Shown: positions 1 to 64,000 of the stretch, one piece after another | How positions within the stretch are numbered: the first letter of the stretch is position 1 | Layout: the number at the start of each line of letters is the position of its first letter | DNA from: Pseudisothecium myosuroides | Taxonomy: Eukaryota; Streptophyta; Bryopsida; Hypnales; Lembophyllaceae | NCBI GenBank assembly: GCA_951799445.1 | Contig: OX637287.1 | Location: 124,001 to 188,000, forward strand | Reading direction: 5' to 3' | Length of the DNA stretch: 64,000 nt | Notes under the pieces: generated by a model | Database searches by the model: none | The model's input: the letters and a program-made list of their open reading frames with translations, nothing else | Told to the model about the DNA's origin: nothing | Position numbers and translations under genes: made by a program

Positions 1-960
1 TACCCAGGTTACAATAAAATCTCACTAAAAATTAGACTAGCTTGTTTTATGTTAATAATGCGCTCCGTGAAGTTTCACGGCATTCCGATAGCAGCAAGTA
101 CCCGAACCGGCGAGATTCCTCGGAAATTAACCATGTGGCGGGGTCCCCGCCACGTTGACCGACATCCCGGGACCATACGATGGCAAAACAAAGTCAACCA
201 AAAGTCCTTCCCAACTCTCTCGCACCTACCGGAGACCCTAGGCTATTCACATTTCTCAAAATAGGAGACCCCCAAGATCTAAGAATTTACCACGATTTGG
301 TTTTTAAACTAAATTAGCCTACGATGGATTTTTGGCCTCGGTACGGGGGGTATGGGGATAAAGGACTAAACTCGGCGATCTGGAGCCAACGGCGCAATCC
401 GTTTGGCGATTGGAGTTAATCTCCAAAAGTTAGGATGTTGGTACAGTATAGATGGTAGAAGTAGATTTTTAGGGATTAGGATGAAAATCCCCGTTGATAA
501 GGTTACCTTAGAACTCTAGAGGGAGGAGTGAGCCTTTGGAAACCTATATAAGGGCCCCATTTCTCTCTCTAGAACACTCTCAATTCTTGTTTTGGGTCCG
601 TGGGTCCAAGTTATTTTGGATATTTTGGCGTTTGAAGCCGAAAACCTCTACGGTGTTTTCGGAGCACTTTTGGTTCCATTGTTGCTTATTTTCAGGCTTT
701 GAAGGTCCTTAGGGGTCTTTCTACCTTGCTTTGTATACTCTTTGGTGAAGTTTTGATACCTTGTTGTAAATAGAGAGCCTCTCTCTCCCTCTTGTGTGTT
801 TTGTGAGTTCACTTGTGAGGTTTAGGAGTCCTTTGTGGTGTCTTACACTAATTCTAAAGTCACCCTCTACCGTACCTTGGCGATGCCGCTTTGGAGGGCC
901 TTTAGCTTGTAAATCTTATGTTGTCACGTTTTTCCTAACTTGTGTGTTCCTTTTAGGTAT
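1..960 (+). promoter_or_regulatory. Promoter-like region, possibly part of an LTR
   Basis: No convincing gene is seen here. A good TATA box (CTATATAAG, about 544-552) is followed by a pyrimidine-rich stretch (TCTCTCTCT), as in plant core promoters and in the U3/R boundary of LTRs. Downstream sequence to about 960 is T-rich and non-coding. The repeat blocks that follow suggest an untranslated leader or retroelement-derived sequence. I could not find a matching second LTR in the window, so the LTR reading is only a possibility. Confidence 0.35.
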
Positions 961-974
961 TTGTTCACCTTTGT

Positions 975-1440
975 TTAACCTTCTCTTTGTTGAATGGACC
1001 CACCTCCGGGACGGCAAAGCTTTGGACCTCTGTTGTGTATGTCTCATAAATTTTAGTCCAACCTTCTTCTAACCTTCTCTTTATTGAGTGGACCCCCCTC
1101 CGGGATGGCGAAGCTTTGACCCTAGGTGTTTCTTCTTTTAAAAGTTTGTCTTTTCCTTCTTCTAAAGTTTCTCTTGTTGAGTGGACCTTCCTCCGGGACG
1201 GCAAAGCTTTGACCCTAGGTGTTTCTTCTTTTAAAAGTTTGTTTTTTCCTTCTTCTAAAGTTTCTCTCGTTGTGTGGACCCCCCTTGGAGACGGCGGAGC
1301 TTTGAACTAGCCACTAAAGCTAAGGCCCAAAGTATGAATTAAAATGGTTCCAACGGCAAAGCTTTGAACCCCTGGGTTGTTAAAGAAGTCCAAAAATTGG
1401 TGTTAAAACCAACTTAACGGCGAAGCTTTGACCCCCTCCC
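975..1440 (+). repeat. Degenerate tandem repeat, about 95-bp unit
   Basis: A block with the core GTGGACCC..CTCCGGGACGGC followed by AAGCTTTGACC recurs near 990, 1090, 1180 and 1275, with shorter copies of the GGCAAAGCTTTGA part near 1355 and 1415. The two central units are nearly identical, including a shared TTTCTTCTTTTAAAAG tract, which gives a period of about 95 bp. Short ORFs in both strands here arise from the repeat and are not supported as genes. Confidence 0.75.
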
Positions 1441-1579
1441 CGTGTCTAAGTTCCAAAGTCTAGTTTCCAAGACCTTTGTGGAAACTCCCAAACTTTAGCT
1501 TCCAAGAGATGTAGGTTGTCAACAATTTCCGGCCCTTTGGCAAAACTACTCTTGCCTTAGTTTTTAGTACCTTAGAGTC

Positions 1580-1895
1580 ATTGTGCAAAATTCCAGTTAC
1601 CTTAGTTTTTTTTTGCAAAGTCCAGCTACCTAGTTATGGTGCAAAAAATCCAGTTACCTTAAGTTTTTGTAAGACCAGCTACCTTAGTTTTTGCAAAGTT
1701 CAACTACCTTAGTTTTTTGCAAGTCCAGCTACCTTAGTTTTATTTTGCAGAGAATAGTTTTTTTTTAGCCCAAGCATTAGTCCAGGCCATCAAACCAGCA
1801 TCAGTCCAGGCCATCAAAACTAGCATTAGTCCAGACCATCAAAACCAGCATCAGTCGAGGCCATCCAAACCAGCATCAGCTAGGCCATCAAATGG
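1580..1895 (+). repeat. Two adjacent minisatellites (about 30-bp and 28-bp units)
   Basis: From about 1580 to 1745 the phrase CCAGCTACCTTAGTTTTTGCAAAGT recurs about six times with small changes. From about 1770 to 1895 a second unit, CAGCATCAGTCCAGGCC followed by ATCAAAAC, recurs about five times. They abut each other and follow the 95-bp repeat, making a run of three unrelated tandem repeats within 1 kb. Confidence 0.75.
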
Positions 1896-1899
1896 AAAC

Positions 1900-2960
1900 A
1901 AACAACCAGTTGTTGTTTGGTTTGTTTATTTTTTTATTTAAATAAATAAATAAATAAAAAATCAGACCCCCGACCCCCCAGCCAGCCAGCCCCTGCCGAC
2001 CTGCCGGGAGGCCAGGCCATGGTGGACAGACAGTTGGGGCCCCAGCACCAGCTCTCTTTTTTTTTTGACTACAGGTTTTTTTTGGTTTTTGATTTTCTAA
2101 AATTAAAACAAAAACAAACCAAAAACAAACCAAAACCAAGAAGGTTGGACGGATTGTTTGCTAAACTAGGGGTTGGGGTAGGATTAGGGTTTACAGAAAC
2201 ACAAGGGAAGAGGGAGAAAAAAGTGGAGAACTCTTGCACCTGCACACACTTTCACCAAGTACACCTGCACACAATGGAAGGAGATTAGGGAAGGAGGAGA
2301 AGAAGTAGGCAAGCAAAGGTGAGAGACGATAAATAGTAGCCTAGGTTAGGATTAGGTAGGCTTAGGAAAAGAAATCTTGAGAATTTATAGTGACCGATGG
2401 GAGGAGGATTAGGATGACACAAAGCAAAGTTGTGTAAGAGGGTAGGAAGAACATTTAAACCCTTTTCGGAGTTTGAAACCATAGTGTAAGACTCATAAAA
2501 GCTTAGGTGGAATAGTGCTAGTGTAGAAGAAAGAGGAAGAAAGAAAAGAAAGGAAGAAGGGAAAGAGGGAGTTTAGATCATCAAAAATTGTAATATTTTC
2601 TAAATAAGCGGTGAGCTCGGAAAAAATTCAAAACAAAACCAAAGACTATCATGGAGCGTGAGGATGTACACGTGGACGTGGACGAAGTTATTTCTGAAAC
2701 CGGTAGGGAAGAGGTGAGTTTTTGATTTAATCTTTGATGTTTTTTCCCTAATTAGCATTTATTTTCCTAATCAGCCCTTAGAGCGTGATTAGCATCCGAG
2801 ATTAGTGTAAATTAGAAGTTTAGATTCAAAAATTGATAGATTAAAAATAGAAGTTTCCGAAAGCATCTTATACGTAAGATTCAACCGTAAACTGACCGCG
2901 TTAGGCTAAGTTAAGCGGTAGGGGGTAGGACGAAGGAATTGAGTAAAATTTCATCCAAAA
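1900..2960. other. Low-complexity region with one possible short exon
   Basis: This stretch holds homopolymer-rich and G+A-rich DNA. At 2651 an ATG opens a short acidic reading frame (MEREDVHVDVDEVI...) that runs to a donor-like GAG|GTGAGT near 2713, so it may be a first coding exon. No downstream exon could be found and no family is recognised. The other short ORFs lack conserved content. Confidence 0.25.
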
Positions 2961-3900
2961 GAAGGAACCATGGACGGAACTTAGGGATTTAGGGTAGAAA
3001 GAGAATTTAGGATTAAAATTAGGGATTAATTAGCGGTTAGAATTAGAGTCAAATTACATTTTTATTTCTTAAAGTTAAAATTCTAAGGTCAAAATCCAGA
3101 GTTAACTTTGGGAAGTTAAAAAGTAGAATTAAATTGGAAGTTTAACTTAGGGGGTTAAAATGTCCAGTGAAACCTTAGGGTAGTTTAGGAAAGGAAGTTA
3201 GGGTTAATTAGAAGTAAAAAATCTGAGTAGGAAGTAGAAATTAAAAGTAAAAACTTTAGACTAAATTTAGGAGGTAGAAATTACAAGTAGAAATAGGAGT
3301 TAGATCTTGAAGTTAGAAATTTGAGATTAGAATGAATGCTAGAGGTCAAAAGCTAGAGTAAAATTTAGAAGTAAAACTTGGAGTAACATTTAGAGTTAAT
3401 CTAGGATTAAAACGATAGGATTAAATCTAGAAGTAGAAAGTCAAAAGTCAAAAGTCAAAAGTTAAGATTAAATTTAAAGGTTAAATTTTAGAGTCAATCG
3501 GGAAGTAAAAAGTTAGGGTGAAAAAATAAAAGTAGAAGTTAAAAGTTAGAGGTAGTGGTTGAGTAAAAACTTAGAGTCAAAAGTCAAAACAAAGTCAAAC
3601 TGTAGAGTTAAATTTAGAAGGGTAAATTTAGAATAAAATAGGGAAGTAAAAACTTGAAGTTAGAGTCAAAACATAAAGTTAACTTTAGAGGGTAAATTTT
3701 AGAGCTAGTTTAGGAGTAAAAACTTGGAGTCAAAAGTCAAAACAAAGTCAAACGACAGCGTTAAATTTTGAAGTTAAATTCTCTAATTAGTTTGGGAAGT
3801 TAAAAACCTAGAGTACACTTAGAAGTTAAAAATTAGAGTAAGAGTTGAAATTTAAGGGTAGCTTTTAAAAGTAGAACTTCTAGGTGGAGTTTTAAAAACC
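2960..3900 (+). repeat. C-poor, purine-rich tract (TTAGAAGTAAAA-like)
   Basis: About 0.9 kb made of variations on AAGTTAAAATTAGAG / AGTCAAAAGTC. On the plus strand cytosine is very rare while guanine is common, so GC skew is extreme. There is no exact period and no reading frame. A similar tract occurs at about 28.32-29.17 kb. Confidence 0.6.
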
Positions 3901-3959
3901 CAAGATAGTCTAAGAGGTTCATGGAAGGAACATAGGGGTTCCCCTTTTCACGTAGTTAG

Positions 3960-4880
3960 GGACGTTAGAAATGACGCCAACTACCCAGTCTACCGTCGAT
4001 ATAGGATAGATAGTTAGGGAGTTAGAATTTCACCATCACTCTGATCATTGCAGTTAGCTTGCGAGTCACTACATGCATTTCTAGTTATTTGCTGCCATCC
4101 ACAACACTTAGGAAACATTAGCAAAAAAGATCCATTGCTTGGAAGGCACAGTGGATTGCGCTCACAACACCCCCATATATTAAAAAAGTGGATAAAGGCA
4201 TAGAACCTGGTTGGTGTTTGCTTTATTACCAAGGGTGGGTAATCCAGCGCCCACACACACCTCTAAAAAATATACGACCCTATTGGAATTGTCCCCAAGA
4301 TATGTAGATTGCAAATCATGGTGGTCATAGGCTTGTCTACCTTATATCTTCTTTGTTGATTCAAATCACTTTGAAATTTTTTCATTCTTCAATTGCTATC
4401 CCTAGAAAAAAAACATGTCCTTTGCAACTGGCAAAAGAACGATTGTTGTCTTAAATGACTCAAAAAACGATTGCAGCAACAAAAAATAACCTTTGATTTG
4501 CTGATTTGACTTTTGCAGTCAATTATTAGTTACAGACATAGGATGGATGAGAAGTGGATGGCCCCCGCAACATTACCATGCAGAAAATATCGTGGTGGGT
4601 GATGTAGAGCACGGCATACACACATGAACTGCTACTAGTGTTGGTCTAGTAATTGTACAAATGACTTGATCTGCTGAATGACTAAAAGACAACTAGCCCA
4701 GAACTTAACAACAATTACTGGAGAACTTATAAACAACTGCCATGTGTCCATTTGTCTTATCCTATAAATTTAAAAAATATATATTTTCCCACTTTGTGAG
4801 CGTTGTGTTTGATTAGGACTACTTACAAGTTACAATGCACACAACTTGTAAACAACTGCAAGTAACTACTGCCAATCTTA
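3960..4880. other. No gene seen
   Basis: AT-rich intergenic DNA. The small ORF on the minus strand at 4014-4256 shows no recognisable domain. Nothing else is supported before the left end of the Harbinger-like element. Confidence 0.4.
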
Positions 4881-5816
4881 AGGTGGGTTCACACTGGGTG
4901 TTATGTGAGAATGGTAGAAAATAGTTAATATGCATTGAAGTTTGTAAACTGACCCTTTTCAGACTTGGAAACCGACAAACCAGCTACATGAAAGACAAAT
5001 TCGTTACATAATTCAGTTGCATTCACATAGAGGGTACTTTAGTCCTCCACTTGTCCTAGGTGGCAGATAACACTCCACTGTAGGACGCATTGTTTACACC
5101 AGAACGTGCACCGCTTGTAAGTTTTTGGAACTCTGTCTCCGTGTGTCGACTTCTCTCTGGGTGCGTTTTCTCTGTTTGTATGCTCGCGGGTAGTCGCTCG
5201 ACGTTCGGAGTTGGCAATCTCTTGCTTTGCAGGAGAAATTGTTATGTGCTGGACGCTTTTTTCCTTCCTCCTCGTTCTGTCCTTGCGATTGTTGTTGCTT
5301 GCTAGTGTTTTTGCTATGAGCAGACTCATTCTCGATATCTCTCCCCACTGGTATGTGCAAATTGTGTGAGAAATTGTGAGCGCCGTCTGTCAATTGCGGA
5401 CGCTGTGAAGGTTTAGGGTTACTTCAGTCCTTCCCACTTGCTTTTTTCCGTGGGCGTGTTGCTGTGGAGCGGGTGCATGCTGTGGTTGTATTTGCGACCA
5501 ATTTGTACAACACGTCCTTCAATTGACCGGGATTGCACGATCACACTACTTTGTTCACCGAGTGTAAGAGGTAAGATGCTGCCCTTCATGTAATGTGCGA
5601 TTGAGAGAATCAATTGTTGTCCTATCATGGGTTTTATTTTCCATAGAAATGCTATCCTCCATACATTGAAAAGTGACTTTGCGCACTTGTAATTTCATTC
5701 TCGTCAACAAGTTCATTTGAAAGCCAGCTGTAGGCCACTGTTTTTACTCCTTGTCGTGGCATTTGTTATGCACAGTTTAGGGCCACTTCCCTCCCCTGTA
5801 TGATTAACAGCACAAC

Positions 5817-7174
5817 ATGAATTCTCCATTTTGCCCGAACACCGTTGCTGCCTTTGGGGCCTGGGAACTGCTGCAGCTCTTGGCTGCTCCACTAGCTGCT
5901 TACTTGCCAGAGACAGTGGAAGACAATGAAGTGGACTTCCTGGCCAGAATTGTCGCCCTTCCAAGTAATCCATCACAAGATTTTGAAGGTCAAATGTCAG
6001 CAACGCTGCACAACTTTAGGCTGTGGACATCCTCCAACGTTTTAGGAGATGACTTGGGATTCTGGGTGAAACCTAGATCTACGACATGGTTCTCTAGGTT
6101 TTTACTTGAGCAGTACGACAACGATCGCTAGGTGAAAATATTTTGCATGAGTAAACCAGCTATCTTTGCTGTTACGGATTTGTTGCGGCCGCACATACAA
6201 AAAAAGAACACCCCCTATAGATTAGCCATACCTGTTCTTATACATGTGGCATGTACCCTCTTCAAGCTCGCCCACGGAGCAAAGCTTGTCATATGCAGTG
6301 AGTTATTTGCTATTGGGAAGAGTTCAGTTTCGTTAATCTTAAGGACATTGTGAATGCAGTGAACGACACTTTACAACATGAGATAATGTGGCCTACTAGA
6401 CTACGCATGCAAGAAACAGAAGCTAAGTTCTTACAGTTGTGTGGACTACCTGGTGTGGTAGGCGCCATTGACGGTACGCACATTCACATCTCTAAACCCA
6501 AGCATTTCCCTGCTGATTATTATTATTACAAATCAGGGGGGTACACGTTGAACTGTCAAGCTGTTGTTGACTGCGAGAAGAGATTCTTGGACTTGTATTT
6601 AGGAATGCCTGGATCAACAAACGACTCCCACATGCTTCGCCGTTCTTCTCTCTATGATTTGGCAATGCACGGCAATATTCTTGATCCACAGTTGTCGTTC
6701 CAAGGTTTTGCACCGTACCTTGTTGGAGATCAAGGTTATCCCCTCCTTCCATGGCTTATGGTACCCCACGGAACTCAAGGATGAGTTTCAATGGCTGAGG
6801 CATTATTCAACCGATGTCTCAGTAGGGGCCGGTGCATAGTAGAAAATGCCTTCGGCATTTTGAAGCAAACCTTCCGTGAATTGCTCAACAAAACTAACCT
6901 CGACGTAGCATTTCTCCCAGACGTCATAGTCACATGTGCCACTTTGCACAACATTCTTTTGGGGCAGTCACTTGAGCAGGTGGAGACGCTATTGCATATT
7001 CTCAAGCAAGAAGGATTGAACAAAGAAGTGCTCAACAAAGAAGTTGTTCACGATGTTGTCGACAACCAAGGTGCAGAAGACTTGGTGGATGATGCTCCTG
7101 AACAAATGGCTGGATACGAAAAACGCAACGTGCTTGGTGTGTACCTGAGCACCCATCGGCTACATGCTCATTGA
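5817..7174 (+). pseudogene. PIF/Harbinger (HARBI1-like) DDE transposase, broken
   Basis: Segments in order: 5817-6128 (N-terminal region), 6132-6350 (helix-turn-helix region with KPAIFAVTDLL...IPVLIHVACTLFKLAHG), 6350-6784 (nuclease core with GAIDGTH, first Asp; LGMPGSTNDSHML, second Asp; VGDQGYPLLPW) and 6791-7174 (SRGRCIVENAFGILK, with the catalytic Glu). A TAG at 6129-6131 replaces the Trp expected before the ..F.MSKP..F motif. A one-base frame change near 6340 and another near 6775-6790 separate the segments. Family and catalytic residues are clear, but the gene is disrupted. In an intact element it would cut and rejoin the TIRs. Confidence 0.85.
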
Positions 7175-10140
7175 AGGAAGGTACGCTCTCAAAAGTATTG
7201 CCATTTACTCATCCTTCTGCAATCCTTGTCCATCTTCTGTTCCAATGCTATTTGGAGCTGATTTCCAGCATTGTGCACAGTTCAGCCCGTAAAAGTTTCC
7301 CTGCCGTCTGTGAACTTCATCGTCCTGTGACTTCACTTCGTTCACTACGCTCTGTCTCCGCTGCTTTTTGAGAGACTTTGATAGAAATTCCTTCTTCTGT
7401 AGGGTTTGGTCCATCTCTATTTTGTTGGTTCACCTTCCACTTCTTGTCCTTTTTGTTGTCTGGAGGAAGCTTCACCATCATTATGTCTAAGGTAGGAGGT
7501 CCAAAAATGGAGCATCTAAGCGCTAAAACTGAATTTTGGGGAGGTAAAACATCTTGAAATATATTTCAGTAAATTTTCCTTGAAAGACAAGTGGAATTGA
7601 AATCTAATCCAAGTCGTTTCATATTTTTTGAACCTTTGTAGAATTAGTTAGAAATTCTTGAAGTTGGAAAAAAGTGGTCATCTGTGGTCATAAAAATGGA
7701 CCACCTCCTCAAACGTGCATAGGTGGTACATTGAAGAAAGCCAAATGTAACTGTGAGTCATGTTCCACTGTAATGCCCGCTCCGTTTTACAGCCTCCTAC
7801 CTTATGATTTCTTATTTTGTTTGGCCACCTCAGTATAATTATGAATTGAATTGTTTGTGGTCATTTCAGTGCAAGAAGAATCTCGAGAGGAGACTCCAAT
7901 GCGAGCGCCAGCAGATTTAGCAAGTATTAGAATAGGCTAAGTTCGTTCTTGCAAGAAGTTAGCACATCATAGTTTTCCTCAATCTATGCTACAAGTTTGC
8001 GTTGGCTTCCGCATTACATACATATGATGATAATAATGCAGGATTTCACATGTGTGCCTGAACACACAATTTTGTCTGTCTTTGCTTTTCAGTGACTGTA
8101 GACTGTCTTCACTATTCGGGCTTCCACTAATTTTTGTGTATTTCTCTCTACAAAATTTTAGGATGATGAAACAACATATTGCAAGCTCTTGGACTGGGCG
8201 GTTACAATCACTGTGTAGGTCGATGATGTGGTCGTTATTCTCGAGCAATAACACATTGTTTCTGAAAGCGAGCCCTTGTCACTCTTCAAATCAGTCTTTG
8301 GTGTCGCATGTGCCTTTTTTGGGAATGCGGATTGCCTTCATGTTTTGGTGACTCAGTGTGAGTGCTCGTGTTGCCCGGCTTTCAAATTGGTCGTGTCACT
8401 TTTTCGAAGTCCACTGTCCATGGAAGACCAGGATGCAGCTGAATATCGGAAACAAGTAACTGTCGTCTGTAGATGACCTTCGAAGCGCCTGGGCTTCCCT
8501 CGTCGGTGAGTTTTCTTGCCTGTTCGTTTCTCAAATGCTGATGTGTTGCAAGCCTGTTAGTGATAAAAGGGAAGCTTGCTCGGCTTTGTCGCTTCCTGTT
8601 GTAGTAAGGCTGGAGGTAGGGTTCCGTGTCTTCTACTTGCGGTAAACTATGGATCCACTCACATACGGCCGCAAACAATTCTGAGAGTTGCTATAGAATC
8701 ATGTTTTCAAGTGATCTGTCCCATCCAGGGTAAGAATGTCATGAACCTTGCATGAGAAATTGGGGGAACTAAGCTGCTGAATGAAATCGTAGTTTCTGGT
8801 GACTCATCTTTCATTTCATTTTTATGGTACTGCTGGTCCTATTCAAAATCCTCCCAGCAGCGATGCTGTGGTTCAAGCATTACCGAGGCACCGATCTTCC
8901 ACTGGCTGCCGATCCTGTTGTTCCCAGTGGGCGTGTCACTTCAATCTTCTGCATGGGCGCTCCTGCTTTGCTCACTTCGTCGGAAGCCGTCTCTGAGCTC
9001 TTTTCGTAGCTGCGCAGTACAGATATTCTGGAGAAGGCCCTATTGTCTACCTCCCTTGAAGCCGCTCAATTCAGTCTTTTCATAGATTTTTATGCTTCTC
9101 AATTTGCCAAAGCATCTTCACTTCAAAGAAGAGTGAATGAGCTTTCTACTTGCTTTACTTCTCTGAAGTTCATGGATTTTTGAGACTGTTCCAGTAATTA
9201 GAAGTTTCATGTTGTTGTATTGTTGGTGAAAGCACCCTCGTAGACCTCGCCCTCACTTGCAATAGAGTTGTATGAAACAACTCTGATATACGACCTTGTA
9301 TACTACAATGGCAGTCATTGTGTTATCCAGAAAGATATGACAACAAGTTCTGATGAATTTGCGTTTCTCTAATGGAAATTTCCAAGTTGTGATGCATGCT
9401 TTGTTGCCTAGAGTGCGTTCTTTTTGTCCTCCACACTCCGTGCAGTCAATGCCGTTGCCCTTCTTTTGTGTCAACAAGTGAACTGAGAGTCTCGGATGGC
9501 CCCCCTCTTCTTCAACAAATTGGGCGATTGTCATAGCGAGAGTGAGAAGGCGGTACAAGAAACCAGTGTGTTCAGAAAATGAGGTCCATTTGAAACCAAC
9601 ATCCCGGTTTCATGTGGCATTTGTGAATTTTATATGGCGTTTGTATCATACTGGACTCAAGAAAATTACTACTTCGAAGCGAAATGTCCATTCCAAAAAC
9701 GACTTCCCGGTTTCATGTGGCGTTTGAGAATTTCATATGGAGTTTGTATCATACTGGACTCACAAAAATGACTACTTGGAAGCGAACCGGTTTCAAATTT
9801 TTTTTGAGTGTGAGTGTCATTCATTTTTGTCCTTTCATTTTTGACATTGTTGAAGTGGAACATGGAGGCAATCATTGGAATCGCAAGCAAGTTAGTTACC
9901 AGTTCCTTGATATTGGAAGTAGCTGTGGCGTAGTACAAATATGAACGTCATGGACTTTTCTCATTGCCTGGGATACCTTGAACTGTCAAGCAAAGTGCTA
10001 GTAGCAGTACTACAAGTCCTCTATAGACAGCCAGCGGACCCACAAAACAACACGACGTTGCAGCTCCCATAGTACGAGAACGGCAGTTACTAAAGAAACA
10101 ACGTACTTCTAGATTGAAAAGATGCTGAACTATAGCAAAC
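7175..10140. other. Interior of Harbinger element, no gene supported
   Basis: Non-coding filler between the two transposon genes. It includes a 103-bp tandem duplication (CCCGGTTTCATGTGG at 9603 and 9706). Short ORFs on both strands lack conserved content. Confidence 0.4.
9603..9805 (+). repeat. Tandem duplication, 103-bp period
   Basis: Two head-to-tail copies each begin with CCCGGTTTCATGTGGC and continue through TTTGTATCATACTGGACTCA and GAAGCGAA. They differ at a few positions. Confidence 0.8.
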
Positions 10141-10146
10141 TAGAAA

Positions 10147-11642
10147 TTACGCTGGTGCTGGGAAGGTGGAGTTATCCTCTTTGGCAGTTGAAAGTGCTCC
10201 GCATGGTTCCTCTGCAATTCCTCGAGCAGCCTTGTCGATGGTGACTTTGGCATCGGGCTGGGAGCCTTGACCGGAAGGTAGGGCGGACTGAGACATGTTC
10301 ATTGCAGGCAAGGGAAATTCTGAAGATGTTGCTTTTGGCATCTTAGTGGGCACTTGCATGTTGTTTACTGTCAAACCGTGATGCAAAACAAAGGACAAAT
10401 GGGAGAGGCAACTCACCATTTCTCCTTGTTTCAAAATTGCAAGGCGTGCATTCTCATTTGCAATTGCAGCATTTTTGTCTAGTCTTCTATCCTTCTCTCT
10501 TTGATACTCCATTTGCTCCAAGAAAAGCTTGAGCTGAACGTCAATTTTAGATCTCTCCAAGTCTTGTGACGCTTGTGCAATGTCTTACATCTGCTGTGCC
10601 ATGATCTCGCCGGTGGCCTTTATGGCGTCAGCTATAACAGCATGGCCAGTTACATTCTTCCTGCGGATGCCGGTATTGCCATTGCGACGACTTCCAGTGA
10701 AATGATTGGTGCTCGAGGAGCTTATAAGGTGGTGCGGAACTCCTCCAGGCAATGCTCCGGGTGTGAATTAGCTAGTGTTGGAGGAGCTTATAAGGTGGGG
10801 TGCAACTCCTGCAGGCAATGCTCCAGGCGTGAACTGACTAGTGTTGGAGGAGCTTATAAGGTGGGGCGTACCTCCAATAGAAATTGCTCCGGGTGCTCTC
10901 GATAGTGGAGTCGAAGAGGAGTCATTCGTTGCAGCTGCCCTGGTTGGGGTGGTCAACCAAAGAGGAGAGGAACGGGGCAGAGATGCTCGGTTCGTGTCCT
11001 CAGTGTCTGCAGCGTGAATGATGTCCATGACGTCCTCGCTCTCTTCGTCAGTATCAGGTGCCTCTTGTTCAACTGGCATAGTCATGGGAGGTTCGTAATT
11101 CCCATCGATAGGAAATAGCAAGTCCCGAACATGCGGGGGTTGAATTTGGGGTCGAGCTCCAAACCATCCATGGATTGCTTCAAAGACATCTTGACCAAAT
11201 AGTCGAGGCAGTCCTTCAACCTTTCGCTCTGACGCAGACAAGTTCCAGTAGGGTGTGTTTCTTCCGGTGCAACACATGTAATCTGCAATTTGTTTGTACT
11301 CTGGGATGAGCTGGTTCCACTTTGTTTTGCAGGCCGGACCGTCTCGCATGCACGGAGAGATGTTGGCCGCCATAATTTCTTGGGAGACACGAATCCACTT
11401 GGATGCATCGGGCGTCATCAAATCGCGACCGTCTATGGTGTCCAATTCGTCCAAGAACATGGTCTTCTTCACTGAGATCAAGGTCATGACTTCAACTGGT
11501 AGCCAATTTGGCCCCCTGTCCTTTCGAGCCCTCTTGGGTTGACTTCCACTTCCCGTTGCTCTGACGGAGGTAGGATTTTGTGGTAGGGTCGGTGTTGTCC
11601 TTTGACGCGGAAGAGGCCGAGCAGGGACGAGAGATGGTGAAC
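10147..11642 (-). pseudogene. Harbinger Myb/SANT-like DNA-binding protein, broken
   Basis: Reading the minus strand, an acceptor-like TGGCTTTCCAG precedes 11642. The frame then encodes a basic linker (QPKRARKDRGPNW), a trihelix/SANT-like domain (W..V......C..KW..L.PEYK.IADY, then a TPYWNLS signature), an acidic-Ser/Thr region, three 22-residue repeats (..HLISSSNTSQFTPGALP..) and a C-terminal helical region (FLEQMEYQREKDRRLDKNAA). Two in-frame TAA stops interrupt it (plus-strand TTA at 10768-10770 and at 10585-10587). The first replaces the Gln codon CAG found at the same place in the neighbouring repeat. Such proteins bind the transposon ends and recruit the transposase. Upstream exons were not identified. 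Confidence 0.75.
10706..10903 (-). repeat. Three 66-bp in-frame tandem repeats
   Basis: The phrase GGAGGAGCTTATAAGGTG recurs with CTTATAAGG at 10721, 10787 and 10853, an exact 66-bp (22-codon) period inside the Myb/SANT-like gene. The unit adds a Ser/Thr/Pro-rich segment to the protein. Confidence 0.9.
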
Positions 11643-11764
11643 CTGGAAAGCCAGAATGCAATGTTATTTCAATGTTGGAAAGGAACAAATTGTAGTAGAT
11701 GCATTGGAGGTCATATGTGTCTTCAAGAGGAATGTGACTACATTGTCTAGTAACTAACAGCAAG

Positions 11765-12655
11765 CTCAGTACAAGGGATTGAAGGGAATATTCAAGTTAT
11801 GTACAGTAGCTCAGTCGAATTCAGTCTCAGGAAAGGCTCTGCAAAGGGTCAATCTCATGTTTGCTGAAGTTTGGAACTTTATCATTGTGAAGAAATTTAT
11901 CATGCATACTATTCTCTCATTTTGAAGCAATTGACAATATAGCCGACTACCTCAGCCGCTGACTAATGGGACAGTATGTGAAGAATCATACTTCATAGGA
12001 GGACTGCTAGACTACGTACGGGACGAGACCCATTACTCACCGCTTACAAACATGGTAGCAAGTGGAGTTGGTGCTCCGTAGGACTAGGCATCGAGACAAT
12101 TTTCCATGACGGTGGTTACTTGAAAATCTACATCAAAACAGAAACGACAGTAATTCAGAGATCAGCAAATCAATCAGTTCAAGAATGCAAAGTAGGTCGA
12201 GCAATAGTATGTACAATGACATTGTCATGCACGTCAAAGACTGTGAAAAAGAAGCACAATGACGATGGTGGATGTGCACAATTGAGAAGCAGACTGTACC
12301 TTCAAACGACGTTGCTGTACAAGCATCTGCATGAGGAATCGTCAATATTTAAAGGTTGGACGGCGGAGATAGGGCTTCCCACTTGGCAGCTGTGTCCATT
12401 CTTCATGAACACCAACCGTTGTAGAAATCCGAGAAGAATGCCGACTCTTTCGGCACCGCTCTTTGGTAGTGCCAGTAAAACTCTGCCACTACCAAAGAGC
12501 GCACCTAACTTCCTGAGATCTACATTTTGTCTTGATTTTGTATTTATGTAACAACGGTGCCATCTCCTGTTTCTCCCAGAGATCGTGCACTACGCTTGGA
12601 GCTAACAGCGCTCTTATTTGCGGTGCCACCTAGGTTCGGGTTGTAAAACTGCCTT
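11765..12655. other. Right interior of Harbinger element, no gene supported
   Basis: Probably contains the 5' leader of the minus-strand Myb/SANT-like gene. The ORF at 12120-12551 has no recognisable content. A hairpin at 12457-12501 is listed separately. Confidence 0.35.
12457..12501. repeat. Perfect 15-bp hairpin with 15-nt loop
   Basis: CGCTCTTTGGTAGTG at 12457-12471 is followed after 15 bases by its exact reverse complement CACTACCAAAGAGCG at 12487-12501. It lies about 160 bp inside the proposed right end of the Harbinger element, where subterminal structures are common. Confidence 0.85.
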
Positions 12656-12679
12656 ACAGTGTGAATGCCCTCACAGTAG

Positions 12680-14670
12680 AACTTACAAAACACCGTTCCT
12701 AGCCTCCACCAAAGACCCAGTGCGAACGTACCTTTATATTAGTTGCTACAAGGTTGCGTTGATGATAATATTTTTGGTTTCATGATTGATCAAGGATTGA
12801 AAAGTGACTAGGAATGACTTGTATTAATACAACTACCTGACAATAGCTGTACTATATAGGCTTGTAGTGCATAGTGCTGCGCGGTAAAATGAATTTTTGG
12901 AATCTCAATCTCAAGCTCTATTAATAGGATTGCATACTTTTTATAATCCTTTGGAAACAAAGTCTTTGTCCAATTCCAAAAACTTTGCAGTAGCTAGCAA
13001 ATGCTCTTCTACTGACAATTCGATAGCTTCATCAAGGAACGCGGTTAGTAGTGTGGTTGATACATCTTTCGGGGCAATTAGGCCACTAGCTTCTATTATT
13101 GTAGTTATAAATACATCAAATGTGTCCCCTACCTCTCTTAAAGCTCATTTTGAAGTATTTTTGCTTTGTTCCAATTGAATGTTTTTTTTTGGTTCTATTG
13201 TATTTTATGTGAAATGTTTGACAACACAAGTATGTAAATTATTTACTATTTCTACACAAACAAGTCTGAGTTTAAAAAAAAGTTCTACTTTCAAACTTGT
13301 TGGTCTATTATATTTTCATGTTAATAATTTTAAAAAAAAATCTAAATGTTCACAACGGGTTCTTGCTACTTGGTTAGTTGGTTTAGTATGAGCAAAATAT
13401 ACAAAATAGTGTTTTGACATATCTGAGTTTCTATTTAATGGACACTAATTAAATTAACTCTAAATATAGAAAAAATTAAAATGAGACCCCAATTTGTCTC
13501 AATTTAACAAATAAGGCCTTAAATACCTTGTAAACAATTCGGAATTACAGTAAAAGTACATTCCAAAACAAAACCTTTTTATTATTCTTAAATTATAGTG
13601 ACACCGATATACGTTGCACACACTTGAATCACCTAGTTTAAACATTAACCCCTAAAGGTCTACTGTCCTTCAAAGGAATAATGGGAAATTTAGGTTGGTA
13701 TCATAGAAGTCATTTTAGAATGGATGTTTGTGAAATTTTTAAACAAGAAGTGGACTTACATGAACTTCATCAAAATACATATATATTTTTTTATCAGGTG
13801 CTCAAGTTAAAAGTTATGTTGCTTGAAGTTTCTTAGGCAAAAAGGGCAACTTTGAACAGTTGGTGGAAAAAAACTCATCTGTTTCTAAAATTTGGCGTGT
13901 ATATAACTACCATGATATAATAGGCAATGGTAAAAAGAAATGTGTAGTGCGAAAATCTCATTTCATAAGAAGTTAAAGATTTATGACCCTATCGAGCACG
14001 GTCCAAAAAAATCCTTTTCTTCTATAAGCTTGCAATCTACACAATCAAATAGGCTTAAATTTTCCACATTCCCATAGTAGCCATCTAGTACACTTTCATA
14101 CAAATAATTTCAAAAAATAAACTTTTTCTATTGTATTTTTTCTCAATGCACTTAAACATGATAATTTTTCACAACTTGTTAAATGTACTCTCAATCTTGG
14201 AGGCATTATCTTCCAAAATTGAAACCAAAACAAGGATCAAAAATCAACTCACCTAATTATAAGCACAATAGCTAAAGCAACCAAAGTAAACTTGCTATTG
14301 GAAAAAAATAAAAACTTGCATGGTCTTCTTCTTGAAGGAAGGACTTCAACATAAACATTTGATATTTCCATATGAAAAGTCTTCTCATTAAAGAATCTTT
14401 AGATTTTGATGTTGCCAACAAAAAGATGTAAGGTGAATGGTAGTGCTACAATCATTTCTATGGCTAAATTTGCTAGCCTTTGATTTTGTATTCTTCACAA
14501 AAACAACAGGTGAAGAAAATGCAAGAGGTGACAACCTCTATGAACATGTTCCTGGAGTCATTTCCAACCAATGCAATAGTTTTCAATCAATGATCAACAC
14601 CATAACAAATTCACAAATGATGACAAATTCCAATGAAGAGCTCCAAACAATTGGTCAGGATTGCCAACCT
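12680..14670. other. AT-rich DNA with a possible coding remnant at 12897-13391
   Basis: The region is AT-rich. At 12897-13391 one plus-strand frame stays open for about 165 codons with a single TGA at 13176-13178, encoding a Ser/Asn-rich then hydrophobic sequence. I do not recognise it and the composition may be fortuitous. Near 14480-14670 the sequence resembles, in inverted orientation, the DNA just downstream of the PPR gene that ends at 37412, so it belongs to the duplicated unit. Confidence 0.3.
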
Positions 14671-14672
14671 CA

Positions 14673-17600
14673 TCACCAGTAATCACCACAAGAACACACG
14701 CCATTTTGAAAGTGGTGAAAGCGATTAGCATCCCTCACAACAATCTCTCGTTCAGTTGCCTTTGAGATAAACTTGGTTGCTGTATGGCAATCTAAACACA
14801 CTCGAAGGTTCTTGAACACCCGAATTGGCTCTCTAGGGGGGATCCGCATGAGTCCGTAAGCAATAGCCAACTTCTCACTATGGGAGCAAAGAGCAAGTTC
14901 TTTCTCCTCCTCCTCAATGTTCCGCAACACTAGCCGGGTATCAGGAATGTAGCCTTCGGCCTTAATTTTCTCACTCAATCTCCTCAGCTCAGCATAGATC
15001 TCCTTCGCTTCTGAGTGAGAAGTATCCCCCACGACGAAGTCATGGACCTTGTTATCAACTTCAATCCAGCTACGCCCTGGCTCCTTGCGTATACCTCTCT
15101 CCTGCATCATAGTGCGCACCCACAACACCTCCTCCCACTTGCCAGCTGCAGCATAGATATTCGAGAGAAGCACGTATGCAGAAGCATTCTTCGGTTCCAA
15201 CTTCAGACACTCATTAGAGGCAAGTTTGCCCAAATCCACATTACCGTACGTTGTACAAGCACCAAGCAGGGCTCCCCAAGTTGCCCCAACTGGTTCCACT
15301 GGCATGTTGTCAATCAAGAGCTTTGCTTCCTCCAAGTGTCCTGCTCGGCCAAGAACATCCACCATGCAGGTACAAAGCACTACAGTACGTTCGATGCCAT
15401 AATCTTGTGTCATAGCCAGAAAAAGTCTACGGCCCTCATCCACAAGGCCAGCATGACTACAGGCCGACAACACTGCAGCGAAGGAGATCACATTAGGCTT
15501 CACACCGTCTGCAATCATATTTTTGAACAATTCCAGCGCTTCGTGCCCACATCCATGGTCTGCAAGTCCACCAATCATCACGTTCCACGTGATCACGTCA
15601 CGATCCTCCATCCGGTCAAAAACTAGGCGTGCATCATCCAAACTGCCACACTTTCCATACATGTGGACAAGCGCATTGCCCACACGCAAATCCGACTCAA
15701 GTCCCGCTTGGAGGACATGCCTGTGAACCTCCTTCACCCACTCCAAAGCCCCTGCGCTTGAACATGGATTCAGAATGCTCGTATAAGTGAATGCATCGGG
15801 TTTCAAGCCTTCCCTTTGCATTTGCATAAACAGCTCATATGCTTCTTGCCCACATCCGTGTGCGGCAAGTCCACCAATCATCACGTTCCACGTGATCACA
15901 TCACGATCCTCCATCCGGTCAAAAACTAGCCGAGCATCATCCAAACTGCCACACTTCCCATACATGTGGACAAGCGCATTGCCCACACGCAAATCCGACT
16001 CAAGTCCCGCTTGGAGGACATGCCTGTGAACCTCCTTCACCCACTCCAAAGCCCCTGCGCTTGAACATGGATTCAGAATGCTCGCAAACGAGATTGCATC
16101 GGGTTTCAAGCCTTCCCTTTGCATTTGCATAAACAGCTCATATGCTTCTTGCCCACATCCGCGTTCGGCAAGTCCACCAATCATCACGGTCCACGTGATC
16201 ACGTCACGATCCTCCATCCGGTCAAAAACTAGCCGAGCATCAACCAAACTCCCACACTTCCCATACATGTGGACAAGCGCATTGCCCACACGCAAATCCG
16301 ACTCAAGTCCCGCTTGGAGGACATGCCTGTGAACCTCCTTCACCCACTCCAAAGCCCCTGCGCTTGAACATGGATTCAGAATGCTCGCAAACGTGATTGC
16401 ATTGGGTTTCAAGCCTTCCCTTTGCATTTGCATAAGCAGCTCATATGCTTCTTGCCCACATCCATGTTCGGCAAGTCCACCAATCATCACGTTCCAGGTG
16501 ATTATGTCACGATCCTCCATCCGGTCACAAACTAGCCGAGCATCATCCAAACTGCCACACTTTCCATACATGTGGACAAGCGCATTGCCCACACGCAAAT
16601 CCGACTCAAGTCCCGCTTGGAGGACATGCCTGTGAACCTCCTTCACCCACTCCAAAGCCCCTGCGCTTGAACATGGATTCAGAATGCTCGCAAACGAGAT
16701 TGCATCGGGTTTCAAGCCTTCCCTTTGCATTTGCATAAACAGCTCATATGCTTCTTGCCCACATCCGTGTTCGGCAAGTCCACCAATCATGACGTTCCAC
16801 GTGATTACGTCACGATCCTCCATCCGGTCAAAAACTAGCCGAGCATCAACCAAACTCCCACACTTCCCATACATGTGGACAAGCGCATTGCCCACACGCA
16901 AATCCGACTCAAGTCCCGCTTGGAGGACATGCCTGTGAACCTCCTTCACCCACTCCAAAGCCCCTGCGCTTGAACATGGATTCAGAATGCTCGCAAACGT
17001 GATTGCATTGGGTTTCAAGCCTTCCCTTTTTATTTGCATAAACAGTTCATATGCTTCTTGCCCACATCCGTGTTCGGCAAGTCCACCAATCATCACGTTC
17101 CACGTGATTACGTCACGATCCTCCATCCGGTCAAAAACTAGCCGAGCATCATCCAAACTGCCACACTTTCCATACATGTAGACAAGCGCAGTGCCCACAC
17201 GCAAATCCGACTCAAGTCCCGCTTGGAGGATATGCCTGTGAACCTCCTTCACCCACTCCAAAGCCCCTGCGCTTGAACATGGATTCAGAATGCTCGCAAA
17301 CGTGAATGCATCAGGTTTCAAGCCTTCCCTTTGCATTTGCAAAAACAGCTCATATGCTTCTTGCCCACATCCATGTTCTGCAAGCCCACCAATCATCACG
17401 TTCCAGGTGATTATGTCACGGTCCTCCATCCGGTCAAAAAGTAGCCGAGCATCATGAACACTGCCAGTATTCGCATACATGTGGACAAGCGCATTGCCCA
17501 CACGCACATCTGATTCAAGCCCAGCATGTCTTACATACGCATGAACTTCTTTGCCCCACTGCAAAGCTGATGGATCGGCACATGCCTTCAGGATGCTCGA

Positions 17601-18056
17601 GAAAGTAAATGCATCTGGCTGGACCCCTTTTTGGCACATTTGATTGAAAAGTTCCATTGCTTTGTCAGCATGATTGTGCTTTGCATAACCTCCAATCATA
17701 ATGGTCCAACTGAACACGTTCTTGTTCACAAGTTTATCAAACACTCCACGTGCATCCTCCAATTCTCCACACCTGATATACACGCTCACCAGGTTGTTTG
17801 CCACATATGTATTCTGCTCCATTTTACTCTGGTTGATGTAGTCGTGAACCTGCTTCGCGACATGAATATTAAGGTTTTCCTCCTTCAAGCACCGTCTCAA
17901 AACTTCAACATACATAAACGAGTCGATGGCCATGCCTTGTTCTAGTCCATTCTTCAAATTACCAATTGCTTCAGTCGTGCTTCTTGCAGTTTTCAAGGAC
18001 ATACTACCGCCACCACCCGGTACAATATGCCTCGACTCTCTTGCAGTACTAGGCAC
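14673..18056 (-). CDS. PLS-DYW pentatricopeptide repeat protein (organellar RNA editing factor)
   Basis: This is an intact intronless frame of 1127 residues. After a short N-terminal region come PLS triplets (P 35 aa, L 35 aa, S 31 aa), then E1/E2 motifs and a complete DYW cytidine-deaminase domain: the GYIPDTRLVL PG box, HSEKLA (zinc ligand and catalytic Glu, about residues 1059-1061), CLDC (about 1087-1090) and the terminal CSCGDYW. About six central triplets are nearly identical 101-residue (303-bp) units. By family knowledge it should bind an organellar transcript and convert C to U. No clear transit peptide is visible from this ATG, so the true start may lie upstream or in another exon. 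It is the inverted paralogue of the gene at 33675-37412, and an OSB-like gene lies just upstream on the same strand. Confidence 0.93.
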   Translation of the reverse strand: MPSTARESRHIVPGGGGSMSLKTARSTTEAIGNLKNGLEQGMAIDSFMYVEVLRRCLKEENLNIHVAKQVHDYINQSKMEQNTYVANNLVSVYIRCGELEDARGVFDKLVNKNVFSWTIMIGGYAKHNHADKAMELFNQMCQKGVQPDAFTFSSILKACADPSALQWGKEVHAYVRHAGLESDVRVGNALVHMYANTGSVHDARLLFDRMEDRDIITWNVMIGGLAEHGCGQEAYELFLQMQREGLKPDAFTFASILNPCSSAGALEWVKEVHRHILQAGLESDLRVGTALVYMYGKCGSLDDARLVFDRMEDRDVITWNVMIGGLAEHGCGQEAYELFMQIKREGLKPNAITFASILNPCSSAGALEWVKEVHRHVLQAGLESDLRVGNALVHMYGKCGSLVDARLVFDRMEDRDVITWNVMIGGLAEHGCGQEAYELFMQMQREGLKPDAISFASILNPCSSAGALEWVKEVHRHVLQAGLESDLRVGNALVHMYGKCGSLDDARLVCDRMEDRDIITWNVMIGGLAEHGCGQEAYELLMQMQREGLKPNAITFASILNPCSSAGALEWVKEVHRHVLQAGLESDLRVGNALVHMYGKCGSLVDARLVFDRMEDRDVITWTVMIGGLAERGCGQEAYELFMQMQREGLKPDAISFASILNPCSSAGALEWVKEVHRHVLQAGLESDLRVGNALVHMYGKCGSLDDARLVFDRMEDRDVITWNVMIGGLAAHGCGQEAYELFMQMQREGLKPDAFTYTSILNPCSSAGALEWVKEVHRHVLQAGLESDLRVGNALVHMYGKCGSLDDARLVFDRMEDRDVITWNVMIGGLADHGCGHEALELFKNMIADGVKPNVISFAAVLSACSHAGLVDEGRRLFLAMTQDYGIERTVVLCTCMVDVLGRAGHLEEAKLLIDNMPVEPVGATWGALLGACTTYGNVDLGKLASNECLKLEPKNASAYVLLSNIYAAAGKWEEVLWVRTMMQERGIRKEPGRSWIEVDNKVHDFVVGDTSHSEAKEIYAELRRLSEKIKAEGYIPDTRLVLRNIEEEEKELALCSHSEKLAIAYGLMRIPPREPIRVFKNLRVCLDCHTATKFISKATEREIVVRDANRFHHFQNGVCSCGDYW
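15550..17460 (-). repeat. Near-identical 303-bp tandem repeats inside the PPR gene
   Basis: The same 303-bp unit (one P-L-S triplet) recurs with starts near 15787, 16078, 16381, 16684 and 16987 plus flanking copies. Neighbouring units differ at only a few bases, for example CATCATCCAAACTGCC versus CATCAACCAAACTCCC, pointing to recent unit duplication or gene conversion. Confidence 0.92.
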
Positions 18057-18414
18057 AATGCGTCCTCTTCCATTGTAATCCTTAGATAGCCTGATTCGTC
18101 AATGCAGTCTTCATAAGAAAACCCTTAGAAAGAAGAACACTGATACACAAAGTGGAAAGGTTGCAAGACCACTAATGCCCTGTACTCAGATATCTCAATA
18201 TGAACAAAATTGCATCCATCCATTTGAACTCTTAATATCTCTCACATACATAGCAATTCTTTGAAAATCATCCCACTTTAAGTGCACCCAATAACCCAAA
18301 AGAAATAACAGAGCATATTGCACACACAAAAATCCTTAAACTCACCCAAAATCACATGTTTCTAGATGCACCTACTCTAGTCACTAGACAAGGCAGCCAA
18401 CTCAATTCCTAAAG

Positions 18415-18958
18415 CTACCTGTCTCCTTGTGTTGTGTCTTGAGAATCTTTGGTGTGATAATCAACACGAGGGTGCATTTTCCCTTTGCTTGTCAAGCTGA
18501 CCACGGCCTTTACCCATGGTGGAGTTGACCAGCCATCTATCCAAAGTGCTTTCCTCGTCACCTTATGTCTAAAGTCAGGTGATCTAGGATTCCTCTGTAG
18601 GCACCACAACCCATGATCAGATCCTACAAAACTGTCTCATATTCATTTTGCATCTAACAATCAATATTCCAGGAATATTTGTTGACGACACTGCAATGAT
18701 CTGAGCAGTGTTCACTCCACTCAATGACAGCAAACAACGCAATTTCATACTTGTTGCTTTACGAAGTGCCCACAAGTGCCCATGGCCTTGTACAAGCAAG
18801 AAACGTCCCGTCACTTGTTGAGCCGAGTATTGTATCCGCTTTCTTTTATCTAGTCATACCTTGTCAGCTCTGTTGTCCCACCACTGCGTAGGATCCGCGA
18901 AGTACTCTTTCCAAAGTTCTTCAACCGACTGGAGTTCACCTGAATCCACCGCAACATG
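18415..18958 (-). CDS. OSB-like organellar single-stranded DNA-binding protein, C-terminal PDF-motif exons
   Basis: Two exons are supported. Exon 18958-18860 ends WWDNRADK and a donor (AAG|GTATGA). Exon 18594-18415 follows an acceptor (TGCCTACAG) and continues in phase 0 with RNPRSPDFRHK and ALWIDGWSTPPWV, then ends in a stop. Together they make the W-W-D-N-R..K-N-P..PDF-K/R-H-K..LW..P.WV signature I associate with the PDF motif of plant OSB proteins, which bind single-stranded DNA in organelles. The expected OB-fold should lie upstream (19.0-20.5 kb), where I see donor-like and acceptor-like sites but cannot assemble the exons. It lies directly upstream of the PPR gene on the same strand. 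Confidence 0.65.
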
Positions 18959-18959
18959 C

Positions 18960-21420
18960 TTTACCCATGTCAGTCACATTCTACCAGGAGAGGCAAACTC
19001 TTTCTGTGACGATAGGCATGTGATACATACCTGAAGCATTGGAATTCGAAGGTGATCTCTTCCAAACTGATGAAAATGGTGAACACCGGATTGGTCCACT
19101 GCCTCGTATGTGAGAGGACAAGGGCAGGGATAAAGAAGGGTAGATAGGCCATGGAGACCTGAAGACTGAGATTGCACAGATATCCTGGGTACACAAACGT
19201 CAACACTCTGTTAATAAGCAATTTCGTACCATTCAAAGCGCTCTTCCCATCAATACCGGGGTTTAGGGTTCGGTCAACCATGTTCATATCCGGTTACGTT
19301 TGGAAAAACGTGACAACCTCTTTATCAAACATTGCTGTAAAGGAGACCTCATATTTCGACACATTTGTTGTCAGCATGACCACAGTAGTCCAACCCATGT
19401 CACAAGTCATCCAACCGCTTAATTCACTCACCTGTGCACCACCTAGTCCACGCACCGACAAAAAGCTTCTCTGTTCTCTCCTGCACTGCAATTGTTGTCT
19501 ACAATCTAAATCCCACGACACCAATTGAGGTGGCAGTCCCATCACTATCTGCCTGCATTACAGAAACCAATTCACTAAGAAGAACATCACAAAGAACAAC
19601 GCCAGAATGGACCTCAGAATTGAACCAGTGGACAGAAACACATCAAACTGAGGAGAAACTACATGTGCGAAAAATCTGCTACTACCTCCAATCCTGAAAA
19701 CCCGAACACATTAAATAAAGTCCACAAACGAAACAGCATACCTGCCCAAGGACGGCAAACCTCCACTGCAGCTTCACGAGGAGCAGCTCCGTCTACGGGA
19801 TCAATCAATTGCTGAGGCAAGAATCCAACATACAACCCCAGTCAACTGACTTGACTATTGAAAATTACCATAGCTTCAAAGAGGGTCATCAAAAACTTAG
19901 GTTCAAACTAAATTACAGTTCTCCTTTGATATGAATGACAAGACTAATTTAAATTTCGATCGTTTGAATGACATATATAGAAAAATGCATGAAAACCTAT
20001 CAAAATTGGTCATAACACATCCATGAACCGCAACAGGGGTCAGAACCCAATCCCCAATCCAGCCAGATCGCTCAATCCAGTTCCCGGAATGTGTTTTCGA
20101 CTTGTCTCGTTCCCTAACAGTCTGACACAACTTTGACTTCCTCCCTGGTGTTCGCGCTGCCCAATCTCCTGCCCCATGGTGCAAACGTGCACACCCCTAT
20201 TCTGACATATGACGATACCTCGTACTGGGTGAATATGACAGGAATCAGCATATGTGGCACCGATTTGGCCATTTCCAGCACATCGTTCAAATGTGAAGCA
20301 AACAAAGGTGATAGCAAAGTCGCTTTCGACTCTGCAACACAAACGTGAGTTCTCAATCGGTTCGGTACATCTTACCGGCCCTAAATCCAGACTGCTGCCA
20401 CTGAACTCTGTTGCAGCTCGCACCACATCTATAGTACACACTTTGAGCAGTTCTTTCTAGCATTACAGGGAATAAGTACTAATCCGAAAAGACATGAATC
20501 AGTGTTCTTCCCAAGCTTCTTTCAAGGTTCGAAGACTGGGAATCACGCAGTCATCAGCATTGAATAACTTATAGCTATGCTGATTGCCACGGACCGCAAT
20601 ATATCACGAGTTCCCAATTCCAAGTTGAATAAATTTCCTCAAGCGAAAATCCTAAACCCTAGTTCGCGAAACGGCTCATTTCTTCTTGCTCAGTATGCTG
20701 AACTCCCATATCTGCTCCTAAGCCAAAAAGCCCCGGGATGAATTAGAGGACCTGCTATTTGAATTGCACTGCACAAATTGCGCAGCAAGATATCATCAAT
20801 CAGCAAATTAATTACTCGCGCTCCACAAGCTCCGAAGGAACAAGCGCTGCTCTACTCCTCCTGTAGTAAAGGCAGGAAAAGTCGATACAACGTTTCTCCT
20901 ACAACAGCTGGCATCTCCCCTCCGTCCTACAATATCCAGCACACTCCCACGAGCTCAAATTGAAACGGCTCCAAACCAACTGCCAGAGCAGAGAAACAAG
21001 TCAGAATCCCACTACAAATCCTGCACAAGCGGGCATTGCAGTACTACTTCCCACATTCAGTCATCCTAACACAACAGTACGAGAAATCTCCCTCCTTGAG
21101 CCCTCAATTCACCACAACAGCCATACGTGCACCCGCAACAGACTGCAGCATGCAGCACCCTTGCTCTGCAAAAGCTCAGCTTGGGATCAAGGAGTCCCCA
21201 ACCTCTCTCACCATGTCCATTCCTGCTCGACGCTTGCTCTGGTCTCCCTCCTTTGCGGAAACGGTAGTTCCGAATGCCTGATACCCTTGACGCTGCTCGT
21301 CTTACCTGGGCCCCGAACATCAATCGAAACAGATTATTGTGCGGGTGTTGTTGCACTCGGCCCTCTTTAATATCACATCCTCTAAATAATACGGTATAAC
21401 AGGGTCCGTTCTCTCACCAA
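18960..21420 (-). other. Probable 5' exons and promoter of the OSB-like gene, unresolved
   Basis: On the minus strand, candidate exons include the frame ending HQFGRDHLRIPMLQ before a GTATG donor near 19030, and a segment near 19432-19545 ending GGAQ before a GTGAGT donor. A counterpart of the first (HQFGENPMLQ before GTATG) sits at about 32875-32910 in the second OSB copy, which supports it as a real exon. I could not link these into one continuous protein. Confidence 0.35.
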
Positions 21421-21423
21421 GCC

Positions 21424-21467
21424 TTTGGGAACATATATAAGGTACTTTGGGAACATATATAAGGTAG
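21424..21467. repeat. 22-bp tandem duplication containing a TATA-like core
   Basis: TTTGGGAACATATATAAGG occurs at 21424 and again at 21446. The duplicated TATATAA-like core could act in a promoter on either strand; none is demonstrated. Confidence 0.7.
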
Positions 21468-21469
21468 AA

Positions 21470-22740
21470 GATATATCCGTTGTGGTCACCCTCCCAATTG
21501 GAATCTAGTGGGCTTTCCAATTGCACTTGTTTTTATTCTAATGTGGTCAAAAGTGTAAAGTGACGTAACAACTAACAACACAGTGGTACATTGAAAGTGA
21601 AAGTGTCATCATATCAATGCCTAAATAGCACCAAAAGAAATATTGTAGTTACATTCCTACAATTTTAACACTAAGAAAATCCAAAATGAAGATTTTTTTA
21701 GTACTAAAATGCTTTAAACATATATTTAAATAAAAATTATGTAATTATAGTAGTAATTTAATGTTGTTTTGAAACTATTACAATGACTTTTTAGTATGTA
21801 TCTATCAATTAATTGTGATCATACTAAAAACAACTGAAATTATTGAATCAACATTGAATTAGTGGTAGGGACTTTTTTGATGCAGTGATGATAGTCTAAT
21901 GGGGGTGGAAGGGTTTAGGTTTAGGGTTTAGCAAAATTTTATTGATTTTGTTCAAATCAACTTGTCTAAAGTGACTAAAGCCTATTGATCCAAGGTGCAT
22001 TTTCTACTAGTGACTTTAGCTCTTTAGAGCAATTTCTACTATAAAAGTAGAGGAATTTCACTATCCTTGAGAAGACCATTGCTGAATGGGAGTTGGGAAT
22101 TGATGCTATAGATCTATATCTTGTAGACATAATAGTCTTCAAACTCTGAACAATTAAATCTAAGAATAAATCACAATAACCAATTGGGGCAACAACTATG
22201 GAGGTACAATTCAAGCATTGACTCTTCACAAAGACAAAGACAAAACTATTAAAATGTCGTTTTTCATTTTAGTGAATTTTTCTTATAGAAATCCAAATCC
22301 ACTTAACAAATGGATCTGACCTAGAAGTACCAAAGGTAAGAACAATTGCTACTAAAAAAATCGCTTAGATTAACACTTGACTATAGAAAAAAAATTAACT
22401 CCAAAAAATTGTCAATAGTCACTAGTATGTTTACTAACCAGGTAGTGTATTTAAAGCAAATACAACAAGGCCAAAGGAAATTAGAGGAATATTCAACACC
22501 AAATACACTCTTGTAACTTTAATATTAACAATGCAAGAAAACGGGGTCACTCAATAGCAAAGAATGGATGTTTGACAATCACTATAAGAATCCTGCGTTT
22601 ATTTGGATAAGCTGAGGAATGTGGTCCAATATTAGTTTGGACGTAATGTATGCCACTGCTAATGTCTAAGAAAATTTGTCAACATTGACAAGACAAAAAT
22701 ATGCAGAAATTAGGAAAAACATGCCCTATTTTTGGCTTGA
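21470..22740. other. AT-rich DNA with a CACTA-type end near 22004-22013
   Basis: No gene is seen. TTTCTACTAGTG at about 22002-22013 looks like the right terminus of a CACTA-like element (reverse complement CACTAGTAGAAA), but I could not identify its left end. Confidence 0.3.
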
Positions 22741-22779
22741 TGTCTCAAAAAACATGATCTAAAAAGTTGCAAAAAATTG

Positions 22780-25700
22780 CCATGTGGCAATGATTGGGCA
22801 ACCATGTTAGTGCCACGTCATCGGGCAGCGCCACATTTTTTTTTAAAACACAATCCACCAATGATGTGGCCAATGACGTGGCAATGGCATAATGTGACGT
22901 ATTAATAGCAAAATAGTGACGTGCCTGATTTAAAAGTTGACGTGGCAATTTGAAGGAGGACTATTTGAGCTTGTCTTCAAAGATTTCTATGTCCCTATTG
23001 ACGTTGCGTTGGAAAAGTGTATTTTGCATAATGTTATGAACGACACAAGGGATGTTAGTGAACATGTTCTTGTACAACATACTTTGTTTTGCATCATGTT
23101 AGTAATATGTCACCCAATGTATGCTCTAGCATGGCAAAGTTCATGGGAAACGAGGATATGAACATCAATCTTCAATATTGTGGAAGATGTCATGAGCAAT
23201 AGTGAACGTGTTTTTTAGGCATCCAGTGCATGTGATTGCAAGTGTCACAGAGAACATGAAGCTTTGAATTCAAGCTTCAGTTGTCCACCAGTATGTCATC
23301 ATGCACAATAGCACAAGCAGGGTACATACTATATTACATGTCATTGAACATGCATAATGATTGATTACTTTAGTGTCATTTTGGAAATCAATTACATTGT
23401 TGAATGCACTATTCTAGATGGCATGAGCATTGACAGACACAAGTCTTGAAAAACATGCAATTTGTAAGAAAATAACGTCCATAGTATCCTGTCACTACAC
23501 AAGAGACATTCCGCAACAGTTGTGCTTAACATACTCCACAATATCGTTTGTCACAATTGTCCTTGCATTGCTTTCTGGACAAACATATAAGTTGATGCTA
23601 AAGGCATGCAAATGGATTTCATTCCACATTCGTGGCAGTGGTGCTCAGTCTGTTTATTGATGTGTCCCAAGAATGACTTCCATGCCGTTGCGCATATCCC
23701 TGAAAAGAGACATGGTTTTTTTAAAATTCATATTCCAAACATCCTCTATCATTCCCACATGCATTTGCGCTGTCAATAAACATTGGTGTTGTGCATGAAT
23801 ACAAAGTGCTAGCAAAGTCTTCATATATGAAATAAGCGTATGAGCTGGCATACAGTTACATCCACACAATGTGTTTGCTAAACACTTTTCCATTCAAGCT
23901 TCCTCAGTTCCTTTCAATGTACCATAATTTCATGGAAATGTGAACTTAGAATGAAATGTACATTAAGAGTACTTATGCATCCTAATGTATGATATCATCT
24001 TCAGTCATACCTCTGATGTAAAACACTTTTTCCTTTGTTTGAACGCCTTGAACATCTAGACGTCCAACAAAGTGTTATAAGTTCCCTTCAAAGCATCAAT
24101 TTGTTGCAAACGTTGCTAAAGCACAGCGTCACAAACCTTTTACTGTCCGCAATTCAACACCAAAATATGAACCTCTCATTAGTATACTAGGATTACAGCT
24201 TCTCATGGACGTTGTACTTAGTGCAATGATAAAGGCTTTGATACACTTGAAGTTATTTAAGTCTTCCATGAAATTGTACCTCATTCATGTACCCTTCTTC
24301 AAGCCAAGAAACATACCTCTCAAGAGATGTAGGAAGCACTAAGCTGCATATGAGCTTTGAATTTGAAAGGACCGTTGTCACATCGACCTTGCAACTTCTC
24401 TTTCTGCATTGTGCCCTTCTCTTGTCGCACCTTGATTTTTTTGGAACTTCCACTGCCCTTTAACAAAATAATGCCCATGTTGCACATGGAATTTGCTAGA
24501 TTCATTTACATTAAAGCAAAACACCGTGATTACTCTTCAACAAATGCATTCTTCACACATTTGGAACTTCCAAATCCATTTTCACACTGAAATATGAAGA
24601 CTAGCAAGGACTGCTACATCCAAAAGGCATCCATTACCTATGCACTAACCTCACAATTCATAACAATTGAATCAAGCAGAAGGTGTAATTGAATTCATGT
24701 ACCACACTTTGAACTGTATGTCACTGAAATCATGTTGGGGGCACGCAAATTTGTTTTAGTCAAGTTCCTCTGTGAAATTCTCTAATTTTCATTGAATCTT
24801 TGTTGCCCCCAAGTTCTTAAAGCAATGACAATTTACATATCTCCTTTGTGTACAAACAACTAAGACTAACAATTATGCAGGTTGCTTGAACAGAAGTACT
24901 TGGAAAAAGATTTGAAGCATGTAAGTTGGAGTACCCTTTTGGTTTCCAATGGCAATTTAAACAGAATGGAAAGCAAAATATGCAAACATAAAATTCTGTT
25001 GGTCCGACAATACCATGAACAAGCACTACTAGAAAACTAGTGACCAAGTCAACAAAAAAATAACAAAAAACTGCTTTAATTATTTACTGTTTGGAGTGGC
25101 TTTGTTCAAGTTGACTTGGACACTATTTAAAAAAAGAAATGCCAAGTTTTTTTCGACTTGGACAGTGTTGAACAACAAAATGATCATCATTGGTTGTTCA
25201 TTTGGCACTTTCATGAAGGAAGTCATTGTTGTATTTGGAACTTTCTGGGACATGCTTATATGGACAGATGTAATGGCACGCCTTTACACGGCTAACAATT
25301 TATAAGCAACCAATTCATTTGATCATCCTCATAGTTTAGTTCAACATCTTTGAGCTATTATATTTACATAAGGAAATACATAAACGAAGACAAGCGCACA
25401 GCCAGCATATACATGGCATTTCTAATAATCTCTAATTCGCTTCTTCATTTCTATAATAGTGTCTTCAATACCAAATTGTACCCAATTCCTACACTCAATT
25501 AACAATCTAATGGCTTCTGTTGTTCACATGTCTTCATGTCAAATTTCCACTCAACGTACAGGCTGCACCTTTCCACCAATGTACTACTGTCTTCCAATGA
25601 CCTGCAAATGCACAACATACAAAATAAGTCCACTTTGGATACTTTTGCATGAACTGTTTTGCTTGAAATCCAAGAAAGCACACTTCCTTACTTGTACCTT

Positions 25701-26690
25701 TAATTCCACTTTCATTTCAATCCTCCAATCAAATAAACTCTTAAAAACAGAAAGAAGATAAGCATCTGTAAGATGAAGAGTTAACATTACCTTGTCAGGG
25801 TCTTCCAATGCCATCCACGGTAAAGGTCTACCTATACATTTTTCCTCAACTTTTAATAATGCAGTCCACGTAAGGATGAACTTCAAATAAAAACCAACAA
25901 AAGTCTAACTATTACTTCAACTGTCTCAGAGCATGTTAGTATAACTCCAATACAAACAAAACGTGTGCCCATACAAGACTTATTTCGATTCCATTAGAAA
26001 TCAAGCATCATCCACGCCATACCTTTGCAACATCTTCAATTTTCAAACCTGAGGTCGTTCAATTCAGACATTATTTCAGCATAACATGGGGGAGGTCAAC
26101 CTACCCTATGGCACAAAACTTGCAAGAATGACGACACAAGGGTGAAGGAAACTTTCAAGTTGCATTCATCAATTCCTGCACAATCTTATAATATAGTACC
26201 ACTAGAAAAAATCCATTTTTTTTTTGATGTTGGAGCAAAAACATGCGATGTCCAAGGCCAAACATACTATGTCCGCAAAGACATCAAAATGTTTAAGATG
26301 TAAGGCACGATTTGGGGGAGATTTTTGTAGATGTTTTAGATGACACCAACAAATTACATCGAAAACAAGTGGGTGTTACCGTAGATGCCAAGATTTTTGA
26401 TGACATGGTTGAAAACACGGTGATGTCCTCAGGGGCGTCTGCAAAAACATTAATTGCCACATCAGCTTTGTTGACCAATTTTCATGTTGGAAAAATTTGA
26501 AAAAATTACTTTGGTCTTGGGTAGAAAGGCTGAGCAAGGTTTAAAAAAAGGGGTATGGGTAGCCACCGGGCAACCTTCTAAAAAAAAAGATGTTGTGGCT
26601 GATGACGTGGCATGTCACGTGGAAATTGACTGACATGGCATCAAATATTGTTGATGTGGCATGCCCCGTCAGCATAGGGGGGTCACTCCA
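22780..26690. mobile_element. Possible non-autonomous element with TGACGTGGCA subterminal repeats
   Basis: At 22780-22960 short motifs of the type GTGCCACGTCA, AATGACGTGGCAATGG and TTGACGTGGCAA cluster on both strands. A similar cluster (TGATGACGTGGCATGTCACGTGG, split GCTGATGACGTGG and GGCATGTCACG) occurs at about 26600-26670. The 3.7 kb between them has no convincing ORF. Clustered short motifs near both ends are typical of CACTA-like and some MULE elements. No matching terminal inverted repeats or target duplication were confirmed. Confidence 0.3.
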
Positions 26691-26921
26691 TATGGACCTT
26701 TGGATATTACTTGTGGCTAGAGGGTTTTTTTAGGGGGGTATTTAGATATCGCGGGCCAATTAAATGGTCCCTATTATTACCTAAGTTTTGAATTCATGGT
26801 ATTTTAAGCCCCCGTACCATTACTTTGAATTTGCAAGGAGGGGCATTTTTTAATACCCTAACTTCATTATAAGGAAAGAAAGTAAAGTGAAAAAGGCAAG
26901 TACCAAGATTAAAGATAAAAG

Positions 26922-27207
26922 CACTAGAAGAAAACTGCGTTGTATTTGACAAAAACTGCGTTGTACTCAACACAAAGTGTGGGGTGGATTTTGTTGAATT
27001 CTCCCTTCATAATACCAAATTCTGCGTTCTAATACAAAATTCTGCGTTTTACTTGTCAAATTTTGTGTTGAAATGGTGGAACACAGAATTTTGTGTTATG
27101 AAGGGAGAACTCAACAAAATCCACCTTACACTTTGTGTTGAGTACAACGCAGTTTTTGTCAAATGCAACACAGTTTTTGACAAGTTAAACGTAGTTTTCT
27201 TCTAGTG
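26922..27207. mobile_element. Foldback MITE, CACTA-type ends
   Basis: The element starts CACTAGAAGAAAACTGCGTT and ends with AACGTAGTTTTCTTCTAGTG. Its two arms are largely complementary over about 120 bp on each side (for example GGTGGATTTTGTTGA against TCAACAAAATCCACC), so it would fold into one long hairpin. Flanking triplets are AAG and AAA, so the 3-bp target duplication is imperfect. The same ends occur at 39880-40108. Confidence 0.85.
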
Positions 27208-27239
27208 AAACAAATGGCACGGAAGAAATTGGGAAGCCC

Positions 27240-27540
27240 AAAAATCATAAACTACTTGAAGCCACCAAAAAAATGGGAAGGACAAAAGTCACAAACTACC
27301 TTTGGGCCCCCAAAATGTAAAGGACAAAAAATCCTAAACTACCTTGAGCCCCCAAAAATGGAAAGGAAAAATAACTCTACCTTAAGCCCAAAAAAAATGG
27401 GAAGGGAAAAAATCTTAACTACCTTGAACCCAAAAAAATGGGAAGGGAAAGAATCCTAAACTACCTTAAGTCCAAAAAAATGGAAAGGTAATAAAATTGT
27501 AAACTACCTTAAGTTAAAAAATTCAGGGAAGGAAAATAAA
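27240..27540 (+). repeat. Minisatellite, about 40-bp unit
   Basis: A unit like AAACTACCTTGAGCCC followed by AAAAAATGGGAAGGAAA recurs about seven times with small indels. It begins about 30 bp after the foldback MITE. The ORF across it merely reads the repeat. Confidence 0.8.
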
Positions 27541-27559
27541 CCTTACCCTACCTTGAGCC

Positions 27560-28000
27560 AAAAAGAAGTTGTTGAGGAAAAAGCCCCCCCAAATGGCTTA
27601 CATCCGCAAAAAATTTGAAGTAAAGGAGTACTTTGAAAATGCTTCAAGTTTTAAAAAAACATGGGTTTAGGGTCAGACTTCAAAATGTTGTAAAATACAG
27701 CACATACTATGATTCAAGAATGATAACACATGTTTCAAATACAACGTTACATTGTGAATAACAACATTTGAAGTCTCTAAACCAAAACAACTCCTTGCAA
27801 CCACGTAGGTTCGGTAGTTACCAAAGAATGTTGATCTAAATACCCTCCAAAATAATAACCTACCATCACTGCAAAGAATGCTTCCTAAGTCCAAGTGTGC
27901 ACATACCTTTAGTTGTAGTTGGATTTGACTTTCAAAGTCATTTATCAAGAAGTTTTAAAATTTAGATTATATTAGATTTTTATATGTTTTGACTTTAAAG
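27560..28000. other. No gene seen
   Basis: AT-rich DNA between the minisatellite and the short frame at 28050; nothing supported. Confidence 0.4.
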
Positions 28001-28049
28001 CCCTATAGAAAAAGAAAAGCAAAAAAATATTAGAAAGAAAAGGGAAAAA

Positions 28050-28233
28050 GTGGAAAAGTTGGAACAAAAGGAAGTGGAATTTTTGAGGGAATTTTGGAGG
28101 TTCACTAATCCAAAATTGCCAAATACCAAGAATCGAAAAATATGGGAAAAATACCAAAAGGAGATGGAAGGAGCATACTACCAAGACGTGGACTTTGAAG
28201 TGCAAATCGGAGAGGAAAAGATCAACAACACTG
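28050..28233 (+). CDS. Possible exon of unknown protein
   Basis: An open plus-strand frame encodes a Lys/Glu-rich segment with aromatic residues (LREFWRFTNPKLPNTKNRKIW, read in part) and reaches a donor-like GAG|GTTAGT near 28233. Downstream DNA is a C-poor tract like that after the possible exon at 2651-2712. I do not recognise a family. It may be a fragment of a transposon gene or a chance frame. Confidence 0.25.
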
Positions 28234-28319
28234 AGGTTAGTGCGTACATCCAACCCCTTAATTGTGTCTTAACTAGAATCTCAATTTCGCCTTGCAACTA
28301 GGACCGTAGGTAGGAATTC

Positions 28320-29170
28320 AAATCAGATCGTTAGAATCATTAGTAAAGTAGATTTAGAATTTAGAATTGCTTAGGAAATTCCGTTAGCTTTCCAAAACTA
28401 TATTGCACTTTGAAATCTGGCCAAAATTCCAAAAGTTACGCATGGATGAAGTTTAATTTAATTTTGGATGAAAATTGAAATAACATTAAGGAAATTGGAG
28501 AGAGAATTAGAGAATTAACATAGATTAAAATTGAGAGATTAAAAGAATAATTAATCCAAAGATAAAAGGAATTAATAGATAAATTTCAAAGAACCATTAG
28601 CGGTCAAAATTTATCAATTCATAGAAATTAGAAGGACAAAAAAAGAATTTATCTTATTTAAAAGTTAAAGTTAAAAGTGAAGAAGGAATTAAGTCATTTC
28701 AATTTGGATAATAAAAAGAACCCAAGGTATATTTTGATGAACTGGACAACAGTCAAAATTTACTCACAGAATTAACTTTTTATTCAAAATTGGAGTGACG
28801 AAATTTAATCTTTACCCAAAGATAAATCTAGCTCTTAGAAATATTTAGCATGAAAGGTAAAAAAAAGATTAAAATAAATTACTAGAAGGAAAAAACCTTT
28901 TACCACATAGAGTTAGAAATTACTTTTGCATAAAATTTTAACCAAAATTTTTAGCCAAAAGTAAGAAGCTAGAGTTATTTACCTACATCAAAAATAGAAT
29001 TCTCTTACATATAGAAAAATTTGAATTTATTTAGAATTTAACAAGAAAAGATAGAAGGGAAACCATAAACATAAAAATTCCAAGATAAAAAAGTTGATAA
29101 AAGAATGATGGTTAATCAATAGGGAACTAAACAAGGAATCTTTAGAGAGAATTTTAAACCAAAATAGGAT
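28320..29170 (+). repeat. C-poor purine-rich tract
   Basis: Sequence of the type GAATTAGAGAATTAACATAG repeats loosely with few cytosines on the plus strand. It has no ORF and resembles the tract at 2960-3900. Confidence 0.5.
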
Positions 29171-29599
29171 AGAACTTGTTAGAAAGTATTCTTAGGATTC
29201 CGTAGCCAAGGGTATTAATTATTCATATTCAAATCAATGAACTAAGAGTAAATCTGCCATTTACCACATACATCCAAAAAACCGACAACAACCATTGTCA
29301 TGTACCGAACAATATTCTACACAATTCACCTACCAATTCAATTGTATTGGGAACAAAATTTTGTATCACCGCCCAATGATTGCACACTGTGCGGTAAAGG
29401 GTTGCAAGAAATTTTTAACTAGATTTCAACATCATCGCCTTTAAATTGCAATAACATTTGTAAGAAGAAATCTTTTAGCATTTTGTTTCTTAGACGTGAA
29501 TCTTAACATGACATTTACATACCTAGAGTAAACTTGTCAATCACCGCACATACAAAATTCAAATCCTTCTCTACATGAATATGGAGACTCGTATGTTTT

Positions 29600-30860
29600 G
29601 AAATTTGGTGTCATTATTTTTGAGAGTAGTGCGCTGATACTATACCTCCCACCATCCGTTGATGAAATGGAATTCCCAGTGTCGTGAAAGAAGACGGCGC
29701 GTCAAGCTCCTCAGCTGCATCCTTTTGCGTGAGTTAGAATCGTTTACTGCCTGTTCCATTGCAAGAATTTGTGAACCTTTAGATGAATTTCATACCACGT
29801 TCAGCAGCCAGGATCGTTTTCGTATTATTTGATGGCAGATTGTTCTGTTTTCTTCGTGGTCTGCTTAGTTTTCTTCGTGCCAATCAAGGAGTAATTCTTT
29901 TCATTAGACTGTACCTTGTCGACTTGAATTGAGAGTTTATGGCGTTCTGCAGCCTTTCAAAACAAGTTCAGAGACCGACTTCAGTGTGAGGCATAACTTA
30001 TACTCCGTACTGTATAAGTTATCTTACAATTGACGGACTCTAGCAATTGCAGGATCCACTGGCTTGATTGTAACTTACTTTTTAGCGTCGACGCCATCGG
30101 ACAGAGCCTCCGTCAGAATTGTAGGGCTTCCGATCCCAACGGAAGAACTAGCAAAGTGACCACGGTCGCTCTCACGACGAAGAAAACTAATAAGGAGACA
30201 CGAAGACAACAGACAAGCTAACTGGTGGTGGACACGGAAGAAGGCTCAAACCCTAATCTCTCGTTGTCGCGAATTCCCGTTCGATTTAGATCTGGGGTTT
30301 GAAGTGATCGGTTTTAGTCTTTACTTAGGATGCGGCTAAGGCTATCCGAGGATGTCAGGTTTTCGGGTAAACAGGGGTGAATGGTATTGTTGCGGGCCAG
30401 ACACCATTTCGAGGGGCGAAGAGGATTGCTTAACCCGTGGATTTTAGAACTTCCAGTTCTGGTGTCACTCAAGGCCTGAAGGGCTCCTTGGATTCTAAAA
30501 GTCGAATTATCTGCCTTCATCAACAACAGCTATCTTGCCCGAGGCTCATGAACAAGATGATCAGAATCCTAAAACACCGTTGCAAAGTGCGACTTGCACT
30601 GCTCAACCTCGACTGTAGAAATCGGGTCTTAGGGACTTACGGTTGGTTGGTGAGGCTGACGCCTTTGGGGTCTCGCCATGTCCTCTTGCTGCACCAGATT
30701 TACCTGTTCGCTCGTTGAGTATCCACTGCCAGGTGAACCAAACTCTCAGAGCATAATTCCTCCCTGCTGCAGATGATCCTTTCTCTGCAGGATAGTTAAA
30801 TTTTGAAGCCCTTTGCATATGTTGAGAGCTCGTGGGTTCTCTTCCTGCTTGGAGGTTTAC
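29600..30860 (+). promoter_or_regulatory. Probable upstream region and 5' leader of the second OSB-like gene
   Basis: GC content rises from about 29.6 kb and the region lies upstream of the plus-strand OSB/PPR unit. It contains the leader-like phrase AACCCTAATCTCTCG near 30250. No exon could be assigned, and the short ORFs lack family signatures. Confidence 0.3.
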
Positions 30861-32310
30861 TCGATTAGGGTTTAGCAATTCGTAGGGAAGCGCGGACAGA
30901 ATTGGAAGTTGCTGAATAGCTCGAGGAGAGCGATTTTTGCATGATACTTTGAGTGTAGATCGAAGTCAAGGTTGCATTGGCTATGGATCCTATGGAGCTG
31001 TTTTGAGGGAGCTATTCTTTCTGTAGTTAGGGTTTATCAATTTGGAGCTGAGAGCAGAAACAGTTGAAAGGTAGCTCCAGAACTCGCAGAGATTGATTCA
31101 TGTATGATGGGCTGAGGTTAGAGTGAACTTAGATTACGGAACTTGTTGCATATATTGGGCGTTGTTCATGTGAAGCTGTCTAGGGCGATTTAGTCTCCAT
31201 AGTTAGGGTTTGGCAATTCGGTGGGTAGAGCAGACGCAGTTGCAACGGGAGGAGCATGTTTAAAAAGGTTGATCTCACAAGATGCTTTGCGACTAGATTG
31301 AAGTCAATTTTTTGGAAGCTCAGATATTGGGGTTGTTCATGTGGAGATGTTGTGGTTTATGTTCCTTGCTCTTCACGAGTTGCAATTTTCAGTAGAATTT
31401 TCAGCAGAATTTTGTGTCTGTGCAAGTGCCAGTATCTGTTGCAGGGTTCTTGTAAGGGATGGAGAATCTTAGAGATTGATACTTTCACAGTTGAACTTTC
31501 CCCTGTCTACGTTTCAGTCAAGTTTTCTGAGGCTGAAGTCACTCGAAGTTGTTCATGTCGATGTCAAGCTGCTGCAGTTGTTTCTTCCTCCGTGCTTGGT
31601 GGCCTGAGAGTTCAGGGTTGAGCAGTGTGGAGAATCGAACAGACACAGATGAAAGAGAGCCGTATGCTACATGATAGTTTGTTTGACTGGAGCTTAGTAT
31701 TAAGGCTCCATATGTTGGTGGTGGTTGATGCAGGGAACTAGTGAGTGTTTTTTTCCCTCAGAATCCTGAGGGTTGAGCCATTTTGGAGGGAGTTCCAGAA
31801 AGCAGTTTACAGTTAACGGGGAGCGGTAGATCTGAAGAGAGGGATTCGTACTTGGAACTTTTGTGTGTGGACTGAATTGAACTTCTAGTCAATAATTTGG
31901 AAGCGGCAGACCTTGGAATTATTGGTGCTGAAGGCCGAGAAGGAGGTCTAAAATCAGACAAGCAATTGAACAGACTTGAAGATATTGCCAGTCACACATA
32001 ATATTTTGTGTGTCTGCTGAAGTCTAGTTTTGAAGCTTGTGTTGTGATCATTGGACGTTGCTGATGTTGAGGTTGGGTTGGTGAACCAACTAGAATTTCT
32101 CTTCCTGCCTGGAGGTTTAGCAATTTGAAGAAGAGAACGAACCCAGTTGAAGGGAGCAGATTGATACTTATATGCTATTTTTTCAACTTTTACTCAAGGT
32201 TTCAGACATTCCATGGATATGGAGGAGGAGCTCTTTTCAACTGGCTGGGGACATACACTTGAAAGGGGGCCAAAGAGTTGAGGAGATTCATTCATATACT
32301 TTTTTTGATT
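30850..32310 (+). repeat. Degenerate tandem repeats in the OSB-like 5' region
   Basis: The phrase TAGGGTTTAGCAATTC (with GTTTATCAATTT and GTTTGGCAATTC variants), followed by ..GAGCAGA..CAGTTGAA, recurs near 30867, 31026, 31203 and 32110, with weaker copies near 31610-31770. The first spacings are about 160-180 bp. The block is non-coding and probably lies in a large leader or intron of the OSB-like gene. Confidence 0.55.
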
Positions 32311-32869
32311 AAGAAGTTGGATTTCTATCTGTGGTGTTACTCTGTTGTTGAAGAGGAACCGTTAGAAGTTTGTGGACACCGAGCCACAAGATGTCTGCAT
32401 TAATGCACCTTTTATTGCATCATAGGCAACAAACGAGAAGCTATTTGGTGCTTGGAGTTGGTGCACGGGTGAGTGAGTGTTGACTTATGACCATACACCT
32501 GTTCTACGGAAGTAGTTGGATGACTTGTGACTTGTTTGAACTGAACTACCGTGGTCATGTTAGCAACTTATGTTTCCCATACATTTAGGTTCCTCGATAG
32601 CAGTATATTTGATCAGTACGGTGTTACGCTTCTCCCAAACTGACAGGACGTGAACTTGGTTGGTTAGACGTTAAACATTCAATATTAGTACCGATTACTA
32701 TCTGATGCCCAAACTGCTACCAGTTGAATGTGTTTTTTGACAGACTGTGGGGGATTTGTGTGACCAGGATGCCTGTGTGATCACACTCTTGAAGTCTCCA
32801 AGGCTTATACACCCATGTTTATTATTTGTCTCAGCCTCCCATGGAGGAAGGAATAGCAGCTCAATTAGG

Positions 32870-33555
32870 TGTTCATCGTCATCAGTTTGGAGAAAACCCG
32901 ATGCTTCAGGTATGTTTAATGTGGTCGCTCTCATGTACAGAAGCGGGTGCTTTTTGTCGCTCAGAAAGAACATGAATGACATGTCTGAAGTATTTAACAG
33001 TTGAATCAGGCGAAGTACAGACAATTGAGCAAGATTGGGAGGAGTATTTTGCGGATCCTTTGCAGTGGTGGGACAACAGATTTTACAAGGTATCACTAGG
33101 AATATATCTAAGGCTACCAATTAGTTGATGTTAGATATTTGTGAAAAGACATTGAGAGGTTATTTATTGCTTGTATAAGGTCTTGGGCAGGTAAACAAGA
33201 AGCATATTACATTTTGATTGGGTTTTGAATTGAAGTGAAGGCTAATTAGATTACTCCAATGCTTAAGGACATGTGTTCCTTGATTGTTTTTTCACATTGG
33301 ATTGTGGGTTGTTGGTGTGTACAGATGAATCCCAAATCACCAGACTTTAAACACAAGGTGACAATGAAAGTGCTTTGGGTAGATGGTTGGTCAACCCCAC
33401 CATGGGTGAAGGCGATGGTCAAATTGGTGACTTTAAGCAAATTACCTTCTGGTGGTGGTTATCATACCAATGATTCTCTAGAGATTGTACAACCGAATAG
33501 GTATTGGCATGAGCATGAATTGTCTTCCTTTGTAACAAGAAATGGGTGCAATTGA
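32870..33555 (+). CDS. OSB-like protein, C-terminal PDF-motif exons (second copy)
   Basis: Candidate exons: a short one ending HQFGENPMLQ before GTATG near 32910; 33001-33089 after a TTTAACAG acceptor, ending WWDNRFYK before a GTATCA donor; and 33325-33555 after a GTGTACAG acceptor, with MNPKSPDFKHK, VLWVDGWSTPPWV and a 3' tail ending NGCN and a stop. The last two join in phase 0 across the PDF motif exactly as in the minus-strand copy at 18415-18958. The segment upstream of 33001 has stops in the homologous frame, so this copy may be partly degenerate. Its stop is only 120 bp before the PPR start codon. Confidence 0.6.
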
Positions 33556-33674
33556 CTTGCTACAGATGATGCTCATACATTGAAGGTGGATGTAATTTGT
33601 AATTTGTAATATGTTTTGTTAGGTGTAGTGTGAAGTATTTCTCTTAGTATGAAGTATGAAGGTTTTTCTTCTGA

Positions 33675-36600
33675 ATGGATGGGTATGGATGGGTTAGGTT
33701 ACCCAAGGGCAATTTTGGGAAGAGAAACACTTTGCCCGCTAGTGTGAAAGCGTCAAAGCAAGCAGTTCAAGTTAGTGGTGGGAGTAAGCGCATGCAAAGC
33801 GCAACGTCCGCTAGTGAAGCAATTGATCTTTTGAAGAACCGACTACAACAGGGCATTGCAGTAGACTCGTACTCCTATGTTGAAATTCTGAAGCGGTGCT
33901 TGAAGCAGGAAGACCTTCCGGCAGTAAAGCAGGTTCATGAGTGCACCATTGAGAGTGGCATGCAGCAGAATATATATGTGGCAACCAACCTATTGAGTGG
34001 ATACATCAGATGTGGGAGACTGGAGGATGCATGCAGAGTGTTTGACGAACTTGCGAAGAAGGATGTTGTTAGTTGGAACGTCATGATTGGAGGTTATGCT
34101 CAGCACAGTTGTGTGAAAGACGCCATGGAAGTTTTCCATCGCATGCGAAAGGAAGGTATGCAACCTGATGCATTTACTTACTTGAGCATCCTGAAAGCCT
34201 GTGCGAGCCCATCAGCCTTGAAGTGGGTCGAGGAAGTTCATGGATATATCAGACAGGGTGGGTTCGAGTCAGATGTTCGTGTGGGGACTTCGCTACTTAA
34301 AATGTATGCAAAGTGTGGGATCATAGAGGAGGCAAGAAACACTTTCAATAAGTTGGCGAGTCGCAATGTGATTACCTGGAATGTGATGATTGGAGCATAT
34401 GCCAACAGTGGTAATGGTGAGGAAGCATATCGACTTCTTCTCCAAATGAAACGGGAAGGCTTTAAACCAAACGCAATCACTTATATGAGCATCCTCAATC
34501 CGTGTTCAAGCGCTGGGGCTTTGGAGTGGGTCAGGGAGGTTCATAGCCATGTCCGTGATGTGGGATTCGAGTCAGATGTGCGTGTGGGCAACGCGCTGGC
34601 GCACATGTATGCCAAGTGTGGCAGTATCGATGATGCACGACTGGCTTTCGACAAGATGGAGGAACGGGACGTGATTACTTGGAACGTGATGATTGGAGGA
34701 CTTGCGCAACATGGCTGTGGGTCTGAAGCATATCGACTTCTTCTCCAAATGAAACAGGAAGGCTTTAAACCAAACGCAATCACTTATATGAGCATCCTGA
34801 ATGAATGCTCAAGCGCAGGGGCTTTGGAGTGGGTCAGGGAGGTTCATAGCCATGTCCGTGAAGCCGGATTCGAGTCAGATGTGCGTGTGGGCAACGCGCT
34901 GGTGCACATGTATGCGAAGTGTGGTGGTATCGATGATGCGCGACTGGCTTTCGACAAGATGGAGGAACGGGACGTGATTACTTGGAACGTGATGATTGGA
35001 GGACTTGCGCAACATGGCTGTGGGTCTGAAGCATATCGACTTCTTCTCCGAATGAAACGGGAAGGTCTCAAACCAGACGCCTTTACATATGCGAGTATCC
35101 TGAACGCATGTGCAAGCGCGGGGGCTTTGGAGTGGGTCAGGGAGGTTCATAGCCATGTCCGTGAAGCCGGATTCGAGTCAGATGTTCGTGTGGGCAACGC
35201 GCTGGTGCACATGTATGCGAAGTGTGGTGGTATCGATGATGCGCGACTGGCTTTCGACAAAATGGAGGAAAGGGACGTGATTACTTGGAACGTGATGATT
35301 GGAGGACTTGCGCAACATGGCTGTGGGTCTGAAGCATATCGACTTCTTCTCCGAATGAAACGGGAAGGTCTCAAACCAGACGCCTTTACATATGCGAGTA
35401 TCCTGAACGCATGTGCAAGCGCGGGGGCTTTGGAGTGGGTCAGGGAGGTTCATAGCCATGTCCGTGAAGCCGGATTCGAGTCAGATGTGCGTGTGGGCAA
35501 CGCGCTGGTGCACATGTATGCGAAGTGTGGTAGTATCGATGATGCGCGACTGGCTTTCGACAAAATGGAGGAACGGAACGTGATTACCTGGAATGTGATG
35601 ATTGGAGCATATGCCGACTGTGGTGATGGTGAGCAAGCATATCGACTCCTTCTCCAAATGAAACGGGAAGGCTTCAAACCAAACGCAATCACTTATATGA
35701 GCATCCTGAATGAATGCTCAAGCGCGGGGGCTTTGGAGTGGGTCAGGGAGGTTCATAGCCATGTCCGTGAAGCCGGATTCGAGTCAGATGTGCGTGTGGG
35801 CAACGCGCTGGTGCACATGTATGCCAAGTGTGGTGGTATCGATGATGCGCGACTGGCTTTTGATAAGATGGAGGAAAGGGACGTGATTACTTGGAACGTG
35901 ATGATTGGAGGACTTGCGGAACATGGCTGTGGGTCTGAAGCACATCGACTTCTTCTCCAAATGAAACGGGAAGGCTTTAAACCAAACGCAATCACTTATA
36001 TGAGCATCCTGAATGAATGTTCAAGCGCGGGGGCTTTGGAGTGGGTCAGGGAGGTTCATAGCCATGTCCGTGAAGCCGGATTCGAGTCAGATGTGCGTGT
36101 GGGCAACGCGCTGGTGCACATGTATGCGAAGTGTGGTGGTATCGATGATGCGCGACTGGCTTTTGACAAGATGGAGGAAAGGGACGTGATTACTTGGAAC
36201 GTGATGATTGGAGGACTTGCGCAACATGGCTGTGGGTCTGAAGCATATCGACTTCTTCTCCGAATGAAACGGGAAGGTCTCAAACCAGACGCCTTTACAT
36301 ATGCGAGTATCCTGAATGCATGTGCAAGCGCGGGGGCTTTGGAGTGGGTCAGGGAGGTTCATAGCCATGTCCGTGAAGCCGGATTCGAGTCAGATGTGCG
36401 TGTGGGCAACGCGCTGGTGCACATGTATGCGAAGTGTGGCAGTATCGATGATGCGCGACTGGCTTTCGACAAGATGGAGGAACGGGACATGATTACTTGG
36501 ACCGTGATGATTGGGGGACTTGCAGAGCATGGATGTGGGCTTGAAGCTCTGGAAGTCTTTAAAACTATGATTGCAGACGGTGTGAAGCCCGATGAGATCT

Positions 36601-37412
36601 CATTCGTTGCAGTGTTGTCAGCTTGTAGTCATTCAGGCCTTGTGGACGAGAGCCGTAGACATTTTTTGGCTATGACACAAGATTATGGCATCGAACCTAG
36701 TGTGGTGCTTTGTAACTGCATGGTGGATGTTCTTGGCCGAGCAGGACACTTGGAGGAAGCAAAGCTCTTGATTGACAACATGCCGGTGGAACCAGATGGT
36801 GCAACTTGGGGAGCCCTGCTTGGTGCTTGTAGAACGTACGGTAATGTGGAGTTGGGCAAACTTGCCGCTTATGAGCGTCTCAAGTTGGAACCGATGGATG
36901 CTTCTGCCTACGTGCTTCTCTCGAATATCTATGCTGCAGCTGGCAAGTGGGAGGAGGTGTCGTGGGTGCGCACTATGATGCAGGAGAGAGGTATACGCAA
37001 GGAGCCAGGGCGTAGTTGGATTGAAGTTGATAACAAGGTCCATGACTTCGTCGTAGGGGATACTTCTCACTCAGAAGCGAAGGAGATCTATGCTGAGCTG
37101 AGGAGATTGAGTGAGAGAATTAAGGCCGAAGGCTACATTCCTGACACCCGGCTAGTTTTGCGGAACATTGAGGAGGAGGAGAAAGAACTTGCTCTTTGCT
37201 CCCATAGTGAGAAGTTGGCTATTGCTTATGGACTCATGCGGACCTCCCCTGGAGAGCCAATTCGGGTGTTCAAGAACCTTCGAGTGTGTTCAGACTGCCA
37301 TACAGCAACCAAGTTTATCTCAAAGGCGACTAAACGAGATATTGTTGTGAGGGATGCCAATCGCTTTCACCACTTCCAAGATGGCGTGTGTTCTTGTGGT
37401 GATTATTGGTGA
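33675..37412 (+). CDS. PLS-DYW pentatricopeptide repeat protein (organellar RNA editing factor)
   Basis: Intact 1245-residue intronless frame. It has PLS triplets, then E1/E2, the PG box (GYIPDTRLVL), HSEKLA (about residues 1177-1179), CSDC and terminal CSCGDYW, so the deaminase signature is complete. Seven or so central triplets of 101 residues are nearly identical. It is longer than the minus-strand paralogue by about one triplet plus N-terminal sequence. The P motifs mostly carry Asn at position 5 with Asp or Asn at 35, and the S motifs Asn-5/Asp-31, which the published PPR code reads as pyrimidine (U, or C/U) preference. Role expected: C-to-U editing in mitochondria or plastids. No obvious targeting peptide is seen at this ATG. 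Confidence 0.93.
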   Translation: MDGYGWVRLPKGNFGKRNTLPASVKASKQAVQVSGGSKRMQSATSASEAIDLLKNRLQQGIAVDSYSYVEILKRCLKQEDLPAVKQVHECTIESGMQQNIYVATNLLSGYIRCGRLEDACRVFDELAKKDVVSWNVMIGGYAQHSCVKDAMEVFHRMRKEGMQPDAFTYLSILKACASPSALKWVEEVHGYIRQGGFESDVRVGTSLLKMYAKCGIIEEARNTFNKLASRNVITWNVMIGAYANSGNGEEAYRLLLQMKREGFKPNAITYMSILNPCSSAGALEWVREVHSHVRDVGFESDVRVGNALAHMYAKCGSIDDARLAFDKMEERDVITWNVMIGGLAQHGCGSEAYRLLLQMKQEGFKPNAITYMSILNECSSAGALEWVREVHSHVREAGFESDVRVGNALVHMYAKCGGIDDARLAFDKMEERDVITWNVMIGGLAQHGCGSEAYRLLLRMKREGLKPDAFTYASILNACASAGALEWVREVHSHVREAGFESDVRVGNALVHMYAKCGGIDDARLAFDKMEERDVITWNVMIGGLAQHGCGSEAYRLLLRMKREGLKPDAFTYASILNACASAGALEWVREVHSHVREAGFESDVRVGNALVHMYAKCGSIDDARLAFDKMEERNVITWNVMIGAYADCGDGEQAYRLLLQMKREGFKPNAITYMSILNECSSAGALEWVREVHSHVREAGFESDVRVGNALVHMYAKCGGIDDARLAFDKMEERDVITWNVMIGGLAEHGCGSEAHRLLLQMKREGFKPNAITYMSILNECSSAGALEWVREVHSHVREAGFESDVRVGNALVHMYAKCGGIDDARLAFDKMEERDVITWNVMIGGLAQHGCGSEAYRLLLRMKREGLKPDAFTYASILNACASAGALEWVREVHSHVREAGFESDVRVGNALVHMYAKCGSIDDARLAFDKMEERDMITWTVMIGGLAEHGCGLEALEVFKTMIADGVKPDEISFVAVLSACSHSGLVDESRRHFLAMTQDYGIEPSVVLCNCMVDVLGRAGHLEEAKLLIDNMPVEPDGATWGALLGACRTYGNVELGKLAAYERLKLEPMDASAYVLLSNIYAAAGKWEEVSWVRTMMQERGIRKEPGRSWIEVDNKVHDFVVGDTSHSEAKEIYAELRRLSERIKAEGYIPDTRLVLRNIEEEEKELALCSHSEKLAIAYGLMRTSPGEPIRVFKNLRVCSDCHTATKFISKATKRDIVVRDANRFHHFQDGVCSCGDYW
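34380..36540 (+). repeat. Near-identical 303-bp tandem repeats inside the PPR gene
   Basis: Units recur at exactly 303-bp steps (same-phase antisense frames begin at 34541, 34844, 35147, 35450, 35753 and 36056). Two adjacent units around 34860-35460 are almost base-for-base identical, which implies very recent duplication or conversion. Confidence 0.93.
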
Positions 37413-39875
37413 CCAGGTTGGCAATCTTGACTAATTGTTGGCTATCCTATTTTTTGAATCTCTTGACCATGATTTTTGCATGCAATTGTAATTTGAAAAT
37501 TTTCATTGAAATTTGTCATCATTTGTGAATAATTTTACTTGTTGATCATTGATTGAAAACAATTGTTTGGTTGGAAATGACTCAAGGGAGGTATTCATAG
37601 AGGTTGTTGTCTCTGCATTTTCTTCACCAATGGTTTTTGTGAAGAAGTTGAAATGAAAGGATGGCAAATTTTAGTTAGAGTTGGCCTAAGACCCCCCGTC
37701 TTTACAATGTGCATCCTTTTGTTGGCAACTTCAAAATGTATTGAAAAGATTGTTTACAAAAAAAGTGTCAAAATGATTGTTTTGAGGTTTTTCATTCAAG
37801 ATGGCCATGCTTGAAGTTATTTTTTTTTAGTGGCAAGGTTGCTCTTGTTGCTATTGTAGTTGATGTGCTCATGAATAGGTAACTCAATTTTTGGTCCTTG
37901 CCTTGGTGTGAATTTTGGAAGTCAATGTTGAGGTTAGGTGATTATAATTAGTGAGATTTATGTCAGTGTAGATCTAAGCTCAAGAGAAATAAATTGATTT
38001 TGATGTGAGTTTATTGTAGTCAAAGTTTTGGGTTTACATGGATTTGTCTTTTCCTTCATTTCTTTCTCAATCTTCTATATGTTGTTTGGTTGGGTTTGGC
38101 TTAGTTGCCATAAGTGCCCCATTGGCACTCTAGTTTTGGAGGTGCTTTTTTCTAATAGTGTGGGACACTAATTTACAAAAGACGCACTAATTGTAATATA
38201 TTTTCTTTCAAATTAGTGTGGCATGAAATATTGAGTGTGGTCTACCATTTCCCACAAAAAAAAATTAATACTTGGCAAATCTATAACCTCTCTACAATCT
38301 ATAGATGTTGGGTAGTATTTAAGAAATTTGTAATTTAGTATTGTAGCTATAGAAAATAAACTGAGGTAATAGATAAATCTATAACCTCTTCTAATTTATT
38401 GTGATGCTAATATTGTACACTTATTAATTGGATGAATCAATCAATGGTGCTAAAATTAGAGCTATTATTACACTTGAACCTTTGTAAAAATCGTCAGTGG
38501 GGACAAATGGGCTTTTAAATGAAGTTACATGTATTTGCAACATGTGAGAATTGTTCAATTAGATATGTACACATGGCAAATTCTCAAGATAAATTGGAAT
38601 TGTCTAATTACAAGATGTGTCAATAGAGAAGGTTGAGGTCATTACTTCTCTATGTTCTGTAAGTTATTGACTGAATTTTGTTGAATTGGCTTGCTTTTAT
38701 AGTCTTGAACTATGACATTCATTTGCATAAAGATCTAGGATTGGTATTTTTAAATAGATTTTTTTATTTCAAGCCGTCCGCCTAGAAAATTACTAAAGTA
38801 GTAGAATCTGGTCAAAATTAACGACATTGACATTTTCACAATCATTTGTGAAAGTGTTGATCAACCAAACTCCAAATCTAGACATTTGAGATTCAAAAAT
38901 ACTTGGCACTCTACATGACTAGATCATTGGTTACCATCTTGAGCTTAGTCAACCAATGATGCAATGTATATGCTGCAAAGTATATTGTTGGGCAAATCGT
39001 GTGCAAATCGGTTTGCAATCCACTATATATATTTGTCGTTGAGGAATGTTGCCAAAATCACAATCTATTTACGAAGAGTCTCGCCTTCAAAGCAAAGCAT
39101 TAGGTTGCAATTCCACATTCCCTTTTATTATCTAATAAAGGAATGTCCACACACACAAGTGTGCAAAAATTCCTTCACACTCGATCGAAGACCAATTCTT
39201 CAACCACACAAAGGATGAAATTGGATAACCATCCATATTCTTTATTTGTATAAACTAAGGCGGTTAATCTATACACAAGATAGCTGTAAGTCACGCACTC
39301 ACAAGTGAACTGAGATCCAAATTCCAGTGTTCGCTTCCCTTTTGCACCACCAAAGTTGACTATTGTCGTGCACATCGTTGCACACTATTCTCTATAGAAT
39401 TGACGAAACAACTACCTTACTAACTTCTAAGACAATTGTATTTGATCCGCAAGTGTTGGAATGGTGAAGAAGCTACAAACCTTATTTTAAATAGACGCTC
39501 CTAACTTCAAGATTCCCAATCTACTCCATTGACAATTGATTGAATACTCCAAGCTAGGCTCTCATCGTCTGTATATAAGCACAAACCGCGAAGGAAAAGA
39601 GGTGAGTAATTCCATATCAATGGCTGGTCAATATTGGAGCATTTAATTTGCAAATATGAAGTGATTGATGGTTTGAAAAGTCTGTTATGAATTGGACATA
39701 AGAGCTTGCTCACAATTATGTAGCTTTAGAATACAAAACTGATGCCCACAACCCACCCAAATTGAAGGTGATGATCAGTAGGGCAAGTAGGTCAACCATG
39801 ATCTATAAAATGATTATGGTACACTTGTATAATTGAAACGTCTAGGGACTAGGGAGTTGCAAAGATATTGACTAA
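37413..39875. other. Downstream flank of PPR unit, no gene seen
   Basis: The first 250 bp match, in inverted orientation, the DNA just beyond the other PPR gene (14440-14670). The rest is AT-rich with no supported gene; short frames near 38964 and 39175 show no conserved content. Confidence 0.45.
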
Positions 39876-39879
39876 TAAA

Positions 39880-40108
39880 CACTAGAAGAAAATTGCGTTA
39901 CATTCCCTGAAAACACGTCACCTTGTTTTCGTTGAGTTCCTGTTTCAAAACGAAGTGGAAAAGCCCAAAAACGTAGTTTTCTGTGTTTTTCTACGTTTTT
40001 TGCGTTTTGACAGCGTTTTGACTACGTTTTGACTGTGTTCTGAAACGGGAACTCAACAAAAACAAGGTGACGCATTTTCAGGGAATTTAACACAGTTTTC
40101 TTCTAGTG
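39880..40108. mobile_element. Foldback MITE, same family as 26922-27207
   Basis: Starts CACTAGAAGAAAATTGCG and ends CAGTTTTCTTCTAGTG, flanked by AAA on both sides (3-bp target duplication as in CACTA elements). The arms pair along most of their length, e.g. CACCTTGTTTTCGTTGAGTT with AACTCAACAAAAACAAGGTG. Confidence 0.88.
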
Positions 40109-40109
40109 A

Positions 40110-41465
40110 AAGGTAGCTATGTGCTATAGGAATCTGAGCATGCCTAGTTTCTATCATATTAAGGTAGACAAGCCTATTACCACCATGATTTGGAATCTAG
40201 TATGTTGAGGCCAATTCCAAGAAGGACACATAGTTTTCCAAAGGTGTGTACTTGTTTTACGAATCAATCCTTCACACTAGAAGGCACAATCCAAACGCCA
40301 TTGCTCTCCAAATTGCCTACATGACAGAAAAATGCCTACATGGCAATAGACTCTTGACCATAGTTTGGCTTGGCCAGAAATGGAGACCCAAATTATAATT
40401 GAGAGTCGGTTGGATTTTTTTCCTAAAAAAATAAAAAAGTTTCTCTCTTCTCTCGAGATCTTTCTCCTTTTTGCTTTTTGCTTTCTTTGCAGGATTGCAA
40501 TGTGTCATATCCATTTAGAATGTAAAGAAAATGTAACTATAGTTTATGACTAATACTATTGTAGACCTTGATCACTGCAGTCACAAATTGTATGCACAAA
40601 TCCAAGAAATGTAACTCTAAGGCATCCGGAATACCAATTGTTTGAGTCATAGTTCATAATACATCTCAATCAAAATATGACTTATTGTAGTCTTTTAATA
40701 TTCACATCCCTACAAATAATGTAATTTAGTGCTTCCAAAAACATGACTAGTACCTTCAAGCATAAAAATTAATAGATACATTCCACATGTACTACCATGT
40801 CAACTGAACATGTGAGTCATGAGTAGTCATATTCCACATTAGCAAAGAATATGATTTTACAAAGTCAAAAGCCACATTAGCTTACAAAGACATTCCATTT
40901 GTATGCCACATTAGGTGATAATGTGACAACATTATATTCATTAAAATGGAGGATGGCCGCCCTCTCAAAATAGTCTTAGGTATTTGAAGGCACAACTAGT
41001 GAATTGCATGGGCTCTACTTTAGTTCGGCAATCTCTCAATTAATTGGTCTAAAGTAGCAATTTCCATTAAAATGAGAGTCATGCAAACAATGAACGCCTT
41101 CCAACAAATGTTGTTATGTTCCATGTCAAACATTCCACGAGTTCAAGAAACAAATCGAAAATAAAACACAATAGCAAATACTTTAATATGATATTTAAAT
41201 TGCACTTCCGATATGAATACGGGAAATGCGTCACCAAAACATGTATTATCCACTAGAAATCTATATTTATGAGTTCTATTTTATGAAAATGAACTATAAA
41301 CCGTTAAAGAAAACAAAATCCAGATGCCCACATTCATGAGAACACAAAATGATGTCTTCTACGTATACGCAAAAGCATATTCTAGGCATAGAAATGACAA
41401 ATAATACACTATCATATAGACCTAAGAACATAATAAGGGAGCTTCCCTCCTGCAACCGTTGTACT
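40110..41465. other. AT-rich DNA, no gene seen
   Basis: Probably the 3' flank of the minus-strand DUF7869-type gene. No repeats or ORFs of note were found. Confidence 0.4.
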
Positions 41466-41470
41466 TAAAA

Positions 41471-44311
41471 CTAACGATTTGCAGCCAAACTTTGCTTGAT
41501 GATTTCAATTTGAGCAGGAGGAATCTTGATCTTGCAGTGTGCAGTATCTTTCTTGGTCCTACACTTCCACGCTGTCATAACAGCATCCGTGTGCTGCCAA
41601 AGTGGTAGTTCCTTTGCATCAATCTCCCAACGTAGACCTCTGCCGTTGTCCCATCCAGTGTAGAATTTTTGAATATCGTCATCTACAGCTGTTGGACGGA
41701 AGTACTGAATGCGCACAGAATTTGGATGTAGTGGATCAACAAAAGGATCAGACAACGCCCTTGCAATCCACACTGGTTGCAACTCATTTTCCGCGGGAGT
41801 AATCGCAACAAAATAGCCTTCGAAGAGATCTCGAGCCACCTTGAAGGACGGTTGTGGGCGACCACTCAATGGCCCGACGTACACATCATCTTCCCCAAAC
41901 TCTTCACGATCCTCTCCATCGCTGTCTAATTGATCAACCCGAGTCGCCTGAACCCGAGTAGTCGGCCAGAAGCCATCCTTCAAAACAGTAGAGTCAGGTA
42001 GTGGTTCTTCAATTGCTACCTTCACACCACGCCAATAGTGCACTATATGCTCCAGCCGTCTTCGGCATTCCCCGGTGCGGTCTTGGTTGCACAAGTTCTC
42101 CCAGTAATTAATAAACGCGGATATACCCTTCACAATGTCTGCCTCAGCTTTCATTGGGACTGGCAGAACTGCCTGTGGTACTCCACGGGGCCATAAACTT
42201 TGCCCCTCCGAATCCTCATGCCATAATTTAATTCCGCCACTTGCGCCTGAGGGCAACCAATCTAGGTCAGTGCACAACAATTTGTACTTCATGACAGGAC
42301 AATCCGTGCAATCAAGGTAGAACTTCACTTGTTGGGGCTTTGTGTGCCCAATCATGATATGGCTGCCGGCCAAAAATTTGCCTGCAATGAAAGCCTTGAA
42401 ATCAGGCACTTCTTCTATAAGATGGGGGATAGTAGGAATGGTTTCTACATCCATGAACGACTTCATAAGCGCAAGAATTGTCAAGAAATTTTCCTTCTTC
42501 AACAACATGCTCCATCTTCTAAAGAGCGCATCAATGTTGTCATGAGTATGACCCACAATCATGAAGTTCACATACACTTCACGGAAAATCTTGTTTGCAA
42601 CCAGTAGAGACCAGTAGCAAAAAACGTATCTGTTCTTGTTGTCCCCAGCGGCATTGTCCATTTGCACATTCAAAATGGGCGGCAAAGGCGTTGCTGGAAC
42701 TAAGGTCTTCGGTGGCGGGGGGAGTGAGGCTTCACACATTTCCGCGCCTTTCAGAAGCGCCTTTGACAAATTTGTCGACCTTGCCCCCACAAACAATTGT
42801 CGAGAAGAAGACTTTGGCGGCAATTCCAAATCTTGCAATAACTTTGCCATGGAGCCAACGGTGTAGTTCGAATCTTTAGGAAACATTTCCAAGCCATAAT
42901 GTGCGTACCGAACATCACCATGACCATGCGCAATCATGCCGGTGATAGCAATAGGCAATTTCGTGAGCCCGTCCAGTTCTTTAGTCTTGTGAGAGAAGAC
43001 CGGGGATGCAGTTTTAGAATGGTCCATCTTGTCATGCATGATTGTCAAACACTCGTGTGGAAAACTGTGCGACTGATAACGGTTTGCATAATACAGCTCC
43101 CTATGCGCCCGAGCAATAGCCAAGTGTCTATCTAGCCTCCTTGTCCATTTCAGAGCGCTTTCAGATCCGACAAAACAACTCTTCCGTATCTCTTGTAATC
43201 TGTCACACTCCGAACACCGAGCAAAGTTATCTCTAGGCTTCTTGACCTCGTACTCCGGGAACTTTGAGGACCTAATCTTGCTCAAGTTTGAAGTTGAAAC
43301 GTCCGGCAATCCAAAGGCCGCATTCACTTCGTTGATTTCTTTCATTTTACCCTTCCATTGAAAGGTAGCGGGGAGACACATGGACACAACTTTGTCCCCT
43401 GACTTCAAAGTTCGGGTACGATGTGGCATGTGATCCGCCTCCTTGTCAAGGATGCACTTCAACGTTGCCGTGGCTTGTTCAATATGCTTCCTTGGCTTCG
43501 ACAAGCCCGTATTACCGTGTGCACGCGCCTCTCGATCGTCCTTCCAGTATTTCAGGTAACAATAAAATGTTGCCTCCGGGACAGCAGCAATATGCATCCA
43601 TGCTCGCAAGCACACACTAATGCTTTCAATGGTCACCATCTTCCTCCCACGTGCATCAAGATGAACTGATCTGTGCACATCAGTCTTCATGTGGGACCTG
43701 AAGTTAAATGATGAGCTGTGGTACATGCGTTCTCTGAAGGCTCGAATTTTCTCTCTTGGAAACGGCTGAACACAGTTTTTGCTGCAGCAGATTTTGCTGG
43801 AAACGAGGTTGATGGACTCTTGAGTGAGGAGCTCTTTAGACTTGAGGGCCGTCACGCGAGGTGGATTTCGAAGTAGACTTGAATAAGGCCGGGCAGAAGT
43901 TCGTGTAGGAGGATTCAGAAGAAGGGCCTGCTCAGTTCTGAAATTATCCCGTAGTTCATGGTCGCGAAGACTTGCCCCAGAGCAGTGGACTCTGTCAATG
44001 GGCCAAGCCATCAAATAGTAGATTCTCTCCTCCGGGATGTCCACTTCAGAATGAGTCCTCGTAATGTGCACAGCGACGTGGGTATCCCCGAGAGGACCAT
44101 TCGCACCGAGCACGAGGTTCGAATTGACGCTATGGCAAGTACCTTCGCCAACGAGTAGACCGCCATCGTTGTACAAAGTCACGGTTCTAGTATTCCAGAG
44201 ACGACGTGGAATTCCTTCGCATTCCGGAATTTCGACATTCACGCTTTCAACCGCAGGATTTTCCTCGTCTGAATACTCCATAGGGTCAGCTGCAATGTCA
44301 GAGGAACTCAT
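41471..44311 (-). CDS. DUF7869-type protein, transposase-like
   Basis: Intact single-exon coding frame of 946 residues. The N-terminal third has Cys-rich CCSKNC followed by a basic segment, typical of this family, and later FARCSECDRL (possible zinc binding). The core has HDKMDHSK (about residue 424), QMDNAAGDNKNRYVFCYWSLL (read in part, about 549) and VGHTHDNIDALFRR (about 584-597). This D..D..H-D spacing looks like an RNase H-type nuclease/integrase core, so a transposase role is plausible but inferred; I only recognise the domain as an uncharacterised family. The C-terminal region (about 840-900, FVAITPAENELQPVWIARAL) resembles the BAH/chromo-like tails of such proteins. An acceptor-like CTGTTCTGCAG lies about 12 bases before the ATG, implying a leader intron that contains seven copies of the palindrome. 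Confidence 0.75.
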   Translation of the reverse strand: MSSSDIAADPMEYSDEENPAVESVNVEIPECEGIPRRLWNTRTVTLYNDGGLLVGEGTCHSVNSNLVLGANGPLGDTHVAVHITRTHSEVDIPEERIYYLMAWPIDRVHCSGASLRDHELRDNFRTEQALLLNPPTRTSARPYSSLLRNPPRVTALKSKELLTQESINLVSSKICCSKNCVQPFPREKIRAFRERMYHSSSFNFRSHMKTDVHRSVHLDARGRKMVTIESISVCLRAWMHIAAVPEATFYCYLKYWKDDREARAHGNTGLSKPRKHIEQATATLKCILDKEADHMPHRTRTLKSGDKVVSMCLPATFQWKGKMKEINEVNAAFGLPDVSTSNLSKIRSSKFPEYEVKKPRDNFARCSECDRLQEIRKSCFVGSESALKWTRRLDRHLAIARAHRELYYANRYQSHSFPHECLTIMHDKMDHSKTASPVFSHKTKELDGLTKLPIAITGMIAHGHGDVRYAHYGLEMFPKDSNYTVGSMAKLLQDLELPPKSSSRQLFVGARSTNLSKALLKGAEMCEASLPPPPKTLVPATPLPPILNVQMDNAAGDNKNRYVFCYWSLLVANKIFREVYVNFMIVGHTHDNIDALFRRWSMLLKKENFLTILALMKSFMDVETIPTIPHLIEEVPDFKAFIAGKFLAGSHIMIGHTKPQQVKFYLDCTDCPVMKYKLLCTDLDWLPSGASGGIKLWHEDSEGQSLWPRGVPQAVLPVPMKAEADIVKGISAFINYWENLCNQDRTGECRRRLEHIVHYWRGVKVAIEEPLPDSTVLKDGFWPTTRVQATRVDQLDSDGEDREEFGEDDVYVGPLSGRPQPSFKVARDLFEGYFVAITPAENELQPVWIARALSDPFVDPLHPNSVRIQYFRPTAVDDDIQKFYTGWDNGRGLRWEIDAKELPLWQHTDAVMTAWKCRTKKDTAHCKIKIPPAQIEIIKQSLAANR

Positions 44312-44326
44312 GACAGATATCTGCAG

Positions 44327-45529
44327 AACAGGAAGCCAACATTTTGTAAGTGCTCGTCATAGCGTTCATCATTTCTCTATTCAGCTCGAATCGAGCTGAA
44401 TGGGATAACCAATAGATATCAGAAGTCAACATAAAATGTTCACATACTCTTTTAAGGTGGGGTCCCTGTTCAACTGCGTAAAATACTACTCGTTCAGGGG
44501 AAAGGTAATAGACTGACCCTTAAAGTGAAGGACAGAAAATAGTATTTTGTACTGTAGAATGGTCAGATCCACAACTGTTGACATGAAAATATGTTGCGAC
44601 ATCATTCTGAACAACTGCAGAAATGAAAATAATATGGTCAATCCCTAAAACTGACAAGATCATATCAGCTCAATTCGAGCTAACCGACAGCCTCTGAAGG
44701 AGTCATATAGTCTTTTACATCTCTCTGTACTATAATGAGCTCAATTCGAGCTCATCGCACCTGACAGTCCATTCGTCTTTATATATACTAAATTCATTAC
44801 TTTTGCTAAAACAGAAAGAACTATAGATTTCTATTTTTCATAAATCATGTTACGCAAGCTTCTAGAATCAGCTCGAATCAAGCTGACCCACAGATGTGAG
44901 CTCGTGATGTACTCTTAATTTTGTGAATTCAGAATAATTCATTGGAAGTATATTAAGCTCGACTCGAGCTAAATCATATTCAGAAATTTCCAGACGTTCA
45001 TGATTATGTGATCATCATTAAATTATAGTAGTTTCACTAGGACACATTCAGCTCGATTCGAGCTGCCTCCTCAAGTACAAGAATTTAGAGTGGTCAGTCA
45101 ATCAGCTCGATTTGAGCTGATTAATCCCTTAAATTGCGGGACATTAAAATTAAATTCGCGATTCCGTAATTTTCGGCGCCAACATCGGAGGAACCATCAC
45201 CTCCACTTCCACAAACAATTCCAGAGACGGGGACATGCGATGCACGATGTTTCATTCAATTGTACACCATACTGTACAACACAAACTACAATCTCTATGG
45301 CACTCTCTCCACAGTGGACCCGTTTCTTGAACGCAATCTTTTCTCAGGACTGCACGCAGAGTCAAACGTAATCTGCAATCAATTCAAAAACAGAAATGGA
45401 GCCCGCAATGTGATGACAATAACTACATATGTTTACCGCGAGCGCTTGTGCAAATCGGAGATCCTCCTTCCAGGATTTGCCGGCCACGATATCTATCAAT
45501 GACAAATACACTCAATAATTGGACTACAC
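44327..45529 (-). other. Inferred 5'-leader intron of the DUF7869-type gene
   Basis: On the minus strand the acceptor TTCCTGTTCTGCAG lies just before the ATG. A possible donor, TTGCAG|GTGTAG, lies at 45529. The upstream sequence (45530-45700) looks like a leader (CTTCTTCACTCTTTCTTG). The intron is inferred from splice-like signals only. Confidence 0.4.
44383..45118. repeat. Cluster of seven AGCTCGA-N-TCGAGCT palindromes
   Basis: Copies at 44383 (centre A, perfect), 44667 and 44738 (one G-to-A change each), 44870 (one change), 44956 (centre C, perfect), 45050 (centre T, perfect) and 45104 (one C-to-T change). Spacings are irregular (54-284 bp), so this is not a tandem array. Outer bases often pair as well, e.g. 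TGAGCT/AGCTCA at 44738 and ATCAGCT/AGCTGAT at 45104. Confidence 0.93.
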
Positions 45530-45965
45530 CTGCAACTCAAATTGATCTGCTCGACCACAGAAAGGAAGAAGCCGACGCGCACACGAGTTGATCCAGACAA
45601 CAAGAAAGAGTGAAGAAGAATTTCGGAATAGTGGATGACGGCGTACAACCGGCTCACTCGCGGGAACTCGTGGGCGGGAACTGCATTGGAGTAATTTAAT
45701 TTTGAACGCTCATATTCCGATGGCGGCAGAAAATAGAAAATCACCGGATTCAGGGATGACTTTGTAGCTGCACAGCCAAAAAAAAGGAATCCAATGCCGT
45801 AGGTTGTAATTATGTCACTGACATTTTCGGATAATATTAGTTGGACACATTCCCCTCGCTTTTTCCTCAGAAAGGGTAATAACAACGATTTCGGATTATA
45901 TTTCAAACATGAATTTCGGATTTACAGGAGTTCGAAAATCATGACATTTAGTTTCGATTTTGTAC
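45530..45965 (-). promoter_or_regulatory. Likely promoter/leader of the DUF7869-type gene
   Basis: This lies upstream of the inferred leader intron. The minus-strand ORF at 45496-45906 has no recognisable domain and probably reflects leader sequence. No clear TATA box was found. Confidence 0.3.
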
Positions 45966-45969
45966 GGTC

Positions 45970-46004
45970 TTAGGGTTTAGGGTTTAGGGTTTAGGGTTTA
46001 GGGT
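45970..46004 (+). repeat. Interstitial telomere-like repeat, five TTTAGGG units
   Basis: Five head-to-tail copies of the plant telomere heptamer are present without mismatch. They adjoin a (CAAA)n tract and satellite-like DNA. Confidence 0.95.
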
Positions 46005-46053
46005 AACAAGCACACCCTCGCGAGATGCACGGTCCAAGAGATCTGAACGTGAC

Positions 46054-46146
46054 ATACAAACAAAACAAAACAAACAAACAAACAAACAAACAAACAAACA
46101 AACAAACAAACAAACAAACAAACAAACAAACAAACAAACAAACAAA
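46054..46146 (+). repeat. (CAAA)n microsatellite
   Basis: About 20 uninterrupted CAAA tetramers. The minus-strand ORF across it, with runs of CLFV, is an artefact of the repeat. Confidence 0.97.
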
Positions 46147-46149
46147 AGG

Positions 46150-48850
46150 TATGGATTGTAAAATACAGTACCTCTTTATCCCCTAAATGCCCAAGGCCTC
46201 TGTGTAGCTTCTTGAAGTTTGCTCTCAATTGAACAAAAAGTCAACATTTCATAAGTTGTACCAATTTCTTCTGAATTGTAACCTTACTAACATATTGAAA
46301 CTAGACATGTTACAGATCACATAGGGGGAAAAAACATAACAATATCACGTACAAATTGAAAGATTATAATGTTTGATCATGAGGGTGTTCAAACTAGGAA
46401 AAATTTTCAATTCTATTTTTGCATGTCAACTCTAAAAAGTTTGTCACTCCAAAAATATGAGGTTGAAGTGCGTAGCATGCACAACCACAATCAATTCATG
46501 ATTTTTTAAAATGTAGTCTACAATTTTTTTAAATGAATTTCGAAGGTCATTTTTCCTCAAACATCTACTGTATTTGAGGCTCATTTCGAAGAGCCTTCAA
46601 CACTACGGGAAGTCAATATTGCAACGGGTATGCTTGCACAAAATCTTGAATAGCAAAATCATAATCCTTCATTAATTTTTAGGATCAGCTCCTTGATCCT
46701 AAAACTAGATTTCAAAAACAGTAATTTTAAAATTTTAAACTACTAAAAATAGCAACTTCATTGGATTTCACTTGACTTCAAAGGTCTCGAAATACCAGAA
46801 ACTGGTGACTCGGGCATGTAGGGGATAAAAAAAAATCTGTCATGTACATTAAATAAATCCAATCCCATTAGTCACTATTGTGTCCTGTGATGTCGCCACA
46901 ACCAAATAAAGGGAGACAAGTCAATTTTAAAACAAAAAAAGGCCTCAAAAGTCTATAACTTCCCTACTATGATAAGTCTACGCACTACAAAACAAAGCCC
47001 GTGCTCCCCTCCTTGTCAAGGGCTTTCAAATGGTATTCTTTATGTGAAAATAAAAATATTTTGTCTAACTTCGGCCTTATTAATGTGACCCAAACATACG
47101 GTATGTGTATAAAATAATATAACTCATATTCTATTGAAGGTGATGTCTTTGATATTCTTTGACAATATTGTTAAAAAAATTTACCGCTGTGAAAAGAAAA
47201 TATATACAATTTAAATGAAAGATAAGCAAGTTCAAAATTCATGTGAAAAATGATGTGAACTATCGGCTTCTATTTCCGCTGCTGTGTGTTGCTATGCATG
47301 CACGCGACTTCCAAAGCACAGTCGACCACCCTACGAAAGTTATAAGCTTACGAACGAGGCGAAATTTAAATGTTCATCCCAATTGCTTATAGAATTCAAA
47401 TGGGTTACACATTTGGGCTCTCTCCTCTAAAATTACAAGGAGAACATCACATGAACACCCCCTTGTCCTTTGTTGTACTTCAATTTTAAAAAACTATAAA
47501 GCCATAATTAAAAATGGAACAAGGAGGATATTAACAGAAATATGTACAAGTTGCAATTGTTGGCAACATTTGAAATCTATGAGGTCCTCCAATTTTGGAC
47601 CTTTTTTCCTACATTAAGAGGGACAACAAAAAATAAATACCCATCATCATGCGCTGTAGTTTAAGTTAAATAAAACTTGAAAGTCATGAAATTAGAACGA
47701 GGAAGAAATAAAAATAATACGTAGAAGTTGCAATTGTCGGAAACATGTAAAATCCATGAGGTCCTCCAACTTGGGCCTTTTTTACCGACATTAAGGAGGA
47801 CCCTAAACCCAAAAAAAAATCCTTTGCTGTACACTGTATAACTAAAGTCATTTTGAAAACCAAAGAAGACCTCAAAAGTCTGACTTTCCCACCATACGTC
47901 CATCGCCGCACAATAAAGCCCACGCAGCCCTCCTCGTCAAGGGCTTTCGAATGGTGCTCATTATGTGAAAAATTTGCACACAAAAGACAATTAATTTAGA
48001 ATAATTATTTTATTAATTTAAAAGGACCAAAAAAAAATCAAATATTTATAATTTATGCATAAGACTTCAAGATGTTACAAAAAAAAGCCCGTACATCCCT
48101 CCTTGGTGAGGGCTTTCCGATAATACCGAGCACGTCCCCGGGAATGCACAGTTCGGGAGATCTAAATGTAACAAATAAAACAAAACTTACAATTGAAACC
48201 AAATATAAAAAAATAAAAGCCGAACTTAAGGACTGCTATGGATAAACTCTTTCAAGACGTGCGCCCTGGCCATAAAAAAATTTAAGTGTGTACATATTTG
48301 GAATGTTAACAAACAATTTGTATGCCCTGAGGTGCTGTTTTTCGAAGTCAATAGAAATATGAATTCATGAGAATTATTTCAATGAGCACTTTCAAATTCA
48401 ATAACTTTCACACCATACGTACAAACATCAAGAGACAAATTTAGTGCACCCCTCAGGCCTTGCAAACAGTTTTCAAAAAATACCCTCTACAATACAATCC
48501 GCACATGGTCCAGAAATTGAAGTTCACATAGCCTTACAATTGAAATACAAATAAATAGCTTCAATATTTTTTGAGATAATTAATATAAGTATTACTGAGT
48601 TAGGTACATATCATCTACAAATCCGGAATTTTATTGCTTCCCACTTTCTTTGCATTGTACTTTACGTTTGGGTCAGATTCGTTAAAAATTAATTCAATAT
48701 ATAATTATACATGGCATGCAATGAATTTTTCAAAAATTACAAATAATATGGAATATTTGAAATGTGAAAAATGTTGAAGACAATATTCTAAATCCTCAAC
48801 AAAAGAAACTATGAAAATGAAAAATGAAATAAAAAACAAATACCCATCCG
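46150..48850 (+). repeat. Diverged satellite-like DNA with larger repeated blocks
   Basis: A block with AAGCCC..TCCCTCCTTGTCAAGGGCTTTC recurs near 47000, 47920 and 48085; within it AGCCC and GGGCT can pair. GAATGCACAGTTCGGGAGATCT near 48142 resembles GATGCACGGTCCAAGAGATCT near 46022. Two diverged copies of the 176-bp unit lie at about 47515-47850. No gene is supported. Confidence 0.6.
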
Positions 48851-48852
48851 GC

Positions 48853-49730
48853 TTTGCTGTACTTTAAATTAAATAGAACTCTAAAGTCATGACATTGGAA
48901 CGAGGAGGAAATATAAAAATATGTAGAAGTTGCAAATGTAGGAAACATTTGAAATCCATGAGCTCCTCCAATTTGGACCTCCACTTCTAAAATTAAAAAG
49001 GAAAACAAAAAACAAATACAAGTCATCCTTTGCTGTACTTTAAAATAAATAGAACTTTAAAGTCATGAAATTGGAATGAGGAGGAAATATAAAAATATGC
49101 AGAAGTTGCAAATGTGGGAAACATTTGAAATCCATGAGCTCCTCTAATTTGGACCTCCACTTCTAAAATTAAAAAGGAAAACAAAAAACAAATACCGGTC
49201 ATCCTTTGCTGTACTTTAAATTAAATAAAACTTTAAAGTCATGAAATTGGAACGAGGAGGAAATATAAAAATATGTAGAAGTTGCAAATGTGGGAAACAT
49301 TTGAAACCCATGAGCTCTTCCACTTTGCCCCTTTTTTTCTTAAATTAAAAAGGAAAACAAAAAACAAATACCGGTCATCCTTTGCTGTACTTTAAATTAA
49401 ATAAAAGTTTAAAGTCATGAAATTGGACCGAGGAGGAAATATAAAAATATGTAGAAGTTGCAAATGTGGGAAACATTTGAAATCCATGAGCTCCTCCAAT
49501 TTGGACCTCCACTTCTAAAATGAAAAATGAAAACAAAAAACAAATACCGGTCATCATTTGCTGTACTTTAAATTAAATAAAAGTTTAAAGTCATGAAATT
49601 GGAACAGTGAGGAAATATAAAAATATGTAGAAGTTGCAAATGTGGGAAACTTTTGAAACCCATGAGCTCCTCCAATTTGGACCTCCACTTCAAAAATTGG
49701 AAAGAGGAGCAAAAAAAAATACCGCTATTT
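48853..49730 (+). repeat. Tandem satellite, 176-bp monomer, five copies
   Basis: TTTGCTGTACTTTAAATTAA recurs at 48853, 49029, 49205, 49381 and 49557, exactly 176 bp apart, with high identity through GAAGTTGCAAATGTGGGAAAC and CCATGAGCTC. The last unit decays near 49730. Antisense ORFs of 60-77 codons are repeat artefacts. Confidence 0.95.
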
Positions 49731-49734
49731 AAGT

Positions 49735-51160
49735 AAAGACATCCGCTGCTGTAGGTTGAATAACTAAAAAATGTAGAGCCATTAAACATGAAATATGACA
49801 ACTCTTATGCTATGAAATATAATATTTTCCTTTTGAATCCATTTGAACTTCTTCTGTCCGCAAAAAAAAAATTGGGAATGAAATGTGTCCTATATTTTAG
49901 TTGCCTTGAATATGAGTTGTCATGGATTCGTTTATGTGAATGCTTTATTTTTATTCTGAAGGAAATTTTACCCAATCATTAGAACTTTTGTAAATTAAAA
50001 AATAAAGACCATGATATATTACTATGTTCATGAATCCTACATGAATGTTTATATCATTTTGAACTTCTATACTTTTTCCTTACACAACCCTATATCAAAT
50101 TTATCACTTCTTTCTCTTAAATTTTTTGAAATACAACAGAAGGTCAATTGTTTATTAGACTCTTTTAGTAAATTAAGAAATGTAGCCAATGATTATAGTG
50201 TGCTTTTACAACTACACTCAATCTATGAATAATTTCCAACTTCTATATTCTATTTTGAACACTGAAGCATACAAACTTGATGATTTGTTTTTCAGTTCTT
50301 TCAAATACAACACTTTAATTAGAATAAATTTATTTTTGCTTCCTCTTATAAATGAAAAAAATTAATACCGTGCACATACTACATATAATAAAAATGGTTA
50401 TTCATGGTTGTTTTTATAATTGGAACGCCTCGGTACTATACAAGTAACTCTAGGAATTACCAATTGGGTCTCCTTTTGCATATATTATGGAAGACAAACA
50501 ATTTTAAATTTAGGCCAATACTGTTATTCAATGTGTATTGCAATTCTATCCCAAATGTGTTTAATGTGCAAAGTACTTTTACATCAAATAAATTAGCATT
50601 AGTTGTTTTCAAGAAATTAGTGGATAGTGTCACTGATTATCAGTAAACAAACTTTCTACGGTCAACAAGTAGGTGTTCAAGGGTGACAGATTGACATTCG
50701 GATCCCTATCAAATTTACTAGGGATTTGAATGTGCTCCATACAATACATTGTTAAATTACATTCAATAAGTCATGAGAATTAGGGTGCCTTATACCAAGA
50801 AATATATACTTTTCCAAGCCATTAACGTGAATAAAGAGTACTGTAGATACTTCAATTTCTGTGGCTGCAGGTTTATGATATAATTACATCAATATTTAAT
50901 TCAAAAGTACAACGTACTTATATATAATAATATTGACCTATTTATGGAATGTCAATTTCAAGAAGAAAAATTAGCTCGCTTGTGTAGGATGAACTACACA
51001 AAATAGTGAAACTAAATTGCCTTGACAATTAGGTTGCTGTACTTCCAGAAAATTACTTTACAAGAAATTAAAGTCAACAAATCTTTCTACAAATCTTTTT
51101 GTTTGTATATTATATGGAGGTTCATTAGTCCCAATTACAACAATACTTAATTCCGAAGTA
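49735..51160 (+). other. Very AT-rich DNA with broken frames of unknown origin
   Basis: Plus-strand frames at 49788-49982, 50011-50232 and 50404-50646 encode Phe/Tyr/Asn-rich sequences in AT-rich codons, separated by stops and a frame change. They could be the remains of one gene, but I recognise no family and the composition alone favours such frames. Confidence 0.2.
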
Positions 51161-51279
51161 ATCTATTTTTGTCGAGGAACAATAAATGTTTTTATAGTGT
51201 AGACTGTCAAGAAATTTGTAATGGGCAACCTAATTTCACTATTTTGTGTGGTAGAGTGAAGCTACTAGAGTTTAGGGCA

Positions 51280-52222
51280 ACGTTTGGGCTTGGTGTGGTT
51301 CAGGGCCGGTTATCAATGGAGAAGGCGGGTATTGAGAACTGGTTACAAGTAGGGGATCAATCGTGGTCGGGCGAGTATCAACCGGATATCTGGTGTGAAT
51401 CGGGAAGAGGGCTAGGGTTTAGTAGATTTGTGGTTAGGGTTTGGCGCTCAGTTTTGTCAGCTAAATTTTCTCGCGTCTGCGCTTATCGTTTCTTGAGATA
51501 TCGTTTTTGTTTGTCGTTTCTCCCTGTTTGCGCGCGCGCCTGAGTGATTGAGGAGCGTGGATTCCGTTCGATTTTGGAAACCTGCAGCGCCAGTGCGACG
51601 ACGGAGGTTCAGGCGCGATTTGAGCTTCTGAGCTGACGACGGAGCTTCTTCCTGACGGTGACAGCTTGGTGCGTTGAAGCTTCTTCATCGCGGTGACAGA
51701 CTCTTGTTTCGAAGTTGGAGTGCGAGGACGGAGGTTTAGGGTCACGGTGACAGCTTGGTGAGTTCCTCCCCATCTTGATTTTTTCCCTCTTTTTTCCTCT
51801 GTTACTCTCATCTCCAGTACTTGCTATTTTGTATTAGAATTTGTTTTGGATGGAGGTTGTGGTGGCGGGAGGTTGAGCTTGCATTCAGCAAGTTATGAGT
51901 GGGGATGTGTTTCTAGGGTTCGGTGCGATCTTCTTTATTTTGCTTTTCCAGTCGTTGCAATTGTAAAATCGAGGGGTGTGAGTGAGTCCAGCAGCATGTT
52001 CCAGTGAGCCTTCGTCTGGCTGAGGTTTGCTTACCCTGAATGTGGGAGTTCCCTGTCAGTCCCAACTTTAGAGCCGTGTTGAGGACCTCATTAGAAGCGA
52101 TGACTAACTTTCTGTTTGGTGTTGTAGCCTGCAGTGACGACTACTGGGTTTGTATCCGATTTTGATCTCGTGAAGCCGTCTCGTGAAGCCGGGTCGAGGG
52201 AATAAGTACCGTGGAGTTTACG
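51280..52222 (+). promoter_or_regulatory. Promoter and 5'-leader exon of the ParB/methyltransferase-like gene (inferred)
   Basis: GC content rises here. The sequence ends in a strong donor, TTTACG|GTGAGT, at 52222/52223, and a matching acceptor CATGCTGCAG lies at 53751 just before the ATG at 53753. Between about 51560 and 51750 a related phrase (GACGGAGGTT..., GGTGACAGCTTGG) recurs. The leader exon boundaries and transcription start are inferred. The plus ORF at 51169-51543 has no recognised domain. Confidence 0.4.
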
Positions 52223-52848
52223 GTGAGTTTGTTCTCCTGAATTGTGAATTGCTCTTGAATTGTGCTTTGCTTGATTGGTTCTTGAAGATTGTTTGTTGGA
52301 AATGCATTTACAAATTCCAGAGTTTGCAGTTGCCTAAGATTGTTGTTGAAAAGTATACGTTCTTAGGGTTTCCACAGTTTCATGTTGCTGGAATGCTTGC
52401 AGTTAGTAGGCTTCATAAGGAATGTAGGTGATTAGGGCTTGAGGGCTTAGTAAAGGCTGCATTCGAAGACATTCTAGTTCTCATGTGTAGTAATGCCATA
52501 GATATGTGTGACTGTGGGTTCTATTAGTACCGAAAGCTCTGAATTTGAGCCTGGTTCAGTTCTTTAGGTCCAAATGAAAACGTGAATGTAGTACTAGTGG
52601 TGTTATAATTTTAAATTTTCGCCTACAGAAGGATTATGGCATGTGCTTGGATTACGCAAGTTGTGTTTAGAATTCACATTCAGGATTGTGTTGGGGTTCT
52701 GGTTTGTCATGTCTGTAGGGTCTAGTTAGGGTTGGGGTTAATTGTGCTTAAAGTCTGTAGGGTCTGTGCAGGGTCTGTGTAGGATTTGTGTCGATACCCC
52801 TGTTCAAGGACCCCCCTAGCTTCAAAGAGTGAAGCTCGAAGCACATTT

Positions 52849-53710
52849 AGCTCAAGCCGAGCTAAATTTCAGCAACCTAATTTATGAAATTAACTCGACT
52901 CAAGCTAAAATCAACAAAACCTGGCATGAAAACACAGAAAACGCCCATATAAAATCCAGGACACCCTGAAAATCAGCTCGAATCGAGCTAATTTGAAGCA
53001 AACATATAATAAATCACCCATTTAGCTCGACTCGAGCTAAAAGAAAAAAGATTATAAATAATAACCAGTAAAAAAATCAGAATAAGTAAGCTCGAATCGA
53101 GCTAGGAGAACAACATTGTAAAATATTAACAAAAAATAAATTGAGGAGAGGAAGTCAGGAGAGTGCTGAACATAAAACAAAGCAAAAAAAGAGCCAAACG
53201 GACAAATGCATGCCGAGGGACACGGAGAGATTCAGCTCGACTCGAGCTGAAGAGGAAAATAACTCGAGTTAAGGGTTAAATAGAAACAAATCAATTAAAA
53301 AGAATGAAGAACTAACTAATCAAGAAGTAATAAGGTGACTATGAACCTCGACTAGCGGTTAAATCAGAAGAGCCCACCTTATCAGCTCGACTCGAGACAA
53401 ATACACAAGACGGGAAGAACATGAAAACAAAAGAAGAAATGAACACGAAAGCTCGAATCGAGCTGAATAATTTAACTCTCAGAAAAAAGATAAAGACAAA
53501 AAGCCAAATCCATAACAACCTAAATGACAAGGCGAATGCGAAAGATAGACATGAATAGGGCAGCTAGAAAGAAGTCAGCTCGATTCGAGCTAACGGGACG
53601 GCAGGGTAGAAGCAAGTGCAGAACGAGGGGTCTGTCATTCCAGGAACTGGAAATTTATGACGAAACATGTGTGGCAACTGCGAGGTTGAATATTCAGCTC
53701 GATTCGAGCT
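52849..53710. repeat. Cluster of eleven AGCTCGA-N-TCGAGCT palindromes
   Basis: Perfect copies at 52975, 53024, 53089, 53234, 53450, 53577 and 53696; degenerate copies at 52849, 52892 and 53384; and a short partial (AACTCGAGTT) at 53261. Centres are A, C or T. The copies at 53024 and 53234 extend to perfect 21-bp palindromes with different outer bases (TTT/AAA and TTC/GAA). All lie within the inferred leader intron 52223-53751. Confidence 0.93.
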
Positions 53711-53752
53711 AGCATCGTCTTTAAAGCTAAGCAATGGTTGTCATGCTGCAGG

Positions 53753-54310
53753 ATGGAGAGTCAGGTCAAGAAACTCTCGCACTACTACAAGAAGTCCGAG
53801 GTCCAGCGAGTGGAAGACGAAGGGGAAGGAGATGACTTTCTCAATGACGGAGAATATTGGGAGTTCGTGTATCTAGAGAAGGTGGATAGCTGAACTCTCC
53901 TGATAATCCCATGCTCTGAGCAAATCTGCTTTGCCGTGAAATATAAAGGGATGGACACCTACCTCCCTCTCTCATACAACGAACGAATAAAAGACGTTGT
54001 GGAGGACGTCTTCCCCACCATCAAGGTCCACTGTGTAACAACCCAGAACGACCTTCCGGCAGACAAGCAGTACAACTTCACGCTGCACTTCGACTCTCGT
54101 TTAATTCCCTTCCACGTGACCCATTTCATGGAGTCCCTGTCGATGACGTCGTTCCAGGATAAAATTAAAGAATTGGAGGAGAAGGTGAATGAGAAATACT
54201 TCCAGAAACCTAATGGAGAGCCTCTCAATAGTCGGAGGCTATGTGCTAAAATCCGAGGTCTCTTCCAGGACTTTGCGGTGCTCAGAACGAAAATCCAGCT
54301 CGACCGTTAG
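53753..54310 (+). pseudogene. N-terminal part of the ParB/methyltransferase-like gene, with in-frame stops
   Basis: ATG at 53753 follows a CTGCAG acceptor. The frame encodes an acidic Lys-rich start (MESQVKKLSHYYKK...EGEGDDFLNDGEYWEF), then a TGA at 53891-53893. The same frame continues through SEQICFAVKYKGMDTYLPLS and a helical Lys/Glu region to a TAG at 54308-54310, and then runs on into the next segment with no frame change. I do not recognise a domain here. A 40-nt intron could remove the TGA (AAG|GTGGAT to CTGAG) but would be unusually short for plants. Confidence 0.5.
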
Positions 54311-55198
54311 AGCAAGGCGGCTAGGAGCGTCTCACTGAACGCCGGAAGCCAGGGGCCCAATCAGGTGTCTATTGACAACCAGACCCAAGGGCAGACATCT
54401 CGAAGGGGCACGCGCAACAAGCAGCCGACGGAAGCTCCAAACGCTCCACTTGCGAAGAACAATTTGGCTAGCACATCAGCGGCAAAAACAGCTGAGAAAA
54501 TTGGAGAGCACTCTGCTGTGGACGATATAAGCCAGGACATGAGTATCGTCCCAGAGTCGCTGCAGACAAACCGGAACCCGGACTACGAGGAGTCCAACAA
54601 GGCGTACAAGAATTTCTGGAAGACCTGCGCTGATGTGTTTCTCTACAAGATGGAGAAGAAGGAGCTCACAATTGACAAGCTGATCCAGGCTCCGGCGTCA
54701 TTAAATATCCGGAGCAAGGAACAGACGATCATTGAGGGCTTGATGCACTACCTGTGCAATATGCTCGACCACAGTCACCGGCAAACGCTCTGCGTCATGC
54801 CGACGAAGAAGCCAACCAGGGAAGGAGACGACTCGTGGTCCGAGATCAAGGACGGGGAATTCTACATCATCAACGGCCAACACAGTGTCTGGGCCAGCAA
54901 GTTGATGGAGGACCCGAAGTTCAACATCGACCCGGCCACGATCCAAGACTTCAAAACCTGGAATTGCTACATTGCATGGACTGAGGACAGGGAGACACTC
55001 CGTTCAATTTCGGCCTACTTCAACAGAGTGAACCATTTCCAAGCGATTCAGCCGTCGTGGGCCACTAACATATTGGGCGCCCGAAATGTCTGGGAGGAGA
55101 TGGGGTCACCACACAACCCGAAAGAGGACACCGAAGCCGGAGCTGTCAGCAACGCGAGGCACACTAAAGCTGCCTTTGAGAACAAGAAGAAGTGGACG
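54311..55198 (+). pseudogene. ParB-like domain segment
   Basis: The frame continues from the previous segment, passing a Ser/Thr/Gln linker (TQGQTSRRGTRNKQP). A compact domain follows, with EGLMHYLCNMLDHSHRQTLCVMP (read in part) and EFYIINGQHSVWASKLM. This last phrase resembles the D-G-Q-H-R..A motif of ParB/Srx-like and DGQHR-type domains, with Asn for Asp and Ser for Arg. It then continues to ISAYFNRVNHFQAIQPSW. The exon ends at a clean donor, TGGACG|GTAAGT. Known ParB-family domains bind nucleotide and act in DNA partition or as nucleases. Assignment here rests on one motif and its hydrophobic context, so it is tentative. Confidence 0.45.
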
Positions 55199-55287
55199 GT
55201 AAGTGATTCAGCTCGAGTCGAGCTGAACTACGCTATGCTGGCTACTGTGAATTAGTTGCTGACTGTTTGGTCATAACCTTGTCGCAG
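55199..55287 (+). other. Intron 1 of the ParB/methyltransferase-like gene, with palindrome
   Basis: Donor GTAAGT at 55199 and acceptor CTTGTCGCAG ending 55287; both phases are 0. It contains the perfect palindrome at 55210 (centre G, extended to 21 bp). A second perfect copy at 55291 lies three bases past the acceptor. A later acceptor (TATATGCAG at 55344) also fits phase 0 and would place both copies inside the intron. Confidence 0.6.
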
Positions 55288-57091
55288 ATCAGCTCGAATC
55301 GAGCTAACGAGGATCCTGACATTGGTTTCCCGTTCTATATGCAGGAATTCACTAAGGCCATGCAGATGCGTTTTTCTATGATTGACGTTACGAAATCGCA
55401 TCAGAAGTCCAAAGCCAAGGACTCAAAAGGCAACACCTCCATCACGAATGAGATTAGGCTCATCATTGCTCCTGCAGAGGTGTTCAATCTCTGGAGCAAG
55501 GTCATCTCCAGTGCTGCGCATGGCGAGCTCATTGACGCGGACTCCTTGAAGAAATTCAATGTCAAATCGTCCTGGAAAACCGAAAACGGGATGCTGAACA
55601 AGGAATTCTTCAAGTTCTTCGGAAATCTCACGAACGAAGACCTCATTGTGCTCGCCAACCACATTCTGTTTAGAGATGGTGATAAGAAGATGCATCCGCA
55701 CCCGAAGGTGACCATTAAGCAGTCATCGTCAGTCCTCAAAAGTTGTTACGCTGCGAAGGATTGGATTGAGAGGCGCAAACGGAAGGCGTTTGTGAAGAAG
55801 GAGTTGAACAAGATTGATCCGTCCTTGGGTCTGCTGAACGCGGTGGGGGAGCCTGTCCAGGACAAGTGGAAGGACTTCAAGAAGAAGTACAACGTCACCT
55901 CCGCAACGCTGAATGTACTCTTGGAGCGGCCCGGGGAGGCCTTCTTCTCCGAAGTGAAGCAGAAGAAATCAAAAAACAAGTCCACGGAACAAATTTCGGA
56001 CCAGGCAGCCGAGTTCTTCAAAGTCTTCCTTAGTCAACGGAAGAATTTCGTCCCACCGTCGGCAGTGGCACACTACGCACCATACGACATTGCAAAAGAC
56101 CACCACGCTCAGTGGCCAAGGGGTGCGTGGACAGTTGACAGCCCTGCAGATCTCGGGCTCGGTGTTATCGATTTCCGGTACATTCCGGGGGTGCTTTCCA
56201 AGAAGGACGGGACTATCGCAATTCCGTACTTCAGCACCGTCATCGTGTCTTTGAGAGGGAAGCAGCAGCCGAAATTTGAGGACGTCCCGGCTTGGCTTTT
56301 TATATGCGCGGACATGCAAGAGCAGACGCAGGTGATCGCCTTCGTGGAGAACAACGACGTCCTTAGCACGTACAAGTGCACGTTCGCGGACTATATATCG
56401 AGACAGTACGAGCGGATGGGGGACATGGCCTCCGCCAAGGCGAAGTCGCACAACAAAGTGCTGCTGACGTTTTTGACGAGTCCGTCGTGTACGAGGGGTG
56501 GCGACATTCCGGAGTTTTTTCTGGCCCCGGACACTGATACGTTCAATAAGCCCCGGGGATACAACGAGTTGGAATTCCGGCTCTACAACACGGAGCTTCG
56601 CATGGAATTTTATCTGTGGGTGATAAAGAAGTTCTGCTCTCCCGGAATGAGCGTGTTCTCTGTCTTTGCAGGAGGAAAAGTGACCTGTGCAACAGTGGTA
56701 AGTTTCCCTAAAGTTCAATCAGCTCGAATCGAGCTGATGTACCACATCCGTTTGTTGTGTTTCCTTGTGTTCCGATAAGTGTGACTCTTGCATGATCCGA
56801 TTCGTTATGGAACGAATTAGCTGGACTCGTTCTGAGTCGCCGAGGGGTTTAGCTCGAGTCGAGCTGAAGCCACTCTGTATTCTCAATACTGACGTCTTGT
56901 GATAATTTCTTAACATGCAGATGAGTTCTGTGAACGTCTGGGCGGTTGGAGTTGCCAACGATACGGGGTTCTGGAATGATATTTCCCTGGCGGCCATGAA
57001 ACTAGACAGGGCCGACTTTCTGGAGGGGGGATATAAGGTGTCGACGTCTTCGCGCAAGAAGCCTCCGGTGTCTCAAACGACTCCGTCGTAG
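55288..57091 (+). pseudogene. Possible degenerate beta-class DNA methyltransferase-like segment
   Basis: Exons 55288-56697 and 56921-57091 join in phase 0 across intron 56698-56920. The first part (NEDPDIGFPFYMQEF..., long Lys-rich middle) is unrecognised. Near the end, LLTFLTSPS sits where a DPPY-type motif IV would be, and RMEFYLWVIKKFCSPGMSVFSVFAGGKVTCAT then matches the order of motif X and motif I (..P.Q.P..L...I..F..PGD.VLDPFAGSGT..A) of bacterial and phage N6-adenine/N4-cytosine methyltransferases, followed by VNVWAVGV. DPFAGSG has become SVFAGGK and DPPY is lost, so activity is doubtful. A TAG at 57089-57091 interrupts, with the frame continuing. Fusions of ParB-like and methyltransferase domains are known from phages, which fits the neighbouring segment. 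Confidence 0.45.
56698..56920 (+). other. Intron 2 of the ParB/methyltransferase-like gene, with two palindromes
   Basis: Donor GTG|GTAAGT and acceptor TTAACATGCAG. It contains perfect palindromes at 56721 (centre A, extended to 21 bp) and 56851 (centre G). Removing it restores the methyltransferase-like motif. Confidence 0.75.
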
Positions 57092-57937
57092 TCGCGGAAG
57101 AGGAAACACTTGCCCTGGGATTCGCCATCCACTGGGCGGCGCGAGAAGGCGCCAGCTGCAGAGCCAGAAGTCCTCTCCGACGACGAAGGCGACGATCAGG
57201 ACTTCTATGTCCAGCAGGTGCTGGACGAGCAACTTGTGGTGAACGCCAGCAATCCGGTTCCTCCCACTCCGACGGAACATCGGGGGTCGTCGGCCTCGAG
57301 CGGTCACGTGCAAGAGGAGCAGCCCTTAAGCACGCCTTCGTCTGCCGTCACGCCAAAGAAAAGGAAGTTGTCGAAGCGGGACGAATACATAGAGCACAGG
57401 TTCGCGGAGCTGGAGCGGAGACAACTGGAGGATCGCGCGGCAAATCTACAATTCCAGTACCAGCAGAACACGAGGATGGATAAAATGCAGACGTTCATGT
57501 CGGTGGATTCTGCAAACAACACCGACAAGCTGGACTCGATCATCAATCACTTGAGGGGTGCCAGACCGCTCTCCTCATTTGAGCCCCCGACGTCGAGGCC
57601 GCAGCTGCTGCTTGAAGGTCTGTCTCCCTCATCAAGCGATGTGGCTCCATTGGAACCACCGGGTCTCCCTGAGTTTGCTGTTCCGGCACCTCCTTTGCCC
57701 CCACATCCTATTCCCCCTCCGCCCCCGCCATCATCAGCTGACGCAGAGGCGGCTCCTGCCGACGCACAAGCGGCTCCTGCCGACGCACAAGCGGCTCCTG
57801 CCGACGCACAAGCGGCTCCAATCCTTCCAGTCCCGGGAGGTGCTGACGAGCAGCATCCGGTGGAACAGCCGGCGCAGTTAGATCTGCAAAGTCCCGCGGT
57901 GCCTAGCCAGGACTTGGGCGCAGGTGCTCCTCAATAA
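57092..57937 (+). pseudogene. C-terminal coiled-coil and Pro/Ala-rich tail of the same gene
   Basis: The frame after the TAG at 57089-57091 continues unchanged: basic SRKRKHLPWD, an acidic segment, PKKRKLSKRDEYIEHRFAELERRQLEDR (read in part; a nuclear-localisation-like PKKRKL followed by a coiled coil), a proline-rich stretch and four copies of ADAQAAP-type heptamers, ending at TAA 57935-57937. A 54-nt intron could skip the TAG but is very short. A nuclear DNA-associated protein is a reasonable guess. Confidence 0.5.
57735..57820 (+). repeat. 21-bp in-frame repeat (GCTCCTGCCGACGCACAAGCG)
   Basis: The unit GCTCCTGCCGACGCACAAG plus CG recurs about four times, giving A-P-A-D-A-Q-A in the protein tail. 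Confidence 0.9.
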
Positions 57938-57962
57938 TCACTCGATGTCACTTGTACAGTTT

Positions 57963-57977
57963 AGCTCAACTCGAGCT
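57963..57977. repeat. Palindrome copy (one mismatch)
   Basis: AGCTCAACTCGAGCT, centre C, lies between a possible donor (GCGCAG|GTGCTC at 57923/57924) and an acceptor TGTCGCAG ending 57994. It may therefore sit in a 71-nt intron followed by a 6-nt exon and the donor GTAAGT at 58001. Confidence 0.85.
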
Positions 57978-58129
57978 GATTTTTGCTGTCGCAGCATAGA
58001 GTAAGTGAATTCTCTGTTATACTCCCAAAAACCACTTTAAAGCATAACAAAATGACTCTAAAGATCAAACCCACGAGATTCTGTGAAGTGTCTAGCTCTA
58101 TTCCCAACTTAAGCTCAGCCAGTCTCCAA

Positions 58130-59220
58130 TTTCTACTTTCCGGTCCTAGATCTAAAACCGGAAACAACGACACACCGAAAACAACGACCAGACCTCTCTC
58201 TATTTCTTCCGGTCTGTCAAGCTATTCGGTCCGGTAATCCTACCACAACCCAGGATTCTACAACTTCTGATCCTGGCACTCCCCTGGACCAATCCGATCC
58301 GGTCCTCTCAGACGTATTCTCACTCCACTACGGTTTAGTTTTGCCTCTGTTTCACCATCAGAGGGTTCGCCGCTTGCTTTTGAGAGTGGCAGGCCCGCCA
58401 CTCCTTCCGTGACTTATAGTGGCTAAAGATCCACTTCTCTAATCCACTACTTCCTACACTAGCGCGGATCCGGTTTGATCTCTCACAGCCACCCGGATAG
58501 CGATCCGGTTTGCAGGTCACACAAAGACCCCCCGTACGATCCTCTCATACTACAACGACCTTGATGCCAGGTTCCCTCCGTGCGAAGTTAGGTGGTTACA
58601 AGCAAACTCGTCCGTTCCAACATCAACTAAAGTCCTTCCGTTTATCAACTAGGGCAGCGAGACCTCACGGGAGGTCGGACACTCCACCGGATTTCCTATC
58701 CAGGAGTTCTAGCGCGACTAAGGACTCCTTCCCTATCCGCCTAGCCTAACAACGGTTTTCTCGCCCGGAATCGTGAACTGTAGAGGCGCTGAGGAACTGA
58801 AATCCGCTCCCAACACTTAGAATACCCACTCACATGCACATAAGAGCAAAACAAACACACCAAGGGGAGAAATCTCTCTAGAATCTGCACACATTTTCCT
58901 AACTCCTCACCAAAACAGCCCTGCCACGCGCGGGAGAGACGTACAACAAGAAATCAATAGAAAACGCACAAAAACTCAAGGGAAAAGACTCTTAGTCTCC
59001 TTTGCAAAGACTGACTATATACATTTAAAACTCAAAAAGTCAACATAAAGCGGCCCGGAAAGTCCGCGCGGAACTTTCGGTCCCCGCCGAGCCGGCCAGA
59101 CCGGAAAACATCCGATCCAGACCAGACACATCCGGATCAAATCCGGTCCGGTCCTAACTAACAAATATTTACAACTAAAATCCTAACTATCCTATCATAA
59201 CCGGATCTACTCCTTGATCC
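58130..59220. repeat. Dispersed ATCCGGT / ACCGGAT words, left flank
   Basis: Examples near 58140 (TCCGGTCC and, 20 bp on, ACCGGA), 58292, 58466, 58492-58510 and 59100-59155 (TCCGGATCAAATCCGG), plus GATCCG half-words. Orientation and spacing vary. Further copies follow at 61260-61400 beyond the ORF. Confidence 0.65.
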
Positions 59221-61013
59221 GTTCCTTCGTCCATGACTTTGTCTTCACCTTGGTCCACGCTCTGATCTTGATCCTCACCCTGATCTGGGGTTAGATCCAT
59301 ACTTTGATCTTTCCCCGGGTTCAGTGTGGGACTTCTGGGTGGGTCCGTTCCAAGCTGCTCGAAGACGTCCGTCAAGTTCCGGTTCTGCTCCCCTGTTTCA
59401 CGTTCTGGGAGATCCGGTGACGAATCCAAGTTGATGGTGTGCGCGAGCTTCCTCCCACTTTTCTTTGACTGGGGAGTCCGATCCTTTCCTTCCGTCGGAA
59501 TGACCACGTTCGGAAAAGACCCAGGCATTGAAAGGTCGGACAGATGGAACGACCGTGACAACGTCACTCCGTTCAGCTTCCTGCTGCTCTCCTCCATCCG
59601 GTTTGCAGCCTCTCGCGCTTCCATCATGACTAACTCCACCTTCTCGGAGTAGTCCGTCAAAATCCGGACCAACCTGGTCCCGGATATTTTATTCTCCTTG
59701 AGGACTCCCTTGTCAAACAGCTTTGACTTGGTGATGGCTTCTCCGGTTGCTCCGAATGTAGCCTTCACGTCCTCCGCTACTTTTCGGGTGGCTTCTGCCA
59801 TCTCCCGAGTGGTAGCCATGTCCTCCTTGAGGAGCAACATTTCCGTCTTCAACGACTCGTTCTCCTCTTGGAGTCGTCGGATCTCCGCTTCTTGCTTCCG
59901 GATCTCATCCGGGCTGGAGATGAAATCTGCAACCACCCCCACCAGGTTGCTGTCTGCTGGTGCTGCCACCAGCTCGCTGATCTGGTTCAGAATCAGCTTC
60001 TTGACTGTCCAGTCTGCTCGCACATCGCTCAGGATGTTGATCAGCTGGTTGAACGGATCCGTCGGATCCGATCCGGAAGGACCCGGTTCTTCAGAAACCG
60101 GTTTCTTCCCTGGGTTGGAGGTCTCAGCCGGAGGGGTTGGGGTTCCTCTCCGGTGTGGAGGCGACGTCTTCTGCCGCTTGTGCTGCGGCCGGAGTTGCTC
60201 CTCCTCCTCCTCTTCTTCCTCCTCGGAACCGGATACTTCTTCCTGTTCTTCTTCTTCTTCCGATTCCCCATACTTCAGGAGCGACTCCTGCTTCTTCCAC
60301 TCCTTCTCCTCCGTATCCGTGAGGAGTTGATTGTGCTTGTATAGATGGACGAGGTAGGGACTCAACGGAGTCGGTCTACTTCCTCCGATCTTCGGAATCA
60401 GACGGTTGACCAGATCGAAAAGGATCCTGGCCCAATCTACTTTCCGTTCCCCGCTCAGGGCTCCGAAAATGAGGTTCCCAATGGCGATGGTCACCCTCGT
60501 TGGCTTGTCCGGGTGGATGATCGGAACCAGGAACTGTAGGAGGTTCCGATGCCGGTCGTCCAGGCAATCCGCGACCGCATGCCCATCCTTGGAGTCTACG
60601 TCGCTCCGGAACTTCCCCCGAGTGTAACCCTCTTTTGAGGATGCCATCCCTCGCCCTCCGGACCGGAATCCGTACACGGCCTTCCACATTTCTTCCGTCC
60701 AACTGCTTAGAATTTCGCGGATGGTCTTGTCGAACTGATTTGAGAGTTTGCCCAACAACTCTCGAATCATCCGCTCCTCCCTAAACCCCCAGGGTTTATC
60801 GATCAGCCCTCCGCAACCCATCTTGGCAAGATCCTCTATCAGGTTGTCCTTTTCCTTCTCTTCTACTGGAATAATCGGACACACCTTCCGGAGTTTCACT
60901 TCTAATGTGGAGGAACTGGACGGCCCTGCTCTACTCTTGCGGAGCTGAGGCATGGACACGAACTGTGCTAACCGGATTCTGACTGAGGCTACCTTTCCCT
61001 CTCCTAGCCGCAC
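59187..61013 (-). CDS. Transposon-associated protein (gag-like or Transposase_32-like)
   Basis: Intact frame of 608 residues. The N-terminal half includes CLDDRHRNLLQFLVPIIHPDKP and VTIAIGNLIFGALSGERKVDW. This arrangement recalls the putative plant transposon protein domain, where a hydrophobic '..FL..ll.PT.h.s.VT..rA.L...il.G..i..' stretch occurs. Then come an acidic Glu run, a basic QHKRQK segment, a Pro-rich linker, a predicted coiled coil (QEAEIRRLQEENESLK) and a DQGEDQ-type repetitive tail. Function is unknown; a structural or DNA-binding role in an element is likely. It is antisense to the host locus, and the start was chosen as the first ATG downstream of the TATA box. Confidence 0.55.
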   Translation of the reverse strand: MRLGEGKVASVRIRLAQFVSMPQLRKSRAGPSSSSTLEVKLRKVCPIIPVEEKEKDNLIEDLAKMGCGGLIDKPWGFREERMIRELLGKLSNQFDKTIREILSSWTEEMWKAVYGFRSGGRGMASSKEGYTRGKFRSDVDSKDGHAVADCLDDRHRNLLQFLVPIIHPDKPTRVTIAIGNLIFGALSGERKVDWARILFDLVNRLIPKIGGSRPTPLSPYLVHLYKHNQLLTDTEEKEWKKQESLLKYGESEEEEEQEEVSGSEEEEEEEEEQLRPQHKRQKTSPPHRRGTPTPPAETSNPGKKPVSEEPGPSGSDPTDPFNQLINILSDVRADWTVKKLILNQISELVAAPADSNLVGVVADFISSPDEIRKQEAEIRRLQEENESLKTEMLLLKEDMATTREMAEATRKVAEDVKATFGATGEAITKSKLFDKGVLKENKISGTRLVRILTDYSEKVELVMMEAREAANRMEESSRKLNGVTLSRSFHLSDLSMPGSFPNVVIPTEGKDRTPQSKKSGRKLAHTINLDSSPDLPERETGEQNRNLTDVFEQLGTDPPRSPTLNPGKDQSMDLTPDQGEDQDQSVDQGEDKVMDEGTDQGVDPVMIG

Positions 61014-61658
61014 GTCCCGTTTCTCACCTTCGCTCTTCCGATCTCAACCGGAATACCTCTAAACCTGCAACACACGCTAAAGCGCTGCGCGCCCTAACAC
61101 ACTAACACGCACCCACAAACACAAACACAAAACAAGAAAGCAGAGCGCTGGGAAGAGGAGCTAAGTACGCGCTGGAGCAAGATTTTCGCAAACAAAGATT
61201 GAAAAAGAGTGGCCACTGGATTGGTCAGCCTATATATAGTCTGACCAAATCCGTTTCTGACCCAATCCGATCCAACTCAGATCCGCTCCAACTCTAATCC
61301 GGTTTAGATTCAGATCGAATTCGGATTGTCACTTATTCCGTTCCGTAGTTAATTTCCGGTTATCAGTTACCTTCTGCTCGAATCCGGATCCCAGATCACG
61401 GTTTCCGTTCCAAGATTTAGATAACTTACAAAAATCCAAAAATTTGCACTGCGACATTTGCCATAGGTTGTATGTAGTTGTATGTAGTTGTAGTCCTTTT
61501 CGAGAGAATACTATCATTTTGGTAAAACGGAGCTTCCAGTGGACTGAACCATGGAGTTCACACATTTTGCAGTTCATTCATGTATTTATATCTCATTTTA
61601 TGAGGCTCTAATATACAGATTTCTCACGAATATTTTCTTGTGCATTTGTGGCATGCAG
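61014..61658 (-). promoter_or_regulatory. Promoter and leader of the 608-codon gene
   Basis: The minus strand carries TATATATA at about 61231-61238, roughly 220 bp upstream of the ATG, between GGTCAG and CTGACC arms. ATCCGGT-type words cluster at 61260-61400, just upstream of the TATA box. Confidence 0.5.
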
Positions 61659-62909
61659 GCACTGCAAATATTGTAGATTCTGTTTCTCCTCCCGTCCCAG
61701 ATCCTGTGAATACTACTGCTCAGCCTGTGCTTGGTCCGGTGGAAAGTGATCAGACCAATCCCATTGAATGCAATGTCCTCGTGGCCGTCCTTGAACCTGG
61801 ACCGTCCACATCTCTTACACCGGTCGCAGATGACGTTGTCATCTCAGATGCGGACCTGCTGGAGGTTCGCATTCCAGAGCCGGCCTTCGTGGCAACAGAT
61901 GCTTCCGTGGAGACTGGAGAGGCGTCGCAGCAGAAGGTATACATCATGCTGCTCATTTGGAACCTTTTGGGGTACTGTTTTTGTGTGTGCATTTTCGTTT
62001 TAAGAATGATTTGGTCAACTCAAACATGAGCGTGCCCGTCATTATGCGTGAAGTTTTAAATGTGCCAGTACAGGGTAATAACTGGCTGCACATTTGTCTA
62101 TTGTCTAGCAGGAATCCGGTCCTTCTTGTGATGTAGGAGGAATTTCGGAGGCAGTCCATCGTCCATTGACGTCCAGGGTGGTGGAGAAGTGGATCAACGT
62201 CGTCCTGGACCTCAATGGTATATTATGTGTCTGCGAAGATTTGAAGTTTAAGGATTGGTCAAAACGCATCCCCGATGCTGTTCAGCCGCACTCGGCTATC
62301 AATCCCGCCGTAGTGGGACCCAAGCTAGTTTACGTTCGCCCAGGATGTTCGGAGTTCCTACGTCAATTAGGTAGGATTGCATCCATTTCTGTGTGGAGCT
62401 CGATGAAGAAGTCCACCACCAAAGAGGTAGCGAAGTATCTCTTCGACGGACTGGATAGGCCTCTGCTGATTCTCGGACAGGACTCCTGTAAGACGCTTAA
62501 GTGCAGAGATAGGACGGGAAGACCGTCGACGTACAGGGAGCCAGGCACGGAGAAGGAGTTGTTCCTTAAGAACCTAAATAACCTGTTCACTGGCATCCGG
62601 GGTAGATTCAGTGCTGAGAACACAATCATCGTGGACGATAGTCCAAATAAACACATTCTCAACAGCCCTGAGAACGTCGTTTTGCCTGAGACGTGGACAA
62701 ATAGGGGACATGGTCCAAAAGACACGTTTCTCCTGGAAGTCCTGCTGCCTTGGTTTCAGGGCCTGCACCTAGCTTGAGAGGAAGGACTGAAGGCGTTTAG
62801 GGGAACGGCGGTTGCTAGAATTGGTCGCCGGATGCTCTGCGACGAGAGAAACCATCGGGAATACGACAAGCTGATGGAGATCGTCACAGCGTCGCCATTT
62901 ATTCGATAG
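61659..62909 (+). pseudogene. FCP1/SCP-like HAD phosphatase domain, one in-frame stop
   Basis: Exon 61659-61936 (Pro/Val/Asp-rich, GTANIVDSVSPPV...) ends at CAGAAG|GTATAC. Exon 62112-62909 begins after TGTCTAGCAG with ESGPSCDVGG and encodes the HAD core: VVLDLNGILCV (nucleophile Asp; second Asp replaced by Asn), VRPGCSEFLRQLG, ISVWSSMKK, LLILGQDSCKT and TIIVDDSPNKHILN (motif IV), then LLPWFQGLHLA. A TGA at 62775-62777 follows, but the frame stays open as EEGLKAFRGTAVARIG to a TAG at 62907. The DLNG form is known from a plant HAD subfamily related to CTD phosphatases. The missing second Asp makes catalysis uncertain. The exon phases allow it to be the 3' part of the upstream ParB/methyltransferase-like gene. 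Confidence 0.75.
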
Positions 62910-62976
62910 AACTAGAGTGAGGGGTTTGTAGCTTAGGACGTACGGATGTGCGGGTATTTAGATTCTTATGTAATTC

Positions 62977-63108
62977 AGCTCGAATCGACCTGATTTGCAC
63001 ATTTGGAACTGCCTGATGGGTTGCTTTCTTTTTAATCTAGGAAATAAAAATATTATTCTAAAGTTTTGCGTCGTGCACTCTGTGCCTCAATTTAGCTCGG
63101 ATCAAGCT
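62977..63108. repeat. Two degenerate palindrome copies
   Basis: AGCTCGAATCGACCT at 62977 (one mismatch) and AGCTCGGATCAAGCT at 63094 (two mismatches). They lie in the non-coding stretch between the HAD exon and the exon at 63223, like the other intronic copies. Confidence 0.8.
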
Positions 63109-63222
63109 GATTTGTTTGTTGCTTTTGGCTACGTGATTTCTGCATGTACGGATGGTTGCTGCTTAGAATGTATGGCGTTACCTGTGCTTTGTTAATATGT
63201 TTTTCCTGATACTTGATTCTAG

Positions 63223-63858
63223 ATTGTGCGCACATCAATTTCGCATGATGAGGATGCTCATCTGCCATGCGCCGCGTCCGTGGACTCCATAATGGACTAC
63301 GGGCAATACAAAATCTTGAGCAGAGGAAACTTCCTCTGCTCGGCGGCCACGGCAAACTCCACTATGGACTTCTCGTCTAGGCCCTTAAAAGATGGAGTGG
63401 TCGACAGCCCGCCAAGTGGAGTTTCGCGTCAACGGGCCTCTCGATCCCCTTCTCCGCCGAGGACCCAGGGACCCCTTGCTTCTCGATTGTCGCCGGCTGT
63501 CTCGGATAAGGCGACACAGAGAAGGCTCTACCAAGACGCTGCAGATACGTTACCCGCGCCGGTGTTGATGGATACATTTCCGGCTGGGTCGCCTGCTTTA
63601 CAAGGAGGGACTCCGTATCGTCGGAGAGTACTTCCTCGTCGAAGCGTCTCGTCTGGAGGTGTGCAGAAGTTCAAAGCACCTCATAGAGTCTAGCCAAGTG
63701 GATGCATTCCTCCAGTGCATGATATGTGGGACCGAAAGTTCCTAGAATTGCAGAGGCTTCAGAGCAGGCGGGAGTACAATGGGACTAATACTAGGTACAG
63801 TCGGGGACCCGAGATTCTGAAAGCGATGGAGATGCAAAAGTGTAAATTGCACATGTAG
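63223..63858 (+). pseudogene. Exon of unknown protein with an in-frame TAG
   Basis: After an acceptor-like TTGATTCTAG the frame encodes IVRTSISHDEDAHLPCAASV, a Ser/Pro/Arg-rich stretch (RQRASRSPSPPRTQ) and ..RRVLPRRSVSSGG. A TAG at 63691-63693 is followed by 54 more codons in the same frame with protein-like content (PPVHDMWDRKFLELQRLQSR, read in part) to a TAG at 63856. It may be the last exon of the HAD-containing gene or a separate gene. No domain is recognised. Confidence 0.45.
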
Positions 63859-64000
63859 GGTCTGTTCATATTGTAGATTGAGTGTCTATAGGTACATGCA
63901 TGATAGCATTGTGTAGATATTATGTAGAACTCAAGTGCTAGAGTGAATCACACTCATGACAATTATATACGTTTCTCTGGTCTTTTAAGGATCGGAAAGC

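Follow-up and report, generated by a model that had tools for sequence, protein, structure and literature searches.

To our knowledge, few transposons bring along a protein and a matching motif of their own with which to resist silencing by the host; VANDAL of Arabidopsis is the worked-out example. There, VANC21 binds a short motif in the introns and in the intergenic and terminal non-coding regions of VANDAL21, where the motifs form tandem repeats (PMC5735166); the VANDAL/VANC anti-silencing system is also covered in PMC10398659. The moss transposon described here resembles that system in that its own non-coding regions, introns included, repeat a short motif, and this motif too forms tandem repeats, in Physcomitrella. 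It differs in that (i) the motif is a 15-bp (often longer) palindrome, as opposed to the 9 bases of VANDAL/VANC, (ii) the proteins are different as far as tested, those of the moss having been compared with Pfam profiles, and (iii) binding and demethylation have been demonstrated for VANC21, whereas for the moss system binding is proposed from sequence. A multi-copy moss element with a conserved intronic palindrome is a possible second, unrelated case beside Arabidopsis VANDAL, and one that is testable in moss.

Sola2-type transposons offer a further comparison; PMC3627910 describes cases with terminal inverted repeats (TIRs) of 12-13 and 21 bp and one 888-aa transposase. The moss element has the 4-bp target-site duplications (TSDs) and short TIRs given there for Sola, and shares the capture of accessory proteins, but it is 23.3 kb long with a different accessory gene, and the comparison drawn here is one of ends, protein size and accessory genes. 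The exact palindrome appears in the literature in PMC6302065, on Physcomitrella satellites, and in PMC9638941, on AcrIF24. In the former, the tandem repeat unit Pp01_31 contains AATCAGCTCGAGTCGAGCTGATT and the same palindrome spans the unit junction of Pp08_44; both are reported as satellites, the passages of that paper concerning them draw no link to a transposon, and the word stem 'palindrom' is absent from its main text. Searches with shorter pieces of the palindrome returned this satellite paper alone as relevant among the matches listed, and searches for Physcomitrella palindromic motifs or moss ParB-like elements returned nothing relevant among theirs. So far as these literature searches go, the palindrome system has not been described before.

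The whole stretch of DNA analysed (the window) is 64 kb long. A reading made from its letters only had listed 14 perfect and 10 near-perfect copies of AGCTCGA-N-TCGAGCT and none in the first 44 kb. Pattern searching recovered these 24 sites, all within 44383-63108 (no mismatch, n=14; one, n=6; two, n=4), with four further sites at three mismatches (30918, 51612, 56819 and 57528); the first 44 kb contain no site at up to two mismatches, 30918 being the sole match of any grade. At up to three mismatches, the 28 sites observed compare with 1.36 in the dinucleotide-shuffled window (largest value 5), and the 20 kb adjoining the window at each end hold no site at up to two mismatches. The features are as follows, in window positions.

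40924..40927, no strand: left 4-bp TSD, TGAC; the right TGAC directly follows 64227
40928..64000 in the window, no strand, right end at 64227 (L116:227): dispersed DNA transposon of 23,300 bp in all, of which 3.47 kb were inserted later
40928..40948, forward: left TIR, 21 bp, a perfect match to the right end
41471..44308, reverse: open DUF7869 protein gene, 945 aa from the ATG, candidate transposase
44383..45118, no strand: palindrome cluster 1, upstream of DUF7869 (44383, 44667, 44738, 44870, 44956, 45050, 45104)
52849..53710, no strand: palindrome cluster 2, upstream of the methyltransferase-like gene (52849, 52892, 52975, 53024, 53089, 53234, 53384, 53450, 53577, 53696)
53753..55198, forward: methyltransferase-like gene, exon 1, with two in-frame stops in the window copy (homologues P0147, L079, L102)
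55199..55344, forward: intron 1, with palindromes 55210 and 55291
55345..56697, forward: exon 2; residues 238-451 correspond to the beta-class DNA methyltransferase fold
56698..56920, forward: intron 2, with palindromes 56721 and 56851
56921..57937, forward: exon 3, with one in-frame stop near its start in the window copy
57963..57977, no strand: palindrome in intron 3 or the gap ahead of the NIF exons, without mismatch in the C1:9.03 Mb copy
57987..61456, no strand: later 3.47-kb insertion into intron 3, which the C1:9.03 Mb copy lacks
61659..61936, forward: putative exon 4, from splice sites and L079
62112..62777, forward: NIF (NLI-interacting factor-like) phosphatase exon
62977..63108, no strand: palindromes 62977 and 63094, 3' of the NIF exon

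The element is a DNA (class II) transposon, as given by its TIRs, its copies at unrelated sites and its target duplications. Left-end matches number at least 40 at 95-100% identity (40 of 118 candidates scored; a lower bound), and the 22 left ends read (the window, L137 and 20 others) all start exactly at AACATT; L152 and L159 have near-identical flanks, while those of the other copies read differ. The TSDs rest on two copies with both ends read: that of the window, and one flanked by TTTA/TTTA with ends at C1:9.007 and 9.039 Mb, which we took as a single copy interrupted by other DNA. Exact ends and 4-bp duplications in two copies would suit transposase-binding or recombination sites required for movement, but every palindrome is internal, none coming closer than 3.5 kb to the left end or 1.1 kb to the right one, and we regard such a role as improbable. 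CpG observed/expected is 0.87 across the element, compared with 0.60 and 0.75 in its flanks, as expected if the element is young or less methylated.

Among six element ORFs (in ten proteins searched), DUF7869 and NIF alone passed the Pfam cut-off, and a PHROGs search gave weak hits of unknown function and nothing else. As to a possible DDE/D transposase, DUF7869 has invariant D and H residues in alignment. Its AlphaFold model is weak (pLDDT 61); Foldseek returned no match to it at E<=0.001, and a second look at the same weak model gave small barrel-type domains at both protein ends. A sequence search of the PDB produced two matches at E 1.2, and our literature search found no publication on DUF7869.

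Genome-wide, the 388-Mb moss genome holds 688 perfect palindromes, versus 0 for the reversed control; divided among at least 40 left ends, they give each element about 17 at most. Placement covers 50 of the 688, all within the initial 32.3 Mb of contig C1, the other 638 being counted only. Three element copies account for 47 of those placed (16 of them assigned by position and spacing, in the copies' middle parts), an element fragment for one and a diverged relative for one. With 49/50 placed sites so located, the earlier claim that the palindrome is carried by a mobile-element family tied to the DUF7869 and methyltransferase-like genes was right. The remaining site, C1:12049705 (locus L140), lies among five palindromes in a partly repeated stretch that shares no sequence with the element and includes the form AGGTCGA/TCGACCT. 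Binding sites commonly consist of palindromic half-sites around a short spacer, and this form, together with the L140 cluster outside the element, would fit sites of a host transcription factor exploited by the element; against such a factor stand the 49 of 50 placed sites within element copies, fragment or relative, and the empty first 44 kb and 40 kb of flank at up to two mismatches, so that we consider it rather unlikely.

The placement also bears on the proposal that the palindrome itself is selected and is not one copied sequence. Within this genome the outcome was the one named beforehand as speaking against it, nearly all mapped copies belonging to one longer dispersed repeat, the 23.3-kb transposon. 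The proposal survives because the palindrome recurs in other mosses, in introns that are otherwise dissimilar. In a second moss, 19/19 sites in three contigs are non-coding and at corresponding positions (judged by eye from frames and splice sites), and in introns 1 and 2 of both mosses the first palindrome begins 11-28 bases downstream of the donor, while beyond it the window introns show no likeness visible by eye to those of L079 and L102. Database homologues agree: among the 32 intron-2 read-through tails of at least 8 residues, from 58 homologous proteins, the motif follows the donor in 7/32 by strict peptide patterns and in 20/32 by a relaxed pattern that was widened after some tails had been seen, and the strict patterns occur 10 times in 95,998 residues (8 in tails, 2 in N-terminal extensions). 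In these sequences the palindrome is conserved and its surroundings are not.

Decay of the sites points the same way. As the sequence-only reading had suggested, CpG transitions are prominent, making up 8 of 14 mismatches. Cluster 1 without 44738 recurs at C1:9.02 and 32.30 Mb as six perfect sites with the spacing that they have in the window; 44667, 44870 and 45104, imperfect in the window, are perfect in two other genomic copies, and the mismatches that distinguish them are CpG transitions. Sites 44738 and 62977 are imperfect in all copies read and worse outside the window copy. Because an element copy, once inserted, degenerates through CpG transitions, sites that are intact in different mosses imply that they are renewed or selected. 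A small palindrome multiplying itself by tandem slippage or mini-insertions, and persisting functionless in introns, would account for the tandem arrays of Physcomitrella (PMC6302065) and for the five palindromes in the partly repeated stretch of L140; such passive hitchhiking is nevertheless very improbable in our view, given conservation in corresponding introns of different mosses that by eye are otherwise dissimilar.

We lean, on balance, towards a symmetric (dimeric) DNA-binding protein in the transposon's service that docks at the palindromes. Retention of the palindrome in the same non-coding gaps of other mosses makes it the probable docking point for a protein controlling the element, and the same reading is supported by a core that is fixed on both halves, the centre-adjacent pair included (kept in 23/24 on each side), around a centre base that, as claimed, is free (A9 T6 C6 G3 among 24 sites). 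Each half-site would read AGCTCGA; a single unconstrained base separates the two halves, and the outer arm is looser. Its positions are the long non-coding stretches of the element, namely upstream of both genes, in introns 1-3 and 3' of the NIF exon, presumably since coding exons leave no room; cluster 1 perhaps lies in a 5' UTR intron, because a 3' splice-site-like CTGCAG precedes the DUF7869 ATG. The expected avoidance of exons was borne out, 0/24 window sites falling in coding exons although these make up 38% of the element, but this could stem in part from coding sequence not tolerating palindromes, whatever their role. A concentration in the non-coding DNA of an element and rarity elsewhere (0/24 exonic; 49/50 placed) is also what characterizes VANDAL/VANC-like motifs. 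For binding work the palindrome sequence is AGCTCGANTCGAGCT.

Against the docking reading stand the following: (i) L140 has five palindromes without element sequence, (ii) the window copy of the methyltransferase-like gene has three in-frame stops and its protein has DFRxxP in place of DPPY, and (iii) the second moss shows co-variation of the outer arms, required by a hairpin but not by a fixed binding site. Co-variation of the flanks had been claimed for the window, where it is weak; it is clear in the second moss. The shuffles behind these comparisons leave relatedness between sites in place: in the window, 77 pairs at positions 8-14 compare with 66.3 shuffled (P=0.027) and 52 at positions 10-16 with 47.0 (P=0.20), while in the second moss 104 at positions 8-14 compare with 79.6 (P<0.00025) and the outer arms at positions 10-13 are paired in 47/64 versus 36.8 (P=0.0014). 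After removal of three same-gene sites and two related ones, positions 10-13 of the second moss are still paired (41/56 versus 31.1, P=0.0028), but the pairing does not hold at positions 14-17 (22/56 versus 18.2, P=0.14).

Co-varying arms favour RNA hairpins, in which palindromes within intronic and untranslated pre-mRNA would fold as short stems with a 3-base loop and affect splicing or RNA stability. Stems of -8.7 to -14 kcal/mol are predicted in the 7 sequences folded, and it would also agree that in both mosses introns 1 and 2 have their first site close to the donor. The centre-adjacent pair, however, would be unpaired in the loop and yet is as fixed and complementary as the stem; core letters are fixed and not compensated, except in the AGGTCGA/TCGACCT of L140; and some sites lie far upstream and downstream of the coding exons. 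Hairpins are accordingly unlikely.

If the palindromes are docking sites, the binder would most likely be encoded by the element, with the methyltransferase-fold protein as first choice. The earlier label 'ParB/methyltransferase-like' stands in its second half: the exon-2 part has the fold of beta-class DNA N6-adenine/N4-cytosine methyltransferases, a fold now given to that part of a moss gene family unnamed by our Pfam and NCBIfam searches. Its catalytic (D/N/S)PP(Y/W) motif is absent; the first strand of the fold, assigned by eye, has D276, R278 and P281 (DFRxxP), of which D276 is invariant in 24 aligned rows and R278 and P281 are kept in at least 90%. Compared with the beta-class enzymes CcrM, M.BceJIV and RsrI, the moss family, known by sequence and fold, has 10-15% identity and by eye altered DPPY and SAM-site motifs. 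The ParB half is unsupported by profiles, with no Pfam match to that family at E<=1 (P0147 among 9 proteins) or E<=10 (4 proteins) and no NCBIfam match at E<=10 (4 proteins; sequence profiles).

Binding would likely let the element regulate its own expression or its chromatin, for instance so as to escape silencing in the way that VANC proteins allow VANDAL transposons to do. Tentatively, and as a possibility we hold to be doubtful, the methyltransferase-fold protein with its altered catalytic motif may recognize the GANTC-centred palindromes in the non-coding gaps and so mark element DNA or shield it from host silencing, protein and palindrome being kept together across mosses. If true, an anti-silencing system comparable to VANC would have evolved a second time, independently, and its reader or writer would have a methyltransferase fold.

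Outside mosses, scanning bacterial and archaeal genomes with a 17-mer retrieved 66 stretches, of which 64 have a single perfect site and the other two are moss contigs binned with a cyanobacterium; scanning viral contigs with a 15-mer retrieved 36, with one perfect palindrome each. At up to two mismatches nine non-moss loci hold 2-3 sites (viral L006, L011, L012 and L034; bacterial L044, L050, L053, L066 and L081), which we take as chance in GC-rich DNA. A viral link was also sought in IMG/VR, where pattern scans for the two proteins returned 163 and 7 stretches and no relative among them. By eye, the INGQHS box resembles ParB. Within mosses, the two Physcomitrella satellite repeats may, we suggest, be offshoots of transposon binding sites.

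A conserved palindrome array within a large moss transposon is well supported here as a real feature. A pattern scan of the window for the 15-bp palindrome AGCTCGANTCGAGCT returned 14 perfect copies and 10 with one or two mismatches, spanning 44383-63108, while shuffled sequence yielded approximately one match with up to three mismatches allowed. At two mismatches or fewer, neither the initial 44 kb of the window nor the adjoining 20 kb at each end contains a site, which confirms the sequence-only reading that 14 perfect and 10 near-perfect copies are confined to one part of the window. A genome-wide search for perfect copies recovered 688 palindromes (388 Mb, 222 contigs) versus 0 for a reversed control.

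The element carrying these sites is a DNA transposon of approximately 20 kb, the window copy (40928-64227) reaching 23.3 kb because of a later 3.47-kb insertion. It contains a DUF7869 gene, a methyltransferase-like gene, and a NIF phosphatase exon, together with the following features:

45969-46005, telomere-like TTTAGGG repeats, close to an (AAAC)n run
47435-49817, tandem array with a 176-bp unit
57987-61456, the later insertion in intron 3 (3.47 kb), missing from the C1:9.03 Mb copy
59187-61043, minus strand, ORF of 618 aa inside the insertion, with no Pfam match above cut-off

The inverted repeat is 21 bp long and begins at 40928 on the left; its right-hand partner extends to 64227, which is 227 bases beyond the window, and TGAC adjoins this copy on both sides. 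Using the first 393 bases as query, at least 40 matches were obtained, each of full query length and 95-100% identity, a lower bound given that 40 of 118 left-end candidates were scored; together with the inverted repeats, these matches bear out the earlier proposal that the palindromes travel on a mobile element. All 20 other left ends that were read start at the same base, and the flanks of left ends differ, save for two loci (L152 and L159) with near-identical flanking DNA. Contig C11 (16.9 Mb) carries 10 of these 40 scored left ends (P ~6e-6) and contig C6 carries 9 (P ~0.003), perhaps reflecting a sex or repeat-rich chromosome.

The spacing of the first site cluster (0, 284, 487, 573, 667, and 721 bases, from 44383) recurs for six of the seven sites at two other places on contig C1, which also share much of the second cluster (52849-53710) with slightly shifted spacing. 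Alignment of the fetched parts of these two copies, by which the element ends were defined, gave 2.6-4.8% divergence. TTTA abuts two further ends, a left one at C1:9.007 Mb and a right one at C1:9.039 Mb, which we take to be those of a single copy broken by other DNA within the DUF7869 gene. Alignment of the C1:32.3 Mb copy ends at window position 57836, and its right part is therefore absent or displaced. Genomic placement covers 50 of the 688 sites, all within the first 32.3 Mb of C1, the other 638 being a count only. Three element copies hold 47 of the 50, including 16 in unfetched middle parts that were assigned by position and spacing; the remainder comprise one in an element fragment (L141), one where the sequence is 77% identical to the surroundings of the first cluster (L134), and one in a 2-kb stretch that shows no similarity to the element (L140). 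This last stretch, which appears partly tandem, carries five palindromes at 902-1232, two of them of the doubly changed form AGGTCGAATCGACCT.

As had been anticipated, the palindrome avoids exons: coding exons contain 0 of the 24 sites, though they make up 38% of the element (chance ~9e-6 assuming independent sites, which clustered sites are not). Sites instead occupy sequence upstream of the two genes, introns 1-3, and the stretch downstream of the NIF exon.

DUF7869 matches bearing organism names were all from mosses: those of Physcomitrium patens were 62-68% identical across the aligned part, and those of Ceratodon purpureus 45-62%. Scanning bacterial and archaeal genomes led to two matching contigs in a desert-crust 'cyanobacterial' MAG (AVDCRST_MAG81), which resemble moss DNA and contain the same intron-containing gene. 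The moss-like contigs binned within this public MAG are:

L079 and L102, palindrome contigs with the methyltransferase-like gene
L103, palindrome contig with the 5' part of a DUF7869 gene

These three contigs account for every one of the 13 perfect sites in the assembly. At two mismatches or fewer they hold 19 sites (8, 8, and 3), all non-coding with positions judged by eye: ahead of exon 1, within introns 1-3, past NIF, and upstream of DUF7869. The first palindrome of intron 1 and of intron 2 starts 11-28 bases downstream of the donor in both mosses. Protein-database relatives of exon 2 (58, of which 32 continue past it in a tail of 8 or more residues) were predicted with the intron read through, and agree with the intron palindrome position. 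The exact translated palindrome occurs in 7 of the 32 tails, and in 20 when one or two changes are permitted; since the relaxed pattern was widened after some tails had been seen, the strict count alone is clean. Strict peptide patterns occurred 10 times in 95,998 residues, 8 in read-through tails and 2 in N-terminal extensions. According to passages of PMC6302065, two Physcomitrella satellites (Pp01_31 and Pp08_44) contain the same palindrome.

The array belongs with element-specific motif arrays, a known type, and the mechanism considered here is an unproven, testable candidate. A symmetric protein dimer would dock on the palindromic DNA, which fits better than an RNA hairpin because the core is fixed on both sides, the centre base is free, and the pair beside the centre is fixed; a hairpin loop would contain that centre-adjacent pair. 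Co-variation of the outer arms, seen in the second moss, is compatible either with a hairpin or with half-sites changing together. The binder of such a dimer model would be dedicated to the element and probably encoded by it, a host factor being less likely given that almost every site with a genomic placement is part of the element. The nearest worked-out precedent in the material consulted (passages of PMC5735166; abstract and outline of the follow-up PMC10398659) is the Arabidopsis anti-silencing protein VANC21 on the transposon VANDAL21.

Most mismatches had been read as CpG transitions. Several window sites have decayed in this way and are intact in other copies; two window sites are worse in the other copies. 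The CpG ratio of the element is high, 0.87 versus 0.60 and 0.75 in its flanks, which fits youth or low methylation without telling them apart.

Outside the element, the window contains:

6302-7174, DDE_Tnp_4-kind transposase carrying an in-frame stop
14673-18098, minus strand, PPR-DYW-type gene (class by eye), 1141 aa, long and intronless, with many near-identical repeats
26931-27177, self-complementary stretch of 247 bp, foldback or MITE-like
33675-37412, plus strand, PPR-DYW-type gene (class by eye), 1245 aa, likewise long, intronless, and with many near-identical repeats
39880-40108, self-complementary stretch of 229 bp, foldback or MITE-like

Sequences resembling the inverted repeat (2-4 mismatches) also occur in the flanks, at L117:4951 and at L119:3773-3974, where a pair approximately 200 bp apart is perhaps a non-autonomous relative.
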